Of a DNA stretch of 28,808 nt, positions 1-28,808 are shown piece by piece. The DNA lies in IMG/VR virus record IMGVR_UViG_3300032284_000716, positions 1-28,808 of that record; one strand, 5' to 3'. Every line of letters starts with the position of its first letter. Position 1 is the first letter of the stretch. A program made the translations under genes and the position numbers. A model generated the notes under the pieces. That model saw nothing but the letters and a program-made list of their open reading frames with translations. It had not been told where the DNA came from and ran no database searches. The stretch is from a virus.

Positions 1-1
1 A

Positions 2-3000
2 ACTGAAGAACAAAAAGCGCATAGACAGCTTGTAGCAGAGCGTACTCTTAAAGCTATACCAGAGATTCCTGGGCTTAAACCTTTAGCTGACATTAGTCAT
101 AAAGCCCAGACATCAATACTTAACAGTATTTCACCAAGTGCTAAAAAAGCACTACAGGACTCTCAGATCACCGGTAATATCTTTAAAGGTGAAATTGACT
201 TTGGTAAAAACCCAAGCCTAGAAGGTTACGCACTGCAAGCCGTTAACATCTTTGGTTCTATGGCGCCTGTGGTTGTCGGTACGATGGTGACCAAGAATCC
301 TGAAACAGGTGCGTTAATTGGTGGAGGCATGGCTGCGGACGAAGCTATTGGCAACGCAGTTGAAGCTATCAACAAATTAGATGATAAGCAGTTGGCGCAG
401 CAAAGCCCATTCTTTGCGCAAATGATGAAAGGCGGTGCAACCGCTAAAGAAGCTAGAGATTTAACTTTACGTAAAGCTTCAGAAACTGGGGCTGCGCTTC
501 AAGGCGTAGTGGGTATGTTTGGCGATGACGTGCTTGGTCGTTTTGTTTCTGGGGCTTTTGATAAAGCGCTAACAAAGTTTGCCGGTAAATCTATATTAGC
601 GCACACTGCTGTTGGCACTGGACTTGCTGCTGCTGAACAAGGCTTATCCGAGACTGCCGAGGGTTTAGCCTCTGATGTCGCCAATAAATCTGTTTTACCA
701 AATACAGAACTTGGTCAAGGTTCCGCTGCAAACTTTATTGGTGGTATGTTAGGGGGGCTACCTGCCGGTGCAGGTAGAGGGTTTGTAACTGGGTTAAATG
801 CTAAACTACAGCCCGAACCTAATGCGCCCGCTGGCACACCTAAAATCATATCGCCCATAGACTTTGGTGCGGTAGAGGCCCCAGCTACTGTCACAGACAG
901 GGAGGCCGCAGTTAAACAAGAAACCCAAAGACTAATGTCTCAAAGAGGTTTCAGCGAAGAAGTTTCAAGGGGTATGGCTGAAAAGTCCATTCCGTTAGCG
1001 GCGTTTGCCGAAGAAACTAACGAACCAGAGGAAGAAGAAAATGTTGCAGGACCTAACGCAGAACCAGCTGGAACAAGCGTTCCAGTACCTACAGGAACCG
1101 ATACCACTGCCACCACCGGAGGGGCTGGAGAACCTGAACGAAATGGAGTGGTTTCTAATCAGCAGAATGTTGCAGCTCCTACTGCAGGAGAAAGAGTCGA
1201 GCAACCTGCAATAAACCCATTGCCTAGAGAAGAATTTGAAGAAAAGTACAGGGACTTAACTGAGCGTATCAATGCGTACAACAAGATTGATCCTGAAGAT
1301 AGAACTCCAAGGCAAAACGCAAATTTAGAAGAAGCTCAAGGGCTACTTCAGAACTTAGTAGATGCTCAAGGATACTTTACGCCGCCTCCACAGGCTGCGA
1401 GTGTTGTTCCAACGGTTAATGCAAACGAACCAATTCAAACCCCAGAAGGCCCAGTTGAGCACGCTAACCTATACGCGGCTAATGAATTTTCAAATGAAGT
1501 TACTCCAGAGCATCATGCTGGCGTAACCCAAGCTGCGGCTATAGTAGATAACCCACAAGCTGCGTATGACCAAGCGGTAAAAGATGCTGCTGCTGCCAAA
1601 GAAAACTTTAATCGACTAGATCAACTGTTTAAGTTCCCTGATATAACTGCTGAAGAACAAGTTACACAGGAGCAAAGGGACGAAGCCAAACAACAGTTGG
1701 ACGATGCTTTACTAAAAGCTGACCAAGCACAAGCTGCGTTGGAAGAATCGCAAGCTGCTGCTAAAGAAGCTGCAAGGCAAAGAGCACCTGGCGCTGGTCG
1801 TAAACCTGCGGAGCTTACACCTGAACAACAAGCGGCTAAAGCAAAAATAGCTGCGGATGAACAGGCTGCTAAAGCTGAGGTTGAAAAAGCCAGACGTGGT
1901 GTTAAAAAAGCAGAAGCGTTCTTGTCTGAAGGTCTTGCACCACTAACTGAAGAGCAAATGAAAGACCCCAAAGGGCAGGCTTTTCATGAAAACGACAAGA
2001 CCGCAATGATTGACGAAGCTACGCGTATGCTAGCCGACATCGTCGATAACAGAAGCCTTAAGAATAGGCCAATTGGTAAAAAAGCTAGAGAGCTTCTACA
2101 GACTAACAACATAACTGCTGAAGACATCAAGCGAGCAAGAGCTAAAAAAGCAGCGTCTGAAAAAGCGATTGAAGATTTGTACAGGCAGAAACGAGATTTG
2201 CTTGGGTCTAGTTCTTACGATCAAGTATTTGGTCCATCCTCAATGTCGGCAAGTAATGTTGGGCAAAGCGTCCCTGCGTTTAGCGGAAACAAAACTGCCG
2301 CGCAAGCAATCAACACCATTATGAAATTTGGTGACGAGGTTCAGCGCTATTTTGCCAACCACTTGCGTGGATTTGTTAAAGACGTTAAGTTTGTTGTGCT
2401 AGAAGTCGGCGATGAGTTACCCCCACAATTGAAAAAGTACCAGTCATGGTGGGATTTGTCTCGTGGCTTGTACATTCCTGAGAATGGAAACAAAACCATT
2501 TACGTTCGTGGTGAAAGTTTTGGCCCACATAGGGGCAACGACATTACAACTGTGCTGCATGAGTTGATCCATGCATCGTCAGACGAGCGTATTTATGTGG
2601 GGCAAAATTCACCCAACAACACTGAATTGTCCCGTGCTGTTTCAAGCATTGACGAAATGCGTGAGCGTGCCGCAAGAGTTTTTGAAGCTGGCAAACGCAA
2701 TCGTTTGTTGCCACAAGATTTAATTAACTTGGTAGAAGATGTACCTGACATCTTTACCAACACTTATGAGTTTGTAGCTTACGGCTTATCACAACCCGAA
2801 ATGCAAAAGTTTTTGATGAGCATGCCATCAGATCCAAAGCATTTTACCGAGAGTATGTTTAGTCGGTTTACTCGTGGGTTGATGAACATTTTGGGGTTGA
2901 ACTCAAGCTCCAAAGAAAGATTGAATGCGTTCACAGACTTGGCTATGGTGACAGATAAAATGCTGAACGCCAAGTACACAAGCGCAGAACGAGCAATTGC

Positions 3001-6000
3001 GCAGGGGTACAGAGAGACGCCTATGCAAGCGTCTCCCGCAACTCAGCGGGAAATGTTTGGTAATCATCAGCGAATTAATTTAAGCCGACTCAAAGCCGAC
3101 ACTCTAGGTCACAAGACTCCAGAGCAACAGATTAAATTTTTTGAGAACGCTAAAGCCGAACTGGATGCCGAGCTTGCCAAAGGCGATGCTGGTAGGTTCA
3201 ACGCTAACTGGGCAAAAAACATCGGTAGTGGCAATATGCCCAAAGGCCAAGCTATTGCGCAAAGGGCTCAGCTTGCAGCTAAGCACGTAGAGGCTTTAAA
3301 AGAACATTACGATGATGTAATTAATGAAATTAACCGCACAAGAGAAAAAACGCCTATTGTTTCCGAAAGAACGGCGTTTTTACCGGGGGCTAAAGGGGAA
3401 CCTCCACTTGCATCTGCTGGGTTAAGACAAATTACTGAGAATGATGATCTATATGATGAAATCGGCCCAGCTACAATGATAACTGGGTTTGATACGCACG
3501 GTAATAGAGGCACCGGACTAGGTACTAAACTACTTAAAAGTATTACGGATTGGGCTGATAAAAACAACAAGACTCTAGCGCTTATCCCCTCAGCGCAGCT
3601 TGATGCTGAATTGGGTGGTTTAAACCAAGAGCAATTAAAAAGTTGGTATGAACGAAATGGCTTTGTAGATAAAGCTGACTATATGGTTAGGCAGCCAAAA
3701 GCAATAAAAGCACCTAGCCCTTCAGCTAAACGTAGCGAAGCAGTAACCGAAGCTAAGAAAATCCAAGCGGTTACAACCGAAGGACTTAAAGCAGTTCAAA
3801 CTAGCCGTGAGGGTAATGAGTTAGGTAAAGCCGTTTCTGTTCTACAACAAGTTCGCCACCCCAATAATCTTTGGGGCGAGATAAATTTAATCCTTAGCAG
3901 CGGTAACGAGAAGCTCAATGACTTTTTGTCTTCTTTCTATGACGCCGACGGCTTAGCTAGAAGCGGCCCCAATCTGCAAATCAGTGCGTTGCAAGATGTT
4001 TACAAGAACATGCAGTTGATGAACGGCACTACGCAAAGGATGTTGAGTAATGCAGCAAATGAGATTGATGCATTGCAGACGTTCTACAGAGAAAACCCAA
4101 GCCTCAAGAAACCATTTGAAGACTTTGTTAACGCAACGACGTTTGACAAGTACAACCCTTTGAATCCAAAAGAGAAGGGCACTCCTAAAGCTAAGGTGTA
4201 CGACGAAAAGTTTAAACAGCTCGGCCCTAATGGGCAGGCTGCGTACAAAAGGCTTTATCAGTACTACAAAGATCTGAACAACTACAAACAAGAGTTGCTG
4301 GAAAAATCTTTAAATGACCTCGACCTTGAGGGCGAAGATCGTCAAAAACTACTTAAGGGTTTTAGAGAAGCGTACGAGAGCAGCGATGTAATCGACCCAT
4401 ATTTCCCATTGATGCGTTTTGGTGACTACGTCCTTAACCTTGGCAAAGGTAAAGATAGAGTTGCTTTGCGGTTTGAAAGCAGCAAGGAACGCAAGCGTGC
4501 GCTTAATGAATACGCCAAAAAACAAAACACAACGCCAGAAGCGTTAATCAATTCTGAAAAAGTTTCACTTGTAAACGACACAGGCGGCGCAAAAATGCGG
4601 GGTACTATTGAAGGCACCAGCAAGCTGCTCAAAACTATTTACGACGGCATCAATAACTCCAAGTCAGATGAGTTGACCAAAGGTCGTTTGAAAGACATGG
4701 CTTATCAAGCCTACTTGCAGGCAATGCCCGAGCAAAGCGTTCGTAAATTATTCTTGCATCGTGAAGGCTATCCTGGATTTTCCAGCGATTTGGTTCGTAT
4801 CCTTGCATCTCACTCAGTAAAGGCATCGTCACAGTTCGCCAGGTTAGAGTATGCAAACCCTATGCGCAGAGAGCTGGAAAGAGCTTACAGACAACTCAAA
4901 GGGAACGAACAGTACACGCCGTTCGTAGACCGCATGGCTGAGTTTGTTAGTGAGATGGTTGCTCCTGTGCCAGCAGATCGACTACAAAAAGCTGGTGAAT
5001 GGTTTGTTAACAACTTGGTTGTTCGTCCTTCGTTCCTGCACTCTCTTACTAGCTGGTCGTCGGCAATTATTCAACCTGCTGATATATTCTTAAAGGGTAT
5101 ACCCATACTTGCGGGTAACCACAGTACTGCGGCTGCTACTGCTGAAGTATCTAAAATGTTAAAAGTGTGGAACCAATTGGGGGTTATAGAAACTCTACCC
5201 GATGGAACCAAGCGTTATCGCGCGCCAAGTATTGCGTTTGCTGAAGGGTTGACTGCTGACGAAAGAGAAGCAGTTAGAGCTATGGAAGATGCGGGTGTAA
5301 CTAGAGATACTGTTGCTAACTCCGTATACAACTTCAGTAATAAAGGTAACGTAAACGTGGATTCTAAAGGTTGGCAGACTGCAAAGACTGTCGGTAAGAA
5401 TGTATTGTTTGGTGGAATGATGCACCACACAGAACGTTTGTCACGCGAAGTTATATTTATGGCTGCGTACAGACTTAGCATGAAAGACTTGGCGACCACC
5501 AAAATGCCATTTAAAGAACGCCAGCAAGCGGCTATCAATCAAGCTATCTCAGAAACATTTGAGACCTTTGGTAATTACTCAACATATAGCCGCCCCATGA
5601 TTTTTCGTGGGCCTGTGGGTAAATTTACTTTGCTCTACAAGTTTTTCCCCTACGTCACCACTAAGATCCTTTTAGGTAACGGCCTCAAGATGTTGTCGTT
5701 GACAAACTCAAGGGTTGAAAAACAAGCGGCTGCTAAAAAGTTTTTTGGTACGTTGCTTACACATTTAATGGTAGGTGGTTACGCGGCGCTACCGGCATTC
5801 AGTTTAGTTGTGGCTGCTGTCAGTGCAGCAATGAGGGGCTTTGCCGATAGGGACCCAGATGCACCAGAAGATATGCGGGATAAAGACCCAGTGCTTTGGT
5901 TCCGCACAGTATATATGCCTGAGCTTCTTGGTGATACAGGTTTGGCTAAACTTGTAGAACGTGGTCCAGTTAACTATTTGACTGGCTCGGATTTTTCTAG

Positions 6001-8644
6001 CCGTATATCACTCAATGATATGTGGTACAAAGAACCTGCACCTGCGAACACTGAGAACGAAACGTTGTGGAATTTGGCATTGACTCTTGGCGGTGCTGGA
6101 CCTAATGCAGCATTAGGCTATTATCGTGGGTTCAAGTCGTTCCTTGATGGCGATTATCAAAAGGCTGTAGAGCAATTGGCTCCCGGTTCTTTGGCTGGAC
6201 TTGTGGCTGCTGAAAGAATTCACGAGCGTGGATTAACTACTAGCCAAGGCGACCAGATTGAGAACTACGAAAAAGGTAACGTACCCGCAAGTGTGATGGC
6301 GGGCCAAGCAGTTGGGTTTAGACCTGATGTAGTTACCAACCAACAAAACAAAGCGTTTGCTGCAAATGCAATAGAAAAACGAATTGGTATTGAACGATCT
6401 GCGCTTAGTTCTCAGCTTAAGAATGCTTTCTTGAAAGCTAACGATTACAAACTTAGCGAAGCTGAACAACAACGTTGGGACAATAAGTTTAACGATACTC
6501 TTGAACAGGTAGAACTGTGGAGTGCAAAGAACCCAACTCATGCGTATAGCGCAGATGAAATTCGCAGCTTGTTAAAGAGCTCAGCTAAATTGCAGGAAAA
6601 CAGGACTGAAAACGCTGGGGTTATTGTTAATAGGAAAACTGCTGAAGTGATTAGCCCAGTAGCCGAACAACTTCAAGCCGAAAGAGAAGTTAAAAAAGCT
6701 GGCGGCGGTTCAGTACAGAGTTTTGCTGGAGGCGGTTTGGTTAGGCGTTTTGACGAAGGTGGGTCAACCAACAAATATCCAACAGCGCATGAGATTCTTC
6801 AGCAAAAAATTAATGAGCTTAAAGAACAAAGCAAACAACCTTGGCACCCGGTACAGGAGTGGAACCAAAATGTTCAAGGCGCAATTAAAAGTACAGCAGA
6901 TACTGTTAAAGGTTGGGGACAACTTGTAACCGACCCACGTGCGTATTGGGAAACTTTAAAAGAAAACGTTAGCAAAACAACACCCGAACAAGTTGCAGCG
7001 GCGTTTAACCCTAGTCATATTGGTTTTGCTGGTGCAATCAGACCAAATGTTTCTAACTTTGTACAACCAAAGCCTGTACCTGCTTTCATGCCAGGTATTA
7101 ATCAACCCGTTGGAACAATTGAAAAAGCTCTTGAAAACCATTTGCCACCTTATAGTAAAGAAGATTTACCCATGTTAGAAAGGGGAAAAGATAATGCTAA
7201 ACAACAACTACAAGAACAATGGAATAGCGCTGAAATAGACCCTGAAAGAGAACAAGAACTGATGCACCATATAAGGGATATGGAAGGACACATAAACAAT
7301 ATCCCCAAATATGAAGCACTTTCAAATTGGGTGAAAAAAAATTTATATAACTATGTTAAAAACGAAATGGGTACACCAGATGATCCCGTTCGTAAATTAG
7401 CGGATCAAGGCGTATTGCACACTGATGCGGCTTTTGGGTTAACCCACCCAATGTCATATATGACACAAGCGAGAAGAAAAATAAGCGGGCTGCCAAAAGA
7501 AGGTTACGCTACTACTGCTTTAGGTAAACGTTGGGAAAATATAACCGACGATATGCTTATACCGGTGACTAAAAAAGAATTAGAAGATGCTGACGCAGTA
7601 GCTAACTCCAACCCAAATGCACCCATGATAAGGGGGGATCGGCAAAGGGCTTATACATACCAAGATAATCCTTGGATGAAAGATAGACCAGACGACAGTC
7701 GGTTTTTTATGCTGAACACAAATTTATTCAACAGGCTTGATTTTGACCATGTGGTTGATACACTTCGAGAACAGTTGCATAACGGAACAGTTGCACCTGA
7801 AAATTTAAAAAATATTTCAGTACCACAAGCGGTGCGTAAAACTTTCGAAGCGCAAGAAAGAGCTCGTAAACTAGAAGAACAACAAAAGCAGGACGCATTA
7901 AAACAAGTTTTAGATGCTTCGCCCGTAAAAAAATACGATAACGGGCATAAATGGATTGCTTTGCCTGACCCAAATGAATCTGATACAAATATGAAATTTT
8001 GCCAAAATATTGGCGTGAGCGGTGGATGGTGTACACAGCAAGAAGCTAATGCTAAGCATTACGGTGATTCTACTCAAGGACGCCAGCTTTATGCATTGGT
8101 TGACCCAAAAGGTAAAGCCCATTTACAAATTCAAACAACAGCATACCCTTGGGAGCATGATGATTTACTTGACCGTTTGGGGGAACCAAACGCTGATGCA
8201 ATATTAAACAAAGTAGATGACGGTAGTATTTCCGATTCTCAACAACTTAATGAAGAAATGAACAAAGCATTTGGGCCAAGACCTCCAACTGTTACTGAAA
8301 TAAAACCACCAAGCAACAGTTGGGAAGGTTCTATATCTTATGGCAGAATTGAAAAAGATCCCGACTATGTACAAAAATATAAACCGTACATTAAAGACTT
8401 TTTAAACTCGGGTGACTGGGGTAGAGTAAACAGAGCTGATTTACTTGAGCACGCAGATACGCGCGATTTAAATAATTATGGCGAACTTGTGACACACGGT
8501 GCTCGTTTGGGTTTAAATTTACCTAGGTTTATTGACAACCCAACATTTCAATCTTTAAGCGATTCATGGGTAATGGGGGATGAAGCAGCATCACAACCCA
8601 TGCCTGATCCACTAAGGCAATATCAAACGCCACCGACGCAATAG
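2..8644 (+). CDS. Giant multidomain polyvalent/virion-type protein, 5'-partial
   Basis: The frame is open from base 2, so the protein starts outside the window; 2880 residues are visible. Counting from the ATG at 260: alanine/glycine-rich segments at about 75-180; an Ala/Glu/Lys-rich probable coiled coil at about 435-560; a zincin-like HELIH at 767-771, preceded by a hydrophobic strand; a GNAT-like acetyltransferase segment at about 1050-1150, with RGTGLGTKLL (motif A) and later WYERNGFV; a region around 1780-1810 (GPVGKFTLLYKFF) like those of phage large polyvalent proteins; a hydrophobic stretch at about 1830-1860; glycine-rich repeats near 2145-2175; and a C-terminal part with FCQNIG, GWCT and YALVDPKGKAHLQIQ that recalls PcfJ-type CVG/YC modules. 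Known of such proteins: many are packaged and injected with phage DNA to protect it or modify the host. That role is inferred here. It is the only plus-strand gene and converges on the replication operon. Confidence 0.85.
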   Translation, partial: TEEQKAHRQLVAERTLKAIPEIPGLKPLADISHKAQTSILNSISPSAKKALQDSQITGNIFKGEIDFGKNPSLEGYALQAVNIFGSMAPVVVGTMVTKNPETGALIGGGMAADEAIGNAVEAINKLDDKQLAQQSPFFAQMMKGGATAKEARDLTLRKASETGAALQGVVGMFGDDVLGRFVSGAFDKALTKFAGKSILAHTAVGTGLAAAEQGLSETAEGLASDVANKSVLPNTELGQGSAANFIGGMLGGLPAGAGRGFVTGLNAKLQPEPNAPAGTPKIISPIDFGAVEAPATVTDREAAVKQETQRLMSQRGFSEEVSRGMAEKSIPLAAFAEETNEPEEEENVAGPNAEPAGTSVPVPTGTDTTATTGGAGEPERNGVVSNQQNVAAPTAGERVEQPAINPLPREEFEEKYRDLTERINAYNKIDPEDRTPRQNANLEEAQGLLQNLVDAQGYFTPPPQAASVVPTVNANEPIQTPEGPVEHANLYAANEFSNEVTPEHHAGVTQAAAIVDNPQAAYDQAVKDAAAAKENFNRLDQLFKFPDITAEEQVTQEQRDEAKQQLDDALLKADQAQAALEESQAAAKEAARQRAPGAGRKPAELTPEQQAAKAKIAADEQAAKAEVEKARRGVKKAEAFLSEGLAPLTEEQMKDPKGQAFHENDKTAMIDEATRMLADIVDNRSLKNRPIGKKARELLQTNNITAEDIKRARAKKAASEKAIEDLYRQKRDLLGSSSYDQVFGPSSMSASNVGQSVPAFSGNKTAAQAINTIMKFGDEVQRYFANHLRGFVKDVKFVVLEVGDELPPQLKKYQSWWDLSRGLYIPENGNKTIYVRGESFGPHRGNDITTVLHELIHASSDERIYVGQNSPNNTELSRAVSSIDEMRERAARVFEAGKRNRLLPQDLINLVEDVPDIFTNTYEFVAYGLSQPEMQKFLMSMPSDPKHFTESMFSRFTRGLMNILGLNSSSKERLNAFTDLAMVTDKMLNAKYTSAERAIAQGYRETPMQASPATQREMFGNHQRINLSRLKADTLGHKTPEQQIKFFENAKAELDAELAKGDAGRFNANWAKNIGSGNMPKGQAIAQRAQLAAKHVEALKEHYDDVINEINRTREKTPIVSERTAFLPGAKGEPPLASAGLRQITENDDLYDEIGPATMITGFDTHGNRGTGLGTKLLKSITDWADKNNKTLALIPSAQLDAELGGLNQEQLKSWYERNGFVDKADYMVRQPKAIKAPSPSAKRSEAVTEAKKIQAVTTEGLKAVQTSREGNELGKAVSVLQQVRHPNNLWGEINLILSSGNEKLNDFLSSFYDADGLARSGPNLQISALQDVYKNMQLMNGTTQRMLSNAANEIDALQTFYRENPSLKKPFEDFVNATTFDKYNPLNPKEKGTPKAKVYDEKFKQLGPNGQAAYKRLYQYYKDLNNYKQELLEKSLNDLDLEGEDRQKLLKGFREAYESSDVIDPYFPLMRFGDYVLNLGKGKDRVALRFESSKERKRALNEYAKKQNTTPEALINSEKVSLVNDTGGAKMRGTIEGTSKLLKTIYDGINNSKSDELTKGRLKDMAYQAYLQAMPEQSVRKLFLHREGYPGFSSDLVRILASHSVKASSQFARLEYANPMRRELERAYRQLKGNEQYTPFVDRMAEFVSEMVAPVPADRLQKAGEWFVNNLVVRPSFLHSLTSWSSAIIQPADIFLKGIPILAGNHSTAAATAEVSKMLKVWNQLGVIETLPDGTKRYRAPSIAFAEGLTADEREAVRAMEDAGVTRDTVANSVYNFSNKGNVNVDSKGWQTAKTVGKNVLFGGMMHHTERLSREVIFMAAYRLSMKDLATTKMPFKERQQAAINQAISETFETFGNYSTYSRPMIFRGPVGKFTLLYKFFPYVTTKILLGNGLKMLSLTNSRVEKQAAAKKFFGTLLTHLMVGGYAALPAFSLVVAAVSAAMRGFADRDPDAPEDMRDKDPVLWFRTVYMPELLGDTGLAKLVERGPVNYLTGSDFSSRISLNDMWYKEPAPANTENETLWNLALTLGGAGPNAALGYYRGFKSFLDGDYQKAVEQLAPGSLAGLVAAERIHERGLTTSQGDQIENYEKGNVPASVMAGQAVGFRPDVVTNQQNKAFAANAIEKRIGIERSALSSQLKNAFLKANDYKLSEAEQQRWDNKFNDTLEQVELWSAKNPTHAYSADEIRSLLKSSAKLQENRTENAGVIVNRKTAEVISPVAEQLQAEREVKKAGGGSVQSFAGGGLVRRFDEGGSTNKYPTAHEILQQKINELKEQSKQPWHPVQEWNQNVQGAIKSTADTVKGWGQLVTDPRAYWETLKENVSKTTPEQVAAAFNPSHIGFAGAIRPNVSNFVQPKPVPAFMPGINQPVGTIEKALENHLPPYSKEDLPMLERGKDNAKQQLQEQWNSAEIDPEREQELMHHIRDMEGHINNIPKYEALSNWVKKNLYNYVKNEMGTPDDPVRKLADQGVLHTDAAFGLTHPMSYMTQARRKISGLPKEGYATTALGKRWENITDDMLIPVTKKELEDADAVANSNPNAPMIRGDRQRAYTYQDNPWMKDRPDDSRFFMLNTNLFNRLDFDHVVDTLREQLHNGTVAPENLKNISVPQAVRKTFEAQERARKLEEQQKQDALKQVLDASPVKKYDNGHKWIALPDPNESDTNMKFCQNIGVSGGWCTQQEANAKHYGDSTQGRQLYALVDPKGKAHLQIQTTAYPWEHDDLLDRLGEPNADAILNKVDDGSISDSQQLNEEMNKAFGPRPPTVTEIKPPSNSWEGSISYGRIEKDPDYVQKYKPYIKDFLNSGDWGRVNRADLLEHADTRDLNNYGELVTHGARLGLNLPRFIDNPTFQSLSDSWVMGDEAASQPMPDPLRQYQTPPTQ

Positions 8645-8645
8645 G

Positions 8646-8674
8646 TGAAAAAATAGCCCCGACCAGCGGGGCTA
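8646..8674 (-). terminator. Rho-independent terminator of the replication operon
   Basis: A perfect 7-bp stem, TAGCCCC (8654-8660) pairing with GGGGCTA (8668-8674), has a 7-base loop. On the minus strand it is followed by a T-rich run (complement of the A run at 8648-8653). It lies 51 bases past the last minus-strand stop and just after the stop of the convergent plus-strand giant gene. On the plus strand it is followed by AAAATAA, so it is not an obvious terminator for that gene. Confidence 0.8.
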
Positions 8675-8724
8675 AAATAAGAGAGGAAAGGAACAACTTG
8701 CAAAAAATCCAAGGTTAGTATAAC

Positions 8725-8919
8725 TCAGACCCTCCAGATTCGCAAGCCTTTCACCCCCTCTTCAATTACTACTTTTGTAACATAATCAATCTTCAACCGT
8801 TTCATGGTTTGGGCTACGCTTTTTCTAGCGCCCACATGGTCAATGCAGGGTACAAAAAAAGAATAACCCACCCTAAACTTAGACCAATTAATGTTGTAAT
8901 TCACCGACTCTATCTTCAT
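8725..8919 (-). CDS. Small phage protein, 64 aa, last gene of the replication operon
   Basis: I do not recognise a named family. The 64 residues contain a basic, helix-prone middle part (ARKSVAQTMKRLKIDYV) and a C-terminal strand-like end (TKVVIEEGVKGLRIWRV). The ATG overlaps the 3' end of the primase-helicase gene by 32 bases, and no clear ribosome binding site precedes it, so translation is probably coupled to the upstream gene. The operon terminator follows after about 50 bases. Length and composition fit the many short accessory proteins at the ends of phage operons. It could be DNA-binding, but there is no motif to prove that. Confidence 0.6.
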   Translation of the reverse strand: MKIESVNYNINWSKFRVGYSFFVPCIDHVGARKSVAQTMKRLKIDYVTKVVIEEGVKGLRIWRV

Positions 8920-11701
8920 TGTTAACGATCACATCCAAGTTAATCAAATCAGACTTATTTAAATTGAACTTTAAAGCACGGATTGGGGGCGACACAACTG
9001 CCATGCCTTTGGACATGCGCTTATTAATACCCTCTACAAACACCTCGGCATCGGTCATTTCTTTCAGGATATTCTTGTAGTTGTATTGGTTTTTGACGCA
9101 GAAGTCTTTGAATGGTTTTGCAGCAATATACAATTCTTTAGTATCTGGCTCGTAGCGTACGAGCAATTCACCCCTTGGTTCCCTGAGCGGCAAAGAATTT
9201 AAACCACTTCGTGCGTCAACTACGCCATTTACTACGAGCATGTTGTTAGCAACGTGGGCGTTAATAAACTCACCCAGTGGGGCTGTGGGTAAATCCTGTG
9301 GGGGCTTTACATCTTCCTTAATACTCTTAAGGGTTTTTACGCACCACTTGTAAATGGCTGCCATATCAAAGTCGCATAGCCCTAGATGCTTGGCAATTAA
9401 CCCTGCGGAAATAATACATGCACACTGCGCAGACCAAAACCTCTCGGCTGAGGTGAACTGTACATCTTTGTCTAACCTAGCTTGAGTTTTTCTGAGTAAA
9501 TCATCCTTGATGTACTCAAGATTGTTAACGCAGTATTGTATAAAAATCTCGCCAGCGTGTCCGTAATTTTCAAATAACTGGTGGTCAAACATTTGCTTGC
9601 CTTCGGAAACGCTGATAGCATCGCTTGGCTGGATTTCATACTCAAGCAACCGCAACTGTTCGGCGTTCGCTGCGCTTTTGAATGAACTCATTTTCTCGTA
9701 GAAGCTAGAGTTGGCTGAGCATAAAGTCATGCAGGCCCAAGTTACGTCGTTAGGTCTAAGTGTATTTGTATGCGCTGAGGCTCTGTCTTTATCTTTGCCG
9801 CCTGACGTACTGTACGCATAGTTAGAAAAAGTGTCGGCGGTCATGTTTGTGATCTCGTCAACTAGATTAGGCATATGACACAGAATGCCCAACTTAATCA
9901 TCTTAGCATTGATCGTGTCTTTAGGCGTAGATACCAAACTTCGGGGGTTGCCCCATATGCTAGCCGCCATGTTAAGAGTAGTTGTTTTACCAGAACCACC
10001 GTGCTTGTAGATTACGTTTACTATTGCACCGTTCAAACCTGTGAACTTGAATATGGGGGAAGCAAAACCCACCAATGCGGCAAACGCATTTGCCTCAAGC
10101 CCCGGTCTGGCGTACATGTTAAACACTTCTTTCCATTTCTCAAGCGTACCTTTGGGGTGTATATGGGGGACCATTGCCTTGGTTGCAGAAGATGGCGGGC
10201 TGTAAAACACACCATCCTTTGTTATCTCTTTATCACCCATAATGAATCGACTGTTATTGTCGCACCAACCAAATTGATTTCTCATGATCTCGGCCTTTCT
10301 TTGAAACTGCATATTCTTAATAACCGTTACAACATAACGAGCGAGTAGCTCGTATTCTTTAGCATGCGTAACAATCCCTTGTTGAGCTAACTGTTTGCGT
10401 AGCTCATCCTTCGACGATATAACACTCGTTGGTATCGTGAATTCTCGAACGCCATCATGCGGCAGGTGTAGACGAAACAACGCAATCTCACCTAACGCAG
10501 TATCGCTCATTCGTTTGACCACATAAAAATCGTGCTCATAAACTAAATCTGGATCCTCTTCTTCATTCTTCTTATAGATGCCGCCGTTCTTGCCCCTGAA
10601 GTACGGGAACGGATACTCTGGTATCTTGATGACTTTGTTTTCGACGACAACTTCGTTGTCCTCTTCGGTTGCTTCGGCTATCTCAATACCCAAAACAATC
10701 GGTGATTTGATTTTCCCTTTGTGCACACACTCATCGCATCCAGTCGGATTAAGTTTCTCGAACTGTGCACATGAGTGGGGGCCACCTGTTTTGACGATGT
10801 AGTCAACTTTTTTATCCACTTCGGCTGGGTCATAGCCTTCGTGCTTGTTGGACATCTTATGAGATGCCCAATCTTTATCTACACAAAACGCTGTGATAGA
10901 TAAGGCTGAACGCCACAATGGTTCCTCAATGCTATTTTGATTTTCATAGCAATGTATAAGCTGATTGCACTCAGCTTTAATCATGATGGTCTTAAACCGT
11001 TTAAGTTTATTACCAATCATAGCCTCCATCATGGGGCTCATCTTACGAGCAAACTCAGGTACTTCATCCTCGGGATCAGGAGCACCGAGAATTTCTTTGA
11101 CCTGCTCATAAGTCATCCGCTTTGACTTCTCATTTATAACCGTAACCTCAAGAGGCTCGGCTTTAAAATTGAACGTACCCGGAATTCGTAACACGCGAGA
11201 TGCTTCGAACACTGACGCATCAACGATGAGTCCATGCTCTTGGCTTAGATCACGCAGTCGGTGTGACAATGGTTGCCAATCCCTGCGTTCTATAGTTTTA
11301 TCAAGCAACCAATAGGCATGAATGCCGTTGCCTGAATTGATGAGTACCGGCTTTGGTAAGCCGACCGTCATGCAGAACTTTTGAAGTTCAACCAACCCAA
11401 TCTCTTGGGTCAGATAACCCTTGACTATGCCGTCTTCGTCGGGTATCCCCTTCTTTGGGCCACAATCAATATCCACCCATAAAGCCCTAAAGTAAACAGC
11501 ATTCTCATGCGTGCGGTTGTTGGCTGGTCCAAACTTAGCGCATCCATAATATGCATCGACTTTGTTCTCTACAAATTGTTTCGTTATCTCTTCGACTTCT
11601 TCTCTAGTATCTACAAATCTTTGGTCAGGAAATTTACCACCAAGCCCAAGTACACAATACCTACCCTCAGTGGGTAGAACGGTGTCTAATAGGTCGAACA
11701 T
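8888..11701 (-). CDS. Primase-polymerase fused to a DUF927-like helicase
   Basis: This 937-residue protein looks like a fused replication primase and helicase. The N-terminal part resembles archaeo-eukaryotic primase/PrimPol domains: WVDID (D77, D79) would bind metal, INSGNGIHAYW (about 121-131) matches the nucleotide-binding histidine motif, and SRVLRIPGTFNFK (168-180) is the typical third motif. A cysteine knuckle (SCAQF, then CDEC, near 310-325) follows. The C-terminal half has a Walker A, GGSGKTTT (near 565), and a Walker B, LVDEI, in a context like DUF927/D5-type superfamily 3 or AAA+ helicases. It probably synthesises primers and unwinds DNA for the polymerase encoded upstream. The start ATG follows AGGA by 13 bases and overlaps the HTH gene by 35 bases. 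Family assignment is by motif recognition only; the exact helicase family is less certain than the primase call. Confidence 0.85.
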   Translation of the reverse strand: MFDLLDTVLPTEGRYCVLGLGGKFPDQRFVDTREEVEEITKQFVENKVDAYYGCAKFGPANNRTHENAVYFRALWVDIDCGPKKGIPDEDGIVKGYLTQEIGLVELQKFCMTVGLPKPVLINSGNGIHAYWLLDKTIERRDWQPLSHRLRDLSQEHGLIVDASVFEASRVLRIPGTFNFKAEPLEVTVINEKSKRMTYEQVKEILGAPDPEDEVPEFARKMSPMMEAMIGNKLKRFKTIMIKAECNQLIHCYENQNSIEEPLWRSALSITAFCVDKDWASHKMSNKHEGYDPAEVDKKVDYIVKTGGPHSCAQFEKLNPTGCDECVHKGKIKSPIVLGIEIAEATEEDNEVVVENKVIKIPEYPFPYFRGKNGGIYKKNEEEDPDLVYEHDFYVVKRMSDTALGEIALFRLHLPHDGVREFTIPTSVISSKDELRKQLAQQGIVTHAKEYELLARYVVTVIKNMQFQRKAEIMRNQFGWCDNNSRFIMGDKEITKDGVFYSPPSSATKAMVPHIHPKGTLEKWKEVFNMYARPGLEANAFAALVGFASPIFKFTGLNGAIVNVIYKHGGSGKTTTLNMAASIWGNPRSLVSTPKDTINAKMIKLGILCHMPNLVDEITNMTADTFSNYAYSTSGGKDKDRASAHTNTLRPNDVTWACMTLCSANSSFYEKMSSFKSAANAEQLRLLEYEIQPSDAISVSEGKQMFDHQLFENYGHAGEIFIQYCVNNLEYIKDDLLRKTQARLDKDVQFTSAERFWSAQCACIISAGLIAKHLGLCDFDMAAIYKWCVKTLKSIKEDVKPPQDLPTAPLGEFINAHVANNMLVVNGVVDARSGLNSLPLREPRGELLVRYEPDTKELYIAAKPFKDFCVKNQYNYKNILKEMTDAEVFVEGINKRMSKGMAVVSPPIRALKFNLNKSDLINLDVIVNNEDRVGELQH

Positions 11702-11951
11702 TTTGTTTGCGTTTCCTCAAGAATTCAATGTAATCTTTGATGCGTAGATGCTGATATTGGTAAGGCTGCGATGTGCCTTTAAACCAATTGTAGATAGTAG
11801 CCCTGCTCACGTTGAGCTCTAGGGCTACCTCCGAAACTGGAACACCTGCCTCAATACAATGTTTTCCCAAGGATACGCCAAGTTGCAACTTACGAAGGCT
11901 GGACGCCTTCTTGTTTGCTTTTACTAATTCTTGGCTGTATCCGTGACTCAT
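11667..11951 (-). CDS. Helix-turn-helix DNA-binding protein, 94 aa
   Basis: Residues 38-58 (PVSEVALELNVSRATIYNWFK) form a clear helix-turn-helix of the resolvase/Fis/XRE type, followed by a very basic tail (FLRKRKQ, then RPIRHR). The ATG has the ribosome binding site GAGGAT five bases upstream and starts just after the stop of the ssDNA-binding protein gene; the 3' end overlaps the primase gene by 35 bases. Its place directly before the primase suggests a role in replication initiation, for example origin recognition or loading, or in autoregulation of the operon. This is inference. It is one of three small HTH or RHH proteins in the window that could bind the repeated DNA sites described elsewhere. 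Confidence 0.75.
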   Translation of the reverse strand: MSHGYSQELVKANKKASSLRKLQLGVSLGKHCIEAGVPVSEVALELNVSRATIYNWFKGTSQPYQYQHLRIKDYIEFLRKRKQNVRPIRHRSTH

Positions 11952-11952
11952 A

Positions 11953-12840
11953 TTAATCCTCTTCGCTCCATGCTTTTACAACGGAATCCAAGTCGGGTTT
12001 AGCTTTGGGGGCTTCATCCTTTGTTGCACTTGGACGTTTCTTAGGTTCTTCAACTGCTTCGACTTCCACTTTTGGTGCAGCTTTAGGCGCTTCGATCTTA
12101 GGTGTACGACCAGACATGTCGGCTTGGTACGCAGTCATAACAACCATCTTCTGCACAAACGGTTCTTTAGCTTTAGCGCTAGAGATTTCATACTGATGCT
12201 TGTTGATGAAGCCCATGGGTGTGAACAACACAGATTGGTTATCGTTGTCTTCGTTGAAGCTAATCTGAGTAACAACGTAATCCAAACTCCTGCCGTTGTT
12301 GGCTAAGTATTTGGAGTAGTTCTCAAATGTATGCGTATTCTCACCAACGCTATCACCAAACAAAGACTTAGATGCTAAGTTCATTTGGTAAACTTCACCC
12401 TCAGATGGAGTGTTGAAGTCTTCTTCAAGCATTATTGCGATCCTACGTGAGTAGCGGCAAGACTTAGATGTACCTTGGCCTGATCCTTTGATGTTGTGTT
12501 TGCAACTATCGCACCTGTCAGACTGTGGGTTGGTTGCTTTTTCATCGGGGGATTTACCATCGTTTGAGAAGCACTCGGGCGCTGTAGGTTCAGAATCTGG
12601 TGACCATGCTTGCGCATAATAGATGCGGCCTACATGAGGTGACGCATTGATAACGATGACGTTAATCTTCTCTTTAACTTTGCCCATTTCTTTGCCGCCA
12701 ACTTCTTTGCGGAAGATGCCGTTTTTAGGGACAATACGTTTAACACCCCCGCCGTTACCTGCAAGTTGTTTAGTGAGTTCACTAATACCTGCACTCGCTA
12801 AAAAGTCTGGGAGTTCTTGGTTCAACACTAATGCTGTCAT
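11953..12840 (-). CDS. Putative single-stranded DNA-binding protein, 295 aa
   Basis: The start is set at the ATG at 12840, which follows AAGGA and comes one base after the upstream stop; a longer reading would overlap that gene. Residues 60-90 (INVIVINASPHVGRIYYAQAW) look like a beta-rich OB-type core. Cysteines C90, C110, C113 and C128 form a probable zinc knuckle in a block ending SCRYSRRIAIML, a pattern I associate with phage proteins annotated as ssDNA-binding. The C-terminal quarter is a low-complexity Lys/Pro/Ala linker with several KA-PK units, ending in an acidic tail (SVVKAWSEED), as in SSB and T7 gp2.5, where the tail recruits replication partners. Lying between the helicase side and the primase supports a replication role. 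Function is inferred from architecture and context. Confidence 0.6.
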   Translation of the reverse strand: MTALVLNQELPDFLASAGISELTKQLAGNGGGVKRIVPKNGIFRKEVGGKEMGKVKEKINVIVINASPHVGRIYYAQAWSPDSEPTAPECFSNDGKSPDEKATNPQSDRCDSCKHNIKGSGQGTSKSCRYSRRIAIMLEEDFNTPSEGEVYQMNLASKSLFGDSVGENTHTFENYSKYLANNGRSLDYVVTQISFNEDNDNQSVLFTPMGFINKHQYEISSAKAKEPFVQKMVVMTAYQADMSGRTPKIEAPKAAPKVEVEAVEEPKKRPSATKDEAPKAKPDLDSVVKAWSEED

Positions 12841-12841
12841 T

Positions 12842-13270
12842 TCAATTTTCCTTTGTACGTCTAACAACCACGGTATATTCCCTATCAATGTTCAAGCCCA
12901 TTGGTAGTAAATCTGGATTCTCTTGGAGAAAATTCTTTGTATTGGTTTGCGCAATACGTTTCTCAAGTAGGCCGAATGCATCATGTTCTTTGATGAACTT
13001 GAACATTGAATCCCAATCGCTCGTCCAATACCGTGACTTAATCGAACGAATGATTGTGCCGCTTTTTGTTTTGATGCTGTCGGCGTTGATCTGCTCACAC
13101 TTGCTAAGCATCGTTGCCTCAATAACATCCATCTGTTCTTCAATACCCTTGTCGGTTTCTTCCCATTCTTTTTTAAGTCGGGCGCGTTTATCCCGCATCT
13201 TCAAATAGATTTCGGCTAATTGGTCAAGGGGTACGTCTGGGGTAGCTTCGCTCTGAACTGTGTCGTCCAT
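12842..13270 (-). CDS. Conserved phage protein with N-terminal coiled coil, 142 aa
   Basis: Residues about 15-65 are strongly helical and charged (LKKEWEETDKGIEEQMDVIE), a likely coiled coil. The C-terminal part (RYWTSDWDSMFKFIKEHDAF, then LLEKRIAQTN and NPDLLPMGLNIDREYTVVVRR) is a block I recognise as a conserved hypothetical protein of many tailed phages, usually next to the ssDNA-binding protein. No enzymatic motif is seen. The ATG follows AAAGGAA, and the gene begins just after promoter 13294-13321, so it is probably the first gene of a secondary transcript that also carries the ssDNA-binding protein, HTH protein and primase. The stop lies one base from the next start, implying coupled translation and perhaps a partner role to that protein. 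Confidence 0.75.
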   Translation of the reverse strand: MDDTVQSEATPDVPLDQLAEIYLKMRDKRARLKKEWEETDKGIEEQMDVIEATMLSKCEQINADSIKTKSGTIIRSIKSRYWTSDWDSMFKFIKEHDAFGLLEKRIAQTNTKNFLQENPDLLPMGLNIDREYTVVVRRTKEN

Positions 13271-13293
13271 GATATGTTCCTTTCTTTTTTAAC

Positions 13294-13321
13294 ACTATAC
13301 ACTGTCAAATGTTAATGTCAA
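13294..13321 (-). promoter_or_regulatory. Internal sigma-70-like promoter P4
   Basis: On the minus strand, TTGACA (13316-13321), a 16-base spacer and TATAGT (13294-13299). It overlaps the 3' end of the SNF2-type helicase gene and sits about 17 bases before the predicted leader of the 142-residue gene (ATG at 13270). It would allow separate expression of the ssDNA-binding protein and primase genes. Confidence 0.6.
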
Positions 13322-14696
13322 GCTCTTTTTTAAATAAATTTATTGTTTCTGTGTGAATGTTGATATTATTACGCAAAAGCCAATAGACTCTAGACTCAAT
13401 TGAACTTCCAGTAATATGTACCACTGTCATGTTGTTGACTTGGCCCGGCCTGTCGATGCGGGCGTTGGCTTGTAGATACGTCTCTACACTGTTGCATGGA
13501 GCGTACCAAATAATTGTGTCGGCGGCAGTAAGGGTTAGCCCGTGTGATGCGGCCTTGGGTTGAATGATTAATACTTTAACTTTATCGTTGGATTGAAACT
13601 CCTGTACGATCTCATTACGCTTATTAACACCCACAGAGCCATTGATAACTTCACATGAAACATGGTGCTTGTTTAAATACTTCTGTAGCATTTCTATCGT
13701 ATGGGTATACGGTACAAACACCAGGACTTTATTTGATGTCTCGTCTATGACCTCATGCACAACTTTCAAGCGCGGAGTTATGTCGAACTCTATGACTTCT
13801 CCAGTATCGGTATACACAGCCCCTCCAGAAATCTGGAGTAGTTTAGTCAACATTGATGCGGCGTTGACTGCGGAGACTTCTTCGCCTGATGCGGCAATAA
13901 GCATCTCCTTCTTGAGCTTGGCGTAGTATTTATCCTGTTGCGGTGTAAGCGGTGCATCACGATCAACAAAGGTCAATGGAGGTAAATCAATACACTGACG
14001 TTTCTCAAACCTGATTGCAGGTTGCAGAGCTTTGTGCACGATGTGGGTCGCCGTCGGTCTTGGTTTCCACTTGTATTGTGTAACCTGTTGCATCACAAGA
14101 TCTTTGAAGTGCGTAAAGAACCGAGGCACGCCTTCGGGATTGATGAGCTTAGCCAATCCATAAGCGTCGGCGGGGGATTGAGCCGCAGGTGTGCCTGTCA
14201 GCATCCACAAACCTTTGACCACTTTGTTTACATCCCGTAGCGTAGCCCATCGGTCTGTCTGCGCATTCTTGTACGCAGATGCTTCGTCAACCACAATCAA
14301 ATCAAACCCACCATCCATCACTTGTTCTTTGATGATGGATAGTCCGTCGAAGTTTGTGATGACAAACTCAGCCATGTGCTTGTTAACAATTTCTTTTCGC
14401 TTGCTTGCATCGTTATGATAGGCAATCGCTACTGTGCGGTGCATTGCAAACTTAAACAAATCGTTTTGCCACGCCGACTTCATGATCGACAAAGGACACA
14501 CAACTAACACTCTTCTAATTACGCCGAGAGTCATAAGATAGTCAGTCGCCCAAATTACAGACGCAGTTTTGCCTGTACCTTGTTCGTTAAAGCAAAATGC
14601 TTTTCTCTTACTAATTAAAAACTCTGCGGTTGTCTTCTGATGCTCAAATGGTGTGAAGCCCGGGGGTCTGGGCCACGTATACTCTGATAGTTTCAT
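13305..14696 (-). CDS. SNF2-type superfamily 2 helicase/ATPase
   Basis: This 463-residue protein has the superfamily 2 motifs in order: Q-like HQ (19-20), Walker A GTGKT (40-44), a DEAS box (VVDEASAYKN, D137-E138), LTGTPA (motif III, about 167-171), a motif V-like ASHGLTLTAAD and a C-terminal QANARIDRPGQ (motif VI, arginine finger). The DEAS/RIDRPGQ pair is typical of phage SNF2-like helicases. It is expected to use ATP to translocate on or remodel duplex DNA during replication or recombination. The start ATG overlaps the upstream stop as ATGA and is preceded by AGAGGA. Length is normal for the compact phage type without extra domains. It clusters with polymerase, Cas4-like nuclease and VRR-NUC, a frequent phage grouping. 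Confidence 0.9.
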   Translation of the reverse strand: MKLSEYTWPRPPGFTPFEHQKTTAEFLISKRKAFCFNEQGTGKTASVIWATDYLMTLGVIRRVLVVCPLSIMKSAWQNDLFKFAMHRTVAIAYHNDASKRKEIVNKHMAEFVITNFDGLSIIKEQVMDGGFDLIVVDEASAYKNAQTDRWATLRDVNKVVKGLWMLTGTPAAQSPADAYGLAKLINPEGVPRFFTHFKDLVMQQVTQYKWKPRPTATHIVHKALQPAIRFEKRQCIDLPPLTFVDRDAPLTPQQDKYYAKLKKEMLIAASGEEVSAVNAASMLTKLLQISGGAVYTDTGEVIEFDITPRLKVVHEVIDETSNKVLVFVPYTHTIEMLQKYLNKHHVSCEVINGSVGVNKRNEIVQEFQSNDKVKVLIIQPKAASHGLTLTAADTIIWYAPCNSVETYLQANARIDRPGQVNNMTVVHITGSSIESRVYWLLRNNINIHTETINLFKKELDINI

Positions 14697-15040
14697 TTTC
14701 CTCTAATCACTTTGCTGAGTTTTTTCTCCCCTTTCTCCTTGCCCTTTTTAACCTCTCGGATTAAGTTGTGCTTGGAGTCACGGTCGAATGTTCGGTTGCC
14801 ATGTGGCGTTTCAATGAATACGCCGTTCTTGTTTGAGCCTCCTTTGTCGAGAGCTTTGACGTGTGCAACGTCTTTGCCTTCTCTAATATCGGCTTTGCCG
14901 TTCTTATTCCGGTCAGGGAACTTCTTGTCAACTAACGCCCGAGCACGTTCTCTTTCGAGTCGGCGGGGGCCTTCACCACGAGTTTTTTGCTCTTGGTATT
15001 CTTTTTTATAGTTGCGGTCAGCAGGGTTTTTGTAGGGCAT
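14693..15040 (-). CDS. HNH-like basic phage protein, 115 aa
   Basis: The protein is very basic, beginning with a Lys/Arg-rich helix (RRLERERARALVDKKF). It then has an HNH-like core, DVAHVKALDKGGSNKNG followed by GNRTFDRD and HN, similar to a phage family in which D-V-x-H, GGS and NRS residues are conserved. A functional HNH nuclease normally uses the first histidine and a later asparagine and histidine; these are plausible here (H in DVAH, H in KHN), but the NRS is NRT, so catalysis is uncertain. The ribosome binding site is GGAGAAC, and the ATG directly follows the preceding stop. It may nick or bind DNA during replication or packaging, or be a structural DNA-binding protein. Confidence 0.6.
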   Translation of the reverse strand: MPYKNPADRNYKKEYQEQKTRGEGPRRLERERARALVDKKFPDRNKNGKADIREGKDVAHVKALDKGGSNKNGVFIETPHGNRTFDRDSKHNLIREVKKGKEKGEKKLSKVIRGK

Positions 15041-15343
15041 TTAGGTTCTCCATAATTCCTTTTCGATACGATGTTTATCAATATCTTCTTTGGTTAAGCC
15101 AATATCCTCTGGGGTTGTTTCCCACAAAGGTTTACGAGTTTCTTTATCAGTCTGTTGCAACACTTTACCAAGGGCAAGTGTGATTTCCATCATCATGGAT
15201 TCTTTAGTTTTGTTGATTTCTTTTTTGACCAAGTCACCCACAGTTAGGGCTAACTCAGTACGTACAACTTCCTTAACTCTACGCTTTAATTCGTTTTCAA
15301 GCAATAGTGCGGTGTCGGTTTCTTGATTTGTCATTGCAGTCAT
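15041..15343 (-). CDS. Hypothetical helical phage protein, 100 aa
   Basis: I do not recognise a family. The protein is highly charged and predicted mostly helical (ENELKRRVKEVVRTELALTV, then KKEINKTKESMMMEITLALG), suggesting oligomerisation through a coiled coil. The C-terminal part (KPLWETTPEDIGLTKEDIDKHR) looks more extended. The ATG overlaps the preceding stop as ATGA and follows GGGAGAAC; a second in-frame ATG three codons on is an alternative. The stop sits directly before the ATG of the HNH-like gene. Confidence 0.65.
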   Translation of the reverse strand: MTAMTNQETDTALLLENELKRRVKEVVRTELALTVGDLVKKEINKTKESMMMEITLALGKVLQQTDKETRKPLWETTPEDIGLTKEDIDKHRIEKELWRT

Positions 15344-15579
15344 TTAATGTTCTCCCTGTTCAATAGTCGCACATGGTTGGCAATGGCTATGCCCAACTCC
15401 GATCTTGGGTCGTTTTTAAGAGTGTCAATTACTATGTCAAGAACACGGGTATGAATAAACGAGGGCTTGCTAAGAAAAATAAGATTTATTCTCTTATCCA
15501 CAAGTTCTCCAACCAATTCTTCTACGTTGTCTTGCAGTTTTATGTAGGCTTCTGCTTGTTGTCTTTCTTCGTCAGTCAT
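15340..15579 (-). CDS. Hypothetical phage protein, 79 aa
   Basis: No known family is recognised. It is acidic and helical at the N-terminus (TDEERQQAEAYIKLQDNVEELVGELVDKR), then has a hydrophobic patch (INLIFLSKPSFIHTRVLDIVIDTL) and ends NHVRLLNRENIK. The ribosome binding site AGGAG lies seven bases before the ATG, and the upstream nuclease gene stops one base earlier. The 3' end overlaps the next gene as ATGA. This tight packing supports a genuine coupled gene. Confidence 0.65.
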   Translation of the reverse strand: MTDEERQQAEAYIKLQDNVEELVGELVDKRINLIFLSKPSFIHTRVLDIVIDTLKNDPRSELGIAIANHVRLLNRENIK

Positions 15580-15580
15580 T

Positions 15581-16243
15581 TCAACTCCTGTTATATTCGC
15601 ACGTTTTCACGGCACAGAATCGGCACAGAGGGCCTGTGCTTGGATTCCAAACTCCACTTTCTTTCGCTTTCTCAATCCGTTCTACATCTTGTGCAGACTT
15701 CTCAATATATTTTTCAGCCATCTCACGTTCGTGCGTAGCCTTAACGAACTCCTTCGATACGACAAATAGAAGCGCCGACTTCACCTTCTTTACTTGTGGG
15801 AATTTCGCAAAAAGCCCACAGGCTACAAGATCCAATTGCTTGACGTCCGCATATCTCGCATTCTTTGATGTCTTGTAATCCACCGAGTGCGCCACCCCTG
15901 TCTTCGGATTGATAACCACCAAATCTGCTATCCCATGCCACCATACATTCGGTGCATCGAAGTCGCATGCTTCCAAATTTTTCGTCAAGCCAAGTCGAAC
16001 TTCGCAATGTTTTTCTCCCTCAATCTTGTTCAGCTCATCGAGCAAAGGTTTAATAAAAATGTAGCGTTGCGGTATGGCTATGCCATCTTTTATGTATTCT
16101 TCAGCAACGAGATGCACTGCTTTACCGTACGTGGTCGCAGGTGTGTCTGGTTCGACAACATCCTTGGCAACTTTGGTGTGGTAATACTTACGAGGACATT
16201 GTTGAAATGTCTTCAAACTACTATATGACCATACTGTACTCAT
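15581..16243 (-). CDS. Cas4-like PD-(D/E)XK exonuclease with probable Fe-S cluster
   Basis: This 220-residue protein has the layout of Cas4/RecB-family phage nucleases. C16 (in QQCPRKY) together with C207, C210 and C215 (CRFCAVKTC) would hold a 4Fe-4S cluster. H44, E81, D107 (GIADLVV), D122-x-K124 (VDYKTSK) and Q136 (QLDL) match the catalytic residues. Such enzymes resect DNA ends for recombination and may also degrade host DNA. The start follows GGAGCA and overlaps the upstream gene as ATGA. It is complete for the family and no key residue is missing. No CRISPR array or cas1/cas2 lies nearby, so this is a replication/recombination nuclease and not a CRISPR component. Confidence 0.85.
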   Translation of the reverse strand: MSTVWSYSSLKTFQQCPRKYYHTKVAKDVVEPDTPATTYGKAVHLVAEEYIKDGIAIPQRYIFIKPLLDELNKIEGEKHCEVRLGLTKNLEACDFDAPNVWWHGIADLVVINPKTGVAHSVDYKTSKNARYADVKQLDLVACGLFAKFPQVKKVKSALLFVVSKEFVKATHEREMAEKYIEKSAQDVERIEKAKESGVWNPSTGPLCRFCAVKTCEYNRS

Positions 16244-16665
16244 ATTGCTCCTTGATGTGGCAGTGCGCTATCTGCATAGCTATGGCGTTGTTTATATTCG
16301 GGGTCGTGACTGTCATTATAAAAACAAGTATCCCCTTCAAACCTAACTGTGTCACCTCTATAAGTCCAAACAGACTTAGGAATGCCAATACCCTTTTCTA
16401 TAAAGTCTAGCCCTTTTTGAGTGATTACCCATTCGCCACCAGCTCGCGTACCGTCTTCTTTAGTAGCCTTAGCCACCAAACCCCAGTAACGTAATTTCTG
16501 AAAATTATCCCATTGGTTTCTGGTCAACCCTAAATTTTTAATATTGATTGGGCCTCCACCATGAAAGTTTAATCGACTCAAACCAACTGCAAGTGCTTTA
16601 CTAAACGTATGTTTGTACTCTACCATCTTGGCCTCACAATGAGGGCATCTTTTTATAATCGCCAT
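16240..16665 (-). CDS. Zinc-ribbon-like/winged-helix-like phage protein, 141 aa
   Basis: The N-terminus carries CPHCEAKM (C7, C10), half of a zinc ribbon. The middle has helices and a wing-like segment (LTRNQWDNFQKLRYWGLVAK, then GEWVITQKGLDFIEKG) that resemble a winged helix in phage proteins annotated as hypothetical or DNA-binding. The C-terminal part (SVWTYRGDTVRFEGDTCFYND) is strand-rich. The ATG is preceded by AGGGAG. A DNA- or RNA-binding role is plausible but not shown. It lies between small unknown genes and the Cas4-like nuclease. Confidence 0.65.
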   Translation of the reverse strand: MAIIKRCPHCEAKMVEYKHTFSKALAVGLSRLNFHGGGPINIKNLGLTRNQWDNFQKLRYWGLVAKATKEDGTRAGGEWVITQKGLDFIEKGIGIPKSVWTYRGDTVRFEGDTCFYNDSHDPEYKQRHSYADSALPHQGAI

Positions 16666-16685
16666 AACTCACTCCCTATATAGTA

Positions 16686-16883
16686 TCAACGTTTCATGTT
16701 TCTAACAAAGATTGCAAACGAATGTGCGGTATCGCCACCATTCCTCATCTTGTCAAACTCTCTAGCAACTTCTTCAAGAACTTCATTTCGCTGAGAGACC
16801 TCGATGGCGTTCTTATCCACGCCATAATACATGCAAGAGCATCCGTTCTCAAGGCAATAGCGATCAATGTATGCGCCAGTCAT
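16686..16883 (-). CDS. Small cysteine-containing phage protein, 65 aa
   Basis: The N-terminus is cysteine-containing (YCLENGCSCMYYG) and the rest is helical (EVLEEVAREFDKMRNGGDTAHSFAIFVRNMKR). Three cysteines in the first 17 residues could bind a metal, but no full zinc motif is visible. The ATG overlaps the preceding gene as ATGA. No function can be assigned; it is one of a run of four very short coupled genes between the polymerase and the nuclease. Confidence 0.6.
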   Translation of the reverse strand: MTGAYIDRYCLENGCSCMYYGVDKNAIEVSQRNEVLEEVAREFDKMRNGGDTAHSFAIFVRNMKR

Positions 16884-17020
16884 AATAATGCATCCTCCAT
16901 TTCTTTAACACTCTGTTGTTTAACTCTTTTGTCGGCTATCGCAAGCAACTTGGGGTCCACTTGGTCAAAGGGCCACCACGTATTGTCAACCAGCTTCTGA
17001 ATGATTTCTTCGTCAGTCAT
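16880..17020 (-). CDS. Very small phage protein, 46 aa
   Basis: Found by reading the gap between two short genes: start ATG at 17020, stop TGA at 16880-16882, both joined to neighbours by ATGA overlaps. The sequence starts MTDEEIIQKLVDNTWWPFDQ and ends KQQSVKEMEDALL. Its N-terminus (MTDEEIIQ) closely resembles that of the upstream 65-residue protein (MTKEEIIQ), so the two may be diverged duplicates. No known domain. The perfect fit in the overlap chain is the main evidence that it is real. Confidence 0.65.
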   Translation of the reverse strand: MTDEEIIQKLVDNTWWPFDQVDPKLLAIADKRVKQQSVKEMEDALL

Positions 17021-17214
17021 TCTTTTCCCCTTGCTAACTTTTGCAACAAGTTCTTTTGGTTAATTTTTACATCAGCTCTAAGTTCAGCGGTTGCTTTCTC
17101 TGCTACTAGTTTGGCAAACTGTTCTAATTTATCTAACCACATTAAACCGTTACCAACATAGTCGTGAGGTAACTTTGCTTGATTAGCCATCTGTATGATT
17201 TCTTCTTTAGTCAT
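17017..17214 (-). CDS. Small phage protein starting MTKEEIIQ, 65 aa
   Basis: A mostly helical, charged protein (MTKEEIIQMANQAKLPHDYV, then WLDKLEQFAKLVAEKATAEL). I recognise this as a type of short protein common in aquatic phage genomes, without a known function. It overlaps the upstream 40-residue gene and the downstream 46-residue gene by ATGA, so all are probably translated by re-initiation. It shares an N-terminal signature with the 46-residue protein. Confidence 0.65.
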   Translation of the reverse strand: MTKEEIIQMANQAKLPHDYVGNGLMWLDKLEQFAKLVAEKATAELRADVKINQKNLLQKLARGKE

Positions 17215-17333
17215 TCTTCCTCCGGAGGTAATCTAAATTCCCAAAAGCCATAAGCATCGCCTCGGCTCCATCTTTCCCATGAAAAATGTACATCCCTTGT
17301 GCTCTTATTGATGTACTTCCACAGTACACGCAT
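17211..17333 (-). CDS. Very small tryptophan-rich phage protein, 40 aa
   Basis: Read directly from the sequence: the ATG at 17333 shares its A with the stop of the polymerase gene (TGATG), and its stop overlaps the next ATG (ATGA). The protein is MRVLWKYINKSTRDVHFSWE, then RWSRGDAYGFWEFRLPPEEE, with four tryptophans and an acidic end. No domain is known. The GGAGGAAG at its 3' end is also the ribosome binding site of the following gene. Confidence 0.6.
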   Translation of the reverse strand: MRVLWKYINKSTRDVHFSWERWSRGDAYGFWEFRLPPEEE

Positions 17334-19138
17334 CAGCAATCCCCATAAGAAGCGCCCACACCTGATTCACAGTTAAGGGGCAAGTCTAAACACCAATTGG
17401 GCCTCCAACGCATGCACGTCTCAACGTACTCACGAGCTTGTACGGCTTCGGGTATAGGAACAATACAAGCAATCGCATCATGCACAGTCATAACAACTTT
17501 GTATTTCTTAGCGATCATTAGCATCTGTTCGCCAATCACAATACGAGCTAACGCCTGACATACGTTCTCGATGACTTTCCCACCATAGATACGTGTCGCT
17601 ATCATTTGCCGACCACGCTTGGTGTCGTAGACCAACTCGCTTTTATCTTCGTTCTGAACCACACGCAGGTTTGGGTACTTGATGTAAAGTCCGTTGGGTA
17701 ACTTGATACCCTTTTTACCTTCTACGTCCAGTATCCCAAGTTTTGTGTGCTTATCGCTCATGATGGCTTTAAGGGCTAGTGCTCCGTCTTTCCATAGTTC
17801 AACAATTTTTGGGTATGTCGCACGATAAGTTGCAATGATTCTCTTTGATTCAGCCTCAATAATTTCGACTCCAAAAGTCTTAAGCTGCGCCTTAAATTTA
17901 ATTGCTCCCATGCCGTACCCCGCACCAAGAATGGTCGTTTTGCCAACGAACCTTTCATTCTTTGTAATTTCTGCTTCTCCTTTAGCATAGATAGCCGATG
18001 CCATGATTTTGTATACGTCCTGCCCATTTTCAAATGCCTCTACTAAATCGTTTTGTTGAGCTAACCATGCTAAAGTACGAGCTTCAATTTGAGATGAATC
18101 AGAATCAATCACTACGTAACCATGTGGAGCTAAGATAGCACCTTTAAGAAATGATGTTCTTGGTAAGTTCTGAAGGTTAATCTTATCGTCGCCACCCCAA
18201 CGTCCTGTATGAGCTGCGTAGTAACGCAACATGACTGGTAACGTACCTCGATTCGCAATATCCAGAAACCTCTTTGCTCTTGTTTCTTCTATCGTAGACT
18301 TAGCGCCCAATCTGGCTGCCACAACCGCTTGCACAGGCTGAGATGGGTGTTCGAGTAATGCTTTGAATTCCTCGTCGGTCTTGGCAAATGCGTAAGTTTC
18401 TTTACCAGTCGTTTTGCTAATTTTGGTTGGGGGTATAACGTCAAGCGATCTGAGTACGTCGGCAAACTTGTCGTTGCTCATCAACTCATCTTCGTTGTAT
18501 TGAGCAAGAGCATGGCGTCTAGCGTTTTGAACTGAGATGTAATAGTCTTTGAGGGATAAATTATTCAACATGAGCGCAGGCTCGGTGAACATCCGTATGG
18601 TTAAGTCGATCAGATTATGTTCGAGCTTTGGCAACTGACCCTGCATCAATAGGAACAACTCCCACGTAAGCTTTACATCGTTCTTGCAGTACTCACCATA
18701 GGTTGCTAGATGTTGCGGGGTGAAATTAGCACGTCGGTATCCCTTCGCATCCTCAACCTCTGTGCCTTTGACGCCAACGCCATAATGCTCGGCTAATGTT
18801 TTAAGACTGCCTCCCACCTCTGTGCCGATGAGCGCCCGCCCCATACTGAGAGTGCAAGCCCACTTCTTAGGTTTGATCCCAAATCTCCAGTTTAAAATCG
18901 CCCCGTCGAACTGAGCGTTGTGAGCTATGGCTACGGAGTTATCCCAATCGTACTGGGCAAGGAACTGGTGCAACTCGTTGAAAGATCCAGAGAACCACGT
19001 TGGCGCCCCATCGTTTACGGCTACGGCTACGCCAATAACCTCAAAGAGTTCATCTCTGATGTACTCCTCGGTCGTGAGCTTAGTCAAACTAAACTCAGGC
19101 GAGTAATATGTTTCAAAGTCTATGGTTAAAAAATTCAT
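17333..19138 (-). CDS. polA-like: Family A DNA polymerase with 3'-5' exonuclease domain
   Basis: Compact T7/Pol I-type replicative polymerase of 601 residues. The proofreading domain is at about 1-165: D7-x-E9 (IDFETYY), D78 (HNAQFD) and D154 (YCKNDV). The polymerase domain shows motif A DSSQIEAR (D347), motif B R396-x3-K400 to Y408-G409 and motif C TVHDA (H553, D554). The residue equivalent to E. coli Phe762 is leucine (L404), and the glutamate usual after the motif C aspartate is alanine (A555). No 5'-3' exonuclease domain is present. The start overlaps the upstream stop as ATGA with no clear ribosome binding site, so translation is probably coupled. It should replicate the phage genome with the primase-helicase, SNF2-type helicase and ssDNA-binding protein of the same operon. 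Confidence 0.95.
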   Translation of the reverse strand: MNFLTIDFETYYSPEFSLTKLTTEEYIRDELFEVIGVAVAVNDGAPTWFSGSFNELHQFLAQYDWDNSVAIAHNAQFDGAILNWRFGIKPKKWACTLSMGRALIGTEVGGSLKTLAEHYGVGVKGTEVEDAKGYRRANFTPQHLATYGEYCKNDVKLTWELFLLMQGQLPKLEHNLIDLTIRMFTEPALMLNNLSLKDYYISVQNARRHALAQYNEDELMSNDKFADVLRSLDVIPPTKISKTTGKETYAFAKTDEEFKALLEHPSQPVQAVVAARLGAKSTIEETRAKRFLDIANRGTLPVMLRYYAAHTGRWGGDDKINLQNLPRTSFLKGAILAPHGYVVIDSDSSQIEARTLAWLAQQNDLVEAFENGQDVYKIMASAIYAKGEAEITKNERFVGKTTILGAGYGMGAIKFKAQLKTFGVEIIEAESKRIIATYRATYPKIVELWKDGALALKAIMSDKHTKLGILDVEGKKGIKLPNGLYIKYPNLRVVQNEDKSELVYDTKRGRQMIATRIYGGKVIENVCQALARIVIGEQMLMIAKKYKVVMTVHDAIACIVPIPEAVQAREYVETCMRWRPNWCLDLPLNCESGVGASYGDC

Positions 19139-19455
19139 GATTTGGCTTGGGTTTGTGTTTGTCCATACCTACCTTGCGATTTGAACTTTACATTAGCTAG
19201 GCCTTCTTGTTCTTCTTCATCTTCATCTTCACCAGCGTTTAATATTTCTTTCAACACTCTGGTTTCAAATTCTTTTCTGCGTACTTGAGAAAGAGCTGTA
19301 TGTATGGCGGCTTTCTCTTGTTCATTCATTACGTCTCTAAATGTTTCTTTGTAGATAAAAGACCATCTATCATATTCTTTTGGATCAAAGAACTCCTCGG
19401 GGTTAGTTTTCATTCTGTTAACTAACGCTTTTACACCTGCTGATATTTCACTCAT
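19135..19455 (-). CDS. Conserved small phage protein with acidic segment, 106 aa
   Basis: Starts ATGATG; the second ATG is chosen because it has better spacing from AAGGGAG. The N-terminal part (VKALVNRMKTNPEEFFDPKE) is a motif I associate with small proteins next to phage VRR-NUC and polymerase genes. The middle is helical and charged. A run of Glu/Asp (EDEDEEEQEG, near 77-86) precedes a tail rich in Gln and Thr. The acidic stretch could mimic DNA or recruit partners, but that is inference. It overlaps the VRR-NUC gene by 8 bases and the polymerase gene by ATGA. Confidence 0.7.
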   Translation of the reverse strand: MSEISAGVKALVNRMKTNPEEFFDPKEYDRWSFIYKETFRDVMNEQEKAAIHTALSQVRRKEFETRVLKEILNAGEDEDEEEQEGLANVKFKSQGRYGQTQTQAKS

Positions 19456-19756
19456 CATTCACTCCCTTGATTAGTTTTATAGTACCCTCTAGAAAATCTA
19501 TGTTGCTCTCGTTAATGACAAGCGCATAGCCCTGTGCTTTGATGATGTTCTCTAGGTTTTTATACTGAAGTGCAGTCGGTTGGTTGCTACCAGCCTTGGC
19601 TTCAATACCCATGAACTTACCATTGACGCAACATAGAAAGTCAGGCACGCCCGCATTGCCGTAGCCTGACCCAATCGGCATGGCGTAATATACGTCATAC
19701 TTCTTGAGCATTGCTTTGATTTTGTTTTTAACTTTGACTTCGGGTGTTTGTGCCAT
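19448..19756 (-). CDS. VRR-NUC family nuclease, 102 aa
   Basis: A single-domain VRR-NUC (PD-(D/E)XK) nuclease with E6, D39 (GVPDF), E52-x-K54 (IEAK) and Q64 (LQYKNLE) in the family order. These enzymes cleave branched or single-strand/double-strand junction DNA and help replication or recombination. The start is set at ATG 19756: a longer reading from a GTG at 19813 would begin inside the upstream terminator hairpin. Promoter P3 lies directly upstream with its -10 only five bases before the ATG, so the message may be leaderless; no ribosome binding site is visible. It is the first gene of the replication operon. Confidence 0.88.
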   Translation of the reverse strand: MAQTPEVKVKNKIKAMLKKYDVYYAMPIGSGYGNAGVPDFLCCVNGKFMGIEAKAGSNQPTALQYKNLENIIKAQGYALVINESNIDFLEGTIKLIKGVNDE

Positions 19757-19761
19757 AACGT

Positions 19762-19789
19762 AATATAGCACTACTTTTGACTTTGTCAA
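19762..19789 (-). promoter_or_regulatory. Sigma-70-like promoter P3 of the replication operon
   Basis: On the minus strand, TTGACA (19784-19789), a 16-base spacer and TATATT (19762-19767). The expected start of transcription falls at or within one base of the VRR-NUC ATG (19756). It is placed between the terminator of the early operon and the first replication gene. Unlike P1 and P2 it has no palindrome or 5' hairpin downstream. Confidence 0.7.
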
Positions 19790-19800
19790 TAGTTGGGACG

Positions 19801-19824
19801 AAAAAAAGCCCACAAAAGTGGGCT
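19801..19824 (-). terminator. Rho-independent terminator of the early operon
   Basis: Perfect 7-bp stem AGCCCAC (19807-19813) and GTGGGCT (19818-19824) with a 4-base loop, followed on the minus strand by a run of seven T. It lies 29 bases after the DUF3310 gene and 10 bases after a palindrome copy. Confidence 0.9.
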
Positions 19825-19833
19825 AGGGTTTTC

Positions 19834-19847
19834 CTGACATTTGTCAG
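19834..19847 (-). repeat. Palindrome copy 1 (3' end of early operon)
   Basis: CTGACAAATGTCAG on the minus strand. It lies 5 bases after the stop of the DUF3310 gene and 9 bases before the terminator stem. The same order, stop then palindrome then terminator, is seen at copy 9. Confidence 0.85.
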
Positions 19848-19852
19848 ATTTT

Positions 19853-20377
19853 TTATGTTGATGCTATTGCACGATCAATATACCATTTAGCTTTCTTCAA
19901 GTCTTCTACTCGGTTGCCCTTGTGGTCTGCACGGCTTATGTATTTCACCGCATTGCCAAGGTTGTAGTCCAGCTTCTTCGCTTCGATAAAGTCAATCGTT
20001 TCAATACCGCCAATTTTATAGTGCGATGGGTGATTAACCATATCTTTTGGCTCATGAACCACAGGCACAGTTTGAGGTACACCCTTCACGCCCTCACTTG
20101 TTTCTACAAGCACACCCACAGGTGGTTGCCATTCTTTAGCGATCTCTGTCGGTACAATAGAATGTGTATGAGTGATGAGCTTGTTCAACTCAGCAAAAGA
20201 CTTTACTGACTTGGGTGTTTCGACTGGCTTAAACAGCTTCTTTGCTTTGTACATAACTTGATATACAAACTCAGAGCTTTCGCCCAACTCTTTAGCCACT
20301 TCGCTTAACTTCATAGTGGGGTGACCCGCTACAAATTTACGCACGATACCTGATCTAGAATTAGCTTGTAATCCCAT
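19853..20377 (-). CDS. DUF3310 protein with N-terminal HTH-like region, 174 aa
   Basis: The start is the ATG at 20377, seven bases after AAGGAGAG. Residues 20-50 (TMKLSEVAKELGESSEFVYQ, then VMYKAKK) look like a helix-turn-helix. Residues about 112-172 are a clear DUF3310 domain: DMVNHPSHYKIGGIETIDFI, then NAVKYISRADHKG and DLKKAKWYIDRAI. DUF3310 occurs in T7 gp1.7, a nucleotide kinase, and in many phage proteins, but the T7 activity cannot be assumed here, and the HTH fusion suggests DNA binding instead or in addition. It is the last gene of the early operon. The overlap of 17 bases with the RHH gene suggests the two are co-expressed. Confidence 0.85.
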   Translation of the reverse strand: MGLQANSRSGIVRKFVAGHPTMKLSEVAKELGESSEFVYQVMYKAKKLFKPVETPKSVKSFAELNKLITHTHSIVPTEIAKEWQPPVGVLVETSEGVKGVPQTVPVVHEPKDMVNHPSHYKIGGIETIDFIEAKKLDYNLGNAVKYISRADHKGNRVEDLKKAKWYIDRAIAST

Positions 20378-20558
20378 TTTCTCTCTCCTTTTGGTTGTTA
20401 ACATACTCAGTAAGAATTTCTCTCATTTTGGCTTGCTTGGTAAACGGGTGATGCTCAGAAAAATAATCCATTATCTCTTTGCTCAACCGAATACTCGTAC
20501 AAGTGAGAGCGGGCTTCTTACCTACGCCCCTACCTCTACGTCTTGTTCCTTCCGACAT
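20361..20558 (-). CDS. Ribbon-helix-helix-like small protein, 65 aa
   Basis: A basic N-terminus (MSEGTRRRGRGVGKKPALT) is followed by TSIRLSKEIMDYFSEHHPFT, then QAKMREILTEYV, the strand-helix-helix pattern of Arc/MetJ or antitoxin-type RHH proteins. These bind palindromic operators as dimers of dimers. The start is the ATG at 20558 (TGATG junction with the previous gene; GGAGC upstream); a TTG one codon earlier is unlikely. It is a good candidate for binding the CTGACA-NN-TGTCAG palindromes, but this is only proposed because of its type and position. No toxin partner is recognisable beside it. Confidence 0.7.
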   Translation of the reverse strand: MSEGTRRRGRGVGKKPALTCTSIRLSKEIMDYFSEHHPFTKQAKMREILTEYVNNQKERENGITS

Positions 20559-20818
20559 CAATGCTCCAATCCATTCGCTAGTAGGTACTGTTGAATGGCT
20601 TCAGCCAGAGTCTGTCCTGCCTGTACGATGTAGTACTCTTTAGTCCAGTCAGGCCCACGATTACTAGGTTTGTACTTAGCGATCTCTAAAACTTTACCAT
20701 TCGACGCGTTGATTACACCTATCTTAATATCCGATATAGAATCAGGCTCAGAACTAGAAAGTATTTCAGATACTGATATTGATGGCAGTCCCATCAGTCT
20801 TCTTAATGCGCTACTCAT
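20558..20818 (-). CDS. Hypothetical phage protein, 86 aa
   Basis: No family is recognised. The first 30 residues are serine-rich (SISVSEILSSSEPDSIS). They are followed by a compact strand-rich part (IKIGVINASNGKVLEIAKYK) and a helical end (AGQTLAEAIQQYLLANGL). It begins ATGA-overlapped with the HTH gene and ends TGATG-overlapped with the RHH gene, so it is well embedded in the operon. Confidence 0.65.
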   Translation of the reverse strand: MSSALRRLMGLPSISVSEILSSSEPDSISDIKIGVINASNGKVLEIAKYKPSNRGPDWTKEYYIVQAGQTLAEAIQQYLLANGLEH

Positions 20819-20997
20819 AACTTCTCCCCTGTGTAAATGTGATTAAAAAAATAACTGATTACTGTTGTCGGCACTTGAAATGCTTTCGCAATCTCTCGAT
20901 ACGACATACCTCTTTTGCGTAGAGTGATAGCTCTACTCTCGTTAATCGAAGTCCGCTTTCGACCCGATCCTTTCCTCGCTCCCCCCTTTGTGTGCAT
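20815..20997 (-). CDS. Small helix-turn-helix protein, 60 aa
   Basis: Begins MHTKGGARKGSGRKRTSIN; the GG-R-G-GRK motif is a basic, AT-hook-like DNA-contact segment common at the start of phage terminase small subunits and HTH proteins. It is followed by a helix-turn-helix (ITLRKRGMSYREIAKAFQVP, then TTVISYFFNHI). A ribosome binding site, AGGAAAG, lies 8 bases before the ATG. The 5' part overlaps the previous gene by 56 bases in another frame across a run of six G. At 60 residues it is too short for a terminase subunit; a small regulator is more likely. Confidence 0.7.
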   Translation of the reverse strand: MHTKGGARKGSGRKRTSINESRAITLRKRGMSYREIAKAFQVPTTVISYFFNHIYTGEKL

Positions 20998-21133
20998 GTG
21001 TTTCGCTTTCCTGTTTTGTTAATAAATACAATTTACAAACTGTGCATAGCCAAGCAGGTTTAACCAAAGTTACGACCCACCCTTCATGCACATTGACCAA
21101 CCTACCTTCGTAGGTGTTCACCTGTTTAATCAT
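20942..21133 (-). CDS. Small putative zinc-finger protein, 63 aa
   Basis: The sequence has CTVC (near 30-33) and HAH (near 46-48), a possible C2H2-type zinc site, within AWLCTVCKLYLLTKQESETH. The last 18 residues are encoded in DNA that also codes for the start of the HTH gene in the +1 frame, so they are probably little constrained. The ATG overlaps the upstream 37-residue gene by 8 bases. No function is recognised; a frameshift in the G6 run would fuse it to the HTH, which is discussed as a finding. Confidence 0.55.
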   Translation of the reverse strand: MIKQVNTYEGRLVNVHEGWVVTLVKPAWLCTVCKLYLLTKQESETHAHKGGSEERIGSKADFD

Positions 21134-21239
21134 GGTTCATCAGTATCCACGTAATCCAGCCGAGGGCTAACGCTATTACTGCTATGATAACGGCTTGAAT
21201 AATCGCAAATACAATTATGATTAAATCGAGTGTAGACAT
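21126..21239 (-). CDS. Single-span membrane microprotein, 37 aa
   Basis: Read directly: ATG at 21239 shares its A with the stop of the 68-residue gene (TAATG), and the stop TAA is at 21126-21128. The protein, MSTLDLIIIVFAIIQAVIIA then VIALALGWITWILMNHD, is almost entirely one hydrophobic helix, long enough to cross the inner membrane. Small membrane proteins in phage early operons can alter host membrane potential, exclude other phages or act as holin-like factors. Which applies here is unknown. The overlaps on both sides support that it is translated. Confidence 0.65.
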   Translation of the reverse strand: MSTLDLIIIVFAIIQAVIIAVIALALGWITWILMNHD

Positions 21240-21445
21240 TACCATACCCTTAACATTAGACAGAGTATAAAGTATACCGCAAATAGTGTGCAAGCTATTT
21301 CGATAATATCTTTTACCTCGATCTCACGCTTTATGCCTAGTAACGCACTCTGTAACCAGTCCTGATCTGGACTGTAATAGACCTGCTTAGGGTCGTAGTA
21401 CTTACCGATCTCAAGACCTGATCTGGTTTTATACACATTCTTCAT
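21239..21445 (-). CDS. Small C-tail-anchored membrane protein, 68 aa
   Basis: The start is the ATG at 21445 (GGAGG eight bases upstream), not a TTG earlier. The soluble part (MKNVYKTRSGLEIGKYYDPK, then QDWLQSALLGIKREIEVKDI) is followed by a C-terminal hydrophobic helix (IIEIACTLFAVYFILCLMLR). The architecture suggests a tail-anchored inner-membrane protein facing the cytoplasm. It overlaps the 286-residue gene by 17 bases and the next membrane microprotein by one base, so two membrane proteins are made side by side. Confidence 0.65.
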   Translation of the reverse strand: MKNVYKTRSGLEIGKYYDPKQVYYSPDQDWLQSALLGIKREIEVKDIIEIACTLFAVYFILCLMLRVW

Positions 21446-22289
21446 CGTCACCCTCCAATGCAATTAAAAATGATGTGGCATTCATGCGATAGCCAACTGT
21501 GGATACAAAGTCGTTGTCGCCAGCCAACTTTAGAAAGCCGATCTTAGACCTTATGTCGTGAGGCAAATCATCGTCGTTATACGTACGTGCGCCTTTGTTA
21601 ACATACTTGCAGAGATACCTACCATTGTCAATTACGACAATCACGTAGTGCTTAGCCTCGGCAATGGCATTCATCATGTTGTATTTCTCCATTAACTCAC
21701 CTTGCTTATCTAAATGTTGCTTACATTGTTGAAACATGTATGTGTTGTTCTGTTGCAGGAAATTCATGAACATAATGAATCCGTCAGTACTGATAGCCCA
21801 ACTTTTCGCATGTTCATGTACCAATCTAGCTTCTGCGTTTGCATCGTTACGATAGCGCCTGAGTGCTTGGTTTATTTGGTTGGTAATTTGCTCACCCGCA
21901 ATCTCTACACGTTCGTTGGTAGTTGTAGGAAAGAAGTTCTTCTTAATTACACTAACCGCTTTGTTGGCATCCCTTGTCGCATAGCCTGATGCATTCGATC
22001 TGCTCGCTCTAATGCGAGGGTTGTTAACCTCAACCTTCCAGTCGCCACGGGCGTATCGTCTTACGATAGTACCTAGCTCCTCGTTGGTAGCATCAAAGAA
22101 AACTTCGACCGCTTGTATCTTTCGGTCGTATTCGCTCACCAACTCAAATCGCCACATCGGATATAACTTCGCCACTTTGTCAATGACTTCGCCTAACTCC
22201 GCATGGATCTCTAAGTTCTCTTTGGTTGCAGTCGGCATAAACTGAATTAGTTTTTTGCCTACGATTACATTGGGTAAATATTCAAACAT
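21429..22289 (-). CDS. Conserved hypothetical phage protein, 286 aa, next to the MoxR/VWA module
   Basis: Start at ATG 22289, which follows GGAAAGGGA; a longer frame runs back through the palindrome and the previous gene and is rejected. The protein is mixed alpha/beta, with a positively charged middle (NPRIRASRSNASGYATRDAN) and helical stretches (AGEQITNQINQALRRYRNDA, then MFMNFLQQNNTYMFQQC). No catalytic motif is recognised. It is preceded by palindrome copy 2, and its 5' region shares 29 identical bases with that of the 59-residue gene. Its position straight after the DUF3150-like gene suggests membership of the same early functional set. Confidence 0.7.
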   Translation of the reverse strand: MFEYLPNVIVGKKLIQFMPTATKENLEIHAELGEVIDKVAKLYPMWRFELVSEYDRKIQAVEVFFDATNEELGTIVRRYARGDWKVEVNNPRIRASRSNASGYATRDANKAVSVIKKNFFPTTTNERVEIAGEQITNQINQALRRYRNDANAEARLVHEHAKSWAISTDGFIMFMNFLQQNNTYMFQQCKQHLDKQGELMEKYNMMNAIAEAKHYVIVVIDNGRYLCKYVNKGARTYNDDDLPHDIRSKIGFLKLAGDNDFVSTVGYRMNATSFLIALEGDDEECV

Positions 22290-22301
22290 GTTGTCCCTTT
22301 C

Positions 22302-22315
22302 CTGACATTTGTCAG
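22302..22315 (-). repeat. Palindrome copy 2 (gene junction, overlaps stop codon)
   Basis: CTGACAAATGTCAG on the minus strand. Its TGA is the stop codon of the DUF3150-like gene. It is followed by GAAAGGGACAAC and the ATG of the 286-residue gene, identical to copy 7. Confidence 0.88.
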
Positions 22316-23163
22316 AAATCAAATTTGTTGAGGATTGCATCGACCTTCTTCTTGAGTTCTTCACGCTCGTATCCGCTATCTTTGATAGCCTCAACGTGCA
22401 CACCCACCATGGTGCGCTCAAGCTCTTGCCTTGCCTGTTCTAACTTAGGATCATTGGTCACGTTCAGCTTAGTCAATAGCTCGCAAAGTTCTACTGGGTT
22501 AGAGATAAACGAATCGTGGAACCGCTTCTTCTCGTCGTCCCCATTGTCCTTTAGCTTTTCTGACATATCCGTAAGCACACGATGTAGCTTCTCCCATGGA
22601 GCCTTCATTGCATCGGCTAACCGTTCTTCAAACTTAGTCTCGTAGTCACGCTTCAGATCTTCTAGATCATGCGATGGTATGTCTAAGCGAAAGTCACCGG
22701 ACTGGGGTAATGGATTGATCGCTCGCCTGAATCCGAACTTATCTTTCACCTCGTCAAGACTCGGGTAGTCACTCGCTTTGAACATAGAACCTAAGTGCAT
22801 CGGTGCTTCAGCCACCAATCGGTCATAGTCGGCAAAGAAGTTCATGCACATACTGTTGAATGTGGCTTCGTATGCTTTGATGTTAGTCAAGTATTCCATC
22901 ACTAGCTTAGTAGGCAGTAAGCGTTCGCCTTTGTCAGCCCAAGGTAGTGTGTGCTGATTGTGGTACAAGCGTGCTCTCGCAGCGAACTTCTCGATCTCTT
23001 TGCGCGCACCAGTTCCTGCAAACAGATTCTTCTTGGTCTGCGATGCGTCTCTGCTTGCTGACGCATTGGCATTTACCTGTTCGGTAATATCCCTATCCAC
23101 TTTCGTGGCGGGCCATACGCTGATATTCAACTCTACTAATAACGCTGATTCACTAATACTCAT
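22312..23163 (-). CDS. DUF3150-like phage protein, 283 aa
   Basis: Begins MSISESALLVELNISVWPAT then KVDRDITEQVN. This start, and the mostly helical charged body with NLFAGTGARKEIEKFAARAR and LHRVLTDMSEKLKDNGDDE, is how I remember DUF3150-type phage proteins, which often sit with an AAA+ ATPase and a VWA protein. No enzymatic residues are apparent. It could be the substrate, adaptor or partner of the MoxR/VWA pair. The ribosome binding site is AGGAGAA; its stop codon lies inside palindrome copy 2. Family naming is from memory and moderately sure. Confidence 0.65.
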   Translation of the reverse strand: MSISESALLVELNISVWPATKVDRDITEQVNANASASRDASQTKKNLFAGTGARKEIEKFAARARLYHNQHTLPWADKGERLLPTKLVMEYLTNIKAYEATFNSMCMNFFADYDRLVAEAPMHLGSMFKASDYPSLDEVKDKFGFRRAINPLPQSGDFRLDIPSHDLEDLKRDYETKFEERLADAMKAPWEKLHRVLTDMSEKLKDNGDDEKKRFHDSFISNPVELCELLTKLNVTNDPKLEQARQELERTMVGVHVEAIKDSGYEREELKKKVDAILNKFDF

Positions 23164-23330
23164 TTTGTTTCTCCTGATATTTCTTCAAAGTCATGAATCT
23201 CACTCTCTCCGTATGCGTTGCTACGCTCAAAAGCGTCATACATAAGATTGTGCGCTTGGTCTTCATCTTCGGCTTCCACTTCAACCTCTTTGTAGTATGT
23301 AAATACCACCACGCCTTTATACTTCTTCAT
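23160..23330 (-). CDS. Small acidic phage protein, 56 aa
   Basis: Read directly: MKKYKGVVVFTYYKEVEVEA, then EDEDQAHNLMYDAFERSNAY and a Glu-rich end. The fold looks like strand-strand-helix. A GGGGGTG lies directly upstream of the ATG. The stop overlaps the ATG of the DUF3150-like gene (ATGA). The 14-codon leader frame overlaps its first codons. Similar small proteins with a V-x-V-x-A-E-x-x-x-x-A pattern are common in phages, but no function is known. Confidence 0.65.
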   Translation of the reverse strand: MKKYKGVVVFTYYKEVEVEAEDEDQAHNLMYDAFERSNAYGESEIHDFEEISGETK

Positions 23331-23361
23331 GCCCACCCCCTGATATTTCGTTTACTCTCAT
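23317..23361 (-). CDS. Possible 14-codon leader frame upstream of the 56-aa gene
   Basis: After palindrome copy 3 comes AGGAAAGG and an ATG at 23361, which opens a frame of 14 codons (MRVNEISGGGHEEV) ending 12 bases past the ATG of the 56-residue gene. The ribosome binding site here is better spaced than that of the downstream gene, and the same palindrome-SD-ATG block starts real genes at 22289 and 27443. It may be a translated leader that couples or limits translation of the next gene, or a remnant of a decayed gene. Confidence 0.4.
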   Translation of the reverse strand: MRVNEISGGGHEEV

Positions 23362-23374
23362 GTTGTTTCCTTTC

Positions 23375-23388
23375 CTGACATTTGTCAG
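23375..23388 (-). repeat. Palindrome copy 3 (upstream of leader frame)
   Basis: CTGACAAATGTCAG on the minus strand, one base after the stop of the VWA gene, followed by GAAAGGAAACAAC and an ATG. Confidence 0.88.
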
Positions 23389-23389
23389 A

Positions 23390-24589
23390 TTAATTAAGAT
23401 AAATTGTTTTGCCGTTGTCCGCAGTAGCGTGGTTGGCTTGTGTGATTGCCCATATGGTTGGTGCAGTCCAGTCACTACCCCAGTCATCGCCCACATAACC
23501 ATCGGTCAACATAATGACGCACTCGGGTACGATCTTCTGTTCATTGAGGTATGTGGATACGCAACTAGGTGCAGTCCCGCCCCCGCCAGCGGGCCTTGTT
23601 GATTCGATGATTGTGGATACTGTTGATTCATCATACGTCTCGTGCGATGCTACTTCGCTATCCCAATAGATTAGATCTACTGCGCTAGGATTAACCTCCT
23701 CGGCAATAGCTTTAACCTCAGATAAAAACTCAGCCAACTCATCGTTACCGATAGAGCCTGATGTGTCGATACCAATTACCAAGTGACCGATCTTCTGTCC
23801 GATCATGCTTGGCATGTACGTGCCTGTACCCAAGAACCTACGATTGACACGGCGCCATGATGATGTGTCTTTGGCTCTGCACGTAGACTTAACGAACTCA
23901 CGCAGTAGATCTCGCCAGTCCACTTTGGGTTGCATAAGATCCCCAAGCTCACGATCCATTCCACCTGCGCCACTACCCACATTCTTCTGATGTGCCATGA
24001 GTCCTTGGCGAATAGCTTGGTCAACCTCACGCTCAAGAACCTTCTTTTCCTCGTCGGTTAGATTCTTCGCACCTTCCCAATCGTGAGTGTCGAACCCTTC
24101 GCCATCACCGTCGTCGTCACTATCTTTGTCCTGTTCCTCTTTGAGTATGTCAAAGACTTGCTTGGTGTTCATGCCTTTGAACCGCTCGTCGATAAGACCC
24201 ATAAACTTACCCTTGTTCGGTCCGCTCTTGAAACGTGGCATAGCAATGACACTCGCAGTCGGATCCAGATCACAGAGCATAAGGTTAATAACGTAGTCAC
24301 AAGCCATGTTCGTCAATGCTGGATCAATGTCATGTAACTTAGTCCACGTTGTTAAGTGTCGATACATTTTGTGTGCAGTCTCGTGAGCAATCACAAAACA
24401 TAACTCAGCATCGGTTAGCTCTTTGACAAACTGCCTACCATAGATCTCGTCACGCCCATTGGTACATGCACTTGATACGTCATCACGTACGTACGTACGA
24501 CCAATCATCATCACGCCCTGCAATAAAGCAAACTTTGGGTTACGCATTAGTGCGATCTTGCACTTCTGCAACTTACGTTCTTCGTTCAT
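23390..24589 (-). CDS. Putative metallopeptidase-like/VWA protein (DUF2201 type), 399 aa
   Basis: The start is the ATG at 24589 behind GGAGGAAATT. N-terminal region: H69-E70-x-x-H73 (VIAHETAHKMYRH) followed by ACDYVIN, the signature of DUF2201-type putative metallopeptidase domains. A charged linker (EEQDKDSDDDGDGEGFD, about 151-167) leads to a VWA-like domain with MIDAS residues D275-x-S277-x-S279 (DTSGS), T339 (GGGGTAP) and D363 (LTDGY). VWA domains bind partners through a metal ion and typically work with MoxR ATPases, whose gene is two genes upstream. It may be a chaperone-like or proteolytic effector that remodels a host or phage complex. Both metal sites look intact. Activity is inferred. 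Confidence 0.85.
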   Translation of the reverse strand: MNEERKLQKCKIALMRNPKFALLQGVMMIGRTYVRDDVSSACTNGRDEIYGRQFVKELTDAELCFVIAHETAHKMYRHLTTWTKLHDIDPALTNMACDYVINLMLCDLDPTASVIAMPRFKSGPNKGKFMGLIDERFKGMNTKQVFDILKEEQDKDSDDDGDGEGFDTHDWEGAKNLTDEEKKVLEREVDQAIRQGLMAHQKNVGSGAGGMDRELGDLMQPKVDWRDLLREFVKSTCRAKDTSSWRRVNRRFLGTGTYMPSMIGQKIGHLVIGIDTSGSIGNDELAEFLSEVKAIAEEVNPSAVDLIYWDSEVASHETYDESTVSTIIESTRPAGGGGTAPSCVSTYLNEQKIVPECVIMLTDGYVGDDWGSDWTAPTIWAITQANHATADNGKTIYLN

Positions 24590-24824
24590 AATTTCCTCCA
24601 TACCAACTAATTTCTTCAGTTACTTCTTGTTTTGTGCGACCGTTTATCAGTAAGCACATATTGAGGGCTTCTTCTTTCGTATCGTGAATTGATACTAATT
24701 TGCTTACTTGCCCCCAATCAGATTCGGTAAGTACCACTTCGTACTTACCTGTAAAATACAAACCGTTCGATGTTTCATCAATGCCAGTCTGTCGTCTAAC
24801 CCATGCGAATGTTGTTTCTGACAT
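24573..24824 (-). CDS. Small phage protein between MoxR and VWA genes, 83 aa
   Basis: The only in-frame ATG lies inside palindrome copy 4 (CTGACAA-ATG-TCAG), without a ribosome binding site, 12 bases after the stop of the MoxR gene; translation is probably coupled. The protein (MSETTFAWVRRQTGIDETSN, then GLYFTGKYEVVLTESDWGQV, then EEALNMCLLINGRTKQEV) is strand-rich with a helical end and no recognised domain. The 3' end overlaps the VWA gene by 17 bases. It may bridge the two proteins it lies between. Confidence 0.65.
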   Translation of the reverse strand: MSETTFAWVRRQTGIDETSNGLYFTGKYEVVLTESDWGQVSKLVSIHDTKEEALNMCLLINGRTKQEVTEEISWYGGNYERRT

Positions 24825-24831
24825 TTGTCAG
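24818..24831 (-). repeat. Palindrome copy 4 (contains a start codon)
   Basis: CTGACAAATGTCAG on the minus strand; the internal ATG (24822-24824) is the start of the 83-residue gene. The following bases (AAACAACATT) look like copy 3 with its GAAAGG ribosome binding site deleted and its ATG changed to ATT. Confidence 0.85.
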
Positions 24832-24836
24832 ATAAT

Positions 24837-25901
24837 TCACAGTAGGTCTTGATTCTTAGCAACCCAGTCAGCGAATGCTTTGCATGAGAACGCAATGCTC
24901 TGCTTAACTGGAGTCTTCGCAATATTGATAGCGAACACGGCTTGCCACTCGGCATCGAACCGCTCTAAGTAGTCCATGAATGGAGTAATAGTATTCTTGT
25001 CAACTCTACTGATAGCAGAGAACACAGTAATAGCACAGGCCCCAGGTGATGTGGGAACCTTTGTGACTGTTGGCGCAGATATAACTTGCTCCCATGTCGG
25101 CAGTTGATCTGCAAACTCGATGTACGCTTGCATATCACGAGCACCAGCTTCACCGATTGCGCCTGACAATGCAGATATAACCGAGTCGGTATCATTCTCT
25201 CTGCGAGACTTCACGATGTTCGATGCAGTCTCAAGTGAACGTGGCGAAACGAATGCCCCAGTTGTTTTCTTGGGGTTATAGATGTAGGGGTTATCATTTT
25301 GTCCACCATCGGTATACGATGCTAGAACCTGTGGGAACCTAGACACCCATGCACACACCTCGGGCTCGATGCCCTTGTTGATAGCCCATGATAACCACTC
25401 GTCAGCAGTTGGTTTGGATATTTGAATAGGCACAAGACGGTTTCTGCTGTGCGCTTTCATCGTATCACCTACTCCGTCAGAGCTAAGATTACCAGTCAAA
25501 AACACAATGCAATCTTTGTGCAATGACACATCACCGCATCGTGGGTTAGCCTTCTCAAGCATTGGGTGTAGCATATTCTTTACTGGGTCAGCGCCTTTGG
25601 TAAACTCGTCGAGCATAATTACCAATGGCTTTTTCTCATGCAACTTGAACCTAGCATTAGGATAGTACCTAGTAGTCTTGGTATCGTGGTCAATGACTGG
25701 CATCGCAATGTCGCCTAAGTCCATGTTGGGTACGTCAATGTATGCGTACTCATATCCAAGTCCCTCGGCAACGTCTTTGAGTAATGAACTCTTACCGATT
25801 CCGGGCTCACCCAATAAGCAGAACCTAGTCTCAGGGTTGGTGCGAATCAATGTGGCTGCTTGCTTAAGGGTAACTGTTTTACCGAATCTAACTTCTGACA
25901 T
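24837..25901 (-). CDS. MoxR-type AAA+ ATPase, 354 aa
   Basis: The start is the ATG at 25901 after AGAGGAG; an upstream frame runs through the promoter leader and is rejected. Walker A GEPGIGKS (31-38), Walker B VIMLDEF (D98, E99), sensor 1 in FLTGNLSSDG (N138) and arginine residues in SRNR (R153, R155) define a MoxR/RavA-like AAA+ ATPase. These proteins use ATP to remodel or mature targets, usually with a VWA partner, here encoded two genes downstream. The C-terminal part (about 230-354) is helical and carries no extra enzyme motif. It has its own promoter P2, a leader hairpin and palindrome copy 5, and its start codon region (AAATGTCAGA) repeats the right half of the palindrome. Confidence 0.9.
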   Translation of the reverse strand: MSEVRFGKTVTLKQAATLIRTNPETRFCLLGEPGIGKSSLLKDVAEGLGYEYAYIDVPNMDLGDIAMPVIDHDTKTTRYYPNARFKLHEKKPLVIMLDEFTKGADPVKNMLHPMLEKANPRCGDVSLHKDCIVFLTGNLSSDGVGDTMKAHSRNRLVPIQISKPTADEWLSWAINKGIEPEVCAWVSRFPQVLASYTDGGQNDNPYIYNPKKTTGAFVSPRSLETASNIVKSRRENDTDSVISALSGAIGEAGARDMQAYIEFADQLPTWEQVISAPTVTKVPTSPGACAITVFSAISRVDKNTITPFMDYLERFDAEWQAVFAINIAKTPVKQSIAFSCKAFADWVAKNQDLL

Positions 25902-25922
25902 TTCTAACTCCTCTAATAAAAT

Positions 25923-25936
25923 CTGACATTTGTCAG
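25923..25936 (-). repeat. Palindrome copy 5 (leader of MoxR gene)
   Basis: CTGACAAATGTCAG on the minus strand, in the 5' leader about 32-45 bases after the predicted start of transcription from P2. With the next 19 bases it is identical over 33 bases to copy 8 and its downstream flank. Confidence 0.9.
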
Positions 25937-25941
25937 GAAAA

Positions 25942-25971
25942 ATATATAGCAGACGAATTTCTACTATATAT
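25942..25971 (-). promoter_or_regulatory. Predicted 5'-terminal RNA hairpin of the P2 transcript
   Basis: An 11-bp stem, ATATATAGTAG (25961-25971) with CTGCTATATAT (25942-25952), has one G-U pair and an 8-base loop AAATTCGT. It starts at the predicted 5' end of the message. The P1 transcript has a hairpin in the same place with a similar AAATCG loop. Confidence 0.65.
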
Positions 25972-25974
25972 AAC

Positions 25975-26003
25975 ATTGTAACACAGTATAATAACTATGT
26001 CAA
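25975..26003 (-). promoter_or_regulatory. Sigma-70-like promoter P2 (MoxR/VWA module)
   Basis: Minus strand: TTGACA (25998-26003), 17-base spacer, TACAAT (25975-25980). Near consensus. It shares the 16-base block at 25996-26011 with P1, and a GTTACAATG site overlaps its -10. It lies in the gap after the 319-residue gene. Confidence 0.85.
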
Positions 26004-26013
26004 GTATTTTGGC

Positions 26014-26973
26014 TCATTCTTGGGGCAACCAACCGTCGTACCTGTTCTGTGGAATTTTCCCAGTTGGCAACTCAACCCATTCGAGGCATTCTTTACGATA
26101 GTGGTAGTAAATAGGCTCAGTCACTATGGATTTGAGTCTAGACACAGTCACGTTAAACGATACCAATTCTCTGCGTATCACATGATTGAGTGAAGTAACG
26201 GCTAACTGCAACATGGCCTCGTGATACTTAGAAGTGTCACCGCTCTCCAATAACTCCATGAATCTGAACGTATGTAGTTCTCGATTCGAACCGAGCAATA
26301 GATCTTTGCAATGGCTACGATCTAAGTAAAAAAGTGGGTTACCTGTTGATGGTGATGAGTCAAAGTAATCTTTTAGTTCATCAAAGTAAAATGTAACAAC
26401 CTCTTGGTTTACTTGCCCTACATAGTAATGCTGGCCTGAATGTGTAAGCATGTGCTTGCGCAACTTAATCATATTTCTGACATATGTCAGAAACGGAGCA
26501 TAACGCTTACGCAGATCACGAGCTACGTCCTTCTTCAGTACCAAGTCAATCGTGGCCTCTGGGTCAATCACGCTCAGCCGATCTTTGCTCAACACGTTCT
26601 CCTCAACCTTCAGGTTGATCTCGTGCTTGTAAATGTACTTATTGCCGTTGTTTAGCGTAATGACGTTGTTGAAGTTTTCCTGATACGCACGCACAGCCAA
26701 GACCTGTTCAAAAAGCTGATTACAGTTCGCAGTATCGTAGAACATACTGAGCTTGATGGTGTTATCGGGTCTAAACGTAATGACTGGGCGACGATAGTGC
26801 ACTATCTGTACGTCTTCGCCTTTCATGCGAATGTTGTATGCGTCGGCATCTCTGCGGTTACCGAGTGGCTTCATGTCAGGTCTACCTCGTAAGGGCTTGA
26901 TAGTACTGTGGAAATACAATGCTTCCGAATAGTTCCGTATGAACGGACACGCTTGTACTGTTCTATATCCCAT
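26014..26973 (-). CDS. Conserved phage protein of unknown function, 319 aa
   Basis: The N-terminal third has a block (STIKPLRGRPDMKPLGNRRD then ADAYNIRMKGEDVQIVHY) that I recognise as a conserved hypothetical protein of many tailed phages, with R-x-x-P-L-G-x-R-R highly conserved. The rest is mixed alpha/beta with a basic segment (VLKKDVARDLRKRYAPF). No catalytic motif is known. GGAGG precedes the ATG, and the gene is intact. It contains a perfect 20-bp copy of the palindrome family in its coding sequence, and its 3' end lies against P2. It belongs to the P1 transcript. Confidence 0.75.
   Translation of the reverse strand: MGYRTVQACPFIRNYSEALYFHSTIKPLRGRPDMKPLGNRRDADAYNIRMKGEDVQIVHYRRPVITFRPDNTIKLSMFYDTANCNQLFEQVLAVRAYQENFNNVITLNNGNKYIYKHEINLKVEENVLSKDRLSVIDPEATIDLVLKKDVARDLRKRYAPFLTYVRNMIKLRKHMLTHSGQHYYVGQVNQEVVTFYFDELKDYFDSSPSTGNPLFYLDRSHCKDLLLGSNRELHTFRFMELLESGDTSKYHEAMLQLAVTSLNHVIRRELVSFNVTVSRLKSIVTEPIYYHYRKECLEWVELPTGKIPQNRYDGWLPQE
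26474..26493. repeat. Palindrome copy 6 (inside coding sequence)
   Basis: A perfect 20-bp palindrome TTTCTGACATATGTCAGAAA, inside the 319-residue gene. Arms match the family, with TA at the centre instead of AA/TT. It could be an internal regulatory site or chance conservation. Confidence 0.6.
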
Positions 26974-26974
26974 G

Positions 26975-27172
26975 TTAAATATCCTCCGTTATAGCTTGCG
27001 CTAGTCTTTGTGTTAATAAATTACGAACCCTGTCGATGGCTTCCGTCGGGTCTAAGGCATAAACGTGCATCTCACGGAAACTCGATTCAGTTTCCCATTG
27101 CACAATATGTAGAACCTCGCCCTCTTTGTCCATGTCGCTCTTGTTAGCGATGCGTGCATAAAACTGTAACAT
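26975..27172 (-). CDS. Small phage protein, 65 aa
   Basis: The start is set at the second ATG of ATGATG (27172), which is better spaced from GGAGGG and overlaps the upstream stop as TGATG; a longer TTG-initiated frame would overlap two other genes. The sequence is MLQFYARIANKSDMDKEGEV then LHIVQWETESSFREMHVYAL and a helical end. It looks like a small alpha/beta protein of unknown function. Stop and next ATG are one base apart. Confidence 0.6.
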   Translation of the reverse strand: MLQFYARIANKSDMDKEGEVLHIVQWETESSFREMHVYALDPTEAIDRVRNLLTQRLAQAITEDI

Positions 27173-27267
27173 CATGCCCTCCAAACAAATACATCTAATA
27201 GCACCACGATTAGTGCGATCAAGAAAACAATGCGCATGATGCGTTCCTCGTGCGTGAATAAACTCAT
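27172..27267 (-). CDS. Membrane microprotein, 31 aa
   Basis: Read directly: ATG at 27267 with AGGAGG eight bases upstream; stop TGA at 27172-27174. The protein, MSLFTHEERIMRIVFLIALI then VVLLDVFVWRA, has a short charged N-terminus and one hydrophobic helix long enough to span the membrane. It overlaps the previous gene as ATGA and the next as TGATG. The strong ribosome binding site and chain of overlaps support expression. Function unknown; with the 37- and 68-residue proteins it makes three membrane microproteins in the early operon. Confidence 0.65.
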   Translation of the reverse strand: MSLFTHEERIMRIVFLIALIVVLLDVFVWRA

Positions 27268-27443
27268 AACTGAACCTCCTCGTGTTTAATGACAATGTTA
27301 ACTTCCATGTTCTTGATCTTGGTCAAGTCGTCACGGGTCAACGTCTTCTGACCTAGCATGTCGGCAAACTGATGGGCTAGTTTGCACTCAGGGTAGAAAA
27401 CTGTTTTGCCGTATGTGTTTTTAACTCTTACTGTGATATCCAT
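27264..27443 (-). CDS. Small phage protein, 59 aa
   Basis: Read directly: ATG at 27443 after GGAAAGGGACAAC, the same block that begins the 286-residue gene. The protein is MDITVRVKNTYGKTVFYPEC then KLAHQFADMLGQKTLTRDDL and ends NMEVNIVIKHEEVQL. Its beta-alpha-alpha-beta-like pattern with YGKTVFYPEC is typical of short phage proteins whose role is unknown. The stop overlaps the next ATG (ATGA). Palindrome copy 7 lies immediately upstream. Confidence 0.7.
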   Translation of the reverse strand: MDITVRVKNTYGKTVFYPECKLAHQFADMLGQKTLTRDDLTKIKNMEVNIVIKHEEVQL

Positions 27444-27455
27444 GTTGTCCCTTTC

Positions 27456-27469
27456 CTGACATTTGTCAG
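27456..27469 (-). repeat. Palindrome copy 7 (gene junction)
   Basis: CTGACAAATGTCAG on the minus strand, seven bases after the stop of the 82-residue gene, followed by GAAAGGGACAAC and the ATG of the 59-residue gene. Identical over 29 bases to copy 2. Confidence 0.88.
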
Positions 27470-27476
27470 ATTTTTG

Positions 27477-27725
27477 TTAATCATTCTCTGCACCGATATA
27501 GCACCCTGCAAAGTAGTGCGTATGTCCGAACGCTCGTATAAAACCCACTGGTATTCTTCTGTTTCTTCTAGATAAACGCTCAAGCTCAAGCTCATACTTG
27601 TACGCATACACAGAGGATCGTTTCAGATCTCGCTTGTAGGGTTTTAATGCTTTGACCATGTATGTTTGTGCCGACTGCATACTGTTTAGTAGTGGTCGTG
27701 TTGAGGTAAATTTAAAATGTGCCAT
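27477..27725 (-). CDS. Basic hypothetical phage protein, 82 aa
   Basis: A basic protein (KALKPYKRDLKRSSVYAYKY, then ELERLSRRNRRIPVGFIRAF) ending GHTHYFAGCYIGAEND. The charge suggests nucleic acid binding, but there is no fold motif. It starts 4 bases after the stop of the zinc-ribbon gene with only a weak ribosome binding site, so it is likely coupled. Its stop precedes palindrome copy 7. Confidence 0.6.
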   Translation of the reverse strand: MAHFKFTSTRPLLNSMQSAQTYMVKALKPYKRDLKRSSVYAYKYELELERLSRRNRRIPVGFIRAFGHTHYFAGCYIGAEND

Positions 27726-27729
27726 GATG

Positions 27730-27948
27730 TTAAATCTTTTTAGGATTAATCTGCTTCACGGTTGTGGGTGCTTGTGTAGATGTAACAAACATGTAGCCAC
27801 CTTTGTTGTACTCTTGGACTATGGTCCATGATTCACGTTCGGCACGAGCGTGATCTTCACCGCAAAATAAGCAATGACGATAACCTAATGACCATCGTTC
27901 TATGTGTATGTCGTCACCGCAAGTGTGACATTCTTTCCAGTTGTCCAT
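27730..27948 (-). CDS. Zinc-ribbon protein, first gene of the early operon, 72 aa
   Basis: The start is ATG 27948, nine bases after AGAGGAG; an earlier ATG inside palindrome copy 8 lacks a ribosome binding site and is rejected. CHTC and CLFC, 16 residues apart, form a zinc ribbon (ECHTCGDDIHIERWSLGYRH then CLFCGED), followed by a helix and a strand-rich tail (WTIVQEYNKGGYMFVTSTQA). The layout is reminiscent of DksA/TraR-like or small regulatory zinc proteins, but the match is loose. As the first gene after P1 it would be among the earliest products. Confidence 0.7.
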   Translation of the reverse strand: MDNWKECHTCGDDIHIERWSLGYRHCLFCGEDHARAERESWTIVQEYNKGGYMFVTSTQAPTTVKQINPKKI

Positions 27949-27971
27949 GGTACTAACTCCTCTAATAAAAT

Positions 27972-27985
27972 CTGACATTTGTCAG
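27972..27985 (-). repeat. Palindrome copy 8 (leader of early operon)
   Basis: CTGACAAATGTCAG on the minus strand, about 42 bases into the leader of the P1 transcript, with the same 19-base downstream flank as copy 5. Confidence 0.9.
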
Positions 27986-28005
27986 AAAACTAACACATCT
28001 AATGT

Positions 28006-28027
28006 ATGGTAGGCGATTTCCCACCAT
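28006..28027 (-). promoter_or_regulatory. Predicted 5'-terminal RNA hairpin of the P1 transcript
   Basis: An 8-bp stem, ATGGTGGG (28020-28027) with CCTACCAT (28006-28013), has one G-U pair and a 6-base loop AAATCG. The predicted start of transcription is at 28027, the first base of the stem. Confidence 0.65.
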
Positions 28028-28033
28028 CTATAT

Positions 28034-28062
28034 AGTATAACACAATGTTACGGTTATGTCAA
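28034..28062 (-). promoter_or_regulatory. Sigma-70-like promoter P1 of the early operon
   Basis: Minus strand: TTGACA (28057-28062), 17-base spacer, TATACT (28034-28039). Near consensus. A GTAAC site (ACAATGTTAC on the plus strand, 28042-28051) lies inside the spacer, where a bound protein could control the promoter. Confidence 0.88.
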
Positions 28063-28592
28063 GTATTTTGAGCCGTTTTTGGCGCAACACGATGTTACGC
28101 ATATGCAATGTGAGCGTAGGGCTAAATCACGGAACTGGTTCAGGTTGTTACAAAATGAATAGGGTTGATGTGATAATGTTATGTAACATTAGGGCAAAAT
28201 GTAACGCAAAACGTAACGCCGTAAGTCCTTGATTTGTAAGGTGAAAATATGTGTTTAGGTATGTAATGTAATAAAGTTATAAAAAATAGAAAATAGAGAA
28301 TACGGCGCCAAAATTAAGTTATGTAGATTTGCTCCGCACTTGCCGAGAAGGTCAAGCGATTCCCCGCTTATTCAATCCTCAAAAAAAACGTAACATATAA
28401 CATTGCTTTAAAATCAACAACTTAGCAAAAACAAAACGTAACAAAGCACTAAAAAACGTAACAAAGCATGAGCTAAAACATAACATGCGGTAAGGCCAAG
28501 CCCGAGCGCCCGCTTGGGAACTGGTGCAACATCGTGAACCAAGTCACCATGTAAATCAATAACACAAAGAATTACAATGTTACAGAAACGAC
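28063..28592. other. Non-coding control region rich in GTAAC motifs, candidate origin
   Basis: About 530 bases without a credible gene. The core GTAAC or its complement occurs at 28094, 28147, 28183, 28201, 28213, 28390, 28438, 28458 and 28579, with further copies at 28047 (P1) and 28617. Only about one would be expected by chance in this length. There is also a 7-2-7 inverted repeat AATGTTATGTAACATT (28175-28190), an inverted repeat CCAAGC/GCTTGG (28496-28501 and 28512-28517), and an AT-rich tract near 28260-28320. This fits a replication origin with iterons or a multi-operator region. Placement beside the early promoters supports either. Confidence 0.5.
28433..28468 (+). repeat. Tandem direct repeat AAAACGTAACAAAGCA
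   Basis: Two exact 16-base copies (28433-28448 and 28453-28468) at 20-base spacing, about two helical turns, so both would face the same side of the DNA. A related AAAACGTAAC occurs at 28210-28217 and 28384-28394. Confidence 0.8.
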
Positions 28593-28613
28593 AAAAGCCC
28601 ACCGAAGTGGGCC
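28593..28613 (-). terminator. Rho-independent terminator with UUCG loop
   Basis: The stem GCCCAC (28597-28602) with GTGGGC (28607-28612) reads on the minus strand as CCCAC-TTCG-GTGGG, a very stable cUUCGg tetraloop, followed by TTTTG. It ends the gene at 28650-28808 and separates it from P1. The T run is short. Confidence 0.7.
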
Positions 28614-28622
28614 AATGTTACA

Positions 28623-28642
28623 AATCTGACAATTGTCAGATT
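28623..28642. repeat. Palindrome copy 9 (before terminator)
   Basis: A perfect 20-bp palindrome AATCTGACAATTGTCAGATT, 7 bases after a stop codon and 10 bases before the terminator stem. The order stop, palindrome, terminator repeats that at copy 1. Confidence 0.85.
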
Positions 28643-28649
28643 CTAGGTT

Positions 28650-28808
28650 TTAATCCTTGTAAACTTCGGTCAGTGGTCCAAAGCATACGAACGCATTCTC
28701 TAGGGCTTCGAGAGCCTTGAGTGATTTTGGCATATACTCTTTACCCGCTTCAGCTTTCTGTATGCGGCGTAGGATAGTAGCCAACTCTTTCATGGTAACG
28801 GCGTCACA
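28650..28808 (-). CDS. Small phage protein, partial at window end
   Basis: The frame is open to the end of the window. It reads CDAVTMKELATILRRIQKAE, then AGKEYMPKSLKALEALENAF and ends FGPLTEVYKD. The ATG at 28793 has no clear ribosome binding site, so the gene probably begins outside the window. The protein looks like a helical hairpin with no known domain. It ends in the palindrome-terminator pair described above, so it belongs to another minus-strand transcript upstream of the control region. Confidence 0.6.
   Translation of the reverse strand, partial: CDAVTMKELATILRRIQKAEAGKEYMPKSLKALEALENAFVCFGPLTEVYKD

Follow-up and report, generated by a model that had tools for sequence, protein, structure and literature searches.

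A giant polyvalent phage protein combining zincin-like, GNAT-like, PLxRFG and PcfJ-like regions as a probable internal-virion ejection protein

What does a phage gain from a protein so large that a single open frame takes up the left third of the virus record in which it is found? The record considered here, IMGVR_UViG_3300032284_000716, is 28,808 bases long, and this whole stretch is referred to below as the window. A preliminary description of the window had noted one frame of at least 2880 residues with a putative protease motif, a putative acetyltransferase and a PcfJ-like C-terminal block, and had proposed that an injected protease and acetyltransferase could modify host proteins or defence factors on entry. 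The frame at 2..8644 on the plus strand is indeed open for 2880 aa. Its first in-frame ATG lies at nt 260, with no start upstream before the window edge, and because the frame is open to that edge without a start, the protein is probably longer than 2880 aa. Residue numbers given here count from nt 2 and are 86 lower if counted from the ATG, as those of the preliminary description seem to have been. We argue below that the phage is of podovirus type and that the ORF probably encodes one of its internal-virion (ejection) proteins, a giant of the T7 gp16, phiKMV gp37 and PhiM1 kind with enzyme cassettes added. The features that enter into this argument are:

2..8644, plus strand: giant polyvalent / PLxRFG protein, 2880 aa in the record, its 5' end cut by the contig edge
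2..1201, plus strand: N-terminal region, residues 1-400, weakly similar to the N-terminal parts of relatives L042, L046 and L016
2258..2971, plus strand: zincin-like metallopeptidase domain, residues 753-990, from profile, conservation and predicted fold
2558..2572, plus strand: HELIH, residues 853-857, a sequence motif conserved in the alignment
2768..2770, plus strand: E923, predicted third zinc ligand (EFVAYG motif), invariant in 30/30
3334..3704, plus strand: GNAT-like cassette, 371 bp, with 11 bp instead in relative L002 (net 360 bp, or 120 codons)
3506..3667, plus strand: GNAT core, residues 1169-1222, motif RGTGLG, Pfam PF13508 match
3797..6655, plus strand: PLxRFG block, residues 1266-2218, aligned to relatives, with NF032893 covering residues 1466-2212
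3938..4972, plus strand: PLxRFG sub-part, residues 1313-1657, whose model resembles the T7 core protein and PhiM1 ejectosome chain A
6698..6736, plus strand: linker AGGGSVQSFAGGG (AGGG), residues 2233-2245, the fusion point
7199..8641, plus strand: PcfJ-like C-terminal block, residues 2400-2880, homologous to the terL-portal gene of phage DSL-LC04
8888..27978, minus strand: convergent replication module with primase/helicase, helicase, exonuclease, DNA polymerase, endonuclease, HNH endonuclease and ATPase

Polyvalent proteins in the sense of Iyer et al. 2017 are phage or plasmid proteins that unite at least two domains of unrelated kinds, some of them enzymatic, and with its zincin, GNAT-like, PLxRFG and PcfJ-like regions the giant protein is one of them. 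No structural genes were found in the window besides the giant ORF, so gene order is visible only in relatives; scans of the window for tRNAs and tandem repeats found none. The DNA polymerase of the replication module (17333-19138, minus strand) is closest in the phage collection to those of the Rhizobium phages RHph_TM3_14A/TM27A/TM27B/TM29 (37% identity), followed by that of Pseudomonas phage KPP25 (36% identity).

The protease motif of the preliminary description held up, both as a motif and as a fold. HELIH at 853-857 corresponds to 767-771 from the ATG, inside the interval 740-800 in which a zincin had been suspected. A zincin profile built on three sequences and used to scan viral contigs recovered 36 loci. 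After setting aside L001 (a piece of the window), repeat loci of one contig and L048 (a weak match), as was also done for the spacing counts below, H853, E854, H857 and E923 proved invariant in all 30 aligned sequences, namely the window, 28 distinct relatives and LUZ19 gp37. The joint invariance of the HExxH and the downstream E923 means that HELIH is no chance motif. The AlphaFold model of the region shows a zincin fold with high confidence (pLDDT mostly >90), with strands, the HELIH helix and a second helix carrying the Glu. A profile search of genome contigs for further zincin relatives found none. The domain appears to be dispensable in PLxRFG proteins, because five PLxRFG relatives (L006, L008, L009, L011 and L012, the 5' end of L009 being cut) have neither a zincin nor an HExxH upstream.

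Comparisons at the sequence and structure levels place the closest relatives of this zincin in phage ejection machinery. Against the PDB, zincin profile A1 matched chain 9sfn_G, named 'Internal virion protein' (E 2.9e-13). A 155-aa stretch of this chain is 100% identical to LUZ19/LKD16 gp37, and of 118 phage records that match the tested stretch, 60 do so with an identity of 99% or more. LUZ19 gp37 also agrees with the chain at every position of its 230-aa zincin stretch; by sequence identity, then, the chain is a phiKMV/LUZ19-type gp37, and a search of papers for 9sfn gave no hit. A review counts phiKMV gp37, with its 1337 aa, among the gp16 homologues (PMC8954989). A further match of the window zincin is to phrog_2206 (E 2e-12), the family of N4-type virion RNA polymerases, in whose proteins zincins are mentioned in PMC5512222, and a passage of the N4 structure paper notes an HExxH in subdomain C1 of the virion RNA polymerase (PMC12633501). 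Among 969 chains compared by VIA-align, the zincin model was best matched by residues 289-506 of 8vb2_A from the PhiM1 pre-infection ejectosome (Z 10.4, rmsd 3.3, 147 aligned), with lethal-factor zincins coming after it at Z about 5-6; plain Foldseek of this model against the PDB gave no match at E <=0.001. The PhiM1 core protein has HEAAH at 385 and a zincin profile match of 23.0 bits. Its authors called the segment Asp268-Asp528 endolysin/exotransglycosidase-like, a passage of their paper citing BLASTP and DALI searches (PMC11440229); our results point to a zincin in this region instead.

The annotation as endolysin/exotransglycosylase recurs in both phages: in the PhiM1 core protein (L141:10198-13989) the domain so annotated matches the zincin by profile and fold, and in LUZ19 gp37 (L051:6825-10838) the zincin-profile match, with HEAVH at 423, falls in a domain of the same annotation. 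A search of the open-access literature, with most subscription journals outside its scope, found no report of a zincin in phiKMV-type ejection proteins.

The largest conserved part of the giant protein, which was absent from the preliminary description, is the PLxRFG block. NCBIfam NF032893 matches residues 1466-2212 with 269.8 bits (E 4.9e-80), exceeding the curated cut-off of 100 bits. The predicted model is mostly helical (pLDDT 62.7), and in a VIA-align comparison with 943 chains the first rank went to 9jyy_I, 'core proteins of mature T7' (model residues 48-392, Z 8.8, 227 aligned, rmsd 5.8), and the third to residues 553-910 of 8vb2_A (model residues 47-398, Z 7.2, 219 aligned, rmsd 5.9), Z values under about 13 being common among helical models. 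The same stretch of the model is matched by both chains, and the 8vb2_A stretch lies C-terminal to its zincin, just as the block does in the window. Large polyvalent proteins headed the BFVD matches (E down to 1.7e-33), with an Internal virion protein D at rank 22 (E 1.1e-5); plain Foldseek against the PDB returned nothing at E <=0.001 and no ejection protein among the first 50 rows. PLxRFG profiles found no match among PDB sequences, and a direct sequence link of the block to phiKMV gp37 or PhiM1 TEP was dropped, since no significant similarity was found to LUZ19 gp37 by profile and hhalign or to PhiM1 TEP by profile. Middling as these Z values are, the model comparisons suggest that the block may have the ejection-core fold of T7 gp16 and PhiM1 TEP, an identity that we regard as likely and of which we found no statement in the open-access literature, subscription journals being mostly outside that scope. 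Towards the end of the block, window positions 6381-6665 are diverged from L002 between flanks of 93% and 98% DNA identity.

Between the zincin and this core lies the region that had been put down as a putative acetyltransferase. Motif A of GNAT domains has the form [Q/R]xxGxG/A. The window has RGTGLG, starting at about residue 1169 (1083 from the ATG, within the interval 1050-1150 given in the preliminary description), and its R and both G are invariant in 4/4 aligned sequences. The cassette is clearly homologous to segments of three PLxRFG phage proteins, found by tblastn in Skulduggery, ZX1 and Parlo at E 1e-8 to 3e-6 and with 34-41% identity, but the Pfam signal is weak: PF13508 reaches E 0.0059 on the whole giant protein, under the curated cut-off, and E 1e-4 on the cassette alone, with 23.0 bits against a cut-off of 27. 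A four-sequence GNAT profile, A6, returned 15 rows from the PDB, 7 of them named acetyltransferase, the best being an amidase chain (E 1.3e-4). The region appears short at its N-terminus, and in the predicted structure the cassette is mostly at pLDDT <50 because no aligned row covered it. A pattern search of viral contigs for GNAT relatives found none, and among the loci collected here for relatives of the giant protein and of the PcfJ-like block, profile A6 matched only the window (and L001).

In the comparison of the window with L002, the GNAT is an in-frame presence/absence cassette. Window positions 3237-3333 are 99% and 3705-6381 are 93% DNA-identical to L002, with 371 bp in one and 11 bp in the other in between; the proteins are 98% identical over the 267 residues right of the cassette, and the match on the left runs to the end of the L002 contig. 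Of 29 distinct proteins having both zincin and PLxRFG block, 27 show a gap of 38-53 aa between the two, and wider gaps occur in L042 (200 aa) and the window (274 aa). In L008 and L012, an ART-PolyVal ADP-ribosyltransferase stands right before the PLxRFG block (E 1.2e-22 and 3.3e-20) and the zincin is missing; enzyme modules seem to be exchangeable, swapped in ahead of a constant PLxRFG core. By position, this ART-PolyVal sits in the slot that holds the zincin in other relatives. The naturally polymorphic GNAT is new within what was searched, and two near-identical phages with and without it offer a natural experiment on effector exchange in what would be a delivery machine.

The C-terminal block, for its part, can be called PcfJ-like, as the preliminary description had it, by homology only: Pfam PF14284 (PcfJ) does not match the window block, and it is the homologous 825-aa 'PcfJ-like protein' of phage DSL-LC04 (OR003939) that matches it, at E 5.2e-9. 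Giant proteins of this sort do not normally include the block, which is a relocated segment of the gene that lies, as in DSL-LC04, between terL and portal. Among 80 loci retained out of 283 relatives recovered with a profile of the block, terL precedes and/or portal follows the block gene in 79 (both in 42, terL only in 33, portal only in 4), the single exception, L061, being on the same contig as L002; no zincin or PLxRFG block was found in the block-bearing genes of the 79. Apart from the window and L002, where the tail after the PLxRFG block is 662 aa long, this tail measures 38-88 aa in all relatives with a preserved 3' end, and in 12 records checked (10 giant-protein relatives besides L002; most of them fragments) the block occurs only in the window and L002. 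The relocation is directly visible in these placements; its direction, from a packaging-region gene onto the ejection protein in the window/L002 lineage, we infer from the terL-portal arrangement being the common one. The added block is new within what was searched. In L062-L140, the gene with the PcfJ-like block adjoining terL/portal has an ORF of up to 2818 aa.

The gene order of the relatives bears on where such a protein would act. In L003, which is 30-31% identical to the window protein in aligned parts, a holin, an endolysin, a virion structural protein, two unassigned genes, a 135-aa gene and a 745-aa DNA ejection protein (phrog_4287, E 1e-20) are followed directly by the giant; L004 has a 745-aa ORF at the position matching the L003 ejection-protein gene, and in PhiM1 and LUZ19 the zincin protein is the last of the annotated internal virion/core genes. 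In CsCl-purified virions of podovirus JC1, a 4515-aa 'DarB-like' protein was detected with 51 unique peptides, as given in PMC9144972; the comparison with this protein, JC1 gp69, goes by its 'DarB-like' label, and the summary of a tblastn search with a PLxRFG query names no Burkholderia phage. By analogy with the relatives' gene order and the JC1 proteomics, the giant protein is probably packaged in the virion. The conserved 135-aa gene of L003 (4818-5225), two genes before the giant, is GNAT-like by eye and has no significant profile match; annotated acyltransferases lie upstream of the giant proteins of Skulduggery and JC1.

These data can be set against other accounts of the protein. It appears doubtful that, within an ejection protein, the zincin and GNAT have degenerated into structural remnants without catalytic activity: the GNAT falls under the Pfam cut-off and is apparently N-terminally short, and L002 lives without it, but the HExxH and third ligand are invariant in 30/30 and the GNAT keeps its RxxGxG motif. 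It is unlikely that the protein is a bundle of host-directed effectors, packaged purely as cargo, whose protease and acetyltransferase inactivate host defence on entry with no conduit role. Passages of PMC5512222 count ARTs, GNATs and zincins among the conflict domains of polyvalent proteins, the ART-PolyVal of L008 and L012 lies just ahead of the PLxRFG block, and the GNAT comes and goes as a cassette; the most conserved parts, however, are not the cassettes but the zincin and the PLxRFG block, which are shared with ejection-machine proteins or resemble them. The earlier idea of an injected protease and acetyltransferase is thus supported as regards entry with the DNA, but the zincin need not be a host-directed weapon, because its nearest relatives sit in DNA-ejection machines (phiKMV gp37, the PhiM1 ejectosome, N4 vRNAP).

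The label found in public records, where many relatives are entered as DarB-like, would make this an antirestriction protein that shields incoming DNA from restriction, and phrog_10089, 'DarB-like antirestriction', does match at E 4e-46. Yet the window matches only positions 3946-4632 of this 4647-position profile, and its protein has no helicase or methyltransferase Pfam domain, both of which Skulduggery and Parlo have; such a function is very unlikely. DarB-type antirestriction was accordingly rejected as the main label, with only the C-terminal end of the profile matched and neither helicase nor methylase found. As for the C-terminal fusion, no relative except L002 carries it, as might be expected of an assembly artefact, but L002 is a separate IMG/VR record, about 1-9% different in DNA, with the same in-frame fusion, which makes an artefact barely credible.

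Under the ejection-protein reading, which we prefer, packaging, ejection, catalysis and targets may be pictured as follows. The giant protein would be packed in the head above the portal together with a second ejection protein and would exit with the DNA, the zincin and the helical PLxRFG core making up part of a DNA conduit. The zincin might then cleave itself, its partner or an envelope or host protein, whereby the channel would be opened or the cargo domains freed. Lodged in the linker that joins zincin and core, the GNAT cassette would serve as an exchangeable effector acylating a host (or phage) target on entry, and the C-terminal PcfJ-like block would have been captured from a gene kept between terL and portal in other phages. 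A broader proposition, which we regard as evenly balanced, is that the whole PLxRFG/'DarB-like antirestriction' family is the T7 gp16/PhiM1 TEP ejection-core family, a delivery machine whose conserved helical core bears, immediately on its N-terminal side, effectors that can be swapped (zincin, GNAT, ADP-ribosyltransferase), and that the phiKMV-type 'endolysin/exotransglycosylase' domain is a zincin metallopeptidase. The many giant phage proteins that now bear an antirestriction or function-unknown label would thereby gain a testable role in DNA ejection, and a metallopeptidase is predicted within well-studied ejection machines whose domain is now annotated as peptidoglycan-degrading.

Among known systems, the closest parallels are the proteins of Serratia phage Parlo, Pseudomonas phage Skulduggery and Klebsiella phage ZX1, which, like that of the window, carry a homologous GNAT ahead of a C-terminal PLxRFG block. 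In Parlo there is in addition a zincin that matches the profile of the window's zincin, whereas the HEAFH of Skulduggery gives no match to it. The combination of zincin, GNAT and PLxRFG is therefore already present in Parlo, and the domain set, suspected earlier to be undescribed, is only partly new. Pfam found no SLT, helicase, methyltransferase or LPD39 domain in the window protein, although Parlo and Skulduggery have all of these; the window protein in turn adds the PcfJ-like block relative to all three. The gp37 of phiKMV/LUZ19 and the PhiM1 TEP (1337 and 1263 aa) share the window's zincin by sequence, and PhiM1 also by fold; in both, the zincin is N-terminal to a helical core and the genes follow other internal-virion genes. 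Their cores have no sequence similarity to that of the window, and unlike in the window no GNAT or PcfJ-like block was seen in them. The N4-type virion RNA polymerase (gp50) likewise shares the zincin domain, and is described in a passage of PMC12633501 as a giant ejected protein with an HExxH-bearing subdomain C1 followed by a large helical C2; no RNA polymerase was found in the window protein, unlike N4 gp50. Finally, the stand-alone 'PcfJ-like protein' of DSL-LC04 is homologous to the window block, including a GGG-type N-terminus and the PcfJ-like segment, but is encoded by a separate gene between terL and portal, whereas in the window the block is fused to the giant protein.

Follow-up and report, generated by a model that had tools for sequence, protein, structure and literature searches.

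Promoter and 5'-hairpin cassettes with putative stoperator-like palindromes in the early region of uncultured aquatic phages

Some phages carry a short DNA site many times over. In Cluster A mycobacteriophages such as L5, Bxb1 and Trixie, these sites are called stoperators. They are dispersed genome-wide, lie mostly off promoters and are oriented with transcription; their consensus is lineage-specific and matched to the phage's own regulator, and one site lies by the regulator gene (PMC6550527). The SPBRE of Bacillus phage SPbeta is a 15-bp element found at many sites and recognised by the phage's master regulator MrpR, which was found long after the element (PMC10516654). In Cluster K mycobacteriophages, the SAS and ESAS are repeats or inverted repeats that lie immediately before many start codons and have a subcluster-specific consensus; the 13-mer SAS, GGGATAGGAGCCC, is asymmetric and associated with start codons, and the ESAS consists of 17-bp imperfect repeats (PMC3203893).

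Other described elements involve a stem-loop. The PeSLs of T4-like myoviruses, as they are cited in PMC4503421, are promoter-terminator motifs mediating gene shuffling. Where a stem starts with the first bases of a transcript, it hinders RppH and RNase E; this is a known stabilising geometry (PMC3997798).

The window described here is the whole 28,808-nucleotide stretch of IMG/VR record IMGVR_UViG_3300032284_000716. The window has no megablast match among isolated phages and no match in Rfam. The initial annotation had proposed that a cassette of promoter, 5' hairpin, palindrome and ribosome binding site (RBS) occurs twice, at P1 and P2. The two copies and the genes behind them are listed here.

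28034..28062, minus strand: P1, sigma70-type promoter with extended -10 (TTGACA 28062-28057, 17 bp, TATACT 28039-28034); same type in relatives
28006..28027, minus strand: P1 5'-terminal RNA hairpin, 8 bp with one G-U, loop AAAUCG, beginning at the predicted +1
27953..27985, minus strand: 33-base block at P1, palindrome plus AGAGGAG RBS, CTGACAAATGTCAGATTTTATTAGAGGAGTTAG, identical to the P2 block
27972..27985, minus strand: P1 leader palindrome, putative operator, CTGACAAATGTCAG
27730..27948, minus strand: first gene downstream of P1, encoding a DksA-like zinc-finger protein of 72 aa (phrog_54, E 0.011, a weak match)
25975..26003, minus strand: P2, sigma70-type promoter with extended -10 (TTGACA 26003-25998, 17 bp, TACAAT 25980-25975)
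25945..25968, minus strand: P2 5'-terminal RNA hairpin, 9-11 bp with one U-G, loop AAUUCG
25904..25936, minus strand: 33-base block at P2, CTGACAAATGTCAGATTTTATTAGAGGAGTTAG, identical to the P1 block
25923..25936, minus strand: P2 leader palindrome, putative operator, CTGACAAATGTCAG
24837..25901, minus strand: gene after P2, N4 gp24-like MoxR-type ATPase (phrog_1297, E 3e-51)

The 16-base -35 block (CAAAATACTTGACATA), the 17-bp spacer and the 33-base palindrome/SD block common to P1 and P2 all lie on the minus strand where they had been placed, and a hairpin was found at the predicted 5' end of both transcripts (28027-28006 and 25968-25945). TG precedes the -10 in both promoters, which are 75% identical across 51 nt and account for two of the three 11/12 promoter matches in the last 10.8 kb of the window. 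A third copy of the cassette precedes the first early gene of sister contig L003, and the same order of elements recurs in about 75 relatives, all uncultured aquatic phages; the repeated cassette is a design common to dozens of genomes. The zinc-finger protein has a homologue in 67 loci, and the ATPase has 298 relatives in viral contigs. The spacer TAACATTGTG was considered as a further operator copy and dropped: the spacer of the window's clade keeps TAACA, and the operator has CTGACA.

The hairpins of P1 and P2 differ in sequence while pairing is kept, including a G-U, and the loops are alike. Shuffled sequences almost never fold as well as either leader does (z -2.7 and -2.8). Of 124 non-redundant early extended -10 promoters, 78 have a helix of 6 bp or more whose first pair falls at +1 to +3 relative to the predicted start, against 32.4 expected in shuffles and 36 and 20 in downstream windows; in this and every other count over relatives the sequences are related and hence not independent. 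About a third of the promoters lack a clear 5' hairpin.

Covariation in relatives had been suggested as a check on the hairpins. In the aligned 5' stems, 97% of cells are paired, against 29-51% for slid partners, and one pair occurs as CG, AU, GC and GU. Because the stems stay paired through double changes, the RNA part of the original proposal holds, and the 5' stem is conserved and covaries as far as aligned sequences can establish it.

The hairpin might act in attenuation, pausing or promoter clearance, or belong to a mobile promoter-stem-loop unit like the T4 PeSLs, instead of stabilising mRNA. Its position directly after the promoter and its recurrence at several promoters per genome fit such a role, which we regard as unlikely, though worth serious consideration. 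The 5' hairpins are followed by no U-tract and are not listed by a terminator scan, and a stem that starts at the 5' end has the stabilising geometry mentioned above. The initial annotation had likened the cassettes in design to PeSLs. The outline of an early promoter followed by a repeated stem-loop agrees with PeSLs as they are cited, but the terminator nature does not, the U-tract being absent here; in the promoter-terminator sense, the cassette is not a T4 PeSL.

The palindrome CTGACANNTGTCAG has 9 exact copies in the window, and with 2 mismatches allowed 10 are found where 1.4 are expected, so it is not there by chance. Seven of the nine copies lie outside both cassettes and had been missed. 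The remaining sites, with a nearby terminator, are listed below.

28626..28639, minus strand: putative dispersed operator, CTGACAATTGTCAG, between the end of the candidate regulator gene and its terminator
28596..28613, minus strand: intrinsic terminator after the candidate regulator gene
27456..27469, minus strand: putative dispersed operator, intercistronic, RBS directly after, no promoter
26477..26490, minus strand: putative dispersed operator, CTGACATATGTCAG, within a 319-aa gene, codons L-T-Y-V-R
24818..24831, minus strand: putative dispersed operator, after the ATPase gene
23375..23388, minus strand: putative dispersed operator, intercistronic, ahead of an RBS
22302..22315, minus strand: putative dispersed operator, two-gene junction, ahead of an RBS
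19834..19847, minus strand: putative dispersed operator, after the HTH-DUF3310 gene

The palindrome had been described as just another part of the cassette. That view does not fit its distribution, mostly away from promoters and partly in genes, and it is apparently a DNA-level site. The terminator scan marks some of the palindromes as weak terminators, but relatives do not conserve the T-run.

Among relatives, a palindrome follows the -10 in 103 of the 124 non-redundant early promoters, at a median distance of 51 nt (interquartile 46-55). Most relatives have 7-15 palindromes per 13 kb, both between and inside genes, and in genomes of 62-66 kb they are confined to, or clustered in, the early region. 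The sites form perfect palindromes, 13-15 bp long. Their types include the 13-type CTAACAATGTTAG, the 14-type CTAACAAATGTTAG and the window type CTGACAAATGTCAG. Each genome keeps to one arm spacing or spelling, and the switches fall between lineages: a median of 100% of a genome's sites are alike, and purity is at least 80% in 151 of 155 loci. In 14-type sites the centre, AA, is asymmetric and mostly points one way, an orientation bias seen only in this type.

Palindromes in a leader could also act as RNA, forming a hairpin before the RBS that controls translation or RNA processing. In both leaders the palindrome does directly precede the RBS, several promoterless genes also have it in front of them, and it is able to form a stem of 5-6 bp. 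Some leaders without it (L029, L050 and L061) retain another hairpin at that place, and in leader copies the two bases past the arms pair slightly more often than expected. Further out there is no extra pairing, however, and the arms show no compensatory drift within a genome. Of 263 sites with one mismatch, only 10 have a G-U and 25 an A-C, while 228 have another mismatch, mostly a transversion, which therefore does not look like RNA wobble.

Copies within translated genes also count against an RNA role, since they are maintained by synonymous codons. At the ATPase peptide SNIV(R/K), the site-building codons TCT AAC ATT GTT AGG/AGA are used in 40 of 43 13-type loci, as compared with 6 of 31 other typed loci. 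At the level of codon choice, the palindrome is under selection within coding sequence. Spacing, moreover, is the same throughout a genome and goes with a protein class, as described below. Taken as an RNA element, the palindrome is improbable, and the preferred reading remains that of a DNA site.

A candidate for the protein that binds the sites is encoded by the first early gene.

28650..28808, minus strand: candidate operator-binding protein gene, 3' end only, the rest lying off the window; intact in L003:2362-2922

The product is an orphan protein of 157-186 aa. Its class agrees with the site type in 99 + 51 of 155 loci and disagrees in 5, for example in L135, which has a 14-class protein and 13-type sites. 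On a tree, the regulator requires 4 changes of type, against 9 for the ATPase, 10 for VWA and 7 for a 283-aa gene over the same set of loci; three other families, small, non-universal and with fewer members, likewise require few (1-3). The switch in site type thus tracks the regulator better than any other universal gene tested. Because its gene sits at the edge of the site-rich region, linkage explains part of this congruence. In L129 and L155, which are recombinant contigs, sites of the regulator's own type flank its gene, and the other sites differ in type.

The two regulator classes are homologous (HHalign 97.6%, E 3e-12). A 4-aa insertion before a conserved W helix occurs in both 13-class proteins that have 14-type sites (2/2) and in none of the others (0/56), and thus coincides with a 1-bp change in site spacing. 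Since the spelling of the palindrome changes in step with this protein, it is likely, judged from co-variation, to be the binding partner. The cassette, the dispersed type-uniform sites and their co-switching with one gene can be read directly from the genomes.

Two other proteins were tried as the site-matched factor and rejected. A small universal HTH protein (window 11667-11951) occurs in near-identical form with different site types, and the zinc-finger gene after P1 does not track type.

Searches of the regulator against PHROGs, Pfam, PDB sequences and isolated phages gave no meaningful match and recognised no DNA-binding domain. AlphaFold models are all-helical (pLDDT about 78, pTM 0.47-0.62), and Foldseek and VIA-align searches with two models returned weak generic helical matches and no clear fold match. 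The missing domain would suit the alternative that a host regulator recognises the sites and the co-switching phage protein merely marks lineage or host range. Against it, the ATPase, VWA and other early genes of the same region follow site type less well than the regulator does, the insertion matches the spacing change, and a second universal phage HTH protein fails to track type. A host regulator as the binder is very improbable.

The KorB system of RK2 has a layout comparable to these scattered palindromes. Sites of 13-15 bp every ~0.5-1 kb in the early/replication region, many of them independent of promoters, could be parS-like or architectural, serving partition, DNA compaction or organisation of the replication region through a ParB/KorB-type protein and not transcription control. 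The regulator, however, has no ParB/KorB family match and its moderate-quality models no clear fold match, ParA was found in none of 18 near-complete genomes, and the sites are strongly positioned in leaders, about 50 nt past the -10. A partition or architectural role is rather improbable, and control of transcription is the preferred reading.

On balance, we think it probable from the sequence comparisons that the palindromes serve a new DNA-binding protein of the phage as stoperator-like operators, set within promoter/5'-hairpin cassettes whose hairpin most likely stabilises mRNA. P1 and P2 would be early promoters used by host RNA polymerase. The stem-loop at the transcript start would most likely shield the 5' end from RppH and RNase E, and hence from 5'-end-dependent decay, and would thereby stabilise early mRNA. 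A DNA operator, palindromic in sequence, would follow about 45 bases downstream and belong to a set of about 9-20 sites of the same type spread over a 10-20 kb early region in leaders, between genes and inside genes. Bound by the 157-186 aa product of the first early gene, the leader sites and those in the path of elongation would most likely lower early transcription, including that of the regulator itself, giving a delayed, stoperator-like shut-off of early genes. Binding, repression and stabilisation are all steps that we infer.

No integrase, resolvase or ParA (PF00589, PF00239, PF13614) was found in the 18 near-complete genomes, which makes a classical immunity role doubtful; the ATPase as query likewise found no relative and no prophage match among GTDB genome contigs. 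More tentatively, and with slightly less than even confidence, an all-helical DNA-binding family so far unrecognised, encoded by the first early gene in a widespread group of aquatic phages that apparently do not integrate, may silence the early region as a whole, acting at palindromic stoperators that are dispersed through it and in some cases lie within codons. The family and all of its sites may have changed specificity jointly on several occasions, one of them by way of a four-residue insertion matching a one-bp change in half-site spacing.

If this is right, a regulator and its regulon will have been identified purely by protein/site co-evolution, in phages without a cultured close relative. 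It would add a new DNA-binding protein family, provide a series of naturally occurring switches in specificity and spacing, in which the joint change of a regulator and more than ten sites can be studied, and extend stoperator-like control beyond the known integrating temperate phages. The unit of promoter, 5' hairpin, operator and RBS is a compact natural expression cassette.

Like the stoperators of L5 and its Cluster A relatives, the sites of this phage group occur in many dispersed copies mostly away from promoters, their consensus is lineage-specific and concordant with the candidate regulator class (150 of 155 loci), one adjoins the candidate regulator gene (28626..28639), and 14-type sites mostly face one way. 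Unlike the asymmetric 13-bp sites of L5, they are perfect palindromes, restricted to the early region and partly located in codons. The L5 repressor comes from temperate phages with an integrase or parABS, neither integrase nor ParA having been found here, and the candidate regulator differs from it in matching no known family. As with SPBRE and MrpR, a repeated element at many sites would answer to one phage regulator, but SPBREs lie in prophage promoter regions and MrpR has a tyrosine-recombinase fold. SAS and ESAS are without a known partner protein; the site here, CTGACANNTGTCAG, differs from the asymmetric SAS in being palindromic, and it occurs also within genes. T4 PeSLs share the repeated early promoter followed by a stem-loop; the hairpins here begin at the 5' end, are not terminators, and stand in cassettes that include a putative operator and an RBS, in a phage that is not T4-like. 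Finally, as in the 5' stem-loops of ompA and papA, the helix is located at the very start of the predicted transcript, but here several phage promoters have the hairpin as a standard part, and its sequence varies from one to another.

The window, a virus fragment of 28.8 kb in IMG/VR, carries early and replication genes on its minus strand. In a terminase comparison the nearest isolates are DSL-LC04, HTVC027P, HTVC023P and MinM2.

28650-28808, minus strand: candidate regulator gene, 3' end only
28034-28062, minus strand: promoter P1
25975-26003, minus strand: promoter P2
24837-25901, minus strand: N4 gp24-like MoxR ATPase, 354 aa
minus strand: DUF2201/VWA protein
minus strand: family A DNA polymerase
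minus strand: SNF2 helicase
minus strand: PD-(D/E)XK nuclease
minus strand: primase-like protein

A 2794-aa ORF (260-8644, plus strand), convergent with the early genes, has partial-length similarity to giant DarB-like antirestriction proteins. Another gene (19853-20404, minus strand; homologues in 29 loci) encodes a DUF3310 domain with a helix-turn-helix-like segment fused at its N-terminus.

The initial annotation described P1 and P2 as two copies of a cassette consisting of a promoter, a 5' hairpin, a palindrome and a ribosome binding site, and this description is borne out. Both leaders are predicted to fold into a 5' hairpin and a stem formed by the palindrome (z ~ -2.7 against shuffles). 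A third cassette precedes the first early gene of the sister contig L003. In 77 loci (54 distinct leaders) the ATPase is preceded by a strong extended -10 promoter; in most, a hairpin starts at the predicted first transcript bases, and other early promoters share this arrangement. Drawn from all loci, a non-redundant set of 124 promoters in which TGn precedes the -10 includes 78 with a 5'-terminal helix (32.4 expected) and 103 with the palindrome, at a median of 51 nt 3' of the -10. The stems were also expected to covary in relatives. In a six-member alignable group with 12 pairs, 97% of cells are paired, against 29-51% in slid controls; two pairs changed on both sides, one of them appearing as CG, AU, GC and GU. 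Because this group is small, the hairpin is supported chiefly by the finding that helices recur at one fixed position in unrelated sequences. Judged from these sequences, the cassette is a general design in the relatives. In the ATPase leaders of L029, L050 and L061, a GC hairpin, GGGCGATTTTGCCC, takes the palindrome's place before the ribosome binding site.

The window holds nine copies of the palindrome, CTGACANNTGTCAG, all within its last 9 kb: two lie in leaders, several directly 5' of ribosome binding sites without a promoter, and one within a 319-aa gene. An ATPase query gathered 80 viral contigs, three nearly identical in ATPase and the others 77-82% identical. Nearly all relatives that hold more than a handful of sites have one arm sequence whose palindrome far outnumbers any other. 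In most it is CTAACA/TGTTAG; the window clade has CTGACA, L022 has GTAACA, and L055 has ATAACA or CTAACA. Two relatives (L014, L024) have no or almost no copies. Arm spacing is nearly always constant within a genome, at one, two or three bases. Near-complete genomes (62-66 kb) hold their copies mainly within one stretch of ~8-20 kb around the ATPase; a contig of 62,271 bases, for example, has 16 between 28,082 and 40,698.

Two further elements were seen. One, present in the window (19762-19789, minus strand; TTGACAAAGTCAA) and in L018, L022, L024, L025 and L087 (TTGACATTGTCAA in relatives), is a TTGACWnnGTCAA-like palindrome that shares bases with the -35 box itself, possibly a second operator type. 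Intergenic repeats of AAAACGTAACAAAGCA-like units at 28380-28600 have GTAACA-rich counterparts in relatives.

The dispersed palindrome could act as DNA or as an RNA hairpin, and comparison of its copies favours a DNA site. In copies with one mismatch, transversions predominate and A-C mismatches outnumber G-U; some copies were scored under each of two reference spellings, so the total is inflated and the G-U share is not. Pairing extends past the arms by one or two bases only, and only in leaders. In genomes of the 13-type (a length class set by arm spacing), 40 of the 43 loci encode the conserved ATPase peptide SNIV(R/K) as TCT AAC ATT GTT AGG/AGA, which makes a 13-bp site. Of 31 loci typed otherwise, 6 have these codons and the rest have others; in 9 of the 31 the final residue is K and a perfect site is impossible. 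A site that synonymous codon choice preserves within a translated stretch is more readily explained as a DNA site than as an RNA hairpin.

A protein that reads the sites should have a gene that changes type along with them. Type changes were counted on trees of widely shared early genes. The first early gene, encoding a 157-186-aa protein, shows two, the minimum for three types; the ATPase, VWA, 283-aa, 294-aa, 353-aa, zinc-finger and small HTH genes show 4-7. Some congruence with site type comes from linkage alone, since counts of 1-3 were also obtained for three small families of patchy distribution, in smaller sets. More contigs were fetched with profiles of both classes of the first-gene protein, which are homologous. 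In this enlarged set, class A4 accompanies 13-type sites in 99 loci and class A3 accompanies 14-type or CTGACA sites in 51, with five discordant; on a common locus set, the first early gene changes 4 times, compared with 9, 10 and 7 for three other genes. In two of the discordant contigs, 14-type sites accompany a 13-class protein. Each of these two proteins has four extra residues immediately ahead of the conserved NPS..W helix, an insertion that the 56 other distinct proteins of the 13-class all lack. The protein matched no known family, and moderate-confidence structure predictions gave no clear fold.

Two contigs carry sites of two types, with the regulator gene having its own type on both sides. 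In L129, CTGACA sites flank a window-like protein gene and 13-type sites cover most of the remaining contig; L155 is similar. By their arrangement, they look like recombinants caught in transition, with a regulator swap under way.

A search of 35 relatives found the small HTH protein (HTH_23/HTH_3-like; 11667-11951, minus strand), encoded just upstream of the primase-like gene, in 27; the others were mostly short contigs. Since it does not track operator type, it is probably a second regulator.

Conserved promoters, 5' hairpins, uniform dispersed sites and co-switching with one gene are evident at the sequence level, in loci that are all metagenomic and related and with predicted gene and transcript starts. 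The first-gene protein probably binds the dispersed sites. Once bound, it would block initiation or elongation and so lower early transcription, and a site at its own gene would allow autoregulation. Leader sites lie ~45 nt 3' of the predicted start, beyond an initiating polymerase, making a roadblock more likely than promoter occlusion. Stems at the 5' terminus have a stabilising effect on mRNA in E. coli (PMC3997798), and the 5' hairpins here probably lengthen the life of early mRNA likewise.

Synechococcus phage MinM2 (OQ594354; L250/L253) is an isolate with the same MoxR/DUF3150/VWA module. It has its own dispersed 15-bp palindrome, GGTTCAGnCTGAACC, in ~27 places, late region included, often before start codons. 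Homology between its first early gene product, MM2_92 (187 aa), and the candidate regulator is not detectable. The layout of the dispersed sites in the window and its relatives matches those of the L5 stoperators (PMC6550527) and SPBRE/MrpR (PMC10516654), but integrase, resolvase and ParA were not found in 18 near-complete genomes here, so that shut-off of early genes in lytic growth is as likely a role as immunity.
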